Origin: Promicromonospora sp. AC04
Lineage (GTDB): Bacteria; Actinomycetota; Actinomycetes; Actinomycetales; Cellulomonadaceae
Length of the DNA: 64,000 nucleotides
Direction of reading: 5' to 3'
Assembly (NCBI RefSeq): GCF_003058225.1
Contig: NZ_QBUG01000011.1
Span: 1 to 64,000 of the forward strand
The position numbers and the translations under genes were made by a program. The notes under the pieces are model-generated. The model searched no databases and was not told the origin of the DNA. It worked only from the letters and a program-made list of their open reading frames with translations. This document shows positions 1-64,000 of this stretch, one piece after another (positions within the stretch are counted from its first letter, which is position 1; each line of letters opens with the position of its first letter).

Positions 1-140
1 TCGTCCGGCACTAGGCGCACGAGTGTCTCGTCACGCACGAACGCCTCACCCGGACCGCCCTGCTGCGCGAGTCCGTCGTCCAGGAACGCACCGGCAGCGG
101 GCCCGCTGCCCGTACCGCCGTCGAGCTGTCCTTCACGCAT
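1..140 (-). CDS. Partial unknown protein, N-terminal 46 codons
   Basis: An open frame runs leftward from an ATG at 140 and leaves the window without a stop. An AGAGGAG ribosome-binding site lies about nine bases before the ATG, which is why I accept it despite its shortness. The visible N-terminus (MREGQLDGGTGSGP...) is acidic and glycine-rich with no signal peptide and no motif I recognise. The family cannot be named from this fragment. The 190 bases up to the next gene on the other strand would hold both divergent promoters. Confidence 0.5.
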   Translation of the reverse strand, partial: MREGQLDGGTGSGPAAGAFLDDGLAQQGGPGEAFVRDETLVRLVPD

Positions 141-330
141 ACCGACACGCTCCTCTCTCACGTCGTAAAGTCTATGGATCGGTCCCATTGCTGCGGACGC
201 TTGTTCGATCCTATGGCGAGCCACCCACACCCGCCCGCCCTTCTGCCAGCCGCGTAAGAACCCGGCGCAAGGAGGACGCTGGGCCATATTCGCTCGGACA
301 GTGTCACCGTCCAGTGATTGACTCCGGACC

Positions 331-804
331 ATGAACGATGACTCGCCCTTCGAGTTCTCCACCGACCCGACCCGCATCGACGGTGCCCGCGTGCACGAGC
401 TGATCGCCCACACATACTGGGCGAAGGACCGCCCGCGCGGCGTGATGGACGCGGCGATCGCGGGGTCCCGGCCCTATGGCGTCTACCGCCGGGACACGGG
501 CGAGCAGGTCGCCTTCGCGCGCGTCGTGACCGACGGTGTGACGTTCGCTTGGCTCGCCGACGTCGTCGTCGACCCGGGGCTGCGCGGGCAGGGCGTCGGC
601 AAGCTCCTGATCGCCGGCGTGGTCGCCGACATCGAGCCGCTCGGTCTGCGCCGCACGCTCCTCGCGACCGCCGACGCGCACGGCCTCTACGAGCAGTTCG
701 GCTGGGTACCGGTGACCGAGAGGTACAAATGGATGGAACGGCCCGGCCGCGGAGCGAGCACACCAGTGGGCGCCCCGGCGAGCGCACCAGGAGGGGCCAC
801 ATGA
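331..804 (+). CDS. GNAT-family N-acetyltransferase
   Basis: A 157-residue cytosolic protein of usual single-domain GNAT length. The acetyl-CoA pyrophosphate-binding motif A is seen near residues 75-95 (VVVDPGLRGQGVGKLLI), followed by the Y-E-Q-F-GW element near 115-122 typical of the C-terminal GNAT strand. The substrate is unknown. No clear Shine-Dalgarno precedes the ATG, so the start could be leaderless. The last 20 residues are a low-complexity Gly/Ala/Pro tail. Its stop overlaps the start of the macrodomain gene (ATGA), so the two are translationally coupled; an acetyl-group or ADP-ribose link between them is only an inference. Confidence 0.85.
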   Translation: MNDDSPFEFSTDPTRIDGARVHELIAHTYWAKDRPRGVMDAAIAGSRPYGVYRRDTGEQVAFARVVTDGVTFAWLADVVVDPGLRGQGVGKLLIAGVVADIEPLGLRRTLLATADAHGLYEQFGWVPVTERYKWMERPGRGASTPVGAPASAPGGAT

Positions 805-1331
805 GCAGCACGTCCGTCGAGATCGGTGACCTCACCCGTGTCGAGGCCGACGCCGTCGTCAACGCGGCGAACTCCACGCTCCTGGGCGGCGGCGGGGTCG
901 ACGGCGCCATCCACGCGGCCGCCGGGCCCCGCCTGCTGGAGGCCTGCCGACGGCTCCGGAACACCACGCACCCGGGCGGCCTGGACATCGGCGACGCCGT
1001 CGCCACCCCGGCGTTCAACCTGCCGGCGTCCTGGGTGATCCACACCGTCGGGCCGAACCTGCACCGCGGCCAGGACGACCCCGCGCTGCTCGCCTCGTGC
1101 TTCGCCCGGTCGCTCGACGTCGCCGCTGAGCTCGACGTGCGGTCGGTCGCCTTCCCGGCGGTGAGCGCGGGCGCATACGGCTGGCCGGTGCCCGACGTCG
1201 CCCGCATCGCCGTCATGACCACCCGGGGCTGGCTCGCCCAGCACCACGAGGCGAGTATCCAGCAGGTGCGGTTCGTCGTGGTCGACGAGCGCATCCGGGA
1301 CGCGTTCGACGCCGTTCTACGCGCGGCTTGA
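801..1331 (+). CDS. Macrodomain protein (O-acetyl-ADP-ribose deacetylase-like)
   Basis: A 176-residue protein consisting of one macrodomain. Signature pieces are visible: the N-terminal VNAANSTLLGGGGVDGAIH loop that binds ADP-ribose (about residues 18-36), and the PAVSAGAYGWP loop near 120-130. Relatives (YmdB/MacroD class) hydrolyse O-acetyl-ADP-ribose or remove ADP-ribose from acidic side chains in the cytosol. The ATG at 801 has an AGGAGGGG ribosome-binding site at 789-796 and overlaps the stop of the upstream acetyltransferase. Length and motifs are complete, so the enzyme is probably active. Confidence 0.9.
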   Translation: MSSTSVEIGDLTRVEADAVVNAANSTLLGGGGVDGAIHAAAGPRLLEACRRLRNTTHPGGLDIGDAVATPAFNLPASWVIHTVGPNLHRGQDDPALLASCFARSLDVAAELDVRSVAFPAVSAGAYGWPVPDVARIAVMTTRGWLAQHHEASIQQVRFVVVDERIRDAFDAVLRAA

Positions 1332-1416
1332 TCCGCCGTCCGACAACAGACGACGTCGGCCGACAGCAGACGACGCCACCAGCGAGCCCTGGGCGGCCCC
1401 CGGCCCGCTGGCGGAA

Positions 1417-2124
1417 TCAGCTCGTGAGCAGCTTGCGCAGCTCGTCCGGCGTCGTCGCGACAGCCACGGCGCCCGCGGCCTCCAGCTCGCCGGGAGACGC
1501 ATAACCCCAGGTCACGCCCACGGTCGGGACGTCGTTGTGCGCGGCGGCGTGCACGTCGTGCTCGCGGTCGCCCACCATGACGACCTGCCCGACGTCGGCC
1601 CCGAGGGCCACCGCGTGGGCGACCGCACGCTCGACCACCACCTCCTTGCCCTGTGCCTCCCCGGCCGCATAGTCGGTCGCGCCGTGGACGCCGTCGAGCC
1701 CGCCCGCGAGGTGGCCGTCGAGCCCGAAGTGCTCGACGATCTGCCGGGCGTAGCGTTCCGGCTTGGCCGTGGCGACCAGGAGCGTCACCCCGGCCTCGCG
1801 CAGCTCGGCGAGCGCCTCCGGGATGCCGGGGAACACCGAGTTGTCGAACATGCCGCGCACCTCGAAGTCGCGCCGGTAGGCGGCGATGGTGGCGGCGGCG
1901 TCGGCGTCGGACAGGCCGATGCGGGCCAGGCTCGCCCCCAGGGGCGGGCCGACGAAGGTCCGCAGGACCTCGTCGGAGGGGACGTCGAAGCCGGCCGAGG
2001 CGAAGCCGGAGCGCAGGGATCCGATGATGCCGGGCGCGGAGTCGGTGAGAGTGCCGTCGAGGTCGAGCAGGACGTGCGTGATGCGGTCGGGAAGCGAGAG
2101 AGTCACCAGGTGAGCGTGCCACAC
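1417..2124 (-). CDS. HAD-superfamily phosphatase (phosphoglycolate phosphatase-like)
   Basis: A 235-residue HAD hydrolase. Motif I is DLDGTLTDS near residue 21, with the nucleophile Asp and the general acid two residues later; a lysine in TAKPERYA is motif III; VMVGDREHDV is motif IV. A helical cap lies between motifs I and II, as in the Gph/PpaX class, so the likely reaction is removal of phosphate from a small organic phosphate. The GTG at 2124 starts two bases after the stop of the multicopper oxidase gene; a second GTG at 2106 would give a more typical N-terminus. The gene appears to be the last of the copper-oxidase operon. Confidence 0.85.
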   Translation of the reverse strand: MWHAHLVTLSLPDRITHVLLDLDGTLTDSAPGIIGSLRSGFASAGFDVPSDEVLRTFVGPPLGASLARIGLSDADAAATIAAYRRDFEVRGMFDNSVFPGIPEALAELREAGVTLLVATAKPERYARQIVEHFGLDGHLAGGLDGVHGATDYAAGEAQGKEVVVERAVAHAVALGADVGQVVMVGDREHDVHAAAHNDVPTVGVTWGYASPGELEAAGAVAVATTPDELRKLLTS

Positions 2125-2126
2125 GT

Positions 2127-3740
2127 TCAGTGGTGCCCCTCGTGGCCGTCCGTGCCCGCACCGCCGTCCGTCCCCGTGCCCGCACCGTGCTCAGGCACCG
2201 TTCCCGCCTCCTGCCCCGGCTCGACGACGACGAACTGCCCCATCATCCCGGCGTCCTCGTGCATCAGCATGTGGCAGTGGTACATGTACGGCATGTCTGG
2301 GTCGGCGTAGTCGTCGAACCGCATCAGGAGCCGGTACTCCCGGCCCGGCTCCAGGTAGATCGTGTCCTTGCGGCCCGCCAGCTCGGGCGGCGGCGCTTCG
2401 CCGTCGATGCTCAGGACGCGGAACTGCACGTCGTGCACGTGGAAGCTGTGCGGCATCGGGACGGTGCTGTGCACCTCCCACACCTCGGTGCTGCCCACCG
2501 TCGCCACCTCGTCGATGCGGCCCATGTCCATCCGCCGGCGATTGATCCTGCTGTCGTCGAGCTCGAACGTCCGGGTCATGGAGACGTCGGCCTCGTGCAG
2601 CTCGTCGGCGGCGGCGTGCTCGGAGGCGGCCCATGCGGGCTCGGGCGAGGGCGCCAGCTCGTCGGCGGCGCGCAGCTCGAGCACGTCGAACGCGTCGTTG
2701 GCCCCCATCGCGAACGGCACCACCAGGTTGCCGAGGTCGGCCTCGGCGGAGTGCAGCCGGGTGGTCTCCCCCGGCTTCATCTTCACGACTACCTCGGCCC
2801 GCTCGCCCGGCGCTAGGCGCACCTCGTCGAGCCGGACCGGGGCGTCGAGCAGGCCGCCGTCGGTCGCCACGAGGTCCATGTCCCGGTCCTCGAAGCCGAG
2901 CTGGAAGGTGCGCGCCGTCGAGCCGTTGAGCAGGCGCAGCCGCACCCGCTCGGTGGTCACCTCCTGGTAGGCGCCCACCGTGCCGTTCGTCATGACGACG
3001 TCGCCCAGCGTGCCCGGCTCGCTGCCGTCGTCCTTGAGCTCGAGCTGCCCGTCGGAGTCGAGGATCTTGTCCTGCACGATCACGGGGACGTCGTCGACGC
3101 CGTAGGTGTGCGGCAGCGCCGCGGTACGCGAAGCGTCGTCGTCCAGGAGGAACATGCCCGCCAGGCCGCGGTAGACGTGCTGCTCGGTCTTGCCGTGCGG
3201 GTGCGGGTGGTACCAGAGGGTGGCGGCGGGCTGGTCGATCTCCCAGGTCGGGCGCCACGTGGCGCCGGGGGCTACCTCCTGGTGCGGCCCGCCGTCCATC
3301 GCGGCGGGCAGGTGCATGCCGTGCCAGTGCACGCTGGTCGGCTCGCCGAGATCGTTCGTGACCTCGACGGCGACGCGCTCCCCGCGCTCGGCGCGCAGGG
3401 TCGGCCCGAGGTAGGAGCCGTCGTAGCCCCAGGTCCGCGTCTCGACGCCGGGCCGGAACTCCGTGACGCCCTCCTGCGCGGTGAGGGAGAAGACGCGCGT
3501 GCCGTCCACCACCCGCGACGGCGCCAGCGGCGGGATGGCGAGCTCGTTCGTGAACTCGGCCTCGTCCACCGGGGTGACCGAGCCCGGGATCGCGCCGCAG
3601 CCCGCGAGGGCGACGACGAGCGCGGCGACGCCCGCGACGAGCGAGCCTCTCCCGAGCGAGCCTCCCGCGAGCGATCCCCCGACGAGCGAGCCGACGCCGC
3701 TCGCGCGCCCGCCCCGCCTCATCGGCCCGCCCCGCCTCAT
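2127..3740 (-). CDS. Multicopper oxidase, lipoprotein
   Basis: A 537-residue exported copper oxidase of the CueO/CotA-like three-cupredoxin type. The N-terminus is basic and hydrophobic and ends in a lipobox (LAGC, Cys48), so it should be lipid-anchored outside the membrane. Copper ligands are visible: HWH at 138-140, WYHPHPHG near 177-183, HSFHVH in the third domain, and HCHMLMHEDAGMM near 488-499, which supplies the type 1 copper Cys and the axial Met. The C-terminus is Gly/His-rich (GHEGHH). The ATG at 3740 overlaps the stop of the upstream membrane-protein gene (ATGA); a second ATG lies at 3722. The N-terminus carries odd GSL repeats encoded by near-repeated DNA. Role: oxidation of Cu(I) or phenolic substrates; the exact substrate is unknown. 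Confidence 0.92.
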   Translation of the reverse strand: MRRGGPMRRGGRASGVGSLVGGSLAGGSLGRGSLVAGVAALVVALAGCGAIPGSVTPVDEAEFTNELAIPPLAPSRVVDGTRVFSLTAQEGVTEFRPGVETRTWGYDGSYLGPTLRAERGERVAVEVTNDLGEPTSVHWHGMHLPAAMDGGPHQEVAPGATWRPTWEIDQPAATLWYHPHPHGKTEQHVYRGLAGMFLLDDDASRTAALPHTYGVDDVPVIVQDKILDSDGQLELKDDGSEPGTLGDVVMTNGTVGAYQEVTTERVRLRLLNGSTARTFQLGFEDRDMDLVATDGGLLDAPVRLDEVRLAPGERAEVVVKMKPGETTRLHSAEADLGNLVVPFAMGANDAFDVLELRAADELAPSPEPAWAASEHAAADELHEADVSMTRTFELDDSRINRRRMDMGRIDEVATVGSTEVWEVHSTVPMPHSFHVHDVQFRVLSIDGEAPPPELAGRKDTIYLEPGREYRLLMRFDDYADPDMPYMYHCHMLMHEDAGMMGQFVVVEPGQEAGTVPEHGAGTGTDGGAGTDGHEGHH

Positions 3741-4153
3741 CGGTCCGCCCCGCGCAGCCGCTGCACGCCGGCCGCGGCCACGCCCGCCAGGGCGCCGCAC
3801 ATCGCGTTGTAGAGCAGCGCCGGGACGATGGTCCACGCCGGCCCGCCGCCGGGGCCGCCGAAGCCCGCGAGCACCGGGACCAGCAGGCTGATCGCGGTCG
3901 CGACCAGCCCGTAGGCCACCCCGGTGAGCGTGAGGGTGAGCACGGGCCGGGGCACCCGGCCGAGGCCGACCACCCCGATCCACACGACGGCGGTGATGCC
4001 GATGATGGCAAACGCCCGGGGCGCGCCGGTGCCGACGACGCCGGTGAGCCCGGTCAGCGGCCAGAGCAGGGCCATGGTGGAGAGGCCGGCGACCACCGCC
4101 CACGGGACGGCGGGGCCCGGCGCGGGCTGGGCCGGAAGGTCTGGTGATGTCAT
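3737..4153 (-). CDS. Small four-helix integral membrane protein
   Basis: A 138-residue protein with about four hydrophobic segments (roughly residues 18-38, 45-65, 75-98 and 108-128) and a short arginine-rich C-terminus. I do not recognise a named family. The ATG at 4153 is preferred over an upstream one at 4189 because the extra residues look non-native. It overlaps the multicopper oxidase gene by the ATGA motif, so it is the first gene of that operon and may help copper handling or oxidase assembly; this is inference from position only. It is divergent from a histidine kinase gene, with a strong palindrome between them. Confidence 0.75.
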   Translation of the reverse strand: MTSPDLPAQPAPGPAVPWAVVAGLSTMALLWPLTGLTGVVGTGAPRAFAIIGITAVVWIGVVGLGRVPRPVLTLTLTGVAYGLVATAISLLVPVLAGFGGPGGGPAWTIVPALLYNAMCGALAGVAAAGVQRLRGADR

Positions 4154-4206
4154 GCCCCGACGGTGCCTCGCGCGGGCCGGTCCCCACATCGGCCCGGGAT
4201 CGTCTC

Positions 4207-4232
4207 GTGATGTCGCCCGGAGGCGACATCAC
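4207..4232. promoter_or_regulatory. Perfect 11-bp inverted repeat, probable response-regulator operator
   Basis: GTGATGTCGCC and its exact reverse complement GGCGACATCAC are separated by four bases (4218-4221). The element sits in the 132-bp gap between the divergent membrane protein/multicopper oxidase operon and the histidine kinase/response regulator operon. A NarL-type regulator encoded next door is the natural candidate to bind it and to control both directions. It is also able to form a hairpin, but it lies upstream of both genes, so an operator is more likely than a terminator. Confidence 0.55.
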
Positions 4233-4285
4233 CCTGACTCCCACGGGCTGATGCCTCAGGGGCACCCCCTCCGTAGGGTGGCGGT

Positions 4286-5542
4286 GTGCCAGAACAGCCC
4301 GAGCACGGAGCCGCCCCGCGACCGCACGTCGTCCAACCACGCACCGTCGACCCCCGCGTCACCGACGTCGTCCTGGCGCTCGCCATGGCGCTGGTGGTCG
4401 CCGTCGTCATCGCCGCGGACACCGACACCGTCCGGCGCACCGGTACCGGGGCGTACCTGTTCGCGGCGGGCTTCGGGGCGCTGGTGCTCCTGCGGCGCAA
4501 GGTGCCGCGCACCGTGGTCGTGGTCACCGTGCTAGGCGTGTTCGCCTACTACATCCTCGAGCTCTCCCCGATCGGGATGGCGCTGCCCGCGGTCGCGGCG
4601 CTCTACTCGGCGGCGGAGATGCGGCACACCGGCTGGGCGATCGGCGGGGGCCTCGTGCTGATCGCCGTCTCGACGTACTACCGGACGGTGGGCAACACCC
4701 CCGAGGAATACCTGGCACCGTACGACCTGGTCACCAACGTGGCGCTGGTCGCGGCGGCCGTGGCGCTCGGCGTGGCGGTCCGCCTGTCCAGGGAGGCGCG
4801 CGGGCACGAGGCCCGCGCCGCCGGCCAGCGGCTCCAGGCGGAGCGCCTGCGCATCGCCCGGGACCTGCACGACGTCGTCGGGCACAACCTGTCGGTGATC
4901 GCCCTGCACTCCGGGGTCGCGGCGGAGGCGGTGGGCCGGAACGACGACGCGGCCCGGCGCGCGCTGGAGCACGTCCGTGAGGCGACGTCGGGCACGCTGC
5001 GCGAGCTGCGGTCGACGGTGCGGGTGCTACGTGGGCCCGTCGGCACCGCGCCAGGGACGGCGTCGCAGGAGACGACGGCGCATGGGACGGCGGCATCCGA
5101 CGCCGCCGAGCCCGACGCAGCCTCGCACGACGCAGCCGCGCCGAAGGCCCCCGCCCCGACCGGCCTGGCCGGCATCGACGCCCTGGCGCGGTCGGCCCGC
5201 GCGGCGGGGCTCGCCGTCGACGTCGCTGTCGACGTGCCGGCCGGGGCGCTCGACGGCGCGATCGACGCCGCCGCCTACCGGATAACGCAGGAGTCCCTGA
5301 CGAACGTGCTGCGGCACGCCGCGGCCACGCGCGTGACGGTCTCCGCGCGGGTCACCGGCGGTCGCCTCGCCCTGCGCGTGGCCGACGACGGCCGCGGTGC
5401 CGGCCCGGACCTCGAACCCGGCTCGGGCATCTCGGGGATGCGCGAGCGGGTGGCCCTCCTCGGCGGCGGCCTTACCGCCGCCGACGCGCCGGACGGCGGG
5501 TTCGTCGTGACCGCCGACCTGCCCCTCCGGCTGGAAGAGTGA
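4286..5542 (+). CDS. NarL-type sensor histidine kinase
   Basis: A 418-residue membrane kinase. An N-terminal part with about five hydrophobic segments (residues 25-165) has no large outside loop, so it probably senses a membrane or intramembrane signal. The HisKA_3 dimerisation box holds the phospho-accepting His195 in ARDLHDVVGHNLS. The C-terminal ATPase domain shows the N box (TQESLTNVLRHA) and a G box (DDGRGAGPDLEPGSG). A disordered Ala/Thr/Pro-rich insertion (about 250-292) separates the two. The start is GTG. Its stop overlaps the response regulator start (GTGA), marking a two-gene operon. Confidence 0.92.
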   Translation: MPEQPEHGAAPRPHVVQPRTVDPRVTDVVLALAMALVVAVVIAADTDTVRRTGTGAYLFAAGFGALVLLRRKVPRTVVVVTVLGVFAYYILELSPIGMALPAVAALYSAAEMRHTGWAIGGGLVLIAVSTYYRTVGNTPEEYLAPYDLVTNVALVAAAVALGVAVRLSREARGHEARAAGQRLQAERLRIARDLHDVVGHNLSVIALHSGVAAEAVGRNDDAARRALEHVREATSGTLRELRSTVRVLRGPVGTAPGTASQETTAHGTAASDAAEPDAASHDAAAPKAPAPTGLAGIDALARSARAAGLAVDVAVDVPAGALDGAIDAAAYRITQESLTNVLRHAAATRVTVSARVTGGRLALRVADDGRGAGPDLEPGSGISGMRERVALLGGGLTAADAPDGGFVVTADLPLRLEE

Positions 5543-6201
5543 CGCCCATGATCCGGATCGTGCTGGTCGACGACCAGGAGCTCGTGCGCGCGGGCCTGCG
5601 TGCCCTCGCGGAGAGCGAGGGCGACATCGCCGTCGTCGCCGAGGCCGCCGACGGGCGCGCCGGCGTCTCCCGCGTGCGGGAGCTGCGGCCCGACGTCGTG
5701 CTCATGGACATCCGCATGCCGCGCCTGGACGGCCTGGCCGCCACCCGGGAGATCGTCGCCGACCCCGCGCTGGCCGGCGTCCGGGTGCTGGTCCTGACCA
5801 CGTTCGACGAGGACGAGCACGTCTTCGAGGCCGTCCGGTCGGGCGCGTCCGGCTACCTGCTCAAGGACGTCGCGCCTGCCGAGCTGCGCCGGGCCGTCCG
5901 GGTCGTCGCGGCGGGCGACGCGCTGCTCGACCCGGCGGTCACCGCCACCGTTCTCCGGGCCGTCGCCGCGAGCCCGGCGCCCCGGCCCGGCGTCGACCGG
6001 CTCGCAGGGCTCACCGAGCGTGAGCGCGAGGTGCTGCAGCAGCTGGGCCGGGGGCTGACGAACGACGAGATCGCCCGTGAGCTGTACCTCAGCCCGGCCA
6101 CCGCACGCACCTACGTGAGCCGGCTGCTGGCCAAGCTCGGTGCGCGCGACCGCGCGGCGCTGGTGATCCTCGCCTACGAGACGGGGCTGGTGCGGCCCTA
6201 G
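5539..6201 (+). CDS. LuxR/NarL-family response regulator
   Basis: A 220-residue two-domain regulator. The receiver domain has the acidic pair Asp11-Asp12, the phosphorylation site Asp57 in [10 protein letters not shown], the Thr of VLTTFD and the Lys of LLKDVAP. A C-terminal helix-turn-helix of the LuxR type follows ([22 protein letters not shown]). All key residues are present. The GTG at 5539 overlaps the kinase stop; an ATG at 5548 is the alternative. The likely target is the palindrome at 4207-4232. The TAG stop at 6199-6201 interlocks with the TAG stop of the convergent fgd gene within a shared CTAG. Confidence 0.93.
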
Positions 6202-7202
6202 CCGAGCGCGCGCAGGCGCGGCAGCACGTCCTCGCTGAACTGCGTGAGGAACCGCTCCTGGTCGTGGCCGGGGCCGTGCACCACGAGGTGGTTCAGGCCG
6301 GCGTCCACGTAGGGCTTGATCATCGCGACGGCCTCGTCCGGGTCGGACGCGACGATCCAGCGCTTCGCGACCTGGTCGATCGGCAGCTCGTCCGCCAGCT
6401 GCTCCATCTCGGTGGCCGAGGTGACGCTGTGCTTCTGCTCCGGCGTCAGCGACAGCGGCGCCCAGAACCGGGTGTTCTCCAGCGCGGCGGCGGCGTCGCG
6501 GTCGTAGGAGATCTTGATCTCGATCATCTTGTCGACGTCGGCGACGGGTCGCTCCGCCTTGGCCGCGCCCTCGGCGACGGCCGGCAGCAGCTTCTCCGTG
6601 TACAGGTCCATACCCTTGCCGGACGTGCAGATGAAGCCGTCGCCCGCGCGCCCCGCATACCTGGCCACGAGCGGGCCGCCCGCCGCGATGTAGACGGGCA
6701 CGGGGTTCTCCGGCCGGTCGTAGATGTTGGCGCCGACCAGCTTGTAGTAGTCGCCGTCGAAGTCCACGGAGCCCTCGGTCCAGAGGGCCCGCATGAGCTG
6801 CACGGCCTCACGCAGGCGCGCGAACCGCTCCTTGAACTCGGGCCACTCCCGGCCCGAGACCGCTATCTCGTTCAGTGCCTCGCCCGTCCCGACGCCGAGG
6901 ATCACGCGGTCTGAAGTGAGGAGGGCGAGGGTGGCGAACTGCTGCGCGATCACCGCGGGGTTGTAGCGGAACGTGGGGGTCAGCACGCTCGTGCCGAGCT
7001 GGATGCGGGAGGTGCGCTCCCCCGCCGCCGCCAGCCAGGCGAGGGCCGACGGCGCATGGCCCCCCTCGTGCCGCCACGGCAGGAAGTGGTCGGAGACCAT
7101 CGCGCTGTCCAGTCCCACCTCCTCGGCGCGTACTGCGAGCTCAACCAGCTCGCGCGGCCCGAACTGCTCGGCGGACGCCTTGTAACCGATCTTCAGAGTC
7201 AC
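6198..7202 (-). CDS. fgd: F420-dependent glucose-6-phosphate dehydrogenase
   Basis: A 334-residue member of the luciferase-like F420 enzymes that closely resembles mycobacterial Fgd1 (about 336 residues) along its whole length. Recognisable blocks are [20 protein letters not shown] at the N-terminus, [15 protein letters not shown] with the catalytic His and Trp, [10 protein letters not shown] with the catalytic Glu, and [12 protein letters not shown] and [12 protein letters not shown] further on. It oxidises glucose-6-phosphate to 6-phosphogluconolactone and reduces coenzyme F420, implying that the organism makes F420. The GTG at 7202 fits the family N-terminus best. It lies 67 bp downstream of the MFS gene on the same strand and may be cotranscribed. 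Confidence 0.95.
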
Positions 7203-7269
7203 ATCTGAGACCTTACGCTCGATCGCCGATCCTCGAACCCCGTCGTCGCGCACATCACATCCGTCCTGG

Positions 7270-8538
7270 TCAACCACCCGATCGGCCACGCCTCATCGCT
7301 GACGCCGCCCACCCGCCGGCGAGCGCCACCAGCACCACGAAGACGCCGAGGACCGCCGCGGCGGGCAGGTACACCAGGCCGACGCCGACCGCGAGCACCG
7401 GGACCACCAGGCCCGTGTAGGCGACGAGGAAGACGAGCGCCAGCGCCTCCGCCCGTGCCTCCGGCGGCACCAGGGCCGCCGTCCGGCCGAGCGCCGCCTT
7501 GAACAGCAGCCCCGCACCTCCGCCGGCCAGCAGGCCGCCCGCCACGAAGAGCCACGTGGAGGCCAGCACGACACCGCCGAACAGCGCGGCCGGGCCCGCG
7601 ACGATGAGGACCGACGCCCAGCGGAGCTGGACCTCCTGCGTGCTGGCGGCCAGGAGGGACTGGCCGAGCGCGCCGGCCAGGAACGGCGTCGCCGCGACGG
7701 CGCCCGCGACGATCAGGGACGGCTGCCCCAGCTCGTCGCGGACGAACGACGCCGCCACCGAGCTGAAGAGGCCGAGGACGGCGAACCCCGTGAAAGCGCC
7801 GATGGCGCCGCCCACGAACCGGCCGCGCACCTCGCTGCCGATCGCCGCCCGCTGCGGCCGGTAGGGCCGCAGCCCCGGCCGGTGCAGCACGGTCTCCGGC
7901 ACGAACAGCGTGGCGACCAGGAGCCCGACCATCACCACCGCGAACAGCGCGTACGGCAGCACCAGCGGGTGGGCCGACTGCGCCGCGAGCAGCCCCGACA
8001 GGATCGGGCCGAGCCCGAGGCCGCCCAGGTTCGCGACGGTCGCCACCACGGCCGCCCGCCCCGGCGCCGGCCGGGACCGGGCGCCGTCCAGCTCCGCGAG
8101 ATAGGCGGTGGCCGTGGCGGTCAGCGCGCCGATCCCGACGCCCGAGACCAGACGGGCCACGAGCAGGCCGGCCAGGTCATCCCGGACCAGGAAGCCCACG
8201 GCGGCCAGGATCTCCAGCGCCGCCGCGAGCAGGATCAGCGGGCGGCGGCCGACCCGGTCACTCAGGTGTCCCACGAAGAACAGGCTGGCGACAACGCCCA
8301 CCGCGTACGCCGCGAAGATCACGGTGACCGTGAACGGGCCGTAACCGTCCCGGGCCACGTAGAGCGTGTAGAGCGGGGTCGGCACCGTCGAGAAGGCCAT
8401 GAGCAGCAGGAACGTCAGACCGGTGACCCAGAACCCGATGCCGTGGCGGCGCGGGCCGGCAGGCGCCGTCCGGGTGGGTGCGGCAGGTGCGGAGGTGGCT
8501 TGCGTGTTCGTCACCCCAGCAGTCTGCGCGTGGACCAT
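7270..8538 (-). CDS. MFS drug/metabolite efflux transporter
   Basis: A 422-residue, twelve-helix major facilitator. The loop 2-3 motif [11 protein letters not shown] (near residue 87) is the MFS signature. The N-terminal half also shows the PTPLYTLY element common in actinobacterial DHA1-type exporters. The substrate is unknown. The start is uncertain: the ATG at 8538 gives an extra eight residues over a GTG at 8514, and neither has a convincing Shine-Dalgarno. It is divergent from a LysR gene with a 58-bp gap holding a palindrome, so it is the likely target of that regulator. Hydrophobicity and length are normal. Confidence 0.88.
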
Positions 8539-8570
8539 TCATCAGAACAAGCGACATATATCGATCACGA

Positions 8571-8582
8571 TTATCGCGATAA
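8571..8582. promoter_or_regulatory. Perfect 12-bp palindrome, probable LysR-type operator
   Basis: TTATCGCGATAA is self-complementary and is followed three bases later by another GATAAT half (8585-8590). It lies in a short AT-rich stretch, unusual here, between the divergent MFS and LysR genes. LysR-type regulators bind AT-flanked dyads in exactly such gaps, controlling both genes. The GTG of the LysR gene is only 15 bases away, so binding would also repress the regulator. Confidence 0.6.
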
Positions 8583-8596
8583 GTGATAATTGGCTC

Positions 8597-9484
8597 GTGG
8601 ACACCCGGCACCTGGAGTACTTCATCGCCGTCGCGGAGGAGGGCAGCTTCACGCGCGCCGCCCACCGGCTGCAGACGGTCCAGTCAGCGGTGTCGGCGGG
8701 CGTGCGCACGCTCGAACGTGAGGTCCACGCCACGCTCTTCGTGCGCTCCACCCGCCGCGTCGAGCTGTCCGACGCCGGGCGCGCCCTCCTGCCTGAGGCA
8801 CGCGCCGCGATCGAGTCGGTCGACCGCGTCTTCGACGTGGTGGCCGCCACCGAGAGCGGCCTGCGCGGGCGTCTGCGCCTCGGCGTCTTCGCCAACTCCG
8901 ACGTGGTCGACGCCCCCACCTTCGCCGGGCGGTTCCACGAGCTCTATCCGGGCGTCGCCCTGAGCGTGGTGGCCTCGCCCACCGGCTCCACCGGCCTGGC
9001 GGACGACGTCCGCGCCGGCCGCCTCGACGTCGCGATCACCGGGCTCCCGCTCGCCGACCTCAAGGGCCTGCGCACGCACGAGATCCTGGTGGACGAGTTC
9101 GTGGCGGTGGTCCCGGAGACCCACGAGCTGGCGCGGCGCGACGTGCTCCCGCTCGACGAGCTGGTCGCCGAGCCGTTCGTCGACGGCCCGCCCGGGTTCG
9201 GCCACCGGGTGGTCCTCGAACGGGTGCTGGCCGCGCGCGGGCTGCGCCGGACCGTCGTCGTCGAGAGCCCGGACATGGGGCTCGTCTCGCGATTCGTCGC
9301 CGCCGGGCTCGGCGTCGCCGTGGTGCCCACCTTCGTGCTGCACCCCGCGCGGGGCGCCGTGACCCGCCCCCTGAACACCCCGCTGGGCTTCTCGCTCCAG
9401 TCCGTCACACGGCCCCGCACCACGCGCCCGGTCGAGGCGGCGCTGGCCCTGCTGCACCGGCTGACGGCGGACGCACCCGCCTAG
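8597..9484 (+). CDS. LysR-family transcriptional regulator
   Basis: A 295-residue regulator of standard LysR length. The N-terminal winged helix (HLEYFIAVAEEGSFTRAAHR...TVQSAVSAGVRTLE) occupies residues 1-60 and a periplasmic-binding-like effector domain follows (about 90-290). The GTG at 8597 gives the canonical VDTRHLEYF start; longer starts run into the divergent promoter. The gene is divergent from an MFS exporter, the usual arrangement for a regulator and its transport target. The effector is unknown. Confidence 0.92.
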   Translation: MDTRHLEYFIAVAEEGSFTRAAHRLQTVQSAVSAGVRTLEREVHATLFVRSTRRVELSDAGRALLPEARAAIESVDRVFDVVAATESGLRGRLRLGVFANSDVVDAPTFAGRFHELYPGVALSVVASPTGSTGLADDVRAGRLDVAITGLPLADLKGLRTHEILVDEFVAVVPETHELARRDVLPLDELVAEPFVDGPPGFGHRVVLERVLAARGLRRTVVVESPDMGLVSRFVAAGLGVAVVPTFVLHPARGAVTRPLNTPLGFSLQSVTRPRTTRPVEAALALLHRLTADAPA

Positions 9485-9496
9485 GAACGCGGCGGA

Positions 9497-10456
9497 CTAG
9501 GGCCGGAGCGCCTGCAGCACCCGGCTCGGCGACGGGCGGCCCAGGTGCCCCTCCAGCCAGGTCCCGGTCTCCACCAGGCGCGGCATGGACACGCCGGTGG
9601 TGATCCCGAGCCCCTCCAGCATCCACAGCAGGTCCTCCGTGGCGAGGTTCCCGGTGGCCGACTCCGCGTACGGGCAGCCGCCGAGCCCGCCCGCCGACGT
9701 GTCGAACGTCGTCACCCCGTGCCGCAGCGCGGCGGCGACGTTGCCGAGCGCCTGCCCGTAGGTGTCGTGGGCGTGCAGCGCGAGCACGTCGTCGGGCAGG
9801 CCGGCGTCGTTCAGCGCGTCCAGGAGCGCGACGACGTGCCCCGGCGTCCCGACGCCGATCGTGTCCCCGAGCGAGAGCTGCTCCGCCCCCAGGTCCATGA
9901 GCCGCTTGCCCGCCGCGACCACCTGGTCCAGCGGTACGTCGCCCTCCCACGGGTCGCCGAAGCACATCGAGACGTACGCCCGCACCCGCATCCCGGCCGC
10001 GCGCGCCCGCGTCATGACGGGCTCGAACATCGTGTACTGCTCGTCCAGGGAACGGTTCAGGTTCCGGCGCGCGAACGAGTCCGTGGCGCTGGCGAAGACG
10101 GCGATGTGCCGCAGCCCCAGGTCGTAGGCGCGCTCCAGGCCGCGCTCGTTCGGGACCAGCACCGGCAGGTCGCGGGCGCGGTCGCCGATGCGGCCAACGA
10201 GGGCAGCCAGCACCTCCTCGGCGTCGGCGAGCTGGGGCACCCAACGCGGGTGCACGAGGCTCGTGGCCTCGACGTACGGCAGGCCGGCGTCGAGCAGCCG
10301 CTCGACCAGGTCGACCTTCACCGCGGTCGGGACCACCGCGTCCTCGTTCTGCAGCCCGTCGCGCGGGCCCACCTCGTAGATGGTCACGCGGTCGGGCAGG
10401 CTCGGGTCTGGCACCACCTGGGGTCCCCGGACCACCCAGTCGAGCTGGTCAGGCAT
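9497..10456 (-). CDS. Hydroxymethylglutaryl-CoA lyase
   Basis: A 319-residue HMG-CoA lyase that splits 3-hydroxy-3-methylglutaryl-CoA into acetyl-CoA and acetoacetate, the last step of leucine breakdown. The TIM-barrel motifs are present: GPRDGLQNE with the catalytic Arg and metal-binding Asp near residue 30, HAHDTYG with the metal-binding histidines near 233, and GGLGGCPYA with the flexible-loop Cys near 265. The ATG at 10456 has an AGGAGG site seven bases upstream and overlaps the carboxylase alpha stop by eight bases. It is the third gene of the leucine operon. Confidence 0.95.
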   Translation of the reverse strand: MPDQLDWVVRGPQVVPDPSLPDRVTIYEVGPRDGLQNEDAVVPTAVKVDLVERLLDAGLPYVEATSLVHPRWVPQLADAEEVLAALVGRIGDRARDLPVLVPNERGLERAYDLGLRHIAVFASATDSFARRNLNRSLDEQYTMFEPVMTRARAAGMRVRAYVSMCFGDPWEGDVPLDQVVAAGKRLMDLGAEQLSLGDTIGVGTPGHVVALLDALNDAGLPDDVLALHAHDTYGQALGNVAAALRHGVTTFDTSAGGLGGCPYAESATGNLATEDLLWMLEGLGITTGVSMPRLVETGTWLEGHLGRPSPSRVLQALRP

Positions 10457-12533
10457 CGGTCGCCTCCTGCCCGTCAATGGCCGGCTCGCCTGGCTCGACC
10501 TCGAAGAGCACCTGCCGCGCCGCGACCTGCTCCCCCGCCGCCGCGCGCACGCGCACCACACCGTCCGACGGCGCCACGAGCGCCACCTCCATCTTCATCG
10601 CCTCCAGCACGCCGAGCGCCTGCCCGGCGGTCACCACCTCGCCGTCGCGCACCTCGACGCGGGCCAGTGCCCCGGGCATCGCGGCGAGCACGACGCCGTC
10701 GGACAGCTCGGCCGCCGCGACGCTCGCGGCACCCGGCCGGACGAACCGGAACGTCTGCCCGCGGGTGCTCACCTCCACGGACCGCGGCCCCACGTCGACG
10801 GCGAACCGCGCGGTCACGCCGTCCAGCGCGAGAAGCACGACGCCGTCCCCGTCACCCGCAGAGACACCCACCAGGCCGCCCACCGCGCGGCAGGACGTCG
10901 GCGGCTCGCCGTCGCGACGCACCTCGCCCCGGGTGGTGCTCACCCGGAGCACCCCGTCGTCGAGTTCGACCCAGGTGTCCGCAGGCGGGCCGCCCAGCCG
11001 CCACCCGTCACCGCCGTCGGACGCCGCAGCGGCAGCGACGGTCCACGCGGCCGCCACGAGCGCGGGGCCGGGATCCGGCGGCGGCAGCTCGTGGGAGTCC
11101 AGCCACGCGGTGTGCACCTCGCCGTCGCGGAACGCGGCGGAGTCCGCGAGCGCCCGTACGAACCCGGTGTTGGTGACCAGGCCGCCGATCGCGGTCGCGT
11201 CGAGCGCGTCGACGAGGGCGTGCCGGGCTGCCTCGCGGTCGGCGCCGCGTGCGATCACCTTGCCGACCATGGGGTCGTAGGCGGCCGGCACTACCGTGCC
11301 GTCCTCGATGCCGGCCTCCACCCGCACGCCGGTCGACGCCCCGCTGGTCGATCCTGCCGAGGCCTCCGAGCCCTCCGGCCCGGGCCACCGCACCCGCGTG
11401 GCGGTCCCCGCCTGCGGCAGGAACCCGCCGAACGCGTCCTCGGCATAGATCCGCGCCTCGATCGCGTGGCCGACGACGGCGACGTCGTCCTGCGTGAAGC
11501 CCAGCTCCTCGCCGGCCGCTACGCGGAGCTGCTGCTCGACGAGGTCGATCCGTTCGCCGCGCACGGTGACGACCTCCTCGGTGACGGGGTGCTCGACCTG
11601 GAGGCGGGTGTTCATCTCGAGGAACCAGGCGCCCACACGCTCGCCGGCCCAGGCCGCGCCGCTGGGCGAGTCGGCCGAGGCGCCGACGTCGACCAGGAAC
11701 TCGGCGGTCCCGGCGCCGGTGTACCCGACCTCGCGGGCCAGGCTGACGGCCCAGGTGTGCAGGTGCTCGCGCAGGGCCGGGTCCAGGTCGGGGGCGGGCG
11801 CCTCCTCCAGGACCTTCTGATGGCGGCGCTGGGCGGAGCAGTCGCGCTCGTGCAGGTGCAGCACGTTGCCGTGCTCGTCGCCGAGGATCTGCACCTCGAC
11901 GTGCCTGCCGCGCTCGACGAACGGCTCCAGCACCAGGGTGTCGTCGCCGAACCCGGCGGCGGCCTCGCGTCCGGCGGCGGCGATCGCGGGAGCGAGCTCT
12001 TCCTGGGAGCGGACGACGCGCATGCCCTTGCCGCCGCCACCCGCCGCGGCCTTGACCAGGATCGGGAAGGAGAGGCCCCCCACCATGGCGAACGACGTGC
12101 CCTGGACCTTCCCGAACGACGGCAGCACGGGCACGCCCGCAGCCTCCGCGATCCTGCGCGCCGTGTCCTTGCGCCCCATGGCGTCCATCGCCTCGGGCGG
12201 CGGCCCCACCCAGGTCAGTCCGGCGCCGATGACGGCGCGGGCGAACTCGGCCTGCTCGGACAGGAACCCGTAGCCGGGGTGGACGGCGTCGGCGCCGGTC
12301 TCCTTCGCGGCCGCGAGCAGCGCGGGGATCGACAGGTACGACTCGGCGGCCGGCGTCGGCCCGATGCGTACGGCGACGTCGGCGGCGCGGGTGTGCGGGG
12401 CGGCGCGGTCGGCGTCGGAGTAGACGGCGACGGTGCGCAGCCCGAGGCGGCGTGCGGTGCGGATGATCCGCAGGGCGATCTCGCCGCGGTTGGCGATCAG
12501 CAGGGTGTGTATCGGGGTGGGCATCGTTATCAC
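10449..12533 (-). CDS. Methylcrotonyl-CoA carboxylase alpha subunit (biotin carboxylase plus biotin carrier)
   Basis: A 694-residue biotin-dependent carboxylase subunit. The N-terminal biotin carboxylase domain ([13 protein letters not shown] at residues 10-22, then the ATP-grasp loop [12 protein letters not shown] near 165) covers about 450 residues. A middle domain follows and the C-terminal biotin carrier has the biotinylated Lys in LEAMKMEV (about residue 640). It carboxylates biotin with ATP and bicarbonate for the beta subunit. The neighbours argue for 3-methylcrotonyl-CoA rather than acetyl- or propionyl-CoA as substrate. A GTG at 12533 overlaps the beta-subunit stop (GTGA); an ATG at 12524 is the alternative. 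Confidence 0.9.
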
Positions 12534-14080
12534 ATCCGGAAGATGCCGTAGGACGGCTCAGGGATCGGGGCGTGGGCGGCCGCAGCCAGGCCGAGGGCGA
12601 GGACGCGGCGGGTGTCGGCGGGGTCGATCACGCCGTCGTCCCACAGGCGCGCCGTGGCGTAGTAGGGGTTGCCCTGGGCCTCGTACCGGGCGCGGATCGG
12701 GTCCTTGAACGCCTCGACGTCCTCGGGCGCCAGGTCACGCTGCACGGTCGCGAGGACCGACGCCGCCTGCTCGCCGCCCATGACGGAGATGCGGGCACCC
12801 GGCCACATCCAGAGGAACCGGGGGTCGTAGGCGCGGCCGCTCATCCCGTAGTTCCCGGCGCCGAACGAGCCGCCGAGCACCACCGTGAACCGCGGGACGG
12901 AGGTGCAGGCCACGGCGGTGACCAGCTTGGCGCCGTCCTTGGCGATGCCGCGGTGCTCGTACTCCTTGCCGACCATGAAGCCCGCGATGTTCTGCAGGAA
13001 CACCAGGGGAATGCGCCGCTGGTCGCAGAGCTGCACGAAGTGCGCGCCCTTGAGCGCCGACTCCGAGAACAGGATCCCGTTGTTCGCCACGATGCCGACC
13101 TGGTAGCCGTCGATCCGCGCGAAGGCGCACACCAGGGTCTCGCCGTACCGGGCCTTGAACTCCTGCAGCTGGGAGCCGTCGACGATCCGCCGGATCACGT
13201 CGCGCACGTCGTAGGGGGTGCGCGGGTCGGCGGGGACGTCGTAGAGCCCGTCGGGGTCCAGCTCGGGTTCCTCGGGCTCCGCCCGGTCCAGGGTCCGCGG
13301 TGCGGCCGGGGTGGTGCCGATGATCTCGCGCACTATGCGCAGGGCGTGCGCGTCGTCGTCGGCCAGGTGGTCCGCGACGCCCGACGTCGTGGTGTGCACC
13401 AGGCCGCCGCCCAGCTCCTCGGCCGTTACGATCTCGCCCGTTGCGGCCTGGACCAGGGGCGGACCGCCGAGGAAGATCGTGCCCTCGTCCCGTACGATGA
13501 CCGCCTCGTCGCTCATCGCGGGCACGTACGCGCCGCCGGCGGTGCAGGACCCCATGACCGCCGCGACCTGCGGGATCCCCCGCGCGGACAGGTTCGCCTG
13601 GTTGTAGAAGATGCGCCCGAAGTGCTCCCGGTCGGGGAACACCTCGTCCTGCATCGGCAGGTACGCGCCGCCGGAGTCCACGAGGTAGACGCACGGCAGG
13701 TGGTTCTCGGCGGCGACCTGCTGCGCGCGCAGGTGCTTCTTCACCGTCATCGGGTAGTAGGTGCCGCCCTTGACCGTGGCGTCGTTGGCGACGACCACGC
13801 ACTCGCGACCCGCGATCCGGCCGATCCCCGTGACGATGCCCGCGCTGGGCACCGCCCACTCGCCGCCGTACATGTCGTAGGCCGCCAGGGCGCCGATCTC
13901 CAGGAAGGCGCTGCCCGGGTCGAGCAGCCGGTCCACGCGGTCACGGGCCAACAGCTTGCCGCGGCCGATATGGCGGGCGCGCGCCTCGGGCGACCCGCCC
14001 TGGCGCACGCGCGCCATCCGCTCCCTCAGCTGCGCGGTGAGGGTGCGCAGATCCGGTCCAACGCCGACGTTGATGGTCAC
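12530..14080 (-). CDS. Methylcrotonyl-CoA carboxylase beta subunit (carboxyltransferase)
   Basis: A 516-residue carboxyltransferase with the two crotonase-like halves of the family. Features include [18 protein letters not shown] near the N-terminus, the oxyanion-hole glycines of [16 protein letters not shown] (about 180) and a second-half [19 protein letters not shown] block characteristic of methylcrotonyl-CoA and related carboxylases. It moves CO2 from biotin to 3-methylcrotonyl-CoA. The GTG at 14080 has no Shine-Dalgarno; a TATGCT -10 box at 14087-14092 places transcription start at or next to the GTG, so the mRNA is probably leaderless. The GGTTAA-N6-TTAACC operator overlaps the -35 region. 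Confidence 0.92.
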
Positions 14081-14086
14081 GTGCGC

Positions 14087-14117
14087 AGCATAGTCCGTTG
14101 GTTAATGATCGTTAACC
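14087..14117 (-). promoter_or_regulatory. Promoter and palindromic operator of the leucine-degradation operon
   Basis: Positions 14100-14117 read GGTTAATGATCGTTAACC, an inverted repeat GGTTAA-N6-TTAACC. Reading leftward, seven bases separate it from a TATGCT hexamer (14087-14092) that fits a -10 box, and six further bases lead to the GTG of the carboxylase beta gene. The operator would cover the -35 region, the position expected for a repressor. The same palindrome recurs at 19966-19985 before other leucine genes. Confidence 0.7.
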
Positions 14118-14125
14118 CCGGCGCG

Positions 14126-15766
14126 TCAGGCGAGCGCCGCCACCTCCCCGCACACGTGCACCTCGACGCCCAGCCCCGCGAAGAACGCGGCCTTGGCGAC
14201 GAGCGCGTCGTCGGCGGTCGCGGCGTCCGGCGCGTAGGCCACGCTGAGGTGGTTGGCCCGGTGCCGGGCCATGAACTGGTCGCGGCTGATGCCGTGCAGC
14301 ACGGCGTGCATGATCGGCCACTCCGGGTTGGTCGCCTGCCAGCGGCGCTCCGTCTCCTCCTGCGGCAGGGCGACGGCGGAGGCGCGCCCGAGGTCGACGT
14401 GCAGCCGGCCGCCGGCGATGTAGACGCGGGACCAGACGATCTCGCCCGGCCGGGAGACCCCCTTGATGGTGGAGCCGCCGAGCGGGAAGTACACGGGATT
14501 CTGCCGCCATCCCTGCGCGCCGGCGTACCCGCCCTGAAGGTGCGACGGCGGCACGGAGCCCGAGATCTCGAAGACCCAGACGAACCGGCCGTCGAGCTCC
14601 TCACCCCAGCGCACGTCGTGCAGCGTCGTGGCCGGGTCCAGGCCCATCGCGGTCCACAGCCGGTTGGTGACCAGCGCGTCCACGGCCACGCCCTCGTCGG
14701 CCTCGTTGAAGTGCGGCAGGGCCTTGCCCTCCCACAGCACGCGCGCGCCGTCGCGCGAGGTGACCGGGGGCCGGACCACGTTGTTCAGGAGGCCCTCGGC
14801 CAGGTCCGAGGCCGGGCTGAGGTCCTTGAGGCCCTGCTGGTACTGGATGCCGACGGCGTCCAGCCCGAAGTCGTCGGCGATACGCAGCGCGGCGACGTAC
14901 ATCTTGTGCTGCCAGGCCAGCTGCGCGGGCGTGAGGTCGGTGGCCTCGTCCTCGCCGAGGCGGAACGTCATGCCTGCGGCCTCGAGCCAGCTCTGGACGG
15001 CGGCGGCCTCGGCGTCGGACACCCGCTGCATCTCGGCCCACAGCGCCGACTGGCTCAGGCGCTCCTTGTAGATGCCTATCGCGTTGAGCAGCTCGTCGTC
15101 GATGATCGCGTTGTACATCCCCATGCAGCCCTCGTCGAAGACGCCGACGATCGCCTTGTCGCGCAGCAGCTGGGCGGCCAGCGCGCGCCCGAGGTCGGCC
15201 TGCGGGCCGGCGGGCAGCACCGGCGAGTCGGTCACGTGCGAGGCGTCGTGCTCGATAGTGCCCGTCTCCAGCCACTGCCGGATCCCGTCCCGGAACCACT
15301 GGTCCGTGAAGTCGACGCTCCAGATCGTCGAGTAGGGCTTGCCCATCTTGGTCAGCCCGGCGTTGAGACCGAGCAGGCCCACCAGGCCCGGCCAGTCCCC
15401 GACGAAGTTCGCGACGGTCAGGATCGGGCCCTGGTGGGTGCGCAGGCCCGCGAGCACGTGGTGGCTGTACTGCCAGACCGCCTCGGCCACGATCAGCGGC
15501 GCCTCCGGCGGGATCGACCGGAACACGTCGAGCCCCATCCGCTGGGAGCTGATGAACCCGTGCCCCGTGGCGGGGTCGACGTCGTTGGCCCGGACGACGG
15601 TCCAGCCGAGATCGGCGAAGGCCGCCGTGACCTCGGCCTCCATCGCGGCCTGCGTGGGCCAGCCGGCCCGGTTCGCCGACTCGCGCAGGTCGCCGCTGGC
15701 CACGAGGTACGCCGTCTTCGGCGCGGCCTGGGGCCGCGTGGTGACGGCGGGAAAGTTGTAGGACAT
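14126..15766 (-). CDS. L-fucose/L-arabinose isomerase-family protein
   Basis: A 546-residue protein resembling the fucose isomerase-like family, cytosolic enzymes that interconvert aldoses and ketoses using Mn2+. I recognise the family from the overall pattern (AEAVWQYSHHVLAGLRTHQGP, FDEGCMGMYNA with a candidate metal-binding Glu-Asp region, and MHAVLHGISRDQF near the C-terminus), but not a specific substrate. The ATG at 15766 is chosen because AGGGAG lies about six bases upstream; a start at 15781 has none. It lies 45 bases downstream of an AraC gene on the same strand, divergent from a GH4 glycosidase, suggesting that it processes the sugar released by that enzyme. Confidence 0.75.
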   Translation of the reverse strand: MSYNFPAVTTRPQAAPKTAYLVASGDLRESANRAGWPTQAAMEAEVTAAFADLGWTVVRANDVDPATGHGFISSQRMGLDVFRSIPPEAPLIVAEAVWQYSHHVLAGLRTHQGPILTVANFVGDWPGLVGLLGLNAGLTKMGKPYSTIWSVDFTDQWFRDGIRQWLETGTIEHDASHVTDSPVLPAGPQADLGRALAAQLLRDKAIVGVFDEGCMGMYNAIIDDELLNAIGIYKERLSQSALWAEMQRVSDAEAAAVQSWLEAAGMTFRLGEDEATDLTPAQLAWQHKMYVAALRIADDFGLDAVGIQYQQGLKDLSPASDLAEGLLNNVVRPPVTSRDGARVLWEGKALPHFNEADEGVAVDALVTNRLWTAMGLDPATTLHDVRWGEELDGRFVWVFEISGSVPPSHLQGGYAGAQGWRQNPVYFPLGGSTIKGVSRPGEIVWSRVYIAGGRLHVDLGRASAVALPQEETERRWQATNPEWPIMHAVLHGISRDQFMARHRANHLSVAYAPDAATADDALVAKAAFFAGLGVEVHVCGEVAALA

Positions 15767-15811
15767 GTGCTGCTCCCTCATCCGGTGCTTGTCCGATGGT
15801 CGACGCGGGCC

Positions 15812-16660
15812 TCAGCGGAAGCTGCGGCGGTAGTCGCCCGGCGCGATGCCGCACACCTGCCGGAACGTCTCGTAGAAGCTGCTCTGCGCAGTGAACCCCG
15901 CGGCGTGCGCGATCTCGGCGGTGGTGCGGTCCGACGTGATGAGCAGGCGCTGCGCCTCCGCGACGCGGCACCGCGCGATGTACGTGCCGACGGTGGTGCC
16001 GACGACCCGCTTGAAGAGGGTCATCGCGTGGCTGGGGCTCAGGTGGACGGCGCGGGCCACGTCCGTCGCGGTGATCGGCGAGCGGTAGTGCTCCGCCACG
16101 AACTGCGCCATCGCCGTCGCGCGGCCGGCCGCCCCGGTCTGCGGGACCGGCGCGGGCGCCGTCGTCGGGCCGTGCTCCGGGCCGTCGGGCGTGACGTCCG
16201 CCAGGACCCGCCGCACGAACGCGTGGGCCTCGAGCATGACCACCGCGTCGTACCCGCCGTCCAGGACGTCGTGGTGCCAGGCGGCGAACAGGGCAGCGAC
16301 GTCCCGCACCAGCGCCGTCGCCGGCACGACGACGGGCCGCGCGTGCAGCAGCACCGCCACGTGCTCGGTGGGCAGCGCCCAGCTCAGCACCCGCGGGAGC
16401 GGGATGTGCACCCAGGACACGTCGGTCGGCGTCGCGCCGGGGTCCACGAGCTGGTGCGGGGTCCCGCCCCAGAACAGCGCGACCTCGCCCGCCTCGACCC
16501 GCAGGGACGACCCGCCGAAAAGGTACTCGAGCCGCCCGGCGTGCACGAGGTTGAGCTCCAGGTCGTCGTGCCGGTGCGGCCGCTTCATCACCGGCGGCGC
16601 GCCGTGGCGCACCCACAGGGCGGGTTCGTCCAGCTCGACCTCGTCGTCGAAGAGCACCAT
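15812..16660 (-). CDS. AraC-family transcriptional regulator
   Basis: A 282-residue regulator with an N-terminal cupin-like sugar-sensing domain (HRHDDLELNLVHAGRLEYLF, about residues 28-47) and a C-terminal pair of AraC helix-turn-helix motifs (ITATDVARAVHLSPSHAMTLF and TTAEIAHAAGFTAQSSFYETF). It is divergent from the GH4 glycosidase gene and upstream of the sugar isomerase gene, so it probably activates both in response to a sugar. An ATG at 16672 would add four residues; no clear ribosome-binding site decides between them. Confidence 0.9.
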   Translation of the reverse strand: MVLFDDEVELDEPALWVRHGAPPVMKRPHRHDDLELNLVHAGRLEYLFGGSSLRVEAGEVALFWGGTPHQLVDPGATPTDVSWVHIPLPRVLSWALPTEHVAVLLHARPVVVPATALVRDVAALFAAWHHDVLDGGYDAVVMLEAHAFVRRVLADVTPDGPEHGPTTAPAPVPQTGAAGRATAMAQFVAEHYRSPITATDVARAVHLSPSHAMTLFKRVVGTTVGTYIARCRVAEAQRLLITSDRTTAEIAHAAGFTAQSSFYETFRQVCGIAPGDYRRSFR

Positions 16661-16768
16661 GGGCGGGAGCATAGGGGCTGCGCGGCCGGGGCGCCGATCG
16701 AAGGATCCCGGAGAGTCGGGGCACGCAGCCGGAGGTCTCACCGGCATCCTCGGACCTAGCGTCGCCGT

Positions 16769-18160
16769 ATGGCTCACTCCCCGAAGATCACCATCATCGG
16801 CGCCGGCGGCTTCGTCTTCCCGTTCCGCCTCGTCGGCGACCTGCTCAGCTTCCCGGCCCTGCAGGGGGCCACGCTCAGCCTCATGGACCTCGACGCCGGA
16901 CGCCTGGACCGGGTCGCGAGCGCCACGCGGGAGCTGGTGGCGCACCACGGCCTGCCAACGGTCGTGGAGCAGACGACGGACCGGCGCGCGGCCCTGCGGG
17001 ACGCGGACTTCGTGATCATCACGTTCCAGGTCGGCGGCGTGGAGTCCTACCGGCACGACGTCGAGATCCCGCGCCGGTACGGCGTCGACCAGACCGTGGG
17101 CGACACCGTGGGCCCGGGCGGCGTGTTCCGCTTCCTGCGCTCCGTGACCGCCTACCAGGACATCGCCGCCGACGCCCTGGAGGTGTGCCCTGACGCCCAG
17201 TTCATCAACTACGCCAACCCGATGGCCATGGCCACCGCCTACCTGAACGCGCTCGGCCTGCGCACCGTGGGCCTGTGCCACAGCGTGCAGGGCACCACCC
17301 GGATGCTGGCGCGCACGCTCGGCGTCCCGTACGACGAGGTGTCCTTCCGCTGCGCGGGCATCAACCACCAGGCGTGGGTCCTGGAGTTCCGGCACGGCAC
17401 GGAGGACCTCTACCCGAGGCTGCGCGAGGTGATGAAGGAGCGGCACCAGCGGGGCCGCGCCGCGGCCGACCTCCTGGCCGACGGCGGCGACCACTCCGCG
17501 GAGGCGCTGGCGGCCAGCAACTACGAGGGCGGCAACGAGCAGGTGCGCACCGCCCTGATGAACCACTTCGGGTACTTCGAGACGGAGTCCAGCCACCACG
17601 CGTCGGAGTACGTGCCGTACTTCCGCAAGGACGCCGCCACGACCCTGGAGTACATCCCGGAGCGCTGGGACTACTACGAGATCTGCGCCGCGCACGACGA
17701 GCAGGGCGACGTCGACGAGCAGCTCGAACGCCTCAAGGCCGACCTCAGCCCGTCCGTCGAGTACGGGGCGTCGATAGTCAACGCCGTCGTCACCGGCGTG
17801 CCCGCCGTCGTGTACGGCAACGTGCCGAACGCCGGGCGGGTCGTCACCAACCTGCCCGACGACGCGTGCGTCGAGGTGGCGTGCCTGGTCGACGCGAACG
17901 GCGTGCAGCCGACGTCGTCCGGCGACCTGCCGCCCCAGCTCGCGGCGATCAACCGCACCAACGTCAACGTGCAGACGCTCGCGGTCCGCGCGGCACTCAC
18001 GGGCGACGTCGAGCACGTGCACCACGCCGTGGCCATGGACCCGCTCACCTCCGCGCACTGCACCCTGGAGCAGATCCGGGCGATGACCGACGAGCTGCTC
18101 GACGCGCACGCGGCGCTGCTGCCCGCCGCGCTGCGCCCCGCTGCGCCGGCCCGCTCTTAG
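16769..18160 (+). CDS. GH4-family glycosidase (alpha-galactosidase/MelA-like)
   Basis: A 463-residue family 4 glycoside hydrolase. These cytosolic enzymes use NAD+ and Mn2+ in an oxidation-elimination mechanism. The N-terminal Rossmann motif is ITIIGAGGFVF (residues 7-17); the metal-binding Cys is in GLCHSVQG (about 175) and the metal-binding His in CAGINHQAWVLEF (about 205). GH4 includes alpha-galactosidases, alpha-glucosidases and alpha-glucuronidases; the CHS and NHQAW patterns favour the MelA/AglA group but do not fix the substrate. It is next to an AraC regulator and a sugar isomerase. A TetR gene follows after nine bases, perhaps on the same transcript. Confidence 0.88.
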   Translation: MAHSPKITIIGAGGFVFPFRLVGDLLSFPALQGATLSLMDLDAGRLDRVASATRELVAHHGLPTVVEQTTDRRAALRDADFVIITFQVGGVESYRHDVEIPRRYGVDQTVGDTVGPGGVFRFLRSVTAYQDIAADALEVCPDAQFINYANPMAMATAYLNALGLRTVGLCHSVQGTTRMLARTLGVPYDEVSFRCAGINHQAWVLEFRHGTEDLYPRLREVMKERHQRGRAAADLLADGGDHSAEALAASNYEGGNEQVRTALMNHFGYFETESSHHASEYVPYFRKDAATTLEYIPERWDYYEICAAHDEQGDVDEQLERLKADLSPSVEYGASIVNAVVTGVPAVVYGNVPNAGRVVTNLPDDACVEVACLVDANGVQPTSSGDLPPQLAAINRTNVNVQTLAVRAALTGDVEHVHHAVAMDPLTSAHCTLEQIRAMTDELLDAHAALLPAALRPAAPARS

Positions 18161-18169
18161 ACTGCCCCG

Positions 18170-18778
18170 GTGACTCCGCGCAGGCAGCAGATCCTGAGCA
18201 CGGCCGCCGACCTGTTCGCCGCCCGTGGCTTCCATGGCGTCTCCATGGGGGACATCGGCGCGGCGGTCGGCGTCTCCGGACCCGCGCTCTACAAGCACTT
18301 CGCCGGCAAGGAGGACATCCTCGGGCAGTGCCTCCTGCACGCCTCCGACCAGCTCCTCGCGGGCGCGCGGGAGCTGCTGTCCGACGGCGGGGCGCGCTCC
18401 GCCGTCGGACGGCCGGGGGACGCCGGGGCCGACGGGGCGGCCGCAACCGACGCCCCCGACGCGGCGCTGGTCGCCCTCATCGCCCGGCACGCCGACTTCG
18501 CGCTCGACAACCCGGCGCTCATCGTGATCCAGGAGCGCGAGTGGGGCGCGCTGGGCACCGAGGCCCGCGCGCAGGTGCGCAAGCACCAGCTCGCCTACAT
18601 CGAGGTCTGGGCCGACGCGCTGCGCCCCCTGCGCCCCGACCTGGACCCGGCCGAGGCACGCGCCGCCGTGCAGGCGGCGTTCGGCCTGCTCAACTCCACG
18701 CCCCACAGCGCGCGCATCGGCCGCGACACCATGCGGTCCCTCCTGACCCGCATGGCGCGCGCGGCCCTGCTCTCCTGA
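18170..18778 (+). CDS. TetR-family regulator, candidate repressor of leucine degradation
   Basis: A 202-residue TetR protein. The N-terminal helix-turn-helix is typical (ILSTAADLFAARGFHGVSMGDIGAAVGVSGPALYKHFAGKEDIL in pieces over residues 7-50, with recognition helix GPALYKHF). The ligand domain carries no motif I can assign. It starts with GTG, nine bases after the glycosidase gene, and converges on the acyl-CoA dehydrogenase gene with a one-base gap. TetR proteins of this type commonly control acyl-CoA catabolism. It is the only TetR gene near the two GGTTAA-N6-TTAACC palindromes, so I infer that it binds them; the sequence itself cannot prove this. Confidence 0.85.
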   Translation: MTPRRQQILSTAADLFAARGFHGVSMGDIGAAVGVSGPALYKHFAGKEDILGQCLLHASDQLLAGARELLSDGGARSAVGRPGDAGADGAAATDAPDAALVALIARHADFALDNPALIVIQEREWGALGTEARAQVRKHQLAYIEVWADALRPLRPDLDPAEARAAVQAAFGLLNSTPHSARIGRDTMRSLLTRMARAALLS

Positions 18779-18779
18779 C

Positions 18780-19949
18780 CTACTCCACCGGGAGGCCCAG
18801 GCCCCTCGCGATGAGCATGCGCTGGAGCTCCGAGGTGCCCTCGCCGATCTCCAGCACCTTCGCGTCCCGGTAGAAGCGGGCGATCGGCCCGTCCTCCATG
18901 ACGCCGTAGCCGCCGAAGACCTGCGCCGCGACGCGCGTGGCCGTCACTGCGGACTCCGTGGCGTAGAGCTTGGCGACCGACGACGCCCGCCGGAACTCGT
19001 CGAGCGGCGCGCCGTCGTCCTTCAGCGCGGCGGCCCGGTAGGTGAGCGCGCGGCTCGCCTGGAGCATTACCTCGATGTCGGCGATCTGGAAGGCGACGCC
19101 CTGCTTGCGGCCGATGGGCCCGCCGAAGGTGGGGCGCACACCGGCGTGCTCCACCGTCAGGTCCAGCATGGCCTGGATGCAGCCGGTGGCGAGCGCCGCC
19201 ACGGCCACGCGCCCCGTGTTGAGGCTGAGCATGAGCTGCTTGAAGCCGTTGCCGCGCACCCCCAGCAGGTTGGCCTCGGGGACGTGCACGTCCTCGAAGC
19301 GCAGCGGGTGGGTGTCGCAGGCGCGCCAGCTCATCTTGTCGTGCAGGGGTTCGACGACGAACCCGGGGGTGTCGGTGGGGACGATGATGGCGCTGAGCTC
19401 CGGGCTGCCGTCCGGCCGGGTGCCGGTGCGCGCCGCGACGGTGCAGACGCTGGTGATCGACGTTCCCGAGTTGGTGATGAACTGCTTGGCGCCGTTGACC
19501 ACCCATTCGCCGTCGACCAGCTCCGCGGTGGTGGTCATGGCGTTGGCGTCGCTGCCCGCGCCGGGTTCGGTGAGGCCGAACGCGCCCAGCGTGCGGCCCG
19601 CCACGAGGTCGGGCAGCCAGGTGGCCTTCTGGTCGTCGGTCCCGAAGGCGAGGATGGTCCCGACACCGAGGCCGACACCGGCCGCGAGCGTGATGCCGAC
19701 GGACTGGTCCACGCGGCCGATCTCCTCGACGGCGATGGTGAGCCCGGTGAGCCCGAGGTCGGACCCTCCGTATTCCTCCGGGGCAGTCAGGCCGAACAGG
19801 CCCAGCTCCCCCATCTGGTGCACCACTTCGACGGGCAGGTGCTTCTCCCTGTCCCATCGGGCGATGTGGGGCGCTATCTCGCGGTCGGCGAAGTTCCGTA
19901 CCGCGTCCCGGAGCTTGGTGTGCCCCGGGTTCTCTGGTGAGGTATGCAT
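18780..19949 (-). CDS. Acyl-CoA dehydrogenase, probably isovaleryl-CoA dehydrogenase
   Basis: A flavoprotein of about 389 residues that introduces the alpha-beta double bond into an acyl-CoA. Family landmarks are FGLTEPGAGSDA (FAD and substrate binding, about 125), WVVNGAKQFITNSG, and the C-terminal QVFGGYGVMEDGPIARFYRDAKVLEIGEGTSE. The setting beside leucine genes makes isovaleryl-CoA the likely substrate. I place the start at the ATG at 19949, because the ATG at 19979 lies inside the operator and the 19949 start mirrors the leaderless spacing seen at 14080; 19958 is another option. No Shine-Dalgarno is visible. Confidence 0.88.
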   Translation of the reverse strand: MHTSPENPGHTKLRDAVRNFADREIAPHIARWDREKHLPVEVVHQMGELGLFGLTAPEEYGGSDLGLTGLTIAVEEIGRVDQSVGITLAAGVGLGVGTILAFGTDDQKATWLPDLVAGRTLGAFGLTEPGAGSDANAMTTTAELVDGEWVVNGAKQFITNSGTSITSVCTVAARTGTRPDGSPELSAIIVPTDTPGFVVEPLHDKMSWRACDTHPLRFEDVHVPEANLLGVRGNGFKQLMLSLNTGRVAVAALATGCIQAMLDLTVEHAGVRPTFGGPIGRKQGVAFQIADIEVMLQASRALTYRAAALKDDGAPLDEFRRASSVAKLYATESAVTATRVAAQVFGGYGVMEDGPIARFYRDAKVLEIGEGTSELQRMLIARGLGLPVE

Positions 19950-19965
19950 GTTAGGCATGTCACAG

Positions 19966-19985
19966 AGGTTAACAACCATTAACCT
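19966..19985. promoter_or_regulatory. Second copy of the leucine-regulon palindrome
   Basis: AGGTTAACAACCATTAACCT has perfect seven-base arms around a six-base centre and shares the GGTTAA-N6-TTAACC core with 14100-14117. It lies between the acyl-CoA dehydrogenase gene (leftward) and the enoyl-CoA hydratase gene (rightward) and could control both. On the rightward strand a TATGTG sequence directly follows and could be a -10 element. Confidence 0.7.
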
Positions 19986-20016
19986 ATGTGTGCCAGGCCC
20001 CGCCAGGAGGATCTTG

Positions 20017-20787
20017 ATGACCAGCCAGAGTCAGGTCGCCTACGACGTCGTAGCGCTCGAGCTGCCCGACGCGCCGTCGGCCCCGTATGCCCGGATCACG
20101 CTCGACGCCCCCCGGCGGCGCAACGCGCTCTCCCTCGCCCTGCTCGACGAGCTCCAGGCGGCCCTCGACCGCGCCGCGCACGACGACGTCCGCGCTGTGG
20201 TCCTGGCCGCCAGCGGCACCGCGTTCTGCTCCGGCGCCGACCTCACCGAGGCGCTCCGCGACGGCATGACGGTGTCCGCGCGCAAGCTCGCGGACGTGCT
20301 GCGCGCCATCCTCGCCCTGCCCAAGCCCGTCGTGGCGCGCGTGCACGGGCCCGTGCGGGCCGGCGGGATCGGGCTGGTCGCCGCCTGCGACATCGCGATC
20401 AGCGCCGACCAGATCACGTACGCGTTCACCGAGGCCCGCCTCGCGCTCGCGCCCGCCGTCATCTCGCTCGCGGTACTGCCGCGGCTGACACCGCGGGCGG
20501 CGTCGCGCACGTTCCTCACGGGGGCGCCGTTCACGGCCACCGAGGCGGCGGACTGGGGGCTGGTGACCCGGACCGTCCCGCTCGACGGCCTCGACAAGGA
20601 GGTCACGGCGGTTCTGGCGGGGCTCGCCACGGGCGACCCGCAGGGCCTGGCCGCGACCAAGGAGCTGCTCAACGCGGACGCGCTGGCCCGCTTCGACGCG
20701 CACGTGGACGACGCCGTCACCACCTCGGCCAAGCTGTTCGGCTCGGAACCCGCGCGCGCAGCGATCGCGAAGCTGCTGGCCCACTGA
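20017..20787 (+). CDS. Enoyl-CoA hydratase/isomerase, probably methylglutaconyl-CoA hydratase
   Basis: A 256-residue crotonase-family enzyme. ITLDAPRRRNALSLALLDEL opens the fold, AFCSGADLTEA (about residue 70) supplies the first oxyanion-hole amide, and VRAGGIGLVAACDIAISAD (about 110) supplies the second. It hydrates an unsaturated acyl-CoA; in this context 3-methylglutaconyl-CoA, the missing step between methylcrotonyl-CoA carboxylase and HMG-CoA lyase, is the natural substrate. The ATG at 20017 has a perfect AGGAGG site at 20005-20010. It is divergent from the acyl-CoA dehydrogenase gene. Confidence 0.9.
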   Translation: MTSQSQVAYDVVALELPDAPSAPYARITLDAPRRRNALSLALLDELQAALDRAAHDDVRAVVLAASGTAFCSGADLTEALRDGMTVSARKLADVLRAILALPKPVVARVHGPVRAGGIGLVAACDIAISADQITYAFTEARLALAPAVISLAVLPRLTPRAASRTFLTGAPFTATEAADWGLVTRTVPLDGLDKEVTAVLAGLATGDPQGLAATKELLNADALARFDAHVDDAVTTSAKLFGSEPARAAIAKLLAH

Positions 20788-20840
20788 CCGGACCGACCGC
20801 TGGATGCGGCCCGATCGCCGGAACGGTGTTGGATGGGGAC

Positions 20841-21656
20841 GTGGCCACCCGGATCTCCCAGCGCAACGCGCGCTTCCAGCAGCTCCAGACGCTGCTCACC
20901 AACCGCAACAAGCGGCATCGCGCCGGCCAGTTCGTCGTGCAGGGCGTGCGGCCGATCACCATGGCCGTCGAGCACGGCTGGGAGGTCCAGGCCCTCCTGT
21001 ACGACGGCGAGCGCCGGCTCTCGCAATGGGCCCGGGACCTGCTCGCGGCCCACCCGCACGTGGAGCACGTGAGGATGGCGCCCGACCTGCTGGCGGAGCT
21101 CGCCGAGAAGGACGACGCCGAGCTGCTCGCCGTGATCGCCATGCGGCCCGACATCCTGGACCGCATCGAGGCGGGCCCGGACTTCCTCGGGGTCGTGTTC
21201 GACCGGCCCACCCAGCCGGGCAACATCGGCGCGGTCATCCGGTCGGCCGACGCGTTCGGGGCCGACGGCGTGATCACCACCGGGCACTCCGCCGACGCCT
21301 ACGACCCCAAGTCCGTGCGGGCCACGACCGGATCGTTCTTCGCGATGCCAGTAGTGCGGAGCCCCTCCCCGGCGGCGGTCATGTCCTGGGTGGAGGAGCG
21401 CCGCGCCGCCGGCGTCCCCGTGGTCGTCGTCGCCACGGACGAGCGCGGTGACGCCGACGTCTCCGCCTTCGACCTCACCCAGCCGGTCCTGCTCCTGGTC
21501 GGCAACGAGACCGCGGGCCTGACCCAGGCGTGGCGCGACGCCGCGGACGTGACGCTGAGCATCCCGATGACGGGCTCGGCGAGCTCGCTCAACGCGGCGA
21601 ACGCGGCCACGGTGGTCCTCTACGAGACCCGCCGCCAGCGCCTCGCGGCACGCTGA
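20841..21656 (+). CDS. TrmH/SpoU-family RNA 2'-O-methyltransferase
   Basis: A 271-residue SPOUT methyltransferase that uses S-adenosylmethionine to methylate ribose 2'-OH in rRNA or tRNA. The N-terminal substrate-binding domain (NKRHRAGQFVVQGVRPI, about 22-38) resembles the L30e-like part of TsnR/RlmB relatives. The knotted catalytic domain shows motif 1 (RPTQPGNIGAVIRSADAFG, about 128-146), motif 2 (LLLVGNETAGL) and motif 3 (IPMTGSASSLNAANAATVVLYE in pieces). The GTG at 20841 follows a GGATGGGGA stretch; an upstream GTG at 20826 is possible. The RNA target cannot be told. Confidence 0.9.
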   Translation: MATRISQRNARFQQLQTLLTNRNKRHRAGQFVVQGVRPITMAVEHGWEVQALLYDGERRLSQWARDLLAAHPHVEHVRMAPDLLAELAEKDDAELLAVIAMRPDILDRIEAGPDFLGVVFDRPTQPGNIGAVIRSADAFGADGVITTGHSADAYDPKSVRATTGSFFAMPVVRSPSPAAVMSWVEERRAAGVPVVVVATDERGDADVSAFDLTQPVLLLVGNETAGLTQAWRDAADVTLSIPMTGSASSLNAANAATVVLYETRRQRLAAR

Positions 21657-21659
21657 GGA

Positions 21660-22787
21660 TCAGAGCTCGATCGAGAGCATCCGGGAGCCCGACGTCTTGA
21701 CGTAGCCCAGGCTCGCGTACAGGCCGTGGGCGCCGCTCGGGTTGGCCGTGTCGACGTCGAGCACCGCGTACTCCATGCCGTCGGCCGCGAAGGCCCGCAT
21801 GTTCGCGGTAAGTGCCGCGAGCGCCGCCTTGCGGCCCCGGTAGGCGCGACGCGAGCCGAGGATGTCCGTGTACCCGAAGGAGTACCCGCGCACCGCGAAG
21901 TCCTCGGGGTACAGGTCCGCCATTGCGTAGCCCACCACCAGCGGCTCACCGGCCCGCAGCGCGGCGGCCGTCTCGGCGTCGGTCTCCGGGGAGGCGAGCA
22001 GGGCGGCGACGTCGGGCGCGTCGTCGACCACCACGTACGACCACTGCGGCGCGAACCCGGTGCGCTCGGCGTACTGCTCGCGCGTGCGGGGCTGGCTGTT
22101 CCAGTGGTCGCGGAAGGCGTCGTTGTGGGCCAGGCGGGTGGCCTCGTCCAGGTCCTCGGACCACGGCGCGAGCCGCAGCGAGCCCGTCAGCTCGACGGAG
22201 GGAACCGGTTCGGCGTCCGGCCCGGAGACGCGGCGCGCGAGGTCGGAGTAGTAGCGCCGCACCTGGAACCCGGCGCGCTCGTAGAGCCGGTGCCGGGACG
22301 CGGGCGATGCGTCCTCCGCGTAGACCGCGATGCGCGCCGGCACGTCCTTGCCCGACGCCGCCAGCTTCTGCCGGGCGCGCCCGATCTCCCAGGCCAGCAG
22401 CTCGCGCCCGATCCCCCTGTCCCGGTGGTCCGGGCGCACGCCGCCCCAGGTGAACGCGCGGACCTCGGTGACGTCGCCGGGCGGGCACTCGACCTGCGCC
22501 CAGGCCACCAGCGCGCCGTCCTCGGCCGGTTCGGTGGAGAACCCGAGCAGCGAGTCCGCGGCCATGTCGCGCCATGCGCCGTCGAACAGCTCGTCGATCT
22601 CCTCGAAGGTCTCGACGTACGGCTCGGCGTCGACGCGGGCGATGTGGTTGCGCAGCACCAGCCAGGCGGGGACGTCCTCGCGGGTGGCGGCGCGCCAGGT
22701 CAGGCCGCCCGCGGTGGGGATGGTCAGGGTCGCCGGGGCGGCGGCGCGCTCGGCGATCGGGGCGAGGGTGTTGGGTTCCGCGGTCAT
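21660..22787 (-). CDS. Two-domain GNAT acetyltransferase (paralogue A)
   Basis: A 375-residue protein built from two GNAT domains in tandem, the layout of mycothiol synthase MshD, although it need not be that enzyme. The N-terminal domain shows GVRPDHRDRGIGRELLAWE (about 120-138), a clear acetyl-CoA motif A; the C-terminal domain has a weaker SRRAYRGRKAALAALTANM version near 310. The ATG at 22787 has GAGGAA five bases upstream. It lies nine bases after a close paralogue on the same strand, so the pair forms an operon born from a tandem duplication. The acceptor substrate is unknown. Confidence 0.85.
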   Translation of the reverse strand: MTAEPNTLAPIAERAAAPATLTIPTAGGLTWRAATREDVPAWLVLRNHIARVDAEPYVETFEEIDELFDGAWRDMAADSLLGFSTEPAEDGALVAWAQVECPPGDVTEVRAFTWGGVRPDHRDRGIGRELLAWEIGRARQKLAASGKDVPARIAVYAEDASPASRHRLYERAGFQVRRYYSDLARRVSGPDAEPVPSVELTGSLRLAPWSEDLDEATRLAHNDAFRDHWNSQPRTREQYAERTGFAPQWSYVVVDDAPDVAALLASPETDAETAAALRAGEPLVVGYAMADLYPEDFAVRGYSFGYTDILGSRRAYRGRKAALAALTANMRAFAADGMEYAVLDVDTANPSGAHGLYASLGYVKTSGSRMLSIEL

Positions 22788-22796
22788 GGCCGTTCC

Positions 22797-23888
22797 TCAG
22801 ATCTCGATGGCGTACATGGTGGAGCCGTCGTTCTTGGTGTAGCCCAGCCGGGCGTACAGGGCGGGCGCGCCCGTCGGGTTGTCCGTGTCGACGTCGAGCA
22901 CCGCGTACTGCATGCCTTCCCCGGCGAAGACGTGCATCGCGTGCGACAGCAGCGCCGCCGCGATGCGGCGCCCGCGGTAGTCGCGGCGCACGCCCACCAG
23001 GTCGGTGTCCCCCGCCGTGTACCCCTGCGACTCCCAGTCGTGCTCGTACCGCCCGGCCATGTGCAGCCCGACGACGTACGGCGTGCCCGGCGGGACCGAC
23101 GGGTCCCCCGGATGCTCCTGCTCGGACCCCTCGTACCGCACCGACTCGTCGACCACGAGGAACGACCACTGCGGCGCGAACGAGCTGCGGTACGCCCGCC
23201 ACGACTCGGCAGTGCGGGGCTGGCTGCCCCAGAGGTCCCGGAACGCGTCGTTGCGGGCCAGCCGCGCGGCGTCGTCCAGGGCCTCGGACCACTGCACGAG
23301 CCGCAGCGGCGGCTCCAGCCCGATCACGGGCAGCGGCGCGCTCAGGTCGCGCAGCAGGTTGGCGAAGTACCGGACGGGCTCGAACCCGCCCGCGCGCAGG
23401 AGGTCGTGGCGCTCGGCGGGGTCGCTGTCCTCGATGTGCGCGGAGATCCGCCCGGGCAGGCCGGCCAGCCGCTCGTCCGTGCCCGACGCCGCGAGCGCCT
23501 GGCGCGCGCGGCCCGTGGCCCAGGCGAGCAGGTTGGTGCCGATGCCCTGACCGCGGTGCGTGGGGTGCACGCCGCCGTGCAGGAAGACCCGCAGGGTCGT
23601 GACGCCGTCGGTCGGGAACTGCTCGACGTGGGCGTACGCGCGCAGCGCGCCGTCGGCGTCCAGTCCGACGATCGTGTCGGTGGCGGCGTCGAACACCGGG
23701 ACGTCGAAGGTCTCGGCGACCTCACCGGGCGACGTGAACCAGTCCCGCCCGTCGGCCTCCTGGACCGTGCGCATGAGCTCCGCGAGCGCTGGCACGTCCT
23801 GCCGGGTCCAGGCGCGCCAGGTCAGGCCGCCCGCCGAGGGGGTGGGCAGGGTCTCGGGCGCGGCTGCGCGCTCGGCGATCGAGAGCAT
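22797..23888 (-). CDS. Two-domain GNAT acetyltransferase (paralogue B)
   Basis: A 363-residue two-GNAT protein, colinear with its downstream neighbour: both begin with IAERAAAP and a GGLTWRA segment and share AHNDAFRD/ARNDAFRD, SQPRT, FAPQWS and AVLDVDT blocks. Motif A of the N-terminal domain is GGVHPTHRGQGIGTNLLAW (about 116-134); the C-terminal one is VRRDYRGRRIAAALLSHAM (about 295-313), better preserved than in paralogue A. The duplication is old, since the two differ throughout. Ribosome-binding evidence is weak. The substrate is unknown. Confidence 0.85.
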   Translation of the reverse strand: MLSIAERAAAPETLPTPSAGGLTWRAWTRQDVPALAELMRTVQEADGRDWFTSPGEVAETFDVPVFDAATDTIVGLDADGALRAYAHVEQFPTDGVTTLRVFLHGGVHPTHRGQGIGTNLLAWATGRARQALAASGTDERLAGLPGRISAHIEDSDPAERHDLLRAGGFEPVRYFANLLRDLSAPLPVIGLEPPLRLVQWSEALDDAARLARNDAFRDLWGSQPRTAESWRAYRSSFAPQWSFLVVDESVRYEGSEQEHPGDPSVPPGTPYVVGLHMAGRYEHDWESQGYTAGDTDLVGVRRDYRGRRIAAALLSHAMHVFAGEGMQYAVLDVDTDNPTGAPALYARLGYTKNDGSTMYAIEI

Positions 23889-23938
23889 GCAGCCACGCTA
23901 GGTGACCCGCCCACCGTCGGCACGGGAATTTGCGGCCG

Positions 23939-25042
23939 CTACGGGGTGAGCGCCGCCAGCTCCTCGACGAACCGGGTGCGGAGCGCCGCCTTCTCGGCCG
24001 GCGGCAGCCACGACGCCTCGACGCCGGCCAGCGCCATGGCGCGCAGCCGTTCGTCCGGGACGGCGAGGTCGTCGGCGAGGATCCGGTACTCGTCGGCGAG
24101 CGTGGTGGGGAACATCCCGGGGTCGTCCGAGGCCGGGATCACGTTGAGCCCCGCCTCCAGCATCGCCGCGATGGACGCCCGCCGCCACGGCCGCCACGAG
24201 CGGCGCGACGACGTGGAGATGACCGTGAACGGCACCTGCTCGTCGCGCAAGCGGGCCACGACGTCGTCGTCCTGCAGGACGAAGTAGCCGTGGTCGATGC
24301 GGTCGCAGCCGAGGACGTCCAGGCAGGTGACGGTGTTGACCGCGACCGGGGCGTGCTCGGACGAGTGCGCCGTCCGGCCCAGGCCCGCCTCCCCCGCGAG
24401 CCGGTAGGCCGCCGCGAACCGCTCCGGCGGGCCCGCCGTCTCCAGGTTGTCCAGGCCGATCCCGGCGACGTACTCGTGCGGGTGGTCGACGACGGTGCGC
24501 ACCCGCTCCAGCGCGTCCTGCCCCGAGCCGGACCGGTCGATCGCGGCGATGAGCCGGCCGGACATGCCGAAGTCGCGCTCGGCCATCCGGATGCCCTCGG
24601 CGTACGCCTCCACCGACCCGAGGTACCCCAGCGACGCCAGGTGCTCGGGCACGGAGTCGAAGGACACCTCGAGGTGCCGCGTGGCGCTGGTGCGGTGCGC
24701 CGCCTCGAACGCCTCGTACGTGATCCGAGTGAGGTCGTCGGCGGAGCGCAGCACCTGGGTCACCCAGCGGGAGACCTGGAACAGCGAGTACGAGATCGCC
24801 GGCTCGTCGGCGCTGCGCCCCTGCGGCACGGGGATGCGCGTGTCGCGGTAGAGGTCCGGGTCCGGCGGCAGGGAGTTGACGTCGGCGTAGATCCGCTCGG
24901 GCTCGGCCGGCAGGTCGAGGCCCTCCCGCCGGGCCAGCTCGGCGAAGGTGCTGGCCCGGACCGTGCCGATGAGGTGGCAGTGCAGGTCGACCTTGGGCAA
25001 CCGGTCGACGGCGGTGGGCAGGTCGGTGGTGAGAGTGTTCAT
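23939..25042 (-). CDS. Adenosine deaminase-family amidohydrolase
   Basis: A 367-residue zinc amidohydrolase. The metal-binding HxH is in KVDLHCHLIGT (residues 17-27); TAHSSEHAP (about 228) is the HxxE catalytic pair in place of the usual HAGE; CDRIDHGYF supplies another His; ASDDPGMF gives the two metal-site Asp residues. It would deaminate adenosine, deoxyadenosine or a related aminopurine. The gene is the last of an ABC-importer operon, 10 bases after the binding-protein gene, so its substrate may be what the importer brings in. Divergence at the HSSE position leaves the precise substrate open. Confidence 0.85.
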   Translation of the reverse strand: MNTLTTDLPTAVDRLPKVDLHCHLIGTVRASTFAELARREGLDLPAEPERIYADVNSLPPDPDLYRDTRIPVPQGRSADEPAISYSLFQVSRWVTQVLRSADDLTRITYEAFEAAHRTSATRHLEVSFDSVPEHLASLGYLGSVEAYAEGIRMAERDFGMSGRLIAAIDRSGSGQDALERVRTVVDHPHEYVAGIGLDNLETAGPPERFAAAYRLAGEAGLGRTAHSSEHAPVAVNTVTCLDVLGCDRIDHGYFVLQDDDVVARLRDEQVPFTVISTSSRRSWRPWRRASIAAMLEAGLNVIPASDDPGMFPTTLADEYRILADDLAVPDERLRAMALAGVEASWLPPAEKAALRTRFVEELAALTP

Positions 25043-25052
25043 GGGGTGCCGG

Positions 25053-26126
25053 TCAGCCGGCCGTCACCTCACGAGCGAACCGGTCCACCCAGTCGGCCCG
25101 GGTCGGGACGAGCTCGGCCGGGTCGAGCGTCGCGTAGCCCGCGGCCACGGGGTCGGCCGCGATGTCGCCGACGACGGCCTCGATCGAGTCCGGCACGGTC
25201 GCCTCCGGGTTGACGGGCAGGTCGCCCACCAGCTCGGCGGACTTCGTCTGGGCCTCGGCAGAGAGCAGGTAGTCGATGAACTGGTGCGCGCCGTCGGCGT
25301 TCGGGGCGCCGGCCGGGATCATGGCGCGGTTGGTGGCCATGTAGCGGCCCGTGGCGGGCGGCGTCCACGCGTACGGCTCGCCCGAGGCGACCAGGTCGGT
25401 GGCGAAGCCGCTCAGGGAGTCGGCGGCGACGATCTCGCCCTGCGTCAGCAGGTTCGTCACCTCGGTCGACGACGCGTAGAACTGCAGGATCCCCGGCGCC
25501 CAGCCCCCGATCGTGTCGAGAGCGGTGTCGATGTCGTACGGCCCGTCGCCGTACGTCTCGCCGACGCCCGAGACCATGAGCTGCCCGGCCGTCACCGAGA
25601 TGTCCGGCAGCGCGAGCTCGCCCGCGCGGGCGGAGTCGCCGTACAGGTCCCACTCCGCCGCCTCCTCGGCCGAGAGCGCCTCGGTCGAGTACAGCGTCCC
25701 GTTGAGCTGGTAGCTGTAGGCCGGGCCCTGGTACCCGTCCTCGAGCGCGAAGTCGGCGACGTCCTCCAGCGACGGCACCTGGGCGGCGTCGACCTCCTGG
25801 AACAGGTCGGTCTCCTGCCCGAGCGCGGCGTAGTAGTCCGAGATCAGCATGACGTCGATGCCGGAGTCCTCGCCCGCGGCCTGGAGCTGCGAGAGCCGGT
25901 CGGCGTTCGACCCGGTCTCCACCTCGACCTTGATCCCGGTCTCGGCCGTGAAGGGGTCGATCACCGCCTCCTGGAACTCCTCGACGCCGAACGGGAACGT
26001 GGAGACGACGATCGTGTCCTCGGCCGCCGCGTCGTCGCCGGCGGAGCAGCCGGCGGCCAGCAGCGAGGTGGCCACGAGGCCGGAGGCGAACACCGCGGTG
26101 CGGCGGGCTTTCGGGGTGCGGTTCAT
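25053..26126 (-). CDS. ABC transporter substrate-binding lipoprotein (PotD/thiamine-binding-like)
   Basis: A 357-residue extracellular solute-binding protein. The signal peptide ends in a lipobox LAAGC with Cys27. The mature protein begins DTIVVSTFPFGVEEFQEAV, the pattern of family 1/PotD-type binding proteins for polyamines, iron or thiamine-like ligands. The ATG at 26126 overlaps the stop of the ATPase gene (ATGA). The linked adenosine deaminase-like enzyme and LacI regulator suggest that the ligand may be a nucleoside or other nitrogenous compound, but this is only inference. Confidence 0.88.
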   Translation of the reverse strand: MNRTPKARRTAVFASGLVATSLLAAGCSAGDDAAAEDTIVVSTFPFGVEEFQEAVIDPFTAETGIKVEVETGSNADRLSQLQAAGEDSGIDVMLISDYYAALGQETDLFQEVDAAQVPSLEDVADFALEDGYQGPAYSYQLNGTLYSTEALSAEEAAEWDLYGDSARAGELALPDISVTAGQLMVSGVGETYGDGPYDIDTALDTIGGWAPGILQFYASSTEVTNLLTQGEIVAADSLSGFATDLVASGEPYAWTPPATGRYMATNRAMIPAGAPNADGAHQFIDYLLSAEAQTKSAELVGDLPVNPEATVPDSIEAVVGDIAADPVAAGYATLDPAELVPTRADWVDRFAREVTAG

Positions 26127-27160
26127 GAGATTCCTTCGGTGGGGGTGGGGTCGGGTTCCAGGAGGGCCAGTCGCGCCTCGGGCGCGAGCAGGCGAACACG
26201 GTCGCCGGCCGACGGCGTCGGCCCGGTAGCGGTGTCGGCGCGGTGGTCGGCCAGCAGGCGCACGGCATGTCCGCCCGGGTCGGTGGCCTCCAGCGTCACG
26301 AGCAGGTCGACGCCGCGGTAGGCGACGTCGCGCACGACGGCGTCGAACGCCACCGCCTCGCCCGCGGGCGCGTCCGCGGACACGATCCGCAGGTGCTCGG
26401 GGCGGACGGCGGCCTGGCGGCCGTCGGCGAGGGTCAGGAAGTTCTCGTAGCCGAGGAACTCGGCGACGAACCGGTCGGCGGGCGCGGGGAAGACGTCGCG
26501 GGGCGCGCCGCTCTGCACGATCTTGCCCGCGCGCATGAGCACCATCTCGTCGGACAGCTCCAGCGCCTCGTCCTGGTCGTGCGTCACGAGCACGACGGTC
26601 AGCCCGGTCTCCGACTGGATGCGGCGGATCTCGGCGCGCATCTGCACGCGCAGCCGCGCGTCCAGGTTGGACAGCGGCTCGTCGAGGAGCAGCAGCCGCG
26701 GGCGGATGGCGATGGCGCGGGCCAGCGCGACCCGCTGCTGCTGGCCGCCCGAGAGCTGCTTGGGCTTGCGGTCGCCCAGGTGCGCCAGCCCGACGAGGTC
26801 GAGCGCCTCGTCCGCGCGACGGCGCCGCTCGGCCGCGGGCACGCCGCGCATCTTCGGCCCGTAGGCCACGTTGTCCGCCACGGTCAGGTGCGGGAACAGC
26901 GCATAGGACTGGAAGACCATGCCGAGGTTGCGCTTCTCGGGCGGCGTCCGGGTCGCGTCGTCGCCGTCGATCAGGATCCGGCCCGACGTCGGCGCGCTGT
27001 ACCCGGCGAGCAGACGCAGCGTCGTCGTCTTGCCGCAGCCGCTGGGGCCCAGCAGCGTGGTCAGCCGCCCGCGCGGGATCTGGAGGTCTATGGCGTCGAC
27101 GGCGGTGAAGCCGCCGAACCGCTGGGAGACGCCGACGAGCTCGGCGGCGGGGGTGGTCAT
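26123..27160 (-). CDS. ABC transporter ATP-binding protein (PotA-like)
   Basis: A 345-residue nucleotide-binding subunit. Walker A is LLGPSGCGKTTTL (about 35-47), the Q-loop FQSYALFPHLT, the signature LSGGQQQRVALARA (about 135), Walker B LLLLDEPLSNLD and the switch VTHDQDEAL. A C-terminal TOBE domain (about 270-340) matches the PotA/FbpC class. The ATG at 27160 overlaps the stop of the second permease gene. It powers import by the two permeases in the same operon. Confidence 0.93.
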   Translation of the reverse strand: MTTPAAELVGVSQRFGGFTAVDAIDLQIPRGRLTTLLGPSGCGKTTTLRLLAGYSAPTSGRILIDGDDATRTPPEKRNLGMVFQSYALFPHLTVADNVAYGPKMRGVPAAERRRRADEALDLVGLAHLGDRKPKQLSGGQQQRVALARAIAIRPRLLLLDEPLSNLDARLRVQMRAEIRRIQSETGLTVVLVTHDQDEALELSDEMVLMRAGKIVQSGAPRDVFPAPADRFVAEFLGYENFLTLADGRQAAVRPEHLRIVSADAPAGEAVAFDAVVRDVAYRGVDLLVTLEATDPGGHAVRLLADHRADTATGPTPSAGDRVRLLAPEARLALLEPDPTPTEGIS

Positions 27161-28014
27161 CGGTTGATTCCTCCGAAGATCTTGGCGAAGCCGACCGTGC
27201 GCTCGGCGATCACGGCAACGACGACGGTCGCGGCGAGCACGAGCGTGGACGCGGCGGCGACCATCGGGTCGTAGCTCTGCTGGACGTAGTCGAGCATCGT
27301 GACGGGCAGCGTCCGGAAGTCGCGGGTCTGCAGCAGCAGCGACAGCGGCACGTTGTTGAACGAGGTGACGAAGCCGAGCAGGCCCGCCGAGATGAGGCCC
27401 GGGCGCAGCATCGGGAGCGTCACGGTGACGAACGCGCGCAGCGGCGAGGCGCCCAGGCCGCGCGCGGCCTCCTCCAGCGCCGGGTCGGTCAGGGCCAGCG
27501 AGGCCCCCGTGACGCGCACGGCGTAGGGCAGCAGCAGGGCCGTGTGGCCGAGCAGCAGGGTGGTGAAGTTGTCCAGGTGCAGGCCGATCATGAGCTGCTG
27601 GTACAGCGCGAGGCCCACCACCAGCTCCGGCACCACGAGCGGCGACAGGAACAGCCCCTCCAGCAGGCCCTTGCCCGGGATCCGGCCGCGGTGGATCGCC
27701 AGCGTGACCGGCACGCCCAGCAGCAGCGCCAGCCCGGTGGCCAGGACGGCGAGCTCCAGGCTGGAGACCACCGCCTCGACGAACGGCGTGTAGGCCACCG
27801 CCTCGCCGAACCACTTGAGGGACAGCCCCTCGGGCGGGAAGCGCAGCGTGCTCCCGGCGGTGAACGCCGTGGCCACGACGAACAGGATCGGCACGATCAT
27901 CACCACATAGCCCGCGACGGCGAGCGTGCCGGCGACCGGATGGCGCGGCCGCATGCCGTGGCTCGTCCCGTGCCCGGCTGCCGGGCTCGCGCCCTGCTTC
28001 ACGGTCTGGCTCAT
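27157..28014 (-). CDS. ABC transporter permease (PotC-like)
   Basis: A 285-residue inner-membrane permease with about six helices. The cytoplasmic coupling motif EEAARGLGASPLRAFVTVTLP (residues about 175-195) matches the EAA loop of binding-protein-dependent importers. The ATG at 28014 overlaps the first permease stop (ATGA), and its own stop overlaps the ATPase start, so translation of the four importer genes is coupled. The longer upstream frame is not needed. Confidence 0.92.
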   Translation of the reverse strand: MSQTVKQGASPAAGHGTSHGMRPRHPVAGTLAVAGYVVMIVPILFVVATAFTAGSTLRFPPEGLSLKWFGEAVAYTPFVEAVVSSLELAVLATGLALLLGVPVTLAIHRGRIPGKGLLEGLFLSPLVVPELVVGLALYQQLMIGLHLDNFTTLLLGHTALLLPYAVRVTGASLALTDPALEEAARGLGASPLRAFVTVTLPMLRPGLISAGLLGFVTSFNNVPLSLLLQTRDFRTLPVTMLDYVQQSYDPMVAAASTLVLAATVVVAVIAERTVGFAKIFGGINR

Positions 28015-28835
28015 GAGGTCGCCCCCTTGCGGCCGACCAGCGTCGAGATCCCGGAGACCAGGAACACGAGCACCGTCATGACGATCGCGGTGGCCGAGGC
28101 GGCCGCCCAGTCCACGGTGACGCTCGCGTACGAGAAGAGCTGGGTGGAGAGCATGCGCTGGCTCGACCCGCCCAGCAGGTACGGGGTCGTGTAGGCGGTG
28201 ACGGACCCGGCGAAGACGAGCGTGGCCGCCACCACGATGCCGGGCAGCGACAGCGGCACCAGGATGCTCCAGAAGGCGCGGGTGCGGCTGGCGCCCAGGC
28301 CCCGGGCCGCCTCGTCGAGCCCGGGGTCCACCTGCGCGACGGCGGAGTAGCAGGTGATGACCGCCAGCGGCAGGAAGAGCTGGGTCAGGCCCAGGACGAT
28401 CGCCAGCTCGGTGTACAGGAGCTGCGGCGCCTCCTCCACGATCCCGAGACCGGTCAGCAGCTGCCCGATGACGCCGTTCGACCCCAGCACGACCAGCCAG
28501 CCGAAGGTGCGCACCACGTTGCTCAGCAGCAGCGGGAAGATCGCCAGCGCGAGCAGCACCCCCGCCCAGCGGGACTGCGAGCGGGCCAGCAGCGACGCGA
28601 TCGGGAACCCGAGCACCACGCACAGGGCCGTGACGATCAGCCCGATGCGCACCGTGCGCCAGATGATCCCCAGGTCGTAGGGGTCGGTGAGCATCGCGCC
28701 CAGACGCTCGAGCACCTGGGGGAACGTCACGCCGGGCGGCGCGAACAGCATCGCGACCGCCGGCAGCAGGAAGCCGACGAGCAGGAACGCCAGCCCCGGC
28801 AGGAGCAGAAGGAGGAGAGAGGAGCGTGCTCGCAC
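28011..28835 (-). CDS. ABC transporter permease (PotB-like)
   Basis: A 274-residue permease with six predicted helices, first gene of the importer operon. The EAA coupling loop reads DEAARGLGASRTRAFWSILVP (about 180). The GTG at 28835 is chosen because it directly precedes the first hydrophobic segment and lies 17 bases after the LacI-type operator; an upstream start at 28961 would place the operator inside the gene. The Shine-Dalgarno is weak. Confidence 0.88.
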   Translation of the reverse strand: MRARSSLLLLLLPGLAFLLVGFLLPAVAMLFAPPGVTFPQVLERLGAMLTDPYDLGIIWRTVRIGLIVTALCVVLGFPIASLLARSQSRWAGVLLALAIFPLLLSNVVRTFGWLVVLGSNGVIGQLLTGLGIVEEAPQLLYTELAIVLGLTQLFLPLAVITCYSAVAQVDPGLDEAARGLGASRTRAFWSILVPLSLPGIVVAATLVFAGSVTAYTTPYLLGGSSQRMLSTQLFSYASVTVDWAAASATAIVMTVLVFLVSGISTLVGRKGATS

Positions 28836-28851
28836 GAGCCGTCTTTCGTTG

Positions 28852-28867
28852 ATGGAACCGGTTCCAT
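28852..28867. promoter_or_regulatory. Perfect LacI-type operator of the ABC-importer operon
   Basis: ATGGAACCGGTTCCAT is a 16-base perfect palindrome with the central CG typical of LacI/GalR sites. It lies just upstream of the first permease gene, downstream of the region where its promoter should be. The divergent gene encodes a LacI-family repressor, the obvious binder. Confidence 0.8.
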
Positions 28868-28942
28868 TGGACCCTAGGGCATCAGCGACCGTGCTCCTGC
28901 AATCCCGGGTTAACTTCCTGTTACGACGGCGGCGCGTTTGAG

Positions 28943-28956
28943 CGGAAACGGTTGCA
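28943..28956. promoter_or_regulatory. Degenerate LacI-type operator at the regulator's own promoter
   Basis: CGGAAACGGTTGCA resembles the upstream operator (TGGAACCGGTTCCA), matching at 11 of 14 positions and keeping the central CG. It lies 40 bases before the GTG of the LacI gene and would allow weaker autorepression. Confidence 0.6.
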
Positions 28957-28995
28957 TCCAACGTCTAGAGTGTGCCCACCGACAAAGGAGGAACG

Positions 28996-29937
28996 GTGCC
29001 TGATCTGTCCGACGTCGCCGCGGTGGCCGGCGTCTCCAAGGCGACCGCGTCGCGAGCACTCAACGGGAACGGCCTGGTCGCCCCCGAGACCGCCGTGCGG
29101 GTCATAGCGGCCGCCGCCCGGCTCGGGTACGTGCCCAACCGGGCCGCGCGCGAGCTCGCCCGCGGGCGCACCGGCATCATCGCCATAGTCGTCCCGACGC
29201 TGGACAACACGTTTTTCACCCCGATCATCGCGGGCGCCCAGGCGCGGGCCGAGCAGGCGGGCCTCCAGCTCACCGTGGCCGTGCACGCCCTGGACTCCGC
29301 TGGCGCGTTCGAGCGCCTCGCCCGCCAGGTCGACGGCTTCCTCGTCGTCGCACCGCGCGGCAGCGACACGTTCGTCGTGAGCACGGGCGCGGCCAAGCCC
29401 GCAGTCCTGGTCGACCGCGAGATCGACGGCATGACGTCGGTAGTGGCCGACACCGCAACCGCCTTCGGCACCCTGACCGCCCGGCTCGCCGCCGAGGGGC
29501 ACGAGCGGATCGTCTACGTGGGCGGCCCCGAGGGGTCCTGGCAGGACCGGCAGCGCACGGCCGCCGTGCAGGACGCCGCCCGCCGGGCGGGGGCCGAGCT
29601 CACCGTGCTCGGCCCCTGCCCGGCGACCTTCGCCGCGGGCGTCGGCGTGACGGCGGGCGTGCTGGAGACCGGCGCGACCGCCGTCGTGCCGTACGCGACG
29701 TCCATCGGCCTGGGCCTGCTGCTCGCGCTCGGCACACGGGGCGTGGAGGTGCCGCGCGACCTGGTGGTGAGCACCGAGCCAACGGTCATCGAGGCCCTCG
29801 GCCTGGAGCACACGCCGGCGATCGACGTCGACGGCGAGGAGCTGGGCCGCACCGCGATGGACCACCTGGTGCGCCTGCTCGACGGCCGAGACGAGCCCGG
29901 CCGCCAGGTGCGGCTGCCGGTGCCCGTGCGGGGCTGA
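28996..29937 (+). CDS. LacI-family transcriptional repressor
   Basis: A 313-residue regulator. The N-terminal helix-turn-helix and hinge read LSDVAAVAGVSKATASRALNG (residues 4-24) and GYVPNRAARELARGRT; the periplasmic-binding-like ligand domain follows. The GTG at 28996 is chosen because AAGGAGG (28985-28991) lies four bases upstream; a start at 28972 lacks this. It is divergent from the ABC importer/deaminase operon and flanked by two LacI-type operators, so it should repress that operon until its ligand appears. The ligand may be a purine nucleoside or sugar; this is not decidable from sequence. Confidence 0.92.
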   Translation: MPDLSDVAAVAGVSKATASRALNGNGLVAPETAVRVIAAAARLGYVPNRAARELARGRTGIIAIVVPTLDNTFFTPIIAGAQARAEQAGLQLTVAVHALDSAGAFERLARQVDGFLVVAPRGSDTFVVSTGAAKPAVLVDREIDGMTSVVADTATAFGTLTARLAAEGHERIVYVGGPEGSWQDRQRTAAVQDAARRAGAELTVLGPCPATFAAGVGVTAGVLETGATAVVPYATSIGLGLLLALGTRGVEVPRDLVVSTEPTVIEALGLEHTPAIDVDGEELGRTAMDHLVRLLDGRDEPGRQVRLPVPVRG

Positions 29938-29956
29938 ATCCTGGCCGTCGGCGGGG

Positions 29957-30769
29957 TCAGCGCAGCACGATCACGAGCTGGGTCAGCAACGGCGCCACGA
30001 CGAGCGCCGGCAGCAGGTCGCCCACCGGGATCTGCTTGATGTGCAGCAGCCGGAGCCCGATACCGACCAGCATGAGACCGCCCGTCGCCGTGAGCGCGGC
30101 GATGTGCGCGTCCGGCAGCACCGACCCGAGCAGCACGCCGGCCAGCGTCACCAGACCCTGGACGACGGCTACCGACACCGCCGAGAGCAGCACCCCGACC
30201 CCGAACGAGGACGCGAACGCCAGCGCCGCGAAGCCGTCGAGGACGGACTTCAGCAGGAGCTGGTCGATGCCGCGGCCGAGACCGTCCGACAGCGACCCGA
30301 GGATGGCGAGCGGCCCGACGCAGAACAGCAGCGACGCGGTGAGCCACCCCTCGATGAAGCGCTCGCGCGCCGCGGAGTCCTGTCCGGTCTCGGTCGCGTC
30401 GATCAGCACGGGGCGTCGAGACCTGCGTGTCCCGGCGGAGCGGCTGGCCAGCCAGCCCTGGATCTTGCCGGCCAGCCCCTCCAGGCGGGTCTCGATCCGC
30501 AGCAGCGAGCCGGCGATGCCGCCGATCAGCAGGGACCCGAGCACGATCAGCACGGGGGCGCCGTCGCCGGTCGCGGCCAGGAACGCGGCGTCGGTGACCG
30601 CCATCGCCGAGAGCGCGGCGACGAGCAGGGTCACGAGCCCGAGGATGTCGGTCACGACGGCGTGGGTGCGCTGGGGCAGCCGGTGCCCCACGGCCATGCC
30701 GAGCAGCGCCCCGACGACGATCGTCCCGACGTTGACAAGAGTGCCCAGCCCCGGGAAGTCGACGTTCAC
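29957..30769 (-). CDS. DUF554 integral membrane protein
   Basis: A 270-residue protein with about seven hydrophobic segments that matches the DUF554 pattern: GTLVNVGTIVVGALLGMAVG at the N-terminus and GLMLVGIGLRLLHIKQIPVGDLLPAL near the C-terminus. Members are predicted transporters of unknown substrate; no function is established here. A basic cytoplasmic loop (residues 100-130, RRSRRP) inserts between the halves. Upstream lies a remarkable 24-bp perfect inverted repeat (30840-30899). Confidence 0.85.
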   Translation of the reverse strand: MNVDFPGLGTLVNVGTIVVGALLGMAVGHRLPQRTHAVVTDILGLVTLLVAALSAMAVTDAAFLAATGDGAPVLIVLGSLLIGGIAGSLLRIETRLEGLAGKIQGWLASRSAGTRRSRRPVLIDATETGQDSAARERFIEGWLTASLLFCVGPLAILGSLSDGLGRGIDQLLLKSVLDGFAALAFASSFGVGVLLSAVSVAVVQGLVTLAGVLLGSVLPDAHIAALTATGGLMLVGIGLRLLHIKQIPVGDLLPALVVAPLLTQLVIVLR

Positions 30770-30839
30770 GCCGCGAGCGTACAGCGCGACGGTGCGAGCG
30801 CCGCAGGCCTGCTCAAGGTTCCTGGACGCCTGGACCGAA

Positions 30840-30899
30840 GTCGGCAGCTGGCATCGAGATCGGTCCAGGCCCGAGCCGATCTCGATGCCAGCTGCCGAC
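30840..30899. repeat. Perfect 24-bp inverted repeat with 12-base loop
   Basis: The arms 30840-30863 and 30876-30899 are exactly complementary (arm begins GTCGGCAGCTGGCATC). The loop contains CCAGGCCCG. A second dyad, GCCTGGACCG at 30828-30837 with CGGTCCAGGC at 30861-30870, overlaps the first, so two mutually exclusive folds are possible. The element follows the SDR gene stop and precedes DUF554 on the same strand. No T-tract follows, so it may be a terminator, a processing site or an attenuator-like switch. Confidence 0.75.
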
Positions 30900-30930
30900 C
30901 TCAGCGTGGGCCATCAGCGGGCTGCCGAGG

Positions 30931-31710
30931 TCAGTGGACCGAGAAGCCGCCGTCGACGAACAGCGAGTGGCCCGTGACGTAGGCCGAGGACGCGCTCGCC
31001 AGGAAGACGGCGGCGCCCGCGAAATCCTCGGGCACGCCGTTGCGGCCGACCGTGGTGCGGGCCGCGAGCGCCGTGACCTTCTCGGCGTCGTCCTGCAGGC
31101 GCTGGTTCAGGGGGGTCAGGACGAACCCGGGCACGAGGGTGTTGGCGGTGACGCCGCGGGCCGACCAGGCCTCGGACTGGGAGCGGGCGAGCGATTCGAG
31201 CCCGCCCTTGGAGACGCCGTAGGCGCCGCTGTCGACGAACGACCGGTGCGCCTGCTGCGACGAGATGTGGATCAGCCGGCCGAATCCCCGCTGCGCCATA
31301 CCGGGCCCGAAGCGCTGCCCGAGCAGGAACGGCGCCTCGAGGTTCACGGTCATGGTGGCGTCCCAGACGTCATCGGAGAGCTGGTCCATGTGCGGGCGCA
31401 GGTTGATGCCTGCGCTGTTCACGAGGATGTCGGGCTCGCCGGCCGCGGCGACGATGCCGTCGGCTGCGGCGCGGATGCCGTCGCGCGTGGAGAGGTCGGC
31501 GACGACTCGCTCGACGGCGCAGCCGCGGTCGCGGAGGTCCGCGGTGACCTCGTCCAGCCGGTCGGCGGTGCGGGCCAGGAGCACGGTGCGCGCCCCCGCC
31601 TGCGCGAGGGCCTCGGCGATGCCCCGCCCGATGCCTGAGCTCCCGCCGGTCACGACGGCGGTACGGCCCTCCAGCGAGAACAGGGCGGCCAGGTAGTCGC
31701 GCGTTGTCAT
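30931..31710 (-). CDS. Short-chain dehydrogenase/reductase
   Basis: A 259-residue classical SDR. The NAD(P)-binding TGGSSGIGRGIA lies near residues 21-32, NSAGIN near 97, the catalytic Ser in IHISSQQAH (about 150) and the Tyr/Lys pair in YGVSKGG (about 164-168). The C-terminal YVTGHSLFVDGGFSVH is typical. The sequence resembles gluconate 5-dehydrogenase-like enzymes, but the substrate is uncertain. It is divergent from metH with a 79-base gap. No Shine-Dalgarno is evident. Confidence 0.88.
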   Translation of the reverse strand: MTTRDYLAALFSLEGRTAVVTGGSSGIGRGIAEALAQAGARTVLLARTADRLDEVTADLRDRGCAVERVVADLSTRDGIRAAADGIVAAAGEPDILVNSAGINLRPHMDQLSDDVWDATMTVNLEAPFLLGQRFGPGMAQRGFGRLIHISSQQAHRSFVDSGAYGVSKGGLESLARSQSEAWSARGVTANTLVPGFVLTPLNQRLQDDAEKVTALAARTTVGRNGVPEDFAGAAVFLASASSAYVTGHSLFVDGGFSVH

Positions 31711-31789
31711 GCCGGGGACGATACCCGCCGCGATACCGCCAGCCGGGCACGCACGGCGCCGTCGTCCGGCCAAGGCTTACGCTGCCGAG

Positions 31790-34700
31790 GTGACCGCTCT
31801 TCCCGCCGCTCCGCCCGTTCTTGGCGAACGCTCCGCCGCTCTGCTGGACGCCATGCGCACGCGCGTGGTCGTCGCCGACGGCGCGATGGGCACCATGATC
31901 CAGGCGGCGAACCCGACCCTGGACGACTACCAGGGGCTGGAGGGCTGCAACGAGATCCTCACTGTCTCGCGCCCGGACCTGATCGCGGGGGTGCACGACG
32001 CGTTCCTCGAGGTCGGCGTCGACGCCATCGAGTCGAACACGTTCGGGGCCAACTGGTCGAACCTGTCGGACTACGGGATCGACGACCGGATCCGCGAGCT
32101 GGCCCGGGAGGGCGCTGCGATCGCCCGCGGGCGCGCGGACGCGTACGCGACGCCGGACCGGCCCCGCTGGGTGCTGGGCTCGATGGGCCCGGGCACCAAG
32201 CTGCCGTCGCTGGGGCACACCACGTACGCGCACCTGCGGGACACGTTCGCCGAGCAGGCCGCGGGCCTGATCGAGGGTGGCGCGGACGCGCTGCTGATCG
32301 AGACGAGCCAGGACCTGCTGCAGGCCAAGGCCGCGGTGACGGGTTGCCGGCAGGCGATGGCGGACGTCGGGCAGCGGGTGGCGATCATCGTGTCGGTGAC
32401 CGTGGAGACCACCGGGACCATGCTGATGGGCTCGGAGATCGGCGCGGCGCTGGTGGCGCTGCAGGCGCTGGGCATCGACGCGATCGGCATGAACTGCGCG
32501 ACCGGCCCGGAGCAGATGAGCGAGCACCTGCGGCACCTGTCGCAGCACGCCGAGATGCCGGTGGCGTGCATGCCGAACGCGGGCCTGCCGGTGCTGGGCC
32601 CGGACGGCGCCTACTACCCGCTGACGCCGGAGGAGCTGGCCGCGGCGCACACGCAGTTCGCGCGGGAGTTCGGCCTGGGCCTGGTGGGCGGTTGCTGCGG
32701 CACGACGCCGGAGCACATGCGGCTCGTGGTCGAGGCCATCGGCGGCCTCCCCGTGGCCGAGCGGGAGCCGGTGCGGGAGAACGCCGTCGCCTCGCTGTAC
32801 TCCGCGACTGACCTGCGGCAGGAGACGAGCTTCCTCGCGATCGGCGAGCGCACCAACGCCAACGGGTCCAAGGCGTTCCGGGAGGCGATGCTGGAGAGCC
32901 GCTGGGACGACGTCGTCGACATCGCCCGCGCCCAGACCCGCGACGGCGCGCACCTGCTGGACGTGTGCGTGGACTACGTGGGGCGCGACGGCGTCGAGGA
33001 CGTGCGCGCGGTGGTCTCGCGGCTGGCCTCCGCCTCGACCCTGCCGCTGGTGATCGACTCCACGGAGCCCGCCGTGATCCGCGCGGGCCTGGAGCTGCTG
33101 GGCGGGCGCGGCGTGGTGAACTCGGTGAACTTCGAGGACGGCGACGGGCCGACGTCGCGGTTCGGGCGGATCATGCCGGCGGTGGTGGAGCACGGCGCCG
33201 CCGTCGTCGCGCTGACGATCGACGAGGAGGGGCAGGCGCGGACCGCTGACCACAAGGTTGCGATTGCCTCGCGGCTGATCGACACCCTCGTGGGCGAGTG
33301 GGGTATGCGGGTGGACGACATCATCGTCGACGCCCTGACCTTCCCCATCGCGACCGGCCAGGAGGAGACGCGGCGCGACGCCATCGAGACGATCGACGCG
33401 ATCCGGCGCATCACGCGCAAGTACCCCGGCGTGCACACCACGCTCGGCGTCTCGAACGTGTCGTTCGGGCTGAACCCGGCGGCGCGTGCGGTGCTGAACT
33501 CGGTGTTCCTGCACGAGGCGACCGAGGCGGGGCTGGACTCGGCGATCGTGCACGCGGCGAAGATCCTGCCGCTGTCCTCGATCCCGGACGAGCAGCGGGC
33601 CACCGCGCTGGACCTGGTGTGGGACCGGCGGGAGTGGGACGGCGACGGGAACCTGACCTACGACCCGCTGTCCAAGCTGCTGGACCTGTTCGAGGGCGTG
33701 GACGCCGGGGCGATCCGGGATGCCCGGGCCGCGGAGCTCCTGGCCTTGCCCGTGGGCGAGCGGCTGGCGCGGCGGATCATCGACGGCGCCCGGAAGGGTC
33801 TGGAGCCGGATATCGACGAGGCGCTGGGTGCCGGGATGAAGGCGCTGGACATCGTCAACGACCACCTGCTGGAGGGCATGAAGGTGGTGGGCGAGCTGTT
33901 CGGCAAGGGCGAGATGCAGCTGCCGTTCGTACTCCAGTCGGCGGAGGTGATGAAGGCCGCCGTCGCGCTGCTGGAGCCGCACATGGAACGCGTCTCCGGG
34001 GAGCAGACCAAGGGCACCATCGTGCTGGCGACCGTGCGCGGCGACGTGCACGACATCGGCAAGAACCTCGTGGACATCATCCTGACGAACAACGGCTACA
34101 AGGTGGTCAACATCGGCATCAAGCAGCCGGTGAGCGCCATGATCGACGCCGCTATCGAGCACGAGGCCGACGTGATCGGGATGTCGGGGCTGCTCGTGAA
34201 GTCGACGGTGGTGATGAAGGAGAACCTGGAGGAGCTGGCCTCGCGGGGGTACGAGAAGCGGTGGCCGGTGCTGCTGGGTGGGGCCGCGCTGACCCGGACC
34301 TACGTGGAGGACGATCTCGCCGGGATGTTCCCGGGGACGGTGCGGTACGCGAAGGACGCCTTCGAGGGGCTGCGGCTCATGGAGCCGCTCGTGCGAGTCG
34401 CGCGGGGCGCGTCGCCGGACGACGTCGGGCTGCCGGCGCTGCGCAAGCGGCGGCACGGGGTGGTGACGGTGACGCAGACGGCCCCGGAGGACCTTCCCGC
34501 CCGCTCGGACGTGGCCGCCGACAACGCGGTGCCCGAGCCGCCGTTCTGGGGAACGCGGATCGTCAAGGGCGTACAGCTCTCCGAGTATGCGGCGTTCCTG
34601 GACGAGCGGGCGACGTTCATGGGGCAGTGGGGCCTGAAGCCTGGCCGCTCGGAGGACGGGGCTTCGTATGAGGAGCTGGTCGAGACCGAGGGCCGGCCGA

Positions 34701-35380
34701 GGCTCGCGGAGTGGATGGACCGGATCCTGACCGACCAGATCATGGATCCGACGGTGGTGTACGGGTACTTCCCGGTGTGGTCGAAGGGCGACGACGTCGT
34801 CGTGGCGCACCACGGCGAGCTCACCGGGATCGGCGCGCCCGACGGCGGGTCCGGTGGTGCGGTCGGAACCGAACGGCTGCGGTTCCACTTCCCGCGGCAG
34901 CGGCGGGACCGGCATCTGTGTCTTGCCGACTTCGTTCGACCGCGGTCCTGGGTTGAGGAGACCGGGCGGTTCGATGTGCTGCCGGTGCAGCTGGTGACTG
35001 TTGGGGATTCTGTTTCTGCGCATACCGCGAAGCTCTTCGAGGCGAACAAGTACCGGGAGTACATGGAGCTGCACGGGCTGTCGGTGCAGCTCACCGAGGC
35101 GCTGGCGGAGTTCTGGCACGCGCGGGTGCGGTCGGAGCTCGGGTTCGCTGCCGAGGAGCCTGCAGGGGTCGAGGGGATGTTCAAGCTGGAGTACCGGGGG
35201 GCGCGGTTCTCGCTGGGGTATCCCGCGTGCCCGGACATGTCCGACCGGCACAAGGTGGTGGAGCTGCTGCGGCCGGAGCGGGTCGGGGTGACGCTGAGCG
35301 AGGAGCTGCAGCTGCACCCGGAGCAGTCGACGGACGCGTTCGTGTTCCATCACCCGGAGGCGAAGTACTTCTCCGTGTGA
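31790..35380 (+). CDS. metH: Cobalamin-dependent methionine synthase
   Basis: A 1196-residue four-module enzyme, near the usual 1200. Residues 15-325 form the homocysteine domain, with zinc-binding Cys in MNCATGP (about 235) and GGCCGTTPEH (about 301-302). Residues 345-610 bind methyltetrahydrofolate. The B12 module follows, with the cap (about 650-740) and the cobalt-ligand motif DVHDIG (about 752-757). The C-terminal 300 residues are the AdoMet reactivation domain. The GTG at 31790 fits the N-terminus best. With only 79 bases upstream there is no room for a cobalamin riboswitch. Codon use near the 3' end (34.9-35.2 kb) is less biased than in the rest. Confidence 0.96.
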   Translation: MTALPAAPPVLGERSAALLDAMRTRVVVADGAMGTMIQAANPTLDDYQGLEGCNEILTVSRPDLIAGVHDAFLEVGVDAIESNTFGANWSNLSDYGIDDRIRELAREGAAIARGRADAYATPDRPRWVLGSMGPGTKLPSLGHTTYAHLRDTFAEQAAGLIEGGADALLIETSQDLLQAKAAVTGCRQAMADVGQRVAIIVSVTVETTGTMLMGSEIGAALVALQALGIDAIGMNCATGPEQMSEHLRHLSQHAEMPVACMPNAGLPVLGPDGAYYPLTPEELAAAHTQFAREFGLGLVGGCCGTTPEHMRLVVEAIGGLPVAEREPVRENAVASLYSATDLRQETSFLAIGERTNANGSKAFREAMLESRWDDVVDIARAQTRDGAHLLDVCVDYVGRDGVEDVRAVVSRLASASTLPLVIDSTEPAVIRAGLELLGGRGVVNSVNFEDGDGPTSRFGRIMPAVVEHGAAVVALTIDEEGQARTADHKVAIASRLIDTLVGEWGMRVDDIIVDALTFPIATGQEETRRDAIETIDAIRRITRKYPGVHTTLGVSNVSFGLNPAARAVLNSVFLHEATEAGLDSAIVHAAKILPLSSIPDEQRATALDLVWDRREWDGDGNLTYDPLSKLLDLFEGVDAGAIRDARAAELLALPVGERLARRIIDGARKGLEPDIDEALGAGMKALDIVNDHLLEGMKVVGELFGKGEMQLPFVLQSAEVMKAAVALLEPHMERVSGEQTKGTIVLATVRGDVHDIGKNLVDIILTNNGYKVVNIGIKQPVSAMIDAAIEHEADVIGMSGLLVKSTVVMKENLEELASRGYEKRWPVLLGGAALTRTYVEDDLAGMFPGTVRYAKDAFEGLRLMEPLVRVARGASPDDVGLPALRKRRHGVVTVTQTAPEDLPARSDVAADNAVPEPPFWGTRIVKGVQLSEYAAFLDERATFMGQWGLKPGRSEDGASYEELVETEGRPRLAEWMDRILTDQIMDPTVVYGYFPVWSKGDDVVVAHHGELTGIGAPDGGSGGAVGTERLRFHFPRQRRDRHLCLADFVRPRSWVEETGRFDVLPVQLVTVGDSVSAHTAKLFEANKYREYMELHGLSVQLTEALAEFWHARVRSELGFAAEEPAGVEGMFKLEYRGARFSLGYPACPDMSDRHKVVELLRPERVGVTLSEELQLHPEQSTDAFVFHHPEAKYFSV

Positions 35381-35427
35381 CTTTCCGGGTGCGGAGCGTC
35401 GCGCCAGGTCCAACCGGTTCTGGCTGG

Positions 35428-36279
35428 TCAGAGCCCCGGACGGATTCCCGGGACTCCCGTATCCAGACGTCGCTGGACGGACCTCAGCGTGCCAATGCGC
35501 GTCATGAACGGGACACAATCAAGCGCCTCAGCCTCGCACTCGCGACCGTGACCCGCTTTGAGTTCCTGACCTGGGACAACGCCCGGCGATGTGCCCCGAA
35601 TTCCCCTGGAACCGTGTCGCGTGTCGCGGGCGGTAATCGTCGAGTGGCGCTTGGTCATGGCGGAGGTTCGGTGCCGTAACGCCTTGTCCGCGGCGTCGGC
35701 AAGCACGACGATCGGCACGGCCGGCACCGCCATGACCCAGCCGGCCGGGGGCGGCGGGCTGCCGCCGAGTACGCCGGCCAGGGGCGGCGCAAGGAACACC
35801 CCGAGCAGGACCAGCTCGACCGCGACGGCGCCAAGTAGGAGCCGGTTGTCACCGACCGGCAGCGCGCCCGCCCAGCGACTCTCGCCGCGGCAGGCGAAGG
35901 CGTTGGCGAGCTGGCCCAGGACGACGGCGGCGAACGTCGCGCCCGACGCACCGGCGAGGACCGACACGGCGGGAGTGGCACCGAAGGTCCATCGGGCCAA
36001 ACCGAGCACGACCAGGAAGGCGGACATCGCCACGACGGCCTCGGCCGGGCCGAGGACGCCGAACGCCCGGCGCAGCACGGCACGGTCGATCAGGGCGCCG
36101 GTCGACGGTCGGCGCCGCATCGTCGTCCCGCGCGGCGGCTCCGCGCCCAGGGCGAGGGCGGGCAGCAGGTCGGTGCCGATGTCCAGGGCGAGGATCTGCA
36201 GCACGGTCAGGGCCAGGGGCACGGAACCGCCGCTGAGCACTGCCCGGCGCCGGCCCGGCCGGGCAGGGCCGAGGGTCAC
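35428..36279 (-). pseudogene. C-terminal fragment of a P-type cation ATPase
   Basis: The frame encodes the membrane C-terminus of a CtpF/calcium-type P-ATPase: LSGGSVPLALTVLQILALDIGTDLLPALALGAE is recognisable (positions about 36140-36240), followed by three or four more hydrophobic segments. The phosphorylation (DKTGT) and nucleotide domains are absent, and an in-frame TGA lies just before the apparent start. The last 70 residues look like read-through rather than protein. I call it a decayed remnant. CtpF belongs to the DosR regulon in Mycobacterium, matching the genes that follow. Confidence 0.75.
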
Positions 36280-36308
36280 GATCCGGCGGGACGTTCACCG
36301 CAGAAGCC

Positions 36309-36322
36309 GGGACCTTGGCCCC
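36309..36322 (+). promoter_or_regulatory. DosR-box-like sequence before the PIG-L-like gene
   Basis: GGGACCTTGGCCCC fits the DosR/DevR consensus (GGGACT-WW-AGTCCC and its known GGCCC variants): a GGGAC half, a two-base AT centre and a GG-CCCC half. It lies 78 bases before the PIG-L-like start. Confidence 0.55.
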
Positions 36323-36399
36323 TCCTCGTCCCTCGCTCGCGGGCACGAGGCTGGGAGAGGTACCGAGATCGTCTCGGTCCGCGCGTCCAAGGAGCGGTC

Positions 36400-37053
36400 A
36401 TGAGAGCCACTGTCGTCATCGACGTCGCCCCGGCACCGGAGCGAGCCCCGGCCGAGAAGCGGCTGCCACCTCCTCAGGTCCGGCGCCTGCTGGTGGTGTG
36501 CTCGACCCCCTTCGACGTGACCTTCGCCCTCGGTGGCGTCATCGCCGCCTTCGCGGCGGCAGGCACCGCAGTCCAGATCGTGTGCCTGACCCACGGCCGG
36601 CGGCCCGATCCCGGAACCCGACGCCGGCTCGACCGCGCGACGGAGCTGCTCCAGGCCGCGCGCCTGCTGGGGGCCCAGGAGGCGACCCTGCTCGACCATC
36701 GCGCCGGACACCTGCACACGAACCCACCGGAGACGCTCGCCTCCGAGCTGCGGTCCGTGGCCGGCCCGGTCGACGCGGTGCTGACCGTCGACGCCGGCGC
36801 ACCCGGCGCCCACCCGGACCACGTCCAGGCCATGCGGGCGGCCCAGCACGCCGCCGCGACCCTGCACTGCCCCTTGTACGGCTGGACGCGACCGTCCGTC
36901 GCCGCCGGCGCGACCAGCGGGACGATCGCCGTGGACAGCGACCGGGTACGGCAGCAGGCAGCCATCGCGTGCCACGGCACGCCGGCCGCGGACGATCCGG
37001 TCCACGCCCTCGTGGACCTCGGTCAGCCGCGGGACTACCTCACCCTGCTCTAG
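36400..37053 (+). CDS. PIG-L-like protein with degenerate metal site
   Basis: A 217-residue protein with the PIG-L/LmbE fold. The family's PHPDDE metal motif is replaced by STPFDVTFALGG (about residues 35-46), while the second motif HPDHVQAMRAA (about 138) is kept. PIG-L enzymes are zinc deacetylases of N-acetylglucosaminyl lipids or mycothiol precursors; loss of the first motif's His and acidic pair suggests a non-catalytic or altered protein. The ATG follows AAGGAG. It stands behind a DosR-like box, and its neighbours are dormancy-type genes and fragments. Confidence 0.7.
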   Translation: MRATVVIDVAPAPERAPAEKRLPPPQVRRLLVVCSTPFDVTFALGGVIAAFAAAGTAVQIVCLTHGRRPDPGTRRRLDRATELLQAARLLGAQEATLLDHRAGHLHTNPPETLASELRSVAGPVDAVLTVDAGAPGAHPDHVQAMRAAQHAAATLHCPLYGWTRPSVAAGATSGTIAVDSDRVRQQAAIACHGTPAADDPVHALVDLGQPRDYLTLL

Positions 37054-37117
37054 CAGCTCCCGTCGTCCCCGAGCTGGGGCCGTCCGGCCCAGGCCCGAAG
37101 GACCGGGGCACGGCGCG

Positions 37118-37462
37118 GTGGTCAACATCAGCTCGATCTTCGGCACCAGCGGCGGGATGGGCACGTCGCCGGCCTACCACGCGGCGAAGGGCGCGGTCCG
37201 CACGCTCACCAAGAACGTGGCGCTGGCCTGGGCGACGGCCGGGGTCCGGGTCAACTCGATCCACCCGGGGATCATCGACACGCCGATCCTCGACGTCGCC
37301 AGAGGCACCGAGTTCGAGACGGCCATGATCGACCTGACGCCGATGAGGCGGCTCCGCCCGCCGGAGGAGGTCGCGGCCGCGGTGGCCTATCTCGCGAGCG
37401 ACGACGCGTCCTTCGTCACCGGCGCCGAGCTCTACGTTGACGGTGGCTACATCGCCCGCTGA
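37118..37462 (+). pseudogene. C-terminal half of a short-chain dehydrogenase
   Basis: The 114 codons match an SDR from just before the catalytic serine onward: VVNISSIFGT, YHAAKGAVRTLTKN with the Tyr-Lys pair, HPGIIDTPIL and FVTGAELYVDGGY. The whole N-terminal Rossmann half with the glycine motif is missing. The reading frame continues upstream without a start or homology. It therefore cannot bind cofactor on its own and is a truncated relic. Confidence 0.8.
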
Positions 37463-37487
37463 GCCCAGCCCGATACGCCCTTCCTGA

Positions 37488-37557
37488 CGGACGTAGGTCC
37501 CTCCGATCCCTCCCAGCGTCGCTCGAACGCCGGGACGAGGCCAGGGACTTCCGTACC
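37488..37557 (+). promoter_or_regulatory. Two DosR-box-like sequences before the universal stress gene
   Basis: Box 1 (37488-37501) reads GGGACCTACGTCCG on the reverse strand. Box 2 (37544-37557) reads GGGACTTCCGTACC on the forward strand. Both keep the GGGAC half and a GT-CC right half. They lie 55 bases apart and end about 120 bases before the gene at 37677. Paired boxes are common at strongly DosR-controlled promoters in Mycobacterium. Confidence 0.6.
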
Positions 37558-37676
37558 CCGGGGCGCGGGCCTTTCGGCAGATCACCCAGGTCCTCCCGCC
37601 CTGTCGTCCGCTCAGGGCGCCGTGGTCCGCTGGGATCGCGGGCTGTCCTCAGGCCCGCGGAGCGAGGGAGACCATC

Positions 37677-38537
37677 ATGCGCAGCCAGTGGTACGACGGC
37701 ATCGTCGTCGGGGTCGACGGATCCGCCGAGAGCATGGCCGCCGTCGACTGGGCGGCGCTCACGGCGGACCGGCACTCGGCGCGGCTCACCGTGCTGGGCG
37801 CCTACGCCACCGTGCCGTCGAGCAGGTACGGGGTCGTGGGGATCGACGGCACGGACCTGGCAGCGGACGCGCGCGACGCCGTCGAGCAGGCCGTCGCCCG
37901 GCTCGACGGCGCGCGGCCCGGCGGATATCAGGTCGACCAGCGAGTCGTGCTGGGCGATCCCGTGGACATGCTGGCGCGAAGATCGACGTCGAGCGACCTC
38001 GTCGTAGTCGGCAGGCGCGGTCTCGCTGCCCGGGGGCGCACCGTGCTCGGCTCTGTGTCCGGCGCGCTCGCGGCGTCGGCGCACGGCCCGGTGGCCGTGG
38101 TCCCCGCCGGCGCCCGCGCCGGCGACCCACGCCGTGTGGTGGTCGGCGTGAGCCGCGGCAACGCCGACCCTCAGCTCGACGTCGCGTTCGCGGAGGCGCA
38201 GCAGCGGTCGTGCCCGCTCGAGGTCGTGCACGTCCTGAAACCCGACCCGCTCATGGACGTCGACCTCACCGGGCCGGAACCACAGCAGGGCACCGCCGAG
38301 CGCGAGGGTGTTCAGCATCAGGTGGCGCGGTGGTCCGGGAAGTACCCCGCCGTCGCCGCCACGGTCAGATTCCGCACCGCGAACCCGGTCGAAGCGCTCC
38401 TGGACGACGTCGGCCCGGAGGATCTCGTGGTCGTGGGCGGGCAGCCGCACTCACCGGTGGTCGGACGCATCCGGTACTCGATCTCGGACGGAGTGCTCCG
38501 CCGGTCGCCCGCCACGGTGATCGTGGTGCACGAGTAG
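37677..38537 (+). CDS. Tandem-domain universal stress protein
   Basis: A 286-residue protein made of two UspA domains. The first has GIVVGVDGSAES at the N-terminus and a full ATP-binding loop, VVGRRGLAARGRTVLGSVSG (about 117-136). The second begins RRVVVGVSRGN (about 154) and ends with a less conserved loop, GGQPHSPVVGRIRYSISDG. Such ATP-binding Usp proteins slow growth under hypoxia or stress in mycobacteria. GAGGGAG at 37664-37670 precedes the ATG. Two DosR-like boxes lie upstream. Confidence 0.93.
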   Translation: MRSQWYDGIVVGVDGSAESMAAVDWAALTADRHSARLTVLGAYATVPSSRYGVVGIDGTDLAADARDAVEQAVARLDGARPGGYQVDQRVVLGDPVDMLARRSTSSDLVVVGRRGLAARGRTVLGSVSGALAASAHGPVAVVPAGARAGDPRRVVVGVSRGNADPQLDVAFAEAQQRSCPLEVVHVLKPDPLMDVDLTGPEPQQGTAEREGVQHQVARWSGKYPAVAATVRFRTANPVEALLDDVGPEDLVVVGGQPHSPVVGRIRYSISDGVLRRSPATVIVVHE

Positions 38538-38575
38538 TACCTCTCGCCTGCCGACGCCGGTCGGACCGGACGGCG

Positions 38576-38644
38576 TCACGCGTCGTCGAGCGGTACGCAC
38601 CACTCCAGGCGGGTGCCGCTGGCCCTCCCCGGTCCGACCGAGAA
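38576..38644 (-). pseudogene. Remnant of a DevS/DosT-like histidine kinase C-terminus
   Basis: A short reverse-strand stretch reads VGPGRASGTRLEWCVPLDDA then stop, matching the last residues of DevS-type kinases, which end in a GGTRLEW-VPL strand. A TGA lies immediately upstream in the same frame and no other kinase sequence remains. The call depends on about 20 residues, so it is suggestive only. Confidence 0.4.
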
Positions 38645-38698
38645 TCACTACTCGTTCGCTCATGGCTCGAGTCTCGAAGCCCCGCCGCCCGGTCCGTA

Positions 38699-38712
38699 GG
38701 GGCGCAAGTCCC
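38699..38712 (-). promoter_or_regulatory. DosR-box-like sequence before the nitroreductase relic
   Basis: Read on the reverse strand the site is GGGACTTGCGCCCC: a perfect GGGACT half and a G-CCC right half. It lies about 55 bases before the surviving nitroreductase sequence, where the original promoter might have been had the gene been shortened from its 5' side. Confidence 0.45.
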
Positions 38713-38767
38713 GCGAGTCCGGGGCAAAGATCGCCGATCGCGCAGGCCACCCGGCGGCCCGCGCGGA

Positions 38768-39082
38768 CTGGCCAGCGCGGGCAGCGCGCTGTTCGAACAC
38801 CACTCGACCCTGGCCGTCCTCACCACCACCGGTGACGCCCCGCGCGACTGGGTCGCGGCGGGCGAGGCGCTGGAGCACGTGCTGCTGGTCGCCACGACGT
38901 ACTTCGTCCACGCGTCGTTCGCGACCACGGTGCTGGAGAACCCGACCACCCGGCACGACCTGCGCCGGGCCCTGTCGCTGGACGGGGCACCGCAGATGCT
39001 CATGCGGCTGGGGTACAGCTCGATGCCGAAGCACACGCCCCGCAGGTCCACACCACTGGTGACCTCGCCCGACGGCGAGTAG
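38768..39082 (+). pseudogene. C-terminal fragment of an Acg-like nitroreductase
   Basis: The 104 codons read STLAVLTTTGDAPRDWVAAG, then EALEHVLLVATTYFVHASF and PQMLMRLGY, a pattern of the C-terminal half of the Acg/Rv2032-type FMN-binding nitroreductase family. The N-terminal half is absent and no start codon with a ribosome-binding site precedes it. Acg is a core DosR-regulon protein in Mycobacterium. Confidence 0.6.
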
Positions 39083-39133
39083 CTGCCGGTGACGAGCGCG
39101 AGACACCCCCGAGGCGGACGCCGGGACCCGCCG

Positions 39134-39886
39134 CTAGGAGCCCTCTGTCGGCGCCGCCCCGGTACCGGAGGCCCGGCCCTCGGCGCAGACCTTGATCCCG
39201 AACAGCATGCGTCGCGACATCAGGTAGCTGACCTCACCGACCGGCGCCGTCAGGCGCCCCACGAGCTGGTTGCGGAAGGCGACACGCTCGCGCAGGAGCA
39301 GACGGGTGCGTCCATCCTTGGTCTCCCGGAGCGCGATGGTCCAGAGAAACTCCCAGCCGGCGGGGTCTTCGCGGCGGGCGGGCCGCCCGGCCTCCAGGTC
39401 GGCGAGCTGCAGCACGAGCGCCTCGCCGGGCTCGAGGCCCATGACGTACCACCCGCCGCCGCGGTCCCGGGTCGCGCGCACGACATCGCCGACCCGCAGC
39501 TCCTGCCACTCCGGCACGATCCTCTGAGCGTTACGGACCTTCAGGCCGAACAGGTTCTCCAGCCAGGTGTAGCTGTAGAACCCTCCCCGGTCCGCGCCGA
39601 TCTGCACCACCCACGGCCACACGTCCTGCGGTGGCGCATCGATCGTGATCGCTCGGGTGACCTGTGTCGCCGGCTCCGGAACGAGGTCGTCACCGGGCAG
39701 CATCGCCGCGACGTCCTCGTCGGTCGCCCCCCAGCGGTCGTGACCCGGCTTGACCCATCGCACGTACGCGACCGCGCCCGCCAGCCCTGTCAGGGCCGCC
39801 ACGAGCGGGCCGCGACGCCACGCCGGCCGCCCCGACCTCGTTCGGCCGGTGTACCCGCTGGTCCTGTGCTCGCTGCTCCGTGCCAT
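39134..39886 (-). CDS. SRPBCC-family membrane-anchored protein (copy 1)
   Basis: A 250-residue protein with one N-terminal transmembrane helix (about residues 28-46) and a START-like SRPBCC domain (about 75-235). Visible landmarks: [41 protein letters not shown] in pieces, and the C-terminal [11 protein letters not shown]. Relatives bind lipids or other hydrophobic ligands; no function is known. Two further copies occur nearby, one intact (44537) and one with an internal deletion (43510). The start at 39886 has no clear ribosome-binding site. A DosR-like box lies in the divergent gap upstream. Confidence 0.8.
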
Positions 39887-39922
39887 GCGCCGAGCCTCGC
39901 ATCCGCGTGGCACTCCTCGACA

Positions 39923-39936
39923 GGGCCAGAAGTCAC
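39923..39936 (-). promoter_or_regulatory. DosR-box-like sequence between SRPBCC and DUF4389 genes
   Basis: On the reverse strand the site reads GTGACTTCTGGCCC, with one mismatch in the GGGACT half and a GGCCC right half. It lies 37 bases before the leftward SRPBCC gene and 60 bases before the rightward DUF4389 gene. Confidence 0.4.
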
Positions 39937-39995
39937 CGGCATATAGGGGCCAACGCCTCATGCGGCGTCCGGCACGAACGGGTGAGGCTCGACCT

Positions 39996-40322
39996 ATGAG
40001 TGACGAACCCTACCCACTGCGCGTGGATGCCGCCCTCGACAGCGGCCTGAACAGGTGGCTCTGGCTCGTCAAGTGGCTGCTGGCCATCCCGCACTACGTC
40101 GTCCTGGCGTTCCTCTGGACCGCCTTCGGTGTCCTGACGGTGTTCGCGTTCTTCGCGATCCTGTTTACCGGCCGCTACCCGCGGCCTGTGTTCGACTTCA
40201 ACGTCGGCGTGCTGCGCTGGACCTGGCGAGTCTCGTTCTACGCGTACTCCGCCGCGGGCACCGACCGGTACCCGCCGTTCTCCACGCCGCAGCAAGCCGA
40301 GGGCCTGGTCGAACGAGGCTGA
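39996..40322 (+). CDS. DUF4389 small membrane protein
   Basis: A 108-residue protein with one long hydrophobic hairpin (about residues 24-58). The YPLRVDAALDSGLNRWLWLVKWLLAIPHYVVL opening (in pieces) and FNVGVLRWTWRVSFYAYSA are the DUF4389 signature. Many relatives carry two such units; this one has a single unit and a short tail. Function is unknown. GGTGAGG stands a few bases before the ATG at 39996. It sits in the dormancy-type cluster. Confidence 0.8.
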   Translation: MSDEPYPLRVDAALDSGLNRWLWLVKWLLAIPHYVVLAFLWTAFGVLTVFAFFAILFTGRYPRPVFDFNVGVLRWTWRVSFYAYSAAGTDRYPPFSTPQQAEGLVERG

Positions 40323-40411
40323 TGTCGGTGTAGCACAGCCCGCTGGACTCGATCTGGCCCGGCCCGGTCGTAGACGCGGTGAACGTCTCACACCGCGGCC
40401 ACGCGCACGAA

Positions 40412-40693
40412 TCACGGGTGCAGGTGAACTGGACCGTGCTCGATCTCCGCTATGTCGTCCGACGTCGCCCGCAGCAGCCGGTCGGCCAGCTCACGCAGTG
40501 CCCGGGCCGCGGCGAGCTCTTCACCGATCTCGGGGACCTCCGGGTCGCTCGGGTTGCGACGGGCGCGCCCGTGGCCCTCAAGCGAGGTGCCGCTGGACGT
40601 GGTCAGCACGGCGTGGGCGGCGGTCAGCGTGCCGTCACGCTCAATGTCGTCGGCGTCGAAGAGCTGGATTGTGACGTTCCACGTGTGAGTCAT
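40412..40693 (-). CDS. DUF1876 protein (Rv1738/Rv2632c-like)
   Basis: A 93-residue protein matching DUF1876: WNVTIQLFDADD at the N-terminus, the short GHGRARRNPSDPEVPEIGEE turn, and AARALRELADRLL before a short tail. Mycobacterial Rv1738, a DosR-induced relative, has a fold like ribosome hibernation factors, so a role in slowing translation is plausible. AGGAG lies eight bases before the ATG. A DosR-like box stands 90 bases upstream. Confidence 0.85.
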   Translation of the reverse strand: MTHTWNVTIQLFDADDIERDGTLTAAHAVLTTSSGTSLEGHGRARRNPSDPEVPEIGEELAAARALRELADRLLRATSDDIAEIEHGPVHLHP

Positions 40694-40782
40694 GGCGGTG
40701 CTCCTGTCGATCGGTCCTCTCCCCCGCGGGTTCCGGTAGAGAGCGTGACTTTCAGCGTCCGCTCCTGAGGGCCGCCGCACCA

Positions 40783-40796
40783 GGGACCAAGGCCCC
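40783..40796 (+). promoter_or_regulatory. DosR-box-like sequence between DUF1876 and SDR genes
   Basis: GGGACCAAGGCCCC has the same layout as the site at 36309 (GGGACC, two A/T bases, GGCCCC) and is nearly palindromic. It lies 90 bases before the leftward DUF1876 gene and 107 before the rightward SDR gene. Confidence 0.55.
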
Positions 40797-40902
40797 GGCA
40801 CCTCAGGACGGACGGCACATGGCCCGGCCCGCTCCCGCTGCCTAGCGTGAAATTGCCCGGCATCGTGCCGAGCGCCAACCTACACAGGGCACGGAGGACA
40901 TC

Positions 40903-41673
40903 ATGCGCACCATCGTCGTCACCGGCTCCGCCTCCGGAATCGGTCTGGCCACCCTGCGGCTCCTGGAGCAGCGCGGGGATCGCGTCATCGGCGTGGACCT
41001 CCACGACGCGGAGATTGAAGCCGACCTGTCCACCCCGAGTGGTCGAGAGGAGATGGTGGACCGGGTGCGGTCGCGTCGCCGCTACGTCGACGGCGTCGTC
41101 GCCAACGCCGGCGTGGCCCACCAGACCCCGCGCGATGTCGCGGTGAACTTCTTCGGCACCGTGGCCACCCTGGACGGGCTGCAGCCCTTGCTGGCCGGCT
41201 CGCAGGCGCCGCGCGCGGTGGCTACCGCCTCCATGGCCAGCCTCCTGCCGTCCGACGCCGAACTGGTCGACCTCTGCTTGGCCGGTGACGAACCCGCCGC
41301 CCTGGACCGCGTGACCAAGCTCGTAGAGGCAGACCAGGCGGGCCTGATCTACGCCAGCAGCAAGGTTGCACTATGCCGCTGGATCCGCCGGGAAGCCACT
41401 GGACCCCGGTGGGCGGACGCGGGAATCCCTCTCAATGCCATCGCACCGGGCATCGTCGAGACGCCGATGGTGGCGGGCATGATCGGGACCAAGGTCCAGC
41501 GTGCAGCGATCTCCGCGATGGTGCCGATGCCTCTGAACGGCTTCATGCAACCAGAGGTCCCCGCCCACCTCCTGGCCTGGCTGGTCGGCGAGAAGAACTC
41601 CCACGTCTGCGGCCAGGTCATCTTCGTCGACGGCGGTTCCGACGCGATGATCCGCGGCGACTCCACTTGGTGA
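40903..41673 (+). CDS. Short-chain dehydrogenase (3-alpha-hydroxysteroid dehydrogenase-like)
   Basis: A 256-residue SDR of the divergent hydroxysteroid/hydroxybutyrate type. TGSASGIGLATL (7-18) is the cofactor motif, GVDLHDAEIEADLS the acidic NAD-selecting strand, VANAGV the next motif, and YASSKVALCRWIRR the Tyr-Lys pair (about 149-153). The catalytic Ser is in ATASMASLL. GGAG precedes the ATG. It retains every element that the relic at 37118 has lost. The substrate is not known; it may be cofactor cycling within the dormancy-type cluster. Confidence 0.87.
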   Translation: MRTIVVTGSASGIGLATLRLLEQRGDRVIGVDLHDAEIEADLSTPSGREEMVDRVRSRRRYVDGVVANAGVAHQTPRDVAVNFFGTVATLDGLQPLLAGSQAPRAVATASMASLLPSDAELVDLCLAGDEPAALDRVTKLVEADQAGLIYASSKVALCRWIRREATGPRWADAGIPLNAIAPGIVETPMVAGMIGTKVQRAAISAMVPMPLNGFMQPEVPAHLLAWLVGEKNSHVCGQVIFVDGGSDAMIRGDSTW

Positions 41674-41876
41674 ACCACACGGATCGCTGAGGCCATCACG
41701 TGCACGGCCCCCGGCTGCGGCCCGTTCGGCCCGCGGACAAGCCTCGCCGCGCAACTACCGCAGCTCCTGATTCCGGGACAGCCGCGGCCTAGAATCGGGA
41801 TCACGAGCGGTTCACGACGTTGAGCGCCGACTCCTCCACCGGCGTCAGTCGAGCCGCCATGACGGAGGGGACTGCC

Positions 41877-42929
41877 ATGAAGGCTGTTGTGTACCACGGA
41901 CCCGGCCAGAAGTCCTGGGAGGACGTCCCGGACCCGGCACTGCGGGACCCGCCGGACGCGGTCGTCAAAGTCGACACCACCACGATCTGCGGCACCGACC
42001 TGCACATCCTCAAGGGCGACGTGCCCGCGGTCACCGACGGCCGGATCCTCGGCCACGAGGGCGTCGGGGTCGTGACCGAGGTGGGCGACGCCTGTACCAA
42101 GGTCAAGGTCGGCGACCGCGTGATCATCTCCTGCATCAGCAAGTGCATGAACTGCGACTACTGCAGGCGGGGCCTGACCTCGCACTGCGAGACCCTGGGC
42201 GGCATCGGCTGGATCTTCGGCCACCTCATCGACGGCACCCAGGCCGAGTACGTCCGCGTGCCGTTCGCCGACAACGGGCTCATCCCGCTGCCCGAAGGCG
42301 TCACCGCCGAGCAGGGCGCGATGCTCTCCGACATCCTGCCGACCGGGTTCGAGATCGGCGTGCAGTACGGAGAGGTCAAGGACGGTGACATCGTCGCCGT
42401 CGTGGGGGTCGGGCCGGTCGGCCTCGCGGCCGTCATGACCGCTCGCTCCAGCGGCGCCGCGAAAGTGATCGCCGTCGACGGCAACCCGTTCCGCCTCATG
42501 GCCGCCCGCGACTTCGGGGCCACGGACACCGTGGAGGCCGGCCCCGACGCGCTCGACCAGCTCAAGGCCTTCGGCCCAGGCGGGAAGGGTGTCGACGTAG
42601 CGATCGAGGCCGTCGGCATCCCCGCGACCTTCGCTCTCTGTCTCGACGCCATCCGTCCCGGCGGGCGGGTCGCCAACGTCGGCGTGCACGGCAAGCCGGT
42701 GACCCTCCCCATCGACCGGGACTGGATCAACAACATCACGATCACGACGGGGCTCGTGAACGCCACGACCGCGCCGCGGCTGCTCGAGGACATCCAGGCC
42801 GGGCGGATCGCGCCGGAGAAGTTCGTGACTCACCGGTTCACGTTCGACCAGTGGGACCAGGCCTACGACACCTTCTCCCGCGCCGCGGACGAGGAGGCGC
42901 TGAAGGTTGTCGTCTCGAGCGAGGACTGA
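41877..42929 (+). CDS. Zinc-dependent alcohol dehydrogenase
   Basis: A 350-residue medium-chain dehydrogenase. The catalytic zinc Cys is in TTICGTDLHILKG (about 37) with GHEGVGVV (His/Glu) following; the structural-zinc region KCMNCDYCRRGLTSHCE (about 92-108) has its four Cys; GVGPVGLAAV (about 178) binds NAD. The overall pattern resembles the iditol/threonine dehydrogenase-like ADH group seen in hypoxia-responsive actinobacterial clusters. GGAGGGG stands before the ATG at 41877; an upstream start at 41820 has no support. Substrate unknown. Confidence 0.92.
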   Translation: MKAVVYHGPGQKSWEDVPDPALRDPPDAVVKVDTTTICGTDLHILKGDVPAVTDGRILGHEGVGVVTEVGDACTKVKVGDRVIISCISKCMNCDYCRRGLTSHCETLGGIGWIFGHLIDGTQAEYVRVPFADNGLIPLPEGVTAEQGAMLSDILPTGFEIGVQYGEVKDGDIVAVVGVGPVGLAAVMTARSSGAAKVIAVDGNPFRLMAARDFGATDTVEAGPDALDQLKAFGPGGKGVDVAIEAVGIPATFALCLDAIRPGGRVANVGVHGKPVTLPIDRDWINNITITTGLVNATTAPRLLEDIQAGRIAPEKFVTHRFTFDQWDQAYDTFSRAADEEALKVVVSSED

Positions 42930-42985
42930 ACCCGGTCCGGGCGGCGGGAACGGCGTGAAAAGGTCTGCATCGGAAGGGATACGTG

Positions 42986-43513
42986 ATGACTGCGATCGTG
43001 CTCTATGAATCGATGTTCGGGAACACCCGCCAGATCGCTCAGGCGATCGGCGACGGCCTCTCGGACTTCACCGATGTCCGCGTGGAACCGGCGTCGGCGG
43101 GGCCCGATCTGGCGGTCGACCTGGTGGTGATCGGTGCGCCCACCCACGCGCACACCCTGCCACAGGCGTCTTCTCGGGAGGAGGCGGCGAAGTGGGCGGC
43201 TGATCCGGAACAGCATCTGGACCTCGAGCCCGACGCGTCCAAGTCCGGGGTGCGGGAGTGGATCGAGTCTCTCTCGACCGCGCCGGCCGGTTGGGTCGCC
43301 TTCGGCACACGCGTGGACATCCCACGCATCTTCGCCGGCGATGCGTCGGCGGGGATCGAGCGGCGGATCCGCCGCCTCCATTCACGTCCGGTTGCCGACT
43401 CCGAGTGCTTCCTCGTGACCACGAAGAACGTACTCGTGGACGGCGAGCTCGACAGGGCTCGCGAGTGGGGCCGCTCGCTCGGCCAGGCCGTGATCAAGCG
43501 ACAGACGACATGA
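42986..43513 (+). CDS. Flavodoxin-domain protein
   Basis: A 175-residue flavodoxin-like protein. The FMN phosphate loop is YESMFGNTRQIAQAI (about 8-22) and the second FMN loop lies near GAPTHAHTLPQ (about 49). It is likely an FMN-binding electron carrier. GGAAGGGA precedes the ATG; an overlapping GTG at 42983 is possible. Its stop overlaps the ATG of the deleted SRPBCC gene (ATGA), so the two were once one transcription unit. Confidence 0.88.
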   Translation: MTAIVLYESMFGNTRQIAQAIGDGLSDFTDVRVEPASAGPDLAVDLVVIGAPTHAHTLPQASSREEAAKWAADPEQHLDLEPDASKSGVREWIESLSTAPAGWVAFGTRVDIPRIFAGDASAGIERRIRRLHSRPVADSECFLVTTKNVLVDGELDRAREWGRSLGQAVIKRQTT

Positions 43514-43688
43514 CTGCGGGACAGTGGTCGGCGCTCGGCACTGTCGCTGGGGCGGCTGCGATCGCAGCCACGTGGGCCGTTCGGCCGCGCTCGCCGAGCC
43601 TGTCGAGATGGTGAGCTTCTTCATGTCGAAGCGAATGCTCCGCGGCATCCGGGAGCGCGCCGAGCGCCCGACGCCGGCCGGGGTCTGA
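43510..43688 (+). pseudogene. SRPBCC gene with internal deletion (copy 2)
   Basis: From the ATG at 43510 the frame encodes MTAGQWSALGTVAGAAAI, a short N-terminal hydrophobic anchor like those of the two intact SRPBCC copies, and stops at codon 35. From about 43595 a different frame reads MVSFFMSKRMLRGIRERAE and ends at 43688, matching the family C-terminus (compare [10 protein letters not shown] and MSRGMLRGLRRRA). The whole central domain is gone and the ends are joined out of frame. This is direct evidence of a deletion of roughly 500 bases. Confidence 0.75.
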
Positions 43689-43695
43689 GCGAGCC

Positions 43696-44379
43696 ATGCG
43701 CGCACCGGCCGAGCCATCCGGGGCGGACCAGCGCCGGTTGGAGCGATGGGATCGGGGCCGGTGGATCTTGGCGGTCTCGGCCGGCGAGGGAGTCGGCTTC
43801 GCGATCGCCACCACCGTGGCGGTCCTCACGATCGTCGGCGGGATCGTTGGTCCGGGCCAGCTGGCGCTCGTGATAGTCGGCGGCGCATTCGAGGGCGCGG
43901 CACTCGCGCTCGGGCAGTACCTCGGCATGCGCGAGGGGCGCCCGGTCGCGTGGCGGTGGATTGCCGCTACCGCGCTTGCAGCCGCGATCGCCTGGGCACT
44001 CGGGATGCTGCCCAGCACCGTTGGCCTCGACCTCGGCTCACCCGTGGCGCTGATCATGACAGGGGTCGGCGGGATCGCACTCCTGGCGAGCATCCCGGTC
44101 GCACAGTGGCTCGTGCTCGCTCGGCCACGTACGTTCCGGTGGGTTCCGGTGAACGCTGGTGCATGGGCGGTCTCGATCCTCTGGACATTCGCCCCGTCGC
44201 CGTTCATCGACGAACGCAGCCCGATTCCGTTGGTCGCGGCCCTCTATGTCGTGGCCGGGATCCTGATGGCCGTCACCTTCGCGTCCCTGACCGCCGGCGT
44301 CGCCCGGACCATGTTCTTTCCCAGACGTGACGGGCCAGGTCAGCCCTCCGGCGCGCGAGGCTCGACAGCGCGCCCCTGA
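43696..44379 (+). CDS. Unknown six-helix membrane protein
   Basis: A 227-residue protein with about six hydrophobic segments (roughly residues 33-55, 58-80, 92-112, 120-140, 150-168 and 180-205). The first 20 residues are charged and cytosolic, and the tail is Gly/Pro/Arg-rich. I do not recognise the family. It lies seven bases after the deleted SRPBCC gene and before an intact one, suggesting an SRPBCC-linked membrane unit. Confidence 0.65.
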   Translation: MRAPAEPSGADQRRLERWDRGRWILAVSAGEGVGFAIATTVAVLTIVGGIVGPGQLALVIVGGAFEGAALALGQYLGMREGRPVAWRWIAATALAAAIAWALGMLPSTVGLDLGSPVALIMTGVGGIALLASIPVAQWLVLARPRTFRWVPVNAGAWAVSILWTFAPSPFIDERSPIPLVAALYVVAGILMAVTFASLTAGVARTMFFPRRDGPGQPSGARGSTARP

Positions 44380-44536
44380 CCCTCCGTGGCCGCAATTCGC
44401 ACCCACCGAACCTTTCTCCAGGGCCCACGGTGTGACGCCCAACCGTTCGGTTGCGGCGACCTCGCCACGGCGGTTTGCTACGGAGATGAGCTCCGAGGGT
44501 TCTGGATCGCGACCTGGAAGAAGCGAGGATCGGCGC

Positions 44537-45199
44537 ATGTCAGCACATCGCTCCCGCACGATGGCGCTCGTCATGTCGCTGGTGGCCGGCTATCTGGCGC
44601 TGCAGTGGCTCGGTCGCACGTACGGGTCGACCGCGGCGGAGCGCAGGGCGATGATGCCCGGCGACGAACTCGTGCAACATCCTCAGGTCGGCGCCACGCA
44701 TGCGGCCAGCGTTCCTGCGGCGCCCCACAGCATCTGGCCGTGGTTGGTGCAGGTTGGGTGGCATCGTGGCGGCTGGTACACACCACGATGGGTCGACCTG
44801 CTCCTGTTCCCTGACAACTGGCTGAGCGCCCAGCGAATCCTCGACAGCTACCAGACCCTCGAAGTCGGTGATTTCGTCCCAGACGGCGCGCCGGAGACCG
44901 AGTGCGGGTTCGTGGTCCGTGAGGTCGAGCCAGGTCGGCGGCTGCTCCTCGAGTCGACCACGCACCTGCCCCTCGCATGGCGACAGCGCAGACTGGCACA
45001 GCTGCACTGGACCTGGAGCTTCCAGCTCACGCCGGTCGACGACGGACGCGCCACTCGGTTGATGTTCCGGTGGCGCGCCCGAACACACCCCTGGTGGCTC
45101 ACGGCCGGCGCGAACCTCGTGATCATCCCCGCCGACTTCGTGATGTCTCGCGGCATGCTCCGCGGGTTGCGCCGCCGCGCCACTTCGATGGCGCGATGA
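44537..45199 (+). CDS. SRPBCC-family membrane-anchored protein (copy 3)
   Basis: A 220-residue paralogue of the gene at 39134. It has an N-terminal helix (about 8-26), MMPGDELV, APHSIWPWLVQVGWHRGGWY, a START-like domain and the C-terminal FVMSRGMLRGLRRRA. The ligand is unknown. The ATG at 44537 is chosen because it directly precedes the hydrophobic anchor; an in-frame extension to 44327 has no protein-like character. The 157-base gap upstream holds no feature I can name. Confidence 0.78.
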   Translation: MSAHRSRTMALVMSLVAGYLALQWLGRTYGSTAAERRAMMPGDELVQHPQVGATHAASVPAAPHSIWPWLVQVGWHRGGWYTPRWVDLLLFPDNWLSAQRILDSYQTLEVGDFVPDGAPETECGFVVREVEPGRRLLLESTTHLPLAWRQRRLAQLHWTWSFQLTPVDDGRATRLMFRWRARTHPWWLTAGANLVIIPADFVMSRGMLRGLRRRATSMAR

Positions 45200-45269
45200 G
45201 CCTCCGTACGCCTGGCTCATGACGGCGCAGGTGCAGCGGTGCATCCGCAAGCGGGCGAGCGCGCACCCG

Positions 45270-46547
45270 TCACGCGCTGAGGCGCGCCAGCTCTTCGCTC
45301 ATGGTGCGCGCGAAGACGTCACCGGGCACATTCGCCGCGTCGAAGTGGACGCTGCAGGAGAGCCGACCGGCATACGAGACCGCCGCGACGCCCAGCCGGA
45401 CGTTCGCGGCGAGAACCGCAACCGGCCAGATCGCCACGACGGGAGCGCCCGCGAGGCGGAGTATGCCCGCCGGACCCGGCACGTTGGTGACGAACCCGCC
45501 GACGAGGTGCTGCCGCCGCGCGATGCGGTCCATGATCCGCGCCCCGACCGGGCCGCGCATGAGCTCGAGCGTGCCCTGCTCCCGCGCCTGGACCTTCTCC
45601 GCTCGGGTCTGCTCCGCGATCAGCCGAAGGCGATCGTCGGGGGCCGACACGTCGAGTGGCAGCCGCACGAGCATCACCCCGACCTGGTTGGCCGATGTGC
45701 CGTGGCGCCGCAGCGCGACCGGCACCGACACGGGCAGACGTGCAGGGACCTGCTCACCGGCTGCTGGCAGCGTCGCCCGGTAGCCTGAAGCGACCGACGC
45801 GAGCAGCGCGTCATTTACGGTCGCGCCGAACGGTCGCACACGCGCCTCGAGCGCTGCGAGGTCCACGTCCACGAAGGCGACGCCGCGGCGCGGACTGCGC
45901 TCGCCGAGCAGCACCGTGGACCCCACCTCACGACCGGTGAGCGCCTTCCGGATGCGGCGCAGAGCGTAGCCGAGCATCCGGAAGAACCGCCGCAGGTCGC
46001 GTGGACCCGGTTCCACGCTCGGCCCGGACTGTGAAGCCGCAAGCCTCCACGCGAAGGTCGGTCCAGGCTCCGAGGCATCGAAAAGCTGCTGCGCGATCGC
46101 CACCGCGGCCATTCCATCCGCAACCGCGTGGTGGATGCGGAGCACGACCCCGATCTGTCCGGGACCGACGCCGGGCACGACCAAGATCTCCCAGAGCGGA
46201 CGGTCGAGTCGTAGTGGCACCCCCATCAGCTCACCGCACAGCCGTTCGAGGCCCCTGAGGCCATCCACGGTCGCGGTCAGCCGAATGTGGTGTTCGAGGT
46301 CCGGCGACATCTCCTGCCAGCTATGCCCGCGACCGGTGGCGACGGGGACCTTGCGGAGCGGTGGCAGCTCGGTGATTCGCTTGCCGAGCGCGGAACGCAG
46401 CGTCGCAAGGTCAGCGGTGCCGTCGGGACTGATGAACCCGCCCTGGGAGAGAAGGCCGGCGACGAGGAAGACGTTGACCTGGCCGGCGTGGTCGAGCACA
46501 AGGTTCGCCTCGTCGACCGCGGCGAGCCGTTGTGTCGCCGGGCGCAT
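45270..46547 (-). CDS. Wax ester synthase/diacylglycerol acyltransferase (WS/DGAT)
   Basis: A 425-residue acyltransferase. The catalytic HHxxxDG motif is IHHAVADGMAA (about 138-148), and the C-terminal NVPGPAGILRLAGAPV block is characteristic. These enzymes make triacylglycerol or wax esters from acyl-CoA at the membrane; Tgs1 of the DosR regulon is the mycobacterial counterpart. It converges on the SRPBCC gene. No ribosome-binding site or clear DosR box is seen before the ATG. Confidence 0.92.
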   Translation of the reverse strand: MRPATQRLAAVDEANLVLDHAGQVNVFLVAGLLSQGGFISPDGTADLATLRSALGKRITELPPLRKVPVATGRGHSWQEMSPDLEHHIRLTATVDGLRGLERLCGELMGVPLRLDRPLWEILVVPGVGPGQIGVVLRIHHAVADGMAAVAIAQQLFDASEPGPTFAWRLAASQSGPSVEPGPRDLRRFFRMLGYALRRIRKALTGREVGSTVLLGERSPRRGVAFVDVDLAALEARVRPFGATVNDALLASVASGYRATLPAAGEQVPARLPVSVPVALRRHGTSANQVGVMLVRLPLDVSAPDDRLRLIAEQTRAEKVQAREQGTLELMRGPVGARIMDRIARRQHLVGGFVTNVPGPAGILRLAGAPVVAIWPVAVLAANVRLGVAAVSYAGRLSCSVHFDAANVPGDVFARTMSEELARLSA

Positions 46548-46883
46548 GCCAACAGGGTATCGGTCATCGGCTCGTTCGCCCTGGCCTGGTTCCTGATCAA
46601 GAAGGTGCCGGGCCTATCCCACATCCTCTGACTCGCGCCGTGCCAGGGAACGTGAGTTCGCCCTCTCTGCCGCGTCTTCTTGATGCGGACGGTACGTTCC
46701 GGTCACAGAATGTTTTCAAGAGCACGTATCGGGTCCCGCACTTCTGCGCGACTTGCGTCCGAGGGATAACCGCCGGGAGAACAACCGGTCCGTCCGTACG
46801 GAGAAGGCGGTGGCTCGCATGAGCCTGACGCACCAGATCCCAACGAGTGGCATGGCGGCAATCCGGCGCTCGGAATCGAGTTA
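46548..46883. other. Lower-GC gap with a short coupled ORF
   Basis: This stretch after the WS/DGAT start has lower GC than its surroundings. It contains a 21-codon frame at 46819-46884 (MSLTHQIPTSGMAAIRRSES) preceded by GAGAAGG, whose TAA overlaps the ATG at 46884 (TAATG). Otherwise I see nothing definite. Confidence 0.3.
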
Positions 46884-47171
46884 ATGGCTTATGGCACGAA
46901 CTCCTGGATCTCGCAGGCTGTCGCGTGTACGCACTGCGAGTGGCGGGGGTATGAGAACGTCGGGGCCTTCATGCGCCCGTCGCCCTTGGCGTAGTTCCTC
47001 GCCGGCGCCGAAGGATTCGACAATCTCGCGGCTCACGAAGAGGAGATCGCGCTCCAAGTCAGTTCTCAACTGTCCCACATCGTTGATCACCTTGGCGTCG
47101 GTGAGCTGATGCCAAACGATCTGGCGGGGGGAACAGTACCTACCTGTTCGATTCGTACTCCGCTTCGATGA
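46884..47171 (+). pseudogene. ORF of unknown family interrupted by one TAG codon
   Basis: From the ATG at 46884 the frame encodes 36 residues including ACTHCEWRGYENVGAFM, meets TAG at 46992-46994, then continues in the same frame for 58 codons (FLAGAEGFDNLAAHEEEIA and SQLSHIVDHLGVGELMPNDL) to a TGA at 47169. The part after the TAG is acidic, amphipathic and protein-like. It could be a gene broken by a nonsense mutation, a stop read-through, or chance. The C-x2-C pair suggests a metal site. No family recognised. Confidence 0.35.
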
Positions 47172-47204
47172 GTTGCGCGTGATACAGGCCATCGGGACCG
47201 AGGT

Positions 47205-47486
47205 TTAACGCTTGGAGATATTGTGAACCTCGAAAATCTCCGGATCCCCCGAAAACTCGATTCCGATCTCATTCAGGATCGGCAGCAGCTGCGCGCCAAA
47301 CGCGCCGAACTGTTCCTGGGAGTCCCAGATTTCGCTAACACGCAGGCTTCCTTCCGATCCGAAGAAGACGTGGATCTCGAGGCCGTCCGGATGAGGCCAC
47401 AAGCCCGCTTCCTCAAGCAGCCGGACTGACTCCTGGTACTTCTCTTTCGTCAGGTTGGTGGGGGTGAATCGGACAAGAATGCTCAT
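47205..47486 (-). CDS. Small ferredoxin-like fold protein (antibiotic biosynthesis monooxygenase-like)
   Basis: A 93-residue protein whose alternation of strands and helices (ILVRFTPTNLTKEKYQES, then LEIHVFFGSEGSLRVSEIWDS, then FGAQLLPILNEIGI) fits the dimeric alpha-beta barrel superfamily. The ATG at 47486 has GGAGGAG four bases upstream; an upstream extension is not supported. Function unknown. It stands alone between relics. Confidence 0.75.
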   Translation of the reverse strand: MSILVRFTPTNLTKEKYQESVRLLEEAGLWPHPDGLEIHVFFGSEGSLRVSEIWDSQEQFGAFGAQLLPILNEIGIEFSGDPEIFEVHNISKR

Positions 47487-47671
47487 GGCTCCTCCAAGGA
47501 TTTCCGTGGCAAGCCCGACCATACTCTTCCAATAGGGCGCGCGCTGACCTGTAACCGGTGCGGTACGGACGCATTTATCCGGTAAGCGAGTTCGGGTTCA
47601 TGGTTGCGCCTAGGTGGATGCCCCGATAACGCGGTCTTAGTAGCCGCTGGCCGCTTGGGTAGAGAAACGCG

Positions 47672-48412
47672 TCATGAGATGAGTGCGTAGCGCGTCTCCA
47701 GGTACTCGTAGATGCCCTCGAACGAGCCCTCGCGGCCGAGACCCGACTGCTTGACTCCGCCGAACGGCGCGGCAGCATCGGACACGAGGCCGGTGTTGAT
47801 GCCGAGCATGCCCGTGTCCAGGGCCTTCATGAGGCGATGGGCCCGGTCTAGGTCGCGTGTGTAGGCATAGGCGACCAGGCCGTACTCGGTGTCGTTGGCC
47901 GCCCGGACTGCATCCTGTTCCGATGCGACCGTGGTGACGGCGAGTACGGGGGCGAAGATCTCCTCGCGGGACAGGCGGGCATCGGCCGGCACATCCGCCA
48001 GGACCGTCGGCAGGAAGAAGGTGCCAGGTCCCTCAACCCGTGATCCGCCCGTCAGCAGCCGAGCCCCGCGATCGATCGCATCCGTGACGAGTTCTGCCGT
48101 TCTCAGCACGGCGCGCTCGTCGATGAGCGGCCCGATACGCGACTCCGGGTCCGTGCCGGGTCCGACGGTGAGCGAACGCACCCGTTCGACGACCTGGGCC
48201 GTGAGGTCGTCGGCCACGTCCTCATGGACGATGAAGCGGTTCGCGGCCGTGCACGCCTGACCCATGTTGCGGAACTTGGCGAGCATGGCGCCGTCGACTG
48301 CCGCGTCGAGGTCGGCGTCGTCGAAGACGAGAAACGGGGCGTTTCCGCCGAGCTCCATCGAGGTGCGCAGCACCGTGTCGGCTGCCTGCGCGAGCAGGCG
48401 GCGCCCGATCGC
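47672..48412 (-). pseudogene. C-terminal half of a succinate-semialdehyde dehydrogenase (fragment B)
   Basis: The frame begins within an aldehyde dehydrogenase at IGRRLLAQAADTVLR and runs to a normal end at SGLGREGSFEGIYEYLE, including SMELGGNAPFLVFDDADLD (catalytic Glu) and MGQACTAANRF (catalytic Cys). The N-terminal cofactor domain, about 230 residues, is absent. Its 5' end abuts fragment A in a different frame. A GTG at 48373 could start a truncated product, but it would lack cofactor binding. Confidence 0.75.
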
Positions 48413-49190
48413 AGCAACGCCGTCGCGCCCTGCTGGACGGCGCGCTCGATCTGGGCATCGAGGCGGTCGGCTGCCGCGGCGGACGAGAGCGGACCCAGCT
48501 CGGTGGCCTCGTCGAGAGGGCTGCCGACGGTGACGGCGGCCAGCTTGCTCGTGATCCGTGCCGCGAACTCGTCGTAGAGGTCGTCGATCACGATGAAGCG
48601 CTTGGCGGCGTTGCAGGACTGCCCGTTGTTGTCCAGGCGGGCCGCGACGGCATCGGCGACCGCGGCGTCGAGGTCGTCGGTCGAGAGCAGGATGAACGGG
48701 TCCGAGCCGCCGAGCTCCAGGACGACCTTCTTGAGGTGGCGCCCCGCCAGCTCGGCCACGGCCGACCCGGCGCGCTCCGAGCCGGTGACCGAGACGCCCT
48801 GGATCCGGGAGTCACCGACCACCTGCGCGATCTGCTCGTTCGTGGCGTAGATGTTGCGGTAGATGCCGGCCGGGGCGGCGGACTCGGCGGCCGCCAGGTC
48901 GAAGATCTCCGCGATCGCCGCAGCCGACTCGGGGCATTGCGGGGCGTGCTTGAGCACGATCGTGTTGCCCGCAACGATGTTCGGTCCCGCGAACCGCGCG
49001 ACCTGGTAATAGGGAAAGTTCCAGGGCATGACGCCAAGCAGTACGCCGATGCCGGCCTTGCGGATCACGGCGGTCCCGGTGCCCGTGGAGAGCTCGATGG
49101 GTTCGTCGGCCAGGAGACCCGCGGCGTGGTCGGCGTAGTACTCGTAGATCTCGGCCGCGAAGTCCACCTCGCCGAGCGCTTGTCCAAGCG
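48405..49190 (-). pseudogene. Middle part of a second aldehyde dehydrogenase (fragment A)
   Basis: A different succinate-semialdehyde dehydrogenase-like frame covers LGQALGEVDFAAEIYEYYAD through MPWNFPYYQVARFAGPN, VSVTGSERAG, VLELGGSDPFILLSTDDLD and NNGQSCNAAKRF to QQGATALLR. It lacks about the first 90 and last 140 residues. Both edges are sharp junctions: into a response regulator at about 49190 and into fragment B at about 48405-48412. It is not an allele of fragment B, because both contain the homologous ELGG and catalytic-Cys regions. Confidence 0.75.
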
Positions 49191-49543
49191 ACGGCCCGGA
49201 TGCCGGCGAGCAGCTCCTCCGGGCGGGTGTCCTTCAGCAGGAAACCGTTCGCCCCGGCCCGCAGTGCGGCGAGCGCATACCGGTCCACGTCGAACGTCGT
49301 CAGCACCAGGATCCGCGAACGCCCACCTGCGGCGACGATGCGCCGGGTGGCCTCGATCCCGTCGACGCCCGGCATGCGGATGCCCATCAACACCACGTCG
49401 GGATGCAGCTCGGTGGTCCACCGAACGGCCTCGGCGCCGTTCTCGGCCTCGCCGACGATCTCCGTGTCGTGATTGCTCTCCAGCAGCATGCGAAAGCCGA
49501 AGCGCTGCAGCGGCTGGGCGTCCACCACGAGCACAGAGATCAT
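49190..49543 (-). pseudogene. Truncated response regulator receiver domain with mutated phospho-site
   Basis: The 118 codons encode a NarL-type receiver domain (MISVLVVDAQPLQRFGFRML; LVLTTFDVDRYALAALRAGA; FLLKDTRPEELLAGIRA), cut off before the DNA-binding domain, where an aldehyde dehydrogenase begins in another frame. Two phosphorylation residues are changed: the acidic pair is Asp-Ala (VVDAQ), and the acceptor in VVLMDIRMP is Gly54 (VVLMGIRMP). It can neither be phosphorylated normally nor bind DNA. It is a relic. Confidence 0.8.
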
Positions 49544-49618
49544 GTCTCACTTCATACCGAGCGAACCTGAGACGACTGTTAGGACGGCGCTGACCCGACG
49601 GGGTGTCCGCTCCCGGCG

Positions 49619-51718
49619 TCACCACGACGTCCGTACGTACATCACCGTCTGGTGCAGCTCGTCGTAGCTCCAGGAGTCCTGCTCCTGGAAACCTTCCAGC
49701 TCGGCGCTGGCGTGCTCGATCCAGACGACACGGTTCGCAGCAGCGGCGACGTCCAGCCAGGCGATCCCGTCCTCGTTTGGTCCGGGCCCGAGCCTGGTCA
49801 GGGCGGGCACGGCGACTCCGTCTCGTGGGTCCAGCCGCAGGAAGTAGATGTTCTCGCCGTCGGCCCACAGGATGCCGTCGTCGAACGCGCTGACCGGCCA
49901 CGAGGCATCCTCACGGACTACCGTGGCGTCGCGCGAGTCCGTGTCGAGCGCCACGATCCACTGGCCCGACTCGAACAACAGCGTGTCTCCGGACAGGTAC
50001 GCGTAGTGGTTCCACGCCGTGTTCTGGTCGAGCCGCACGAGGTCGCGCAGGCCGGAGCCCGCCGAGAGCAGTCCGATCGTGCTGGGCCCCTCAGCAGGAT
50101 TGCGAGACACGACGACTCCGTCGTCACCGTTTGAGATGGCGCAGACGTCCGTGACCACGTCGCGGACGACGTCGGTGTCGGGTGCGCCCAGGTCGACCAG
50201 GTCGACGCGCCCCGCGCACCTGTCCGGGTCCGTGAGATTTTCGTCCGTGACGTGCAAGATCGCCAGGGTTCGCCCTCCTGCTGCGATCTTCCAGACCTGC
50301 CGAGCGGGATCCGGCTGGTAGCTCGCGACGGCGCGGACCTCGCCGTCCGGTCCCTGCGTCTTGACCACTATCGGGTCGCCCTCGGAGAAGCTCTCGGTCC
50401 AGGCGGCATGCGTGTCGGTGAGGACAGGGTTGCCGACGCCGGCGTAGCTGCGAGGCTCGCTGTCGGAATCGGGCGAGCTTGCTGTGAGCTGCCAGTGCTC
50501 CAGTGCGGACTCGCCGGCCGACCCGGTGGCCGCGGGCCGCGCCAGTGCGGTGATCGGCGCGGAGCCGGGCCCGACGTCGGGCCGAGCCAGTGCGGCGATC
50601 AGCGTCCCGTCGCGACGGACGGCGAACGGAACGTTGGGGTCCGACCCGATCCCGGACCCCACCATCACGTCCGGAGGGCTGCCAAGGCTCACCCTGTGCT
50701 CGGGGACGTAGTCGACGCACTCGACAGCCGGGCGAGCGTCTTCGGCGTCAAGCGCCTGGACGATGGTGAAGTCCCCGGTCGGGGCGTCCGCAGGGACCGG
50801 GATGGTCCTGGTCGCGTCCGGCGTCGGGAGATCGTGCCCGGCACATGCGGCGGCGTCGGAGACCGCCATCTCCGGGATGGCGAGGTCGCCCAGCCCGACG
50901 GCGTCGTCCTGCCCGGTCACCGCGTCGTCGTCCCGGACCGGGCCGTCATCACGACTGGTGTCGACCGAGGGCAGGCGGAAGGTCTCCACCAGCCAGCGGT
51001 GTGCCGGACCTGTGACGGCGTCCACCACCGGGACACCGACCGGACCGTGCACGACCAGGGCGATGAACGCGCACACCGCGACCGCGGCGGCGCTGAGCGC
51101 GGCGCTGCGACGGGCCTGCCGTGCTGCCGCGGCCTTGCTGCGGGTCAGCGTCTCGCGGCCGTCGAAGACCGGCTCGTCCGCGGTCTCCGGGGCAGCGGCG
51201 GTCAGGAGCGAGCGAAGCCGTTCGAGACCCCGAGAGCTCGCGGCCTTGACGGTGCCGACCGATCGCCCGATCTCGCGGGCGACCTGCTCCTCCGGCAGAT
51301 CGAGGACGTGCCGCAGCACCACGACCCGTCGCTGCTGCGGCGAGAGACTCCCCAGCGCCCGGGCGAGCTCGTCCCGGAGCGCGACCTGTGCGGCGTGGTC
51401 CTCCGCGTGAGCAACCGGAAGCTGGTCGTCACCCGGGACATCCGTCAGCCGCGTCCGACGCCACGCATCTGTCCTGAGGTTGACCAGCACCTTGCGCGCG
51501 TACGCGCGAGGGGTGCCGGCCCGAGCCGTGTCCCAGCGTCGATAGACACGCTCGAAGGTGCCCTGGACCAGGTCCTCGGCCAGGGCACGCTCGCCGACCA
51601 GGAAGAACGCCGTCCGAAACAGGTACGGGCCGTCCGCCTCCACGAACTCGACGAACTCCTCGTCCCGCGACCGGCCGCCCACGCGGACCTCGACCCGTCT
51701 TCCCAAGAGTGTCTCCAT
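49619..51718 (-). CDS. SigE-family ECF sigma factor fused to a transmembrane, extracytoplasmic domain
   Basis: A 699-residue protein. Residues 17-170 are a complete SigE-family sigma factor: region 2 (LAEDLVQGTFERVYRRWD) and region 4 (LSPQQRRVVVLRHVLDLPEEQVAREIGRSVGTVKA in pieces). A basic linker leads to a single hydrophobic segment (ALSAAAVAVCAFIALVV, about 205-221), then about 470 residues with repeated GxxL/W patterns that suggest a beta-propeller-like outer domain. In most actinobacteria such parts are separate genes. The ATG at 51718 has AGGAG only one base upstream, so a downstream GTG is possible. It may be membrane-tethered and released on a signal. Confidence 0.8.
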   Translation of the reverse strand: METLLGRRVEVRVGGRSRDEEFVEFVEADGPYLFRTAFFLVGERALAEDLVQGTFERVYRRWDTARAGTPRAYARKVLVNLRTDAWRRTRLTDVPGDDQLPVAHAEDHAAQVALRDELARALGSLSPQQRRVVVLRHVLDLPEEQVAREIGRSVGTVKAASSRGLERLRSLLTAAAPETADEPVFDGRETLTRSKAAAARQARRSAALSAAAVAVCAFIALVVHGPVGVPVVDAVTGPAHRWLVETFRLPSVDTSRDDGPVRDDDAVTGQDDAVGLGDLAIPEMAVSDAAACAGHDLPTPDATRTIPVPADAPTGDFTIVQALDAEDARPAVECVDYVPEHRVSLGSPPDVMVGSGIGSDPNVPFAVRRDGTLIAALARPDVGPGSAPITALARPAATGSAGESALEHWQLTASSPDSDSEPRSYAGVGNPVLTDTHAAWTESFSEGDPIVVKTQGPDGEVRAVASYQPDPARQVWKIAAGGRTLAILHVTDENLTDPDRCAGRVDLVDLGAPDTDVVRDVVTDVCAISNGDDGVVVSRNPAEGPSTIGLLSAGSGLRDLVRLDQNTAWNHYAYLSGDTLLFESGQWIVALDTDSRDATVVREDASWPVSAFDDGILWADGENIYFLRLDPRDGVAVPALTRLGPGPNEDGIAWLDVAAAANRVVWIEHASAELEGFQEQDSWSYDELHQTVMYVRTSW

Positions 51719-51897
51719 GCTCCTATCCACGCGCCGGACCCGTCGCAGGTTGAGACCAAGTCCGTACCGTGATCCGAACAGGGGGTTTCCTGTCGGCCAC
51801 CGACCGTTCGGGTCCACTCCTCGGCGTGATCATCCGCTGCTGGGCCAGGCGAGCTTCCATCTCGCGGACCTTCGGCGGCTGCACTCGCCCGGCCGGA

Positions 51898-52179
51898 TCA
51901 GTCCGTCTTGTCGGAGTGCCCCAGGGATCTGCCCGGAGCGATGATGTCCCGCACGCGGCGCTTGAGCTCCGTGATCTCAGGAAACCCGCCGTCGCGCTTG
52001 CGGTTCCACACCCGCTCGTCCCCGACCTCGATCCGGAACACACCACCCGAGGCCGGCACGATCGCCACCTCGCCGATCTCGTCCGAGAACGTCTGCAACA
52101 GTTCCCCGGCGTACCACTGGGCACGCAACTGCCAGCGGCACTGGGTGCAGTAGGTGATCACGATGCGTGGCGCGGGCAT
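51898..52179 (-). CDS. SelT/SelW/SelH-family Rdx protein
   Basis: A 93-residue thioredoxin-fold protein with the CxxC motif in VITYCTQCRW (about 8-17). The family includes selenoproteins, but this member has two ordinary Cys. The C-terminal RDGGFPEITELKRRVRD matches the Rdx pattern. It probably takes part in thiol redox chemistry; no partner is visible. The start at 52179 is supported by alignment of the Cys motif; a longer frame to 52251 has no support. Confidence 0.85.
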   Translation of the reverse strand: MPAPRIVITYCTQCRWQLRAQWYAGELLQTFSDEIGEVAIVPASGGVFRIEVGDERVWNRKRDGGFPEITELKRRVRDIIAPGRSLGHSDKTD

Positions 52180-52425
52180 TCGCCTACTGTGCCATGCGCC
52201 CGCTCCGCCGTGTCTTGGTTCCGGTGGGGTCAGTGAGCTGTCGCATCGCATCAGGCAACGTGGTGTACACCGTGCTGCTCCCGCTGGGAGTCGTCGACCT
52301 GAGCGTCGACAACTGGCACGAACTGGCGAAATCCCCTTCTAACCAGCCAGCGGGATCACGAAACGGTTACACCACTCGCTGAGACTTGGACACCTGGCCA
52401 GCGGCGAGGTAAATTCCAACGCACA
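52180..52425. other. Lower-GC gap with no supportable gene
   Basis: Nothing coding can be supported between the Rdx gene and the esterase promoter region. The GC content is lower than that of neighbouring genes. Confidence 0.5.
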
Positions 52426-52441
52426 GACTGACCACTCAGTC
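52426..52441. promoter_or_regulatory. TetR-type palindromic operator of the esterase/ABC operon
   Basis: GACTGACCACTCAGTC is an inverted repeat, GACTGA-N4-TCAGTC, typical in length and spacing of TetR/AcrR operators. It lies 52 bases before the ATG of the truncated esterase copy and upstream of the operon that ends with a TetR gene (56968), the likely binder. Confidence 0.6.
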
Positions 52442-52476
52442 GGTTTTGATGGTGGTGCTGCAACCCGCAGCATCGG

Positions 52477-52590
52477 GCTCAAGGAGGAGCTCCATGAAGA
52501 CACCGATTGGCTCAGTGCCCGGCACGCAAGTGCGCGGGTAGTTCGAGCCCCTCGCGCCCCGTACGAACTACTGGGGTCGCAACATCTCCC
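52477..52590 (+). pseudogene. Decayed partial duplicate of the esterase 5' end
   Basis: About 114 bases, including the ribosome-binding site, copy the start of the next gene. GCTCAAGGAGGAGCTC occurs identically at 52477-52492 and 52795-52810. The ATG at 52494 opens MKTPIGSVPGTQVRG and then hits TAG; beyond it FEPLAPRTNYWGRN still parallels IESLAPQVNYWGRD of the intact gene. The two copies differ by many substitutions and one three-base indel, so the duplication is not recent. Between the copies, 52591-52794, I see nothing definite. Confidence 0.75.
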
Positions 52591-52811
52591 GAACGGACGG
52601 AAGCGGCCGCAGCCCGCTCACCCAGCGACCTCGGCACGGACCCTGTCGATCGCATGGCAAAAGGGTTCGCGTCACTCACGTGCTGCCTGGTCAACGGCCA
52701 GCTGGAACGACCGCAGGCTCCGCAGCCATGCCCAAAGTGCCCACGAAGGGGTGGTTCGCTCGTGCCCGATGCCGGGCAACGCTGCTGGCCAAAAGCTCAA
52801 GGAGGAGCTCT

Positions 52812-53792
52812 ATGACGACAACATCGATTGGCCCGGTGCCAAGCGCGCAGGTGCGCAGGTACATCGAGTCCCTCGCACCCCAGGTGAACTACTGGGGTCG
52901 CGACCTCTCCGCGCTGCGGAAGCAGGTCCGCGAGCACGCACTGGCATTTCAGGGTCCGCTGGAACAGGTGGCCTCGGTGGAGACGGTCGACGCCGGAGGG
53001 GTTCCCTCGAGGCTCTACCGACCGCGCGGCAACGAAGAGGACGTTCTGGTCTGGATCCATGGCGGCGGCTGGATGCTCGGCGACCTGGACAGTTGCGAAG
53101 GCATCGCGCGAGCACTCGCGAACCGTGCCGGATGCGCCGTCCTCGCGATCGACTACAGGCTCGCACCCGAGCACCCGTTTCCGGCGGCATTCGACGACAC
53201 ATGGAGCGCGATCGACTGGGCCCGACGGAACTTTTCCAGGGTCGCGGTTGGGGGCGACAGCGCCGGTGGCAATCTCGCGGCAGCAGCCGCCCTCAGAGCG
53301 AGAGACTCTCAGGTCGATCTGGCGCTGCAACTACTGGTGTACCCGGTACTGGACAGCACCATGGACACCACGGCCAAGCGGCGATTCGTCGAGTCGTATT
53401 CGAACTTCGCAGGGTGGGGCGACTACGGCAGAACCACGCATGAACGGATCGGGTACTTGTGGGGCGCATACGTTCCTGACGAGCTGATGCGGCGATCCCC
53501 CGCAGTCTCGCCATCGCGCGCCAAGACGTTGTCGAGCGTTTCACCGGCGATCATCATCACCGCCGAGCACGACATTCTTCGTGGGGAAGCCATCGAGTAT
53601 GCCAGCCGGCTGCGCCGGGATCAGGTTCCCGTCGAGCTCCACGACTACGCCGGTCAGATCCACGGATTCTTCGAGAAGCTCGGTGTCATGGCAGACGCGA
53701 TAGACGCCGTGAACAAGACCGGCACGGCATTACGGCGAGCATTCACCAACCACGGAACGGCGTTGCGTACGCCGTCCGAGAACCACTCCTGA
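52812..53792 (+). CDS. Alpha/beta hydrolase (hormone-sensitive-lipase family esterase)
   Basis: A 326-residue esterase. The oxyanion-hole HGGGW (about 77-81), nucleophile elbow GDSAGGN (about 145-151), acid Asp in TAEHDILRG (about 252) and His in QIHGFFE (about 284) are all present, so the HSL triad is complete. AAGGAGGAG precedes the ATG. It is the first gene of an operon with an ABC sugar importer and a TetR regulator, so it may remove acyl groups from an imported glycoside; that is inference. Confidence 0.9.
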   Translation: MTTTSIGPVPSAQVRRYIESLAPQVNYWGRDLSALRKQVREHALAFQGPLEQVASVETVDAGGVPSRLYRPRGNEEDVLVWIHGGGWMLGDLDSCEGIARALANRAGCAVLAIDYRLAPEHPFPAAFDDTWSAIDWARRNFSRVAVGGDSAGGNLAAAAALRARDSQVDLALQLLVYPVLDSTMDTTAKRRFVESYSNFAGWGDYGRTTHERIGYLWGAYVPDELMRRSPAVSPSRAKTLSSVSPAIIITAEHDILRGEAIEYASRLRRDQVPVELHDYAGQIHGFFEKLGVMADAIDAVNKTGTALRRAFTNHGTALRTPSENHS

Positions 53793-53801
53793 GGAGACAT
53801 C

Positions 53802-55169
53802 ATGCGTACCAGCAAGACTCCGTCCCGGCCAAGCAGGCGAACGAGCTATCGGATCGCGCTGCCAGCAATCCTTGCTGCCCTGCTGGCATCCTGTGGTGCC
53901 CCGGGCGCACAGAGCCCCCTTTCCGACACGCCAGAAACCGTGAGCACGAGCATCGGTGATGCGCCGGTCACCCTCAAGGTGCTTGTGTCAACACCCGATG
54001 TACCGCTCTACGAGGAGCTCGGCGCCGCCTTCCAGACCAAGCATCCCAATGTCACCGTGCAGGTGACCGGCGAAGACTTCAACAACCTGACGACGAACGT
54101 ACCTCGCCTGATATCCGGCACCGAGGTGCCCGACCTGGTCCGGCTCGCATCCTTCGGAAACCTGGTCAAGGACCACCTCCTCACCAATCTCGATCCGTAC
54201 GCCGAAGCGTACGGATGGACCGAGTGGCCGCAGTCCCAGTTCGCATCCACTCGCGTCGCTGATGACGGACGGCAGCGTGGCACCGGGCACTTGTACGGCG
54301 CCGGGCCAGGATTCGGGCTGACGGGCGTGTACTACAACAAGTCGCTCGCGGCTCAGATCGGAATGACTGAGCCGCCGGCCACGCTCAGCGCCTTTGAAAG
54401 CAGCCTGGAAAAGGCGAAGAACGCTGGTCTCCTGCCGATCATGGTCAACGGCAAGGACGGAGGACTGGCGTATCCGCTCCAGAACCTCCAGATGAACTAT
54501 GCGGGCAGCACCCAGGTGGTCCAGGACTGGAACTACAACAAGCAGGGCGCCTCCATCGACACGTCCGCACTGGTAGACGCCGCCGCGACGCTCAAGGGCT
54601 GGAGCGAGGACGGATATCTGCCGGAGGACGTGAACAGCATCGATCAGACACAGGCTCCCGCCAGGTTCGCCGAAGGCGAGGGTGTCTTCTTCCCGAGCGG
54701 GAACTGGCAGGCACCAACCCTTCAGGGCGCAGGCAAGGATGAGTTCGGGTTCTTCCTCTTCCCGCCCGAGGAGGTCGGCGACCCATTCACCGCGATGACC
54801 GCCGCCGGCGTCCTGGCCATTCCCGCCAAGTCCGAGCAACGCGATGCGGCGGCCGCATTCCTGAACTTCATCCAGACGGATACCGACGCCCGCCAAAGCA
54901 CCCTGGACCTTCTCGGCCTCCCACCCGCCGGGCCCTCCGACGCGCCCATGCCGGACTCCGAGCCCGGATCCCTGGTCGCCAGCACCGTCGAGTCCTTTCA
55001 GGCGCTGCTGGACAGCGACGGCCTCGTCGACTTCATGTCGAACTCGACCGCGTCGATGCACGCGAACACACTGGTCCCGCAGACGCAGCTTCTCGTGGGT
55101 GGGAAGACGACCCCCGCTGAGTTCTCCACAGCCATCCAGGACGGCTACGAGAATGACGCAGAGCAATAG
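53802..55169 (+). CDS. ABC sugar-importer substrate-binding lipoprotein
   Basis: A 455-residue family 1 solute-binding protein. The signal peptide ends LLASC with lipidated Cys31. The mature chain shows the fold's EELGAAFQTKHPNVTVQVTG opening, GVYYNKSLAAQIG (about 175) and FPSGNWQ (about 290). Such proteins bring oligosaccharides or similar polyols to MalFG-type permeases. GAGGAGA lies five bases before the ATG, and the gene begins nine bases after the esterase. The ligand is unknown. Confidence 0.92.
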   Translation: MRTSKTPSRPSRRTSYRIALPAILAALLASCGAPGAQSPLSDTPETVSTSIGDAPVTLKVLVSTPDVPLYEELGAAFQTKHPNVTVQVTGEDFNNLTTNVPRLISGTEVPDLVRLASFGNLVKDHLLTNLDPYAEAYGWTEWPQSQFASTRVADDGRQRGTGHLYGAGPGFGLTGVYYNKSLAAQIGMTEPPATLSAFESSLEKAKNAGLLPIMVNGKDGGLAYPLQNLQMNYAGSTQVVQDWNYNKQGASIDTSALVDAAATLKGWSEDGYLPEDVNSIDQTQAPARFAEGEGVFFPSGNWQAPTLQGAGKDEFGFFLFPPEEVGDPFTAMTAAGVLAIPAKSEQRDAAAAFLNFIQTDTDARQSTLDLLGLPPAGPSDAPMPDSEPGSLVASTVESFQALLDSDGLVDFMSNSTASMHANTLVPQTQLLVGGKTTPAEFSTAIQDGYENDAEQ

Positions 55170-55177
55170 GTGAAACC

Positions 55178-56122
55178 ATGACAATGAAGTCGATTCCCGT
55201 GAGGCCGAGCCTCAATTCGGAGGAGCCGCCACCTCCCCCACTTCCCGCTCGGCGACGGCGTCCAACACATCGGTGGATTGGACTGGTGTGGGTAGCGCCT
55301 GCGCTGATCATGTATTCCGTGTTCGTGCTTTACCCACTGGGCCAGTCAGTGCAGTTCTCGTTCTACAAATGGGACGGCATCGGGCCCGCGACGCCTGCGG
55401 GACTGGACAACTGGAGGGCAATCTTCACCGAACCCGAGCTGTTCGGATCGGTCATCAACGCATTCATCCTCATCATCTTCTACACCGCCCTTCCGGTCAG
55501 CCTCGGGCTTGTCACAGCAAGCCTCATCCGAGAGCTCCGGGTCGGAACATTCAACACCGCGGCACGGGTCGTGTTGTTCATCCCGCAAGTGCTGCCGCCT
55601 GTGGCGGCCGGCATCGCGTGGACCTGGATGTTCTCCACCGAAGGTCTCGTAAACCAGGCCCTCCGAGCGGTTGGCCTGGAGTCCCTGACGCGCGCGTGGC
55701 TCGGAGATTTCACGTTCGCGCTGCCGGCCGTCGGCGTCATCGGCTTCTGGCTGTCGCTCGGATTCTGCACGGTCCTACTGCTGTCCGGCATCGGCAAGAT
55801 CGACCCGTCGCTCTATGAGGCGGCCCGCCTGGACGGAGCCGGCCGCATCGCCGAGTTCTTCGCGGTCACCCTTCCAGGGCTCCGTCAAGAGATCGCCGTC
55901 TGCGCAACCATCACCACGATAGCGGCCCTGGCCAGCTTCGATGTGGTCCAGATCGCGACCCAGGGCGGCCCGGGCTATCAGACGATGGTGCCGGGTGTGG
56001 AGATCTACCGGCTCACCTTCCTGGAACAGCGGATCGGGCAAGCCTCAGCGCTCGCCGTATTCCTCGCGGCACTCGTACTGCTCGTCATCTGGCCCATTCA
56101 ACGAATCGGGAGGCACGAATGA
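55178..56122 (+). CDS. ABC sugar-importer permease (MalF/UgpA type)
   Basis: A 314-residue permease with about six helices and a proline-rich cytosolic N-terminus (EEPPPPPLPARRRRP, residues 13-27). The coupling motif SLYEAARLDGAGRIAEFFAVTLP (about 210) fits the MalF/UgpA EAA loop. The gene starts eight bases after the binding-protein gene and its stop overlaps the next permease by ATGA. Confidence 0.92.
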   Translation: MTMKSIPVRPSLNSEEPPPPPLPARRRRPTHRWIGLVWVAPALIMYSVFVLYPLGQSVQFSFYKWDGIGPATPAGLDNWRAIFTEPELFGSVINAFILIIFYTALPVSLGLVTASLIRELRVGTFNTAARVVLFIPQVLPPVAAGIAWTWMFSTEGLVNQALRAVGLESLTRAWLGDFTFALPAVGVIGFWLSLGFCTVLLLSGIGKIDPSLYEAARLDGAGRIAEFFAVTLPGLRQEIAVCATITTIAALASFDVVQIATQGGPGYQTMVPGVEIYRLTFLEQRIGQASALAVFLAALVLLVIWPIQRIGRHE

Positions 56123-56949
56123 GCGCCGGCTCGTCGACCGTGCACCAAGGCATCTCCCGCGCCGTCATCCTCGTGGCGCTCATGCTGTTCGCGGTCCTGC
56201 CCCTGCTCAGCATGCTGACCGCGGCGCTCGCACCGCAGAACAGCACCCCGCCCGGGCTCGCCTGGCCCGAGGATCCGCAATGGAACAACTTCGTCGACGC
56301 CTGGACCGCTGCGAACTTGTCGGCGCTCTTCCGATCGAGCGTCCTTATCGTGCTGGGCGTTGTCCCTGCCGCCGTCGCCATGGCCACCGCGGCCGGGTAC
56401 GGGCTCGCGCAGCTCAACATACCTGGCGGCAAACTCGTCAACGCTCTCTTGCTCGTCGGCCTGACGCTCCCGTTCGAGGCGCTCATCACGCCCCTCTACT
56501 ACAACATTCGCAGCATGGGGCTGCTGGGCACTCGCTGGGCCGTCATCCTGCCTCTCATCGGGCTGCTCATGCCGTTCGGAGTGTTCTGGATGCGATCAAG
56601 CTTTCTCACGGCAGAGACAGCCCTGACAGAGGCGGCCAAGATCGACGGCGCCAACCCATGGCAGATCTTCCGGCAGATCCAGCTGCCGCTCGCAGTGCCT
56701 GCCGTGTCGGCGCTCACCATATTGTTCTTTCTGGCGACCTGGAATCAATACCTGCTGCCGCTTGTGCTCATCGATGATCCGACGATGCGTACTGTCGCCG
56801 GCGGCCTGGGCGCTTTCCAAGGTGAACACGGTACCAACATCGCACTGTTGTGCGCCGGTTCATTGCTCATCATCGCCCCTTCCCTGATCGTATTTCTCTT
56901 CTTTCAGCGCCACTTCGTCAGAGCCCTCCTCCAAGGAGCCGTCAAGTAA
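56119..56949 (+). CDS. ABC sugar-importer permease (MalG/UgpE type)
   Basis: A 276-residue six-helix permease, partner of the preceding gene. The EAA loop reads ALTEAAKIDGANPWQIFRQIQLP (about 172). No ATPase is encoded in this operon, so the importer must borrow one from elsewhere, as many MalFG-type actinobacterial systems do with a shared MsiK-like subunit. The ATG overlaps the preceding stop. Confidence 0.92.
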   Translation: MSAGSSTVHQGISRAVILVALMLFAVLPLLSMLTAALAPQNSTPPGLAWPEDPQWNNFVDAWTAANLSALFRSSVLIVLGVVPAAVAMATAAGYGLAQLNIPGGKLVNALLLVGLTLPFEALITPLYYNIRSMGLLGTRWAVILPLIGLLMPFGVFWMRSSFLTAETALTEAAKIDGANPWQIFRQIQLPLAVPAVSALTILFFLATWNQYLLPLVLIDDPTMRTVAGGLGAFQGEHGTNIALLCAGSLLIIAPSLIVFLFFQRHFVRALLQGAVK

Positions 56950-56967
56950 CCACGTTAGGATAAAGGT

Positions 56968-57603
56968 ATGGGACGACGAGACGACCACCAGGTCGCAAAG
57001 AGGCCCGACGGCGTCAAGAAATCTGTATCGGCAAAAGGCGAGGCCCGGAAGAAGCTGATCGTCGATGCCGCTACTCGACTTGTGGCGCACAACGGGTCTC
57101 GCGGCACCAATCTTGCGGAGATCGCCGCCGAGGCCGGAGTATCACAAAGCGGCCTTCTCTATCACTACCCGAGCAAGGAGGAACTGCTCAACGCGGTGCT
57201 GGATCAGCGCGACGAGGCAGAAGACGCGGTTCTTTGGCAAGACGCCGACTCAGGCCTCGGCATACTCGATACCATCGCATACAACGTCACCCGCTGGGCC
57301 AGCCATTCGCACGCGGTAGGCATGCATACCGTGCTGGTTGTCGAGAACCTTGGCGACGACGGCGCCCTCCACCCTCGGCTGGCCCGCCGGTACCACCTGA
57401 CCGCTGACCGGATCAGTTCGGTCCTCACAGCCGCTCAAGATCGCGGCGAGATCCGCGGAGACGTCGATACCCACCTCAAGGCGATCGAGATCATCGCCTT
57501 CATCAACGGCCTGGAGACTGCCTGGCTGCTCGACCCCGAGATCCCGGTAGCCATGACCGCGAAAGCCTGGGCAACCCAGCAGCGGCTCGCGATGACGACG
57601 TAG
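56968..57603 (+). CDS. TetR-family regulator of the esterase/ABC operon
   Basis: A 211-residue TetR protein. The helix-turn-helix lies at residues 20-70 (AATRLVAHNGSRGTNLAEIA; SQSGLLYHYPSKEELL). It begins 18 bases after the last permease gene, preceded by AAAGG, so it is the last gene of the operon. The palindrome at 52426 is its likely site. It converges on another TetR gene 15 bases away. Confidence 0.9.
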   Translation: MGRRDDHQVAKRPDGVKKSVSAKGEARKKLIVDAATRLVAHNGSRGTNLAEIAAEAGVSQSGLLYHYPSKEELLNAVLDQRDEAEDAVLWQDADSGLGILDTIAYNVTRWASHSHAVGMHTVLVVENLGDDGALHPRLARRYHLTADRISSVLTAAQDRGEIRGDVDTHLKAIEIIAFINGLETAWLLDPEIPVAMTAKAWATQQRLAMTT

Positions 57604-57617
57604 CCATGGCAGCTCTG

Positions 57618-58199
57618 CTAGGGGCGCCAACCTTCAAGCGCCATGTCGGCCACTTCGTCGAGCTGTTCGTGATCAACGCCGGTGGCAGCCTGGACAGCGA
57701 TGCCAAACGCCACGGACATGACGTAACGGGCAAGCCGCCCGGGATCCGCACCACCCGGAAGGTCACCCTCCTCGACAGCCCGCCGAAAGCGCTCCTCGAG
57801 CATCCTGCCGCCGGCCTGACGCCAAGCCACGAGCACATCATGCGCACCCCGACCGCCCTCACCGGACACGAGCGCAGCCTGTACTCCCAGGCATCCGTGC
57901 GGGCTGTCTGGAAGGGTCGTGGCTCGGGCAGCTCCATGAAGCCACGCGTCGACCACCGCTCGTGCGGTCGGCTCCGCCAGGGCCCTCGACGCATAGGACG
58001 CGGGCCCAGCGGTGTAAAGGTCCAAGGCCTTTCGGAACAGCTGCTCCTTGTTACCGAAAGCGGCGTACATGCTCGTCTTTGTGATTCCCATGGCTCCGGT
58101 GAGGTCCATGAGACTTGACCCCTCGTAACCGTGGGCCCAGAACACTCGCAGCGCGCGATCCAGGGCAACGTCGATGTCGAACTCTCGCGGACGTCCCAT
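57618..58199 (-). CDS. TetR-family regulator
   Basis: A 193-residue TetR protein opening with GRPREFDIDVALDRALRVFW and a helix-turn-helix GITKTSMYAAFGNKEQLFRK (about 40-60); the C-terminal part resembles the TetR_C_33/YxaF-like class. The ATG at 58199 is preferred for the usual GRPREF start; 58223 is the alternative. A TACC-N4-GGTA palindrome lies upstream, suggesting autoregulation. No obvious target gene is adjacent; the FAH-family gene is separated by a terminator. Confidence 0.88.
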   Translation of the reverse strand: MGRPREFDIDVALDRALRVFWAHGYEGSSLMDLTGAMGITKTSMYAAFGNKEQLFRKALDLYTAGPASYASRALAEPTARAVVDAWLHGAARATTLPDSPHGCLGVQAALVSGEGGRGAHDVLVAWRQAGGRMLEERFRRAVEEGDLPGGADPGRLARYVMSVAFGIAVQAATGVDHEQLDEVADMALEGWRP

Positions 58200-58233
58200 G
58201 ACAGCACCACGTGTACCACCCATTCCACTAGCA

Positions 58234-58245
58234 TACCATCCGGTA
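58234..58245. promoter_or_regulatory. Candidate autoregulatory TetR operator
   Basis: TACCATCCGGTA is a short inverted repeat, TACC-N4-GGTA, of the type bound by small TetR regulators. It lies 35 bases before the TetR ATG at 58199. Confidence 0.5.
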
Positions 58246-58310
58246 CAGATGTGCTCGGCGAGCCCGCCCCGCCGTCGGCGCAGCGAGCGTCGCCGCCGCT
58301 TGGCCACATG

Positions 58311-58350
58311 GCCATGGCCCTTCCCCGCCGAAGCTGGGAAGGGCCATGGC
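58311..58350 (-). terminator. Strong 15-bp hairpin terminator after the FAH-family gene
   Basis: GCCATGGCCCTTCCC (58311-58325) pairs perfectly with 58336-58350 around a ten-base loop. It lies 20 bases after the stop of the leftward FAH-family gene and before the TetR gene. No T-tract is evident, as is common for actinobacterial terminators. Confidence 0.8.
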
Positions 58351-58370
58351 TGTGCCGGTGTGGCGAGCCT

Positions 58371-59615
58371 TCACTCGGTCTCGGAGCGCGGTCCAGGGAC
58401 GATGGTGGTGAAGATCTGGCCGAGGCCCTCGGCACGGGTGACGATCTCGTCCCCCGGCTGGAGGTAGACGCCTGCCTCGTGCGCGTCCCGCACATAGACG
58501 TCCAGGGCGGACGCGACGACGCTCTCGGCGTTGGTGCCGAGGCTGCCGGCCCACTCCATGAAGCCGAGGAACCGCTGCCGGGTGTCCGGGGCGCGATAGA
58601 TCACGCCCTCCGGGGTGCCGCTCTGGATGACGGTGCCCTGTGAGATCACGCCGGCCTCGCGGGTCAACGGGATCTGCTGGCCGTCGCTGTCCCAGGTGCG
58701 GCCGCCGATCGTGAGGACCTTTTCGATAACGGTCGGGGCGTCCCAGACCATCTCGGCAGGGTGCGCGCGCTGGCGCAGGTCGCCGTTGACGAAGAGGTCG
58801 AGCTCCAGGTCCTTGTAGTACGACTGCCAGTCGGCGGGGATCACGAACAGGTCGCCGCTGCTGAAGAACCCGGGCTGGCTCTTGGCGTTGGTGAAGCCCG
58901 CGCCGCTGGCCAGGTCGTCGACGTCGATCTGGCTGACGAGCAGCTCCCTGTCGGTCCAGTCGTTGCTGAGCACCAGCCCCATGTGCTCGGGCGTACCGGT
59001 CTCGGCGGTGATGTCGTTCAGCGCGACCAGGCCGAGCTCGACCTCGTAGTCCAGCAGGCCGCCCGCACCGGCCGGCAGCGGCTCGTTCGAGTCGGTGAGG
59101 GCGCCGATCTTCGGGAACAGGTAGGGCTCCTCGATCGTCGCCTCGGTCTGGTGCTCGACGTAGTTGGTGCCCGTGCCGATGTGGTCGGTGTGGGTGTCGA
59201 TGGCCGTGAGCACCTCGGAGGCGGGCACGGTGACCGGCGGCAGCGCGGCGTTCGTCGCGATGTCCTGCAGCGCCCGGTAGCCGAGCTCGTTGAAGGCCGC
59301 GATCGGCTCGGTGAAGGTGGTGCCGGCCGCCGCGTTGACGTCGACCCCGGTGATCTTGTCGCCCGAGTACTCGGTGACGGCCAGGACGGTCGGGCCTGAC
59401 CCGGCGTCGACCCGCGCGAAGGTGAGGGCGGTGGCCGGGTCGGCGATGTCGACGCCCTGGGTGACGCCGGGCTCGATCTTCTCGGAGTAGACGAGCGGGA
59501 ACTCGGCGGGGATCGCCCGGACGACGGCGTAGGAGCCGACGGCGGCGACGGCCAGGCCTGCCACGACGCTGACGCTGATCGTGGCCGCCTTCCGGCGGCG
59601 GGACGTGGTGCGCAT
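58371..59615 (-). CDS. Membrane-anchored fumarylacetoacetate hydrolase-family protein
   Basis: A 414-residue protein with an N-terminal basic stretch and one helix (about 9-33), so the body should face outside or be secreted. The FAH domain (about 130-400) shows YVEHQTEATIEEPYLFPK, a DYEVELGLV strand and QSGTPEGVIY. The usual metal ligands Glu-Glu-Asp appear to be kept within these blocks. FAH-family enzymes cleave C-C bonds of 2-oxo acids or decarboxylate them in the cytosol; an exported member is unusual. AGGAGAA precedes the ATG. The LuxR/kinase pair next door is a possible regulator. Confidence 0.75.
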   Translation of the reverse strand: MRTTSRRRKAATISVSVVAGLAVAAVGSYAVVRAIPAEFPLVYSEKIEPGVTQGVDIADPATALTFARVDAGSGPTVLAVTEYSGDKITGVDVNAAAGTTFTEPIAAFNELGYRALQDIATNAALPPVTVPASEVLTAIDTHTDHIGTGTNYVEHQTEATIEEPYLFPKIGALTDSNEPLPAGAGGLLDYEVELGLVALNDITAETGTPEHMGLVLSNDWTDRELLVSQIDVDDLASGAGFTNAKSQPGFFSSGDLFVIPADWQSYYKDLELDLFVNGDLRQRAHPAEMVWDAPTVIEKVLTIGGRTWDSDGQQIPLTREAGVISQGTVIQSGTPEGVIYRAPDTRQRFLGFMEWAGSLGTNAESVVASALDVYVRDAHEAGVYLQPGDEIVTRAEGLGQIFTTIVPGPRSETE

Positions 59616-59685
59616 GATGATTCTCCTCGTTCGGGTTGTGCCGTGTTCCGGCGGTGGCCCGAACGTAGGAAGGCAGGCCGGCCCG

Positions 59686-59696
59686 GATCATCACCC
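59686..59696 (+). promoter_or_regulatory. ATCATCACCC element before the FAH-family gene
   Basis: The plus strand reads GATCATCACCC, about 72 bases before the leftward FAH start. A matching [A/G]TC[A/G]TCACCC occurs at 61775-61784 before the kinase gene. Together they are candidate sites for the neighbouring response regulator. Confidence 0.4.
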
Positions 59697-59764
59697 ATCC
59701 GGTGCACGTGCCCCGTACGCAGGTACTGGCGATATCGACAGCCGCGAGCGCCCTCGGACGAACG

Positions 59765-59800
59765 GCGCCTCCTCCCCCGCGAGTGCGGGTGAGGAGGCGC
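59765..59800 (-). terminator. Hairpin terminator after the response regulator
   Basis: GCGCCTCCTC pairs with GAGGAGGCGC, and inside it CCCGC pairs with GCGGG around a GAGT loop, giving a 15-pair stem with one mismatch. It follows immediately after the response-regulator stop at 59801 in the direction of transcription. Confidence 0.8.
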
Positions 59801-60493
59801 TCAGGCCGTGTCGCCCGCGAGTCCCGAGGACCCCGGTGTGACAAGTCCCGTCTCGTAGCCGAGCATCACCGCGTGCACGCGGTCGCGGAGGTGGAGCTTG
59901 CTCATGATGCGGCTGACGTGACTCTTGGCGGTCTGCTCGGCCATGTAGAGGATCTGGCCGATCTCGGCGTTCGACCTGCCGGTCGCGATGAGCAGGAACA
60001 CCTCTCGCTCACGATCAGTGAGGCTGTTGAACACCGTCATCGGCACCAGACCGTCAGGTTTCCTCGCGACGAACTGCTCGATGAGCCGGCGGGTGACCTG
60101 CGGTGCGAGCAGCGAGTCCCCTCGCGCCACGACCTGGACGGCGGTGGCGAGCTCGCGGACCCCGGCGTCCTTGAGGAGGAACCCGCTGGCCCCCGCTTCC
60201 AGGGCCGCGTAGACGTACTCGTCGATGTCGAAGGTGGTCAGCATGATCACCCGGGGGACGTTCGCGGCGCCGGCCGGGCGGGTCAGCTTGCGGGCCGCGT
60301 CGATGCCGTTCATCTTCGGCATGCGGACGTCCATGAGCACCACGTCGGGGTGGAGCACCCGGTTGCGGGCAAGGGCCTCCTCGCCGTCGCCGGCCTCGCC
60401 GACGACAGAGATCCCGTCCTCGGCGCCCAGCAGGGCGGTCATGCCGGCCCGGAACATCGGCTGGTCATCGACGACCAGGACACGGATGCTCAT
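59801..60493 (-). CDS. LuxR/NarL-family response regulator
   Basis: A 230-residue regulator. The receiver domain has Asp9-Asp10, the phosphorylation site Asp55 in VVLMDVRMPK, the Thr of MLTTFD and the Lys of LLKDAG. The LuxR helix-turn-helix is LTDREREVFLLIATGRSNAEI (about 160-180). All key residues are present. The start at 60493 overlaps the kinase stop (ATGA). Confidence 0.94.
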   Translation of the reverse strand: MSIRVLVVDDQPMFRAGMTALLGAEDGISVVGEAGDGEEALARNRVLHPDVVLMDVRMPKMNGIDAARKLTRPAGAANVPRVIMLTTFDIDEYVYAALEAGASGFLLKDAGVRELATAVQVVARGDSLLAPQVTRRLIEQFVARKPDGLVPMTVFNSLTDREREVFLLIATGRSNAEIGQILYMAEQTAKSHVSRIMSKLHLRDRVHAVMLGYETGLVTPGSSGLAGDTA

Positions 60494-61743
60494 CGTGACT
60501 CCTCAGCTTCGGCGGGCCGGCCGACGGCCTGTTCGATGATCGCGGACGGCAGGATCGCCTCGACCGAGTAACCGCCGGACCGGTCCGGGCCGGTCTCCAG
60601 GCTGCCCCCGAGGAGGCTGACCCGTTCCCGCATTCCGCGAAGGCCGTGCCCGCCGCGGTCCGGGCTCGCCGGGGTGTCACCGGCCTGGGCCGTTGGCGGA
60701 CCATTGCGTACGGTGACGTGCAGGGCCGTGCCACGCACCTCGATCAGTACCTCTGTCGATGCCGAGGGGGCGTGCCGGGCGACGTTGCTCAGGGCCTCCT
60801 GGACGATCCGGTACGCGGTGAGCTGCGCAATCGGTGACGCCGCGGCGGTACCGGGCGTGATGTCGGTGCGGACCGGGATCCCGGCGCGAACGGCCCCGGC
60901 CGCGAGGTCGGTGATGTCCTGGATCTGCGGTTGCGGGGCGAGGTCGGCGCGGCCGTCGCCGGGTCGGAGGGCACCGAGGAGCTGGCGCATCTCGGCGAGC
61001 GCGGTGCCCGCGGAGCGGGCGATGTCCTCGAAGTCGCGCTCCACCTCGGGGCGCGTGGGGCCGAGCCGGGCAGGCGCGGAGAGGGCCTGAATGTGTACGA
61101 GGGACATGCTGTGCGCGACGACGTCGTGCAGCTCCCGGGCGATCCGCGCCCGCTCCTCGAACAGCAGGCGCTGCGCCTCGGCCTGCTCGACGTCCTTGCG
61201 TGCCTTGGCCAGCTCTGCCCGGATCCGATGCCGCTGTCCGACGGCGATCGCGGCGCCGAGGACCAGGATGGTGTAGCTCGTGTAGATCGTGAGGTTGGTA
61301 CCCCACTGGTCGGGGTCCGCGTAGCGGTCGGGCGTCAGCACGATGAGCGCCACCAGCAGCGCGACGCTCGCCCACCAGGTACCGAACGAGACCGTCCACC
61401 TCTCCCGGACGCCGAGCAGCAGCACCAGGGCACCGAGGGAGACCAGGCCGCTGATGGGCAGCGGCCACAGGTCCGCGTCGCTGTCGCGGGTGGCGAGCAC
61501 GAGCGCCGCGATGGACGCCAGGTGCACGACCGCGCCGAGGCGTGGACGCGGGACGGCCAGTACGAGGGACCCGCACTGCACCGTCGCGATGCCGAACGCT
61601 ACGGCGAGGTCGAGCTCGTAGACCGCCGACGTGTAGGGCACCGCCATCGCGTACAGGGCGGAGCAGAACAGGGCGACGACGCACCGCGCCCAGAAAGGCA
61701 GCGGCGCGCGCTTCGTTGTTCCGTTCGGCTGTTCGTGCGACAT
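60490..61743 (-). CDS. NarL-type sensor histidine kinase
   Basis: A 417-residue kinase with about five membrane segments (residues 18-168), a coiled HisKA_3 region with His206 in RIARELHDVVAHSMSL, and a C-terminal ATPase domain (YRIVQEALSNVARHAP, then GGHGLRGMRERV). The ATG at 61743 is preferred to a start at 61782, whose extra residues look non-native. Its target promoters may include those of the flanking FAH and SRPBCC/SGNH genes. Confidence 0.9.
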   Translation of the reverse strand: MSHEQPNGTTKRAPLPFWARCVVALFCSALYAMAVPYTSAVYELDLAVAFGIATVQCGSLVLAVPRPRLGAVVHLASIAALVLATRDSDADLWPLPISGLVSLGALVLLLGVRERWTVSFGTWWASVALLVALIVLTPDRYADPDQWGTNLTIYTSYTILVLGAAIAVGQRHRIRAELAKARKDVEQAEAQRLLFEERARIARELHDVVAHSMSLVHIQALSAPARLGPTRPEVERDFEDIARSAGTALAEMRQLLGALRPGDGRADLAPQPQIQDITDLAAGAVRAGIPVRTDITPGTAAASPIAQLTAYRIVQEALSNVARHAPSASTEVLIEVRGTALHVTVRNGPPTAQAGDTPASPDRGGHGLRGMRERVSLLGGSLETGPDRSGGYSVEAILPSAIIEQAVGRPAEAEESR

Positions 61744-61774
61744 GACCTGAGCGTATGGTCCGCGCCGTGAAGCG

Positions 61775-61784
61775 GTCGTCACCC
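61775..61784 (+). promoter_or_regulatory. GTCGTCACCC element before the histidine kinase
   Basis: The plus strand reads GTCGTCACCC, 32 bases before the leftward kinase start; it is followed by CTGGGTTGA, giving an imperfect dyad TCACCC-CT-GGGTTGA. It matches the element at 59686. Confidence 0.4.
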
Positions 61785-61855
61785 CTGGGTTGATCGCGGC
61801 CAGTACCGCGGTATGGGGCGAGCGCGGGTGCCCCCGCCGCGTACCCGTCCAGCCG

Positions 61856-61897
61856 CCGAATGGCGGCTACCCGCCGCTGCGCGCAGCCGCCATTCGG
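61856..61897 (-). terminator. Hairpin terminator after the SRPBCC gene
   Basis: CCGAATGGCGGCT (61856-61868) pairs perfectly with AGCCGCCATTCGG (61885-61897). It lies eight bases after the stop of the leftward SRPBCC gene and isolates the two-component operon downstream. Confidence 0.8.
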
Positions 61898-61904
61898 GCC
61901 GGAC

Positions 61905-62411
61905 TCAGTCCGGGACGTGCTCGTTCCCGGCGGAAGTGCTGTCGATTCGGGCGATGGTCCTGCCCAGGATGTCGTCCATGTAGCGACGCCAAGCAGGCGC
62001 GAAGAACCGCCGCACGATGCCGTGTCGATACGACAGCGGGTGGAGAGCAACCTCCCACTCGACGACCGTCACCCCGGACGTGTCCTCGGTGAAGCGCCAC
62101 TCGCACCGCATCCCGGACAGCAGCAGCCGCACCACGTTGGTGAACTGAGCGACGTCGTAGGCGTAGCGGCTGCCCGCCTGGTAGGTCGTGAGCTCTTCAC
62201 GCGCCGTGCCGCCGTCGGAGAAGGCCAGCTCGCGTGTGGCCCCCGTGCGCGACCAGCGCCCGGGTCCCTCGGTGGTGGCGACAACCGCGGGCAGGACGCC
62301 ACGACCGGTGAACACGGTGGCGGGGTCGATCGCCCGGGTCCGCTCAAACGCGATCTCGGGCGGGACGCCCGCAGTGGCTCGCACGGCGACAGTGACGGCC
62401 GAGGCGCTCAT
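61905..62411 (-). CDS. SRPBCC/polyketide cyclase-like protein
   Basis: A 168-residue soluble SRPBCC-fold protein. Landmarks are VPPEIAFERTRAIDPATVF, the GRWSRTGATREL strand and CEWRFTEDTSGVTVVEWEV, with a basic amphipathic C-terminus (RFFAPAWRRYMDDILGRTI). It differs from the membrane-anchored SRPBCC paralogues at 39-45 kb and lacks an anchor. The ligand is unknown. Its ATG overlaps the SGNH gene stop (ATGA). Confidence 0.82.
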   Translation of the reverse strand: MSASAVTVAVRATAGVPPEIAFERTRAIDPATVFTGRGVLPAVVATTEGPGRWSRTGATRELAFSDGGTAREELTTYQAGSRYAYDVAQFTNVVRLLLSGMRCEWRFTEDTSGVTVVEWEVALHPLSYRHGIVRRFFAPAWRRYMDDILGRTIARIDSTSAGNEHVPD

Positions 62412-63208
62412 CGGGTCTGCTCCATCCAGCCGGCGGCGAGGCGGCCTGCGACGGCGGCACCCCGCTCGTTGAGGTGCACGTTGTCGGCGGTGACCTGCAG
62501 GTCGTGGCTCGCCGACATCTCGTTGAACGTCTTGCCGAACAGGAACTTGTCGAAGGCGGTCTGGATGATCGGGAACGAGAACTCGGGCGCATCGCCGTCG
62601 AGCAGCGGCTCCAGCGACTCGAACAGCGGGAGGTAGTCCACCCCGCGTTCCTCGGCCTCGCCCTTGAGCATCGCGTTGTACTCCCGGACTCGCCTGTTCT
62701 GATCGCTGTCGGGCTGCTCCCCCAGCGGCTGCAGCGACATCACAGCGATGTCTGCCGTCGTCTCCGAGGTCAGCTTGTCCAGGATCTTGGAGATGTTCTC
62801 CTGCGACTGCGCGGGGTCGACATCGTTCCGGATGTCGTTGGTGCCGACCAGGGTGATCACTCGCTCGGGGTCCAGCTCGATGACGTCCCGGTCCAGGCGC
62901 TCCAGGAGATCGGCGGTGGTGTGCCCGTTGATACCGGCGTTGACGACGTCGGTGCCGGGCTCGTACAGGCCGCTGACCCAGTCGGCGCTGATGGTGCCCT
63001 GCACCGTGCTCGCGCCGGCGACGACCATCAACGAGGCCGACGCCGGAGCGTCGCGGAACGCGTCCGGGCCGTTGGCCGGCTTGAAGATGAATGCCTTCAT
63101 CAGCACCGTGACGCTGACGAGCAGGGCGACGGCGAGAACCGCCGCGACGACAGCGAGCAGGCGCCGACCCCAGCGGCGCTGCGGTGTGGATTCGAGGGTG
63201 TCGGACAT
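62408..63208 (-). CDS. Membrane-anchored SGNH/GDSL hydrolase
   Basis: A 266-residue lipase/esterase-like protein with an N-terminal helix (about 16-38), so the catalytic domain lies outside. The SGNH blocks are GASTVQG with nucleophile Ser67, NAGINGHTT (Gly), LVGTNDIRND (Asn) and DNVHLNERG with the Asp-x-x-His dyad near 245. The triad is complete. Such enzymes deacylate lipids or cell-wall glycans; the substrate is unknown. TGGAGGAA precedes the ATG. It is the first gene of a two-gene operon. Confidence 0.9.
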   Translation of the reverse strand: MSDTLESTPQRRWGRRLLAVVAAVLAVALLVSVTVLMKAFIFKPANGPDAFRDAPASASLMVVAGASTVQGTISADWVSGLYEPGTDVVNAGINGHTTADLLERLDRDVIELDPERVITLVGTNDIRNDVDPAQSQENISKILDKLTSETTADIAVMSLQPLGEQPDSDQNRRVREYNAMLKGEAEERGVDYLPLFESLEPLLDGDAPEFSFPIIQTAFDKFLFGKTFNEMSASHDLQVTADNVHLNERGAAVAGRLAAGWMEQTR

Positions 63209-63524
63209 GGGAGTTCCTCCAGGAGTCGATGTACGCGCCGACCACGTGGCCGGCGCCCGCCGGACGCGGGTCCGATCAGTGCGCGGTCATCGTGGGACGC
63301 CGGATCCCGGTTCGGCATCACTCCCTGGTACGGGCTGAGACACACCCGTGGTACTCGATCCTCGTCGGTGCCGGCGCACGTCCCGGCGCACTTGTGTACC
63401 GATCGGAATGAAAGTCGGACAGTCGATGTTGGTGCACGTGTCACGGCCACCGGCACAACGCGCGGAGGCCGGACACACGAGATACGAACGCCGCCCGCTC
63501 GGGTGGCACCAGGAAAGGACACCC
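63209..63524. other. Divergent promoter region of SGNH and SnoaL-like genes
   Basis: This 316-base gap separates two divergent genes and should contain both promoters. I find no convincing gene, hairpin or strong palindrome. A sequence CATCACTCCCTGG at 63316-63328 faintly resembles the TCACCC elements at 59686 and 61775. Confidence 0.4.
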
Positions 63525-63917
63525 ATGTCTGACATCGATCTGCGCGAGTTCTACGAGCGCTACATCGAAGCGCTCAACGCCCACCAGTTCGACCGGATGG
63601 ACGAGTTCATCAACGACAAGGTCACGCTGAACAGCGAGCCCGGCGCCAGGGACGACGTGGTCGCCGTCCTGACCGCCGACGCGGAGGCCGTGCCCGACTT
63701 CCACTGGGACCTGCAGGAGCTCGCCTTCGACGGCGACCGCATCGGCGCCCGCCTGATCAACACCGGCACCCCCGTCAAGGAGTGGCTCGGGGTCGCGCCC
63801 ACCGGGGCATCGTTCGAGATCGTCGAGTACGCCATCTACCAGGTGCGTGACGGACGGTTCATCCACATGTCCGCACTGCACGATGCCGAGGTGCTGCGCC
63901 GACAGCTCGCCGGATGA
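63525..63917 (+). CDS. SnoaL-like ester cyclase-family protein
   Basis: A 130-residue NTF2-fold protein: [20 protein letters not shown] at the N-terminus, [37 protein letters not shown] and a C-terminal [17 protein letters not shown]. Family members include polyketide ester cyclases and many small-molecule-binding proteins of unknown role; an aldol cyclase reaction cannot be claimed here. AGGAAAGG precedes the ATG at 63525. A strong terminator follows. Confidence 0.88.
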
Positions 63918-63943
63918 CCTGACCTCCAGGCCGGCCTGAGCGT

Positions 63944-63981
63944 GCGGTCTCGTCCCGAAAGGCTTGCCGGGACGAGACCGC
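63944..63981 (+). terminator. Perfect 14-bp hairpin terminator after the SnoaL-like gene
   Basis: GCGGTCTCGTCCCG (63944-63957) pairs exactly with CGGGACGAGACCGC (63968-63981) around a ten-base loop, 27 bases after the stop codon at 63917. Confidence 0.88.
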
Positions 63982-64000
63982 CACCCTTCGACGTCCTGGA

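Follow-up and report, generated by a model that had tools for sequence, protein, structure and literature searches.

The left half of the gene cluster described here (35.6-41.7 kb of the window, by which we mean the whole 64-kb stretch of DNA analyzed) is probably a satellite, detached and decayed in part, of a DosR-type hypoxia/redox regulon whose regulators lie on contig C4. The sequence-only reading had seen a DosR-like island in the entire cluster. That description fits the left half, where the box at 40783 is conserved, but is unproven for the right half, which lacks a box and differs in its substitution history.

No DosR gene is present within the 64-kb window; two LuxR/NarL-type regulators are found there (5551-6174 and 59861-60487, 43-44% identical to the DosR of the related genome G006). 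The sequence-only reading had proposed a check for an intact dosR/dosS pair elsewhere in the genome, and an orthologue search located one on C4. The closest solved structure to the product of dosR (C4:16312-16956) is DevR (3c3w, 1.5e-80). The DosS protein is 87% identical to its G006 counterpart, contains GAF, HisKA_3 and HATPase_c domains by Pfam and retains HHPPM; the top structural matches of its GAF domain are DosT (1.6e-47) and DevS (2.6e-45), its ATPase domains match as well, and the protein is predicted to bind heme. The gene preceding dosR bears a label of our own, doxX, and is given no family by Pfam. In a plasmid sequence search, the best identity among the matches listed was 59% for ADH and 71% for DosR.

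The C4 pair belongs to the same regulator and sensor families as the DosR/DevR system of Mycobacterium tuberculosis, whose regulon includes Usp, Rv1738-like, Acg-type, CtpF-type and WS/DGAT families. The M. tuberculosis palindrome, GGGACTWWAGTCCC, is related to the box of the genus studied here, GGGACCWWGGTCCC, which has C/G beside the AA/TT centre where the mycobacterial palindrome has T/A. Perfect copies of GGGACCWWGGTCCC adjoin dosR and dosS on C4. Across the genus, a DosR orthologue with at least 88% identity occurs in 11 of 13 genomes, and the exact box occurs at 17 places in the 13 genomes, compared with 6 for a reversed-pattern control; 14 of the 17 are at dosR cores, and none is found in the two genomes that lack DosR. 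Inspection of context covered the exact boxes other than G004:C88:796 and G009:C1:615415, and gene borders in the other genomes were set by a simple script together with homology. Contig C2 of the host genome has a perfect DosR box by a pyruvate formate-lyase (pfl)-like glycyl radical enzyme gene and usp, and C8 has a PPDK gene with a box.

To score boxes we used a matrix trained on dosR promoters from ten genomes of the genus, the host genome not among them (18 sites, each entered in both orientations, which are not independent because the ten source genomes are related). The highest score among 399,620 background positions was 12.7. Three of the six boxes claimed in the sequence-only reading are supported because they exceed every background position, whereas the other three do not. 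The supported sites are predicted DosR-type boxes on the + strand at 36309..36322 (GGGACCTTGGCCCC, score 17.0, 77 bp 5' of the PIG-L start codon), 37488..37501 (CGGACGTAGGTCCC, score 14.0, 175 bp 5' of the Usp start codon) and 40783..40796 (GGGACCAAGGCCCC, score 16.2, in the divergent DUF1876/SDR promoter region), each with 0/399,620 background positions as high. Each differs from GGGACCWWGGTCCC at one or two positions, the box at 36309 at one. Those at 37544, 38699 and 39923 are equalled or beaten by 411, 313 and 5,451 of the 399,620 background positions, respectively, and were set aside as background-level. A strong match at 41485 lies inside SDR2 and is not conserved in G006, G008 and G011, and we regard it as a coding coincidence.

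The box at 40783 is conserved in five genomes, and on visual inspection no block of the intergenic alignment is better conserved; this test covers 40783 alone, with 36309 and 37488 having no orthologous promoter for comparison. A possible -10 element for the SDR gene, TAGCGT (40843..40848, + strand), is a hexamer found 59-61 bases past the box start in four of four genomes. A scan of 36.2-46.7 kb found no sigma-70 promoters and one terminator-like site. The dosR-core promoters of the genus have, in addition to the box, a second element, approximately GGGSCC (+22) and CTCTGCC (+33). Tested against 20,000 random background segments, this element is present (p 0.0002 or less) at C2 usp and at two C4 promoters, those of the dosR operon and of usp, and is weaker (p 0.009) at the PPDK gene of C8. 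It is absent at 36309, 37488 and 40783 (p 0.24 to 0.90, both orientations), and a two-element promoter in the window was therefore rejected. The element at +22/+33 is a trait of the genus core and not of the DosR family.

The three boxes stand among intact genes. These encode a PIG-L family deacetylase (36400..37053, +; Pfam PIG-L 2e-14), a tandem universal stress protein (37677..38537, +; two Pfam Usp stretches, 47-50% identical to the Usp proteins of the G006 island), a DUF1876 protein of the Rv1738/Rv2632c-like type (40412..40693, -; Pfam PF08962 2e-29) and the short-chain dehydrogenase SDR2 (40903..41673, +; Pfam). The closest solved structure to the DUF1876 protein is Rv1738 (4wpy, 1.4e-11); the current Pfam name of the family is 'Rv2632c-like'. 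In G007, a PIG-L relative (59%) comes after DUF1876, behind a box with two mismatches, and SDR2 adjoins the dosR operon in G006, G008 and G011, and partially, at a contig end, in G001. Also present are a DUF4389 protein (39996..40322, +; Pfam 1.9e-13), for which the box claimed at 39923 is unsupported, and a protein at 39134..39961 (-) that is 45% identical to a G006 island protein. The latter had been labeled SRPBCC-type, and a Pfam search found no family for it. Pfam thus bears out the families named in the earlier reading for PIG-L, tandem Usp, DUF4389, DUF1876, ADH, flavodoxin and WS/DGAT, but not for SRPBCC.

Interspersed with these genes are relics. The C-terminal part of a CtpF-type cation P-ATPase (35602..36237, -; Pfam Cation_ATPase_C) covers residues 687-891 of the 891-residue CtpF of the G006 island at 71% identity, and the C-terminal part of an Acg-type nitroreductase (38762..39052, +), recognized by homology to G006 Acg, covers residues 214-310 of 319 at 82% identity. 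A third relic is the C-terminal half of a short-chain dehydrogenase (37118..37462, +), matching positions 125-235 of 236 in the adh_short_C2 profile only. The CtpF and Acg relics had been recognized in the sequence-only reading and are confirmed. The DevS relic proposed with them is barely detectable: a possible DosS C-terminal remnant (38588..38620, -) consists of a weak 11-residue match, SGTRLEWCVPL, with E 0.028 in a 4-kb search, and was dropped as a firm claim.

The CtpF, Acg and SDR relics suggest an alternative in which the locus is a dead remnant, formerly under DosR control, whose boxes and genes have been decaying since detachment and whose regulation is lost. Imperfect boxes without the second element would fit this, as would the unbroken relatives of CtpF (C8:84803-87268, open across residues 32-853 of 891, 89% to G006) and Acg (C8:83575-84516, 71% to G006). 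Comparison with G006 gives dN/dS values of 0.06 for DUF1876 (91% identity) and 0.13 for SDR2 (85% identity), but these are a weak sign of present function because two relics also have low values (0.20 and 0.29), so that dN/dS cannot separate living from dead genes. However, the reading frames of DUF1876, SDR2, PIG-L and Usp are open, and in none of the five genomes compared does 40783 match the perfect palindrome, so that its imperfection does not reflect decay in the host genome. We consider complete loss of control unlikely.

Box-like sequences could also arise by chance in GC-rich intergenic DNA next to common stress genes. When the mycobacterial core GGGACTWWAGTCCC was scanned across the 64-kb window with up to three mismatches, seven sites were found where 3.55 are expected, and 7 of 100 shuffles reach seven. 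The total is thus unremarkable, and it is the clustering that counts: six of the seven lie between 36309 and 41498, and a 4.7-kb core holds five, compared with six in 400 kb (20 stretches of the same genome). Five of the six boxes in the sequence-only reading are among these seven sites, the missing one being 39923. Genome-wide, near-matches are not in excess: 13 places are within one mismatch of GGGACCWWGGTCCC, compared with 9 for the reversed pattern, the sums over 13 genomes are 95 and 112, and looser patterns show no excess either. The site density put forward in the earlier reading therefore holds locally but not for the whole genome, and for this reason we relied on local and positional tests. 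Seven of the 13 places are inside called genes; the remaining six are without exception at genes typical of such a regulon (the dosR operon, dosS/usp, pfl-like/usp, PPDK, PIG-L and DUF1876/SDR). In 420 kb of stretches chosen for pattern hits, with their neighbours, 13 sites score at least 13.9, besides four in the window; they include two dosR-core boxes on C4, one at pfl/usp and one at PPDK, with several others within genes. A high score alone consequently proves nothing, as 41485 illustrates. Although half of the claimed boxes are at background level and one strong match is a coding coincidence, the local excess, the three sites above every background position, the conservation of 40783 and the grouping of homologous genes around dosR in G006 make chance a very improbable explanation. 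It is scarcely credible that another LuxR/NarL-type regulator, such as 5551-6174 or 59861-60487, acts through similar boxes: both resemble G006 DosR at 43-44% identity and such regulators can have half-sites in common, but regulators 43% identical to DosR also occur in both DosR-less genomes, where there are no exact boxes, and the majority of exact boxes are at dosR itself.

If the left half is a satellite of the DosR regulon, as we favor, the GAF-domain kinase DosS, presumably through heme, would sense low oxygen, NO or a redox change and phosphorylate DosR, and phosphorylated DosR would bind the palindrome GGGACCWWGGTCCC. DosR would drive at least the divergent DUF1876/SDR promoter via 40783, would probably drive PIG-L via 36309 and might drive the tandem Usp via 37488. 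The target products may help the cell outlast oxygen shortage, with the Rv1738-like DUF1876 protein acting in ribosome stabilization and Usp in stress signaling.

In G006, homologues of most genes of the cluster form one contiguous island around dosR (C6:391-422 kb), whereas in the host genome they occupy at least four loci (C4, C2, C8 and the window), a count drawn from ∼820 kb of genome beyond the window. The G006 island and the window share CtpF, Acg, DUF1876, SDR2, ADH, flavodoxin, VIT-like, SRPBCC-type and WS/DGAT homologues, and the island also has dosR, dosS, Usp and boxes. CtpF and Acg are full-length in the island and relics in the window; conversely, WS/DGAT is intact in the window and only a C-terminal piece (residues 308-424) was found in the island. 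Homologues of PIG-L and DUF4389 were not found there at 38% identity or above. Compared with the M. tuberculosis regulon, the window part lacks regulators and is interspersed with relics and a box-free module. We suggest tentatively that a once-clustered DosR island may have split into at least four separate loci that remain linked to a single regulator through a box peculiar to the genus. The window would then represent a stage of this break-up, with CtpF and Acg dead, their boxed neighbours alive and single-box promoters unlike the dosR core, and C2 would have a pfl-like enzyme gene by a perfect box.

DosR-type regulons outside mycobacteria are already known, and a non-mycobacterial setting is unsurprising because a functional counterpart of DosR, OsdR, has been described in Streptomyces coelicolor (PMC5069765). 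The OsdKR regulon (SCO0203/SCO0204) likewise combines a DosR-type regulator with a sensor kinase. Its boxes, AGGGCCGATCGGCCCT compared with GGGACCWWGGTCCC here, are predicted in front of osdR itself and of genes for Usp, nitroreductase, PPDK and zinc dehydrogenase; C8 of the host, too, has a boxed PPDK gene. The OsdKR targets cluster around the regulator (PMC5069765), whereas the host has its targets at four or more loci, with relics among them. Table 1 of PMC5069765 has no entry named DUF1876 or PIG-L, but several are called 'hypothetical protein'. Among the papers listed for DosR with pyruvate formate lyase and for DevR with Pseudonocardia, none is on the subject, judged by title. The present locus adds one actinobacterial genus, with its own box variant, to the DosR-type regulons. 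Since relatives within the genus differ in having or lacking the regulator and in whether it is clustered or scattered, it becomes possible to ask which dormancy targets remain linked to DosR as an island disperses, in organisms other than the mycobacteria and streptomycetes studied so far.

The right half (41.8-46.5 kb) contains no matrix match of 7 or above, the top score being 6.9 at 44305. It comprises a box-free ADH-flavodoxin-VIT-like membrane protein-SRPBCC-type module (41820..45199, +) and an intact WS/DGAT acyltransferase, also without a box (45270..46547, -; Pfam WS_DGAT_cat and _C). ADH and flavodoxin are confirmed by Pfam, 'VIT-like' is our own label, and the SRPBCC name of 44327-45199, which has no Pfam hit, comes from the sequence-only reading. 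The module is 90-93% identical in DNA to G006:C6:391118-395124, and its dS is 0.11-0.21, compared with 0.67-0.87 for DUF1876 and SDR2. By these sequence comparisons, the right half is a separate module with a different substitution history from the left half; its control by DosR and membership in the regulon are unproven. In one other genome the module is found next to dosR genes.

The sequence-only reading had placed a DosR-type island at 36309-46547 and looked to the rest of the genome for dosR and dosS; both are present, on contig C4 and not in the window. There, a small gene without a Pfam match, which we call doxX, precedes dosR, dosS follows on the opposite strand, and a tandem Usp gene is divergent from dosS (gene borders on C4 and C2 were drawn from homology). 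The best solved relative of the DosR protein is DevR (1.5e-80), and DosS matches DosT and DevS in both the GAF and the ATPase domains, retains HHPPM, and is found by Pfam to contain GAF, HisKA_3 and HATPase_c. DosR is present at ≥88% identity in 11 of the 13 genomes of the genus, and in a wider sample of 121 genomes of the family, 51 have a match at 1e-75. A DosR from a different genus, g14 (G063:C42:777187-777819), is 91% identical, with other listed g14 members at 64-71%, which suggests a possible transfer between genera. Two more LuxR-type response regulators lie in the window (5551-6174 and 59861-60487; 43-44% identical to the DosR of the congener G006), and most genomes of the genus have matches at 42-46% identity.

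Across the 13 genomes there are 17 exact copies of GGGACCWWGGTCCC, versus 6 for a reversed control. Fifteen were inspected: 14 are at dosR cores (the dosR operon plus the dosS/usp region) and one is at pfl/usp on contig C2. The exact sequence is absent from both genomes without DosR (G003 and G012); G005 has DosR, yet no exact copy, its dosR box carrying one mismatch. Sites within one mismatch of the genus box show no global excess (95 versus 112 for the reversed pattern, summed over 13 genomes) and number 13 versus 9 in the genome of the window. Seven of these 13 are inside called genes, and the other six are at the dosR operon, dosS/usp, the pfl-like gene/usp, PPDK, PIG-L and DUF1876/SDR, with 36309 and 40783 as the window's members. 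It is the position of the sites, not their genome-wide number, that carries the signal. The dosR-core and usp promoters (nine genomes, 20 sites) also share a second element, GGGSCC ∼22 bases past the box start followed by CTCTGCC at ∼+33, which is missing at some sites, such as the dosR operons of G001 and G011. At the C2 box 223147 this element is directed at usp (0 of 20,000 null segments score as high) and is not supported in the pfl direction (p 0.43).

Within the window, we searched with GGGACTWWAGTCCC, which we take to be the mycobacterial DosR box core. Allowing up to three mismatches, this pattern has seven sites in 64 kb, an ordinary total (reached in 7 of 100 shuffles), of which six fall inside 36309-41498. 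Relative to genome background the sites are locally enriched, with five in 4.7 kb versus six in 400 kb (20 stretches of the same genome). We then scored sites with a matrix to which the genome of the window contributed nothing: its 18 boxes come from ten other genomes, where they precede the dosR operon or separate dosS from usp. Among the six sites originally proposed, 36309 (17.0), 37488 (14.0) and 40783 (16.2) exceed the maximum of 12.7 among 399,620 background positions, whereas 37544 (2.7), 38699 (3.5) and 39923 (−5.1) are at background level, being equalled or exceeded by 411, 313 and 5,451 of those positions, respectively. Site 41485 also exceeds the maximum, but was rejected despite its score of 19.0 because it lies within the intact short-chain dehydrogenase gene SDR2 (40903..41673, + strand) and is not conserved in the same codons of G006, G008 and G011. 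The window boxes carry one or two mismatches each, and the second element of dosR-core promoters was not found at them. Of the three supported boxes, only 40783 has orthologous promoters for comparison, and its block CAGGGACCAA-G-CCC is, as judged by eye in G000 (the genome of the window), G006, G007, G008 and G011, the most strongly conserved stretch there. Where SDR2 lies on that side, which is the case in four genomes, a TAGCGT hexamer is found 59-61 bases past the start of this box. DosR control of window genes through these boxes is putative. Beyond the window's four, 13 sites score ≥13.9 in 420 kb of stretches picked for pattern hits or neighboring such stretches: two on C4, one each at pfl/usp and PPDK, and nine that are unexplained or within genes. 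Those nine include C9:20057 (17.3), C11:71003 (16.6) and C14:167976, all missing from the one-mismatch list.

In G006, homologues of most island genes occupy one ∼31 kb stretch (C6:391-422 kb), which also contains dosR, dosS and several boxes; a PFL-like glycyl radical enzyme and its radical-SAM partner are encoded there as well. Among the stretches examined here, the same gene set is found at four places: the window; C4 (dosR operon, dosS and usp); C2 at 219.8-235.3 kb (219829-235308), with relatives of radical-SAM, PFL-like, usp, GH65, flavodoxin, usp, ArsR and SulP genes and, amid the PFL-like, radical-SAM and a usp gene, the perfect box 223147; and C8 at 80.6-87.3 kb (80633-87268), where PPDK has an upstream box and next come genes related to the window's Acg and CtpF relics but unbroken. 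We read this layout as the break-up of a former cluster. The set could instead have been gathered together in G006; G008 and G011 likewise have a cluster near dosR. The relics did not simply arise by recent duplication of the C8 genes, because the identity order is opposite for the two: the Acg relic is 82% identical to the G006 island gene versus 71% for the C8 copy, and for CtpF the C8 copy is at 89% versus 71% for the relic. We would file the system with known DosR-type regulons such as that of OsdR of Streptomyces coelicolor, a published DosR counterpart, for which PMC5069765 describes predicted boxes around osdR at Usp, nitroreductase, PPDK and zinc dehydrogenase genes; a boxed PPDK is common to both, here on C8. 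Three features may surprise a specialist: the scattering of the genes, the genus-specific box and the survival of a box beside dead genes.

Between the end of metH (35380) and ∼46.5 kb, most of the families named earlier are confirmed as open genes (PIG-L, tandem Usp, DUF4389, DUF1876, ADH, flavodoxin and WS/DGAT), and an open SDR gene is present as well, DUF1876 being a putative ribosome hibernation factor according to a passage on Rv1738 (PMC9386245). The two proteins labeled SRPBCC have no Pfam match, nor does a membrane protein that we call VIT-like. Remnants are C-terminal parts of a cation P-ATPase, a nitroreductase and an SDR; of the proposed DevS relic, an 11-residue match was found and nothing beyond it. 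Values of dN/dS are 0.06 for DUF1876 and 0.13 for SDR2 versus 0.20 and 0.29 for the two relics, and since the latter are also low, this measure barely separates genes from relics.

The proposed island is supported in its left part (35.6-41.7 kb), which carries the three boxes; the right half (41.8-46.5 kb, ADH to WS/DGAT) has no credible box in the matrix scan and a different dS. Relative to G006, dS is 0.57-0.87 for DUF1876, SDR2 and two relics and 0.11-0.21 from ADH to WS/DGAT, the latter overlapping the low end of the range for the backbone to the left (0.14-0.40; 9 of 10 genes tried were found); the loci on C4, C2 and C8 (DosR, DosS, CtpF and PFL) give 0.35-0.59. The right half is a separate module, as dS differs, the DNA match to G006 is interrupted between 41676 and 41758, and the ADH module and WS/DGAT fragment, which adjoin in the window (45206/45209), are at opposite ends of the G006 island. 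In G006 only the C-terminal part of WS/DGAT was found, at the far end (C6:421553-421973). In two genomes this module has dormancy genes as neighbors, a suggestive placement; it is a candidate for DosR control.

Upstream of metH, about two-thirds of 5.8-34.8 kb is collinear with G006 by DNA alignment. Downstream, 35571-49.6 kb has no match of >250 bases in any of the 11 congeners compared, over 20 kb in each case except G012 with 6 kb (G004 left out), and later blocks recur: 49.6-51.3 kb in G008, 52.5-55.0 and 103.7 kb in G005, 96.2 kb in G009 and G010 and, weakly, 86.1-86.6 kb in G006. By this pattern, the island is located in a variable region. Genes called within 52477-55041 have lower third-position GC (0.76-0.81), and the DNA is 74-89% identical to the region downstream of metH in G005. 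An aldehyde dehydrogenase at 47672-49167 spans two overlapping frames (profile positions 231-459 and 92-338), which indicates that it is probably frameshifted.
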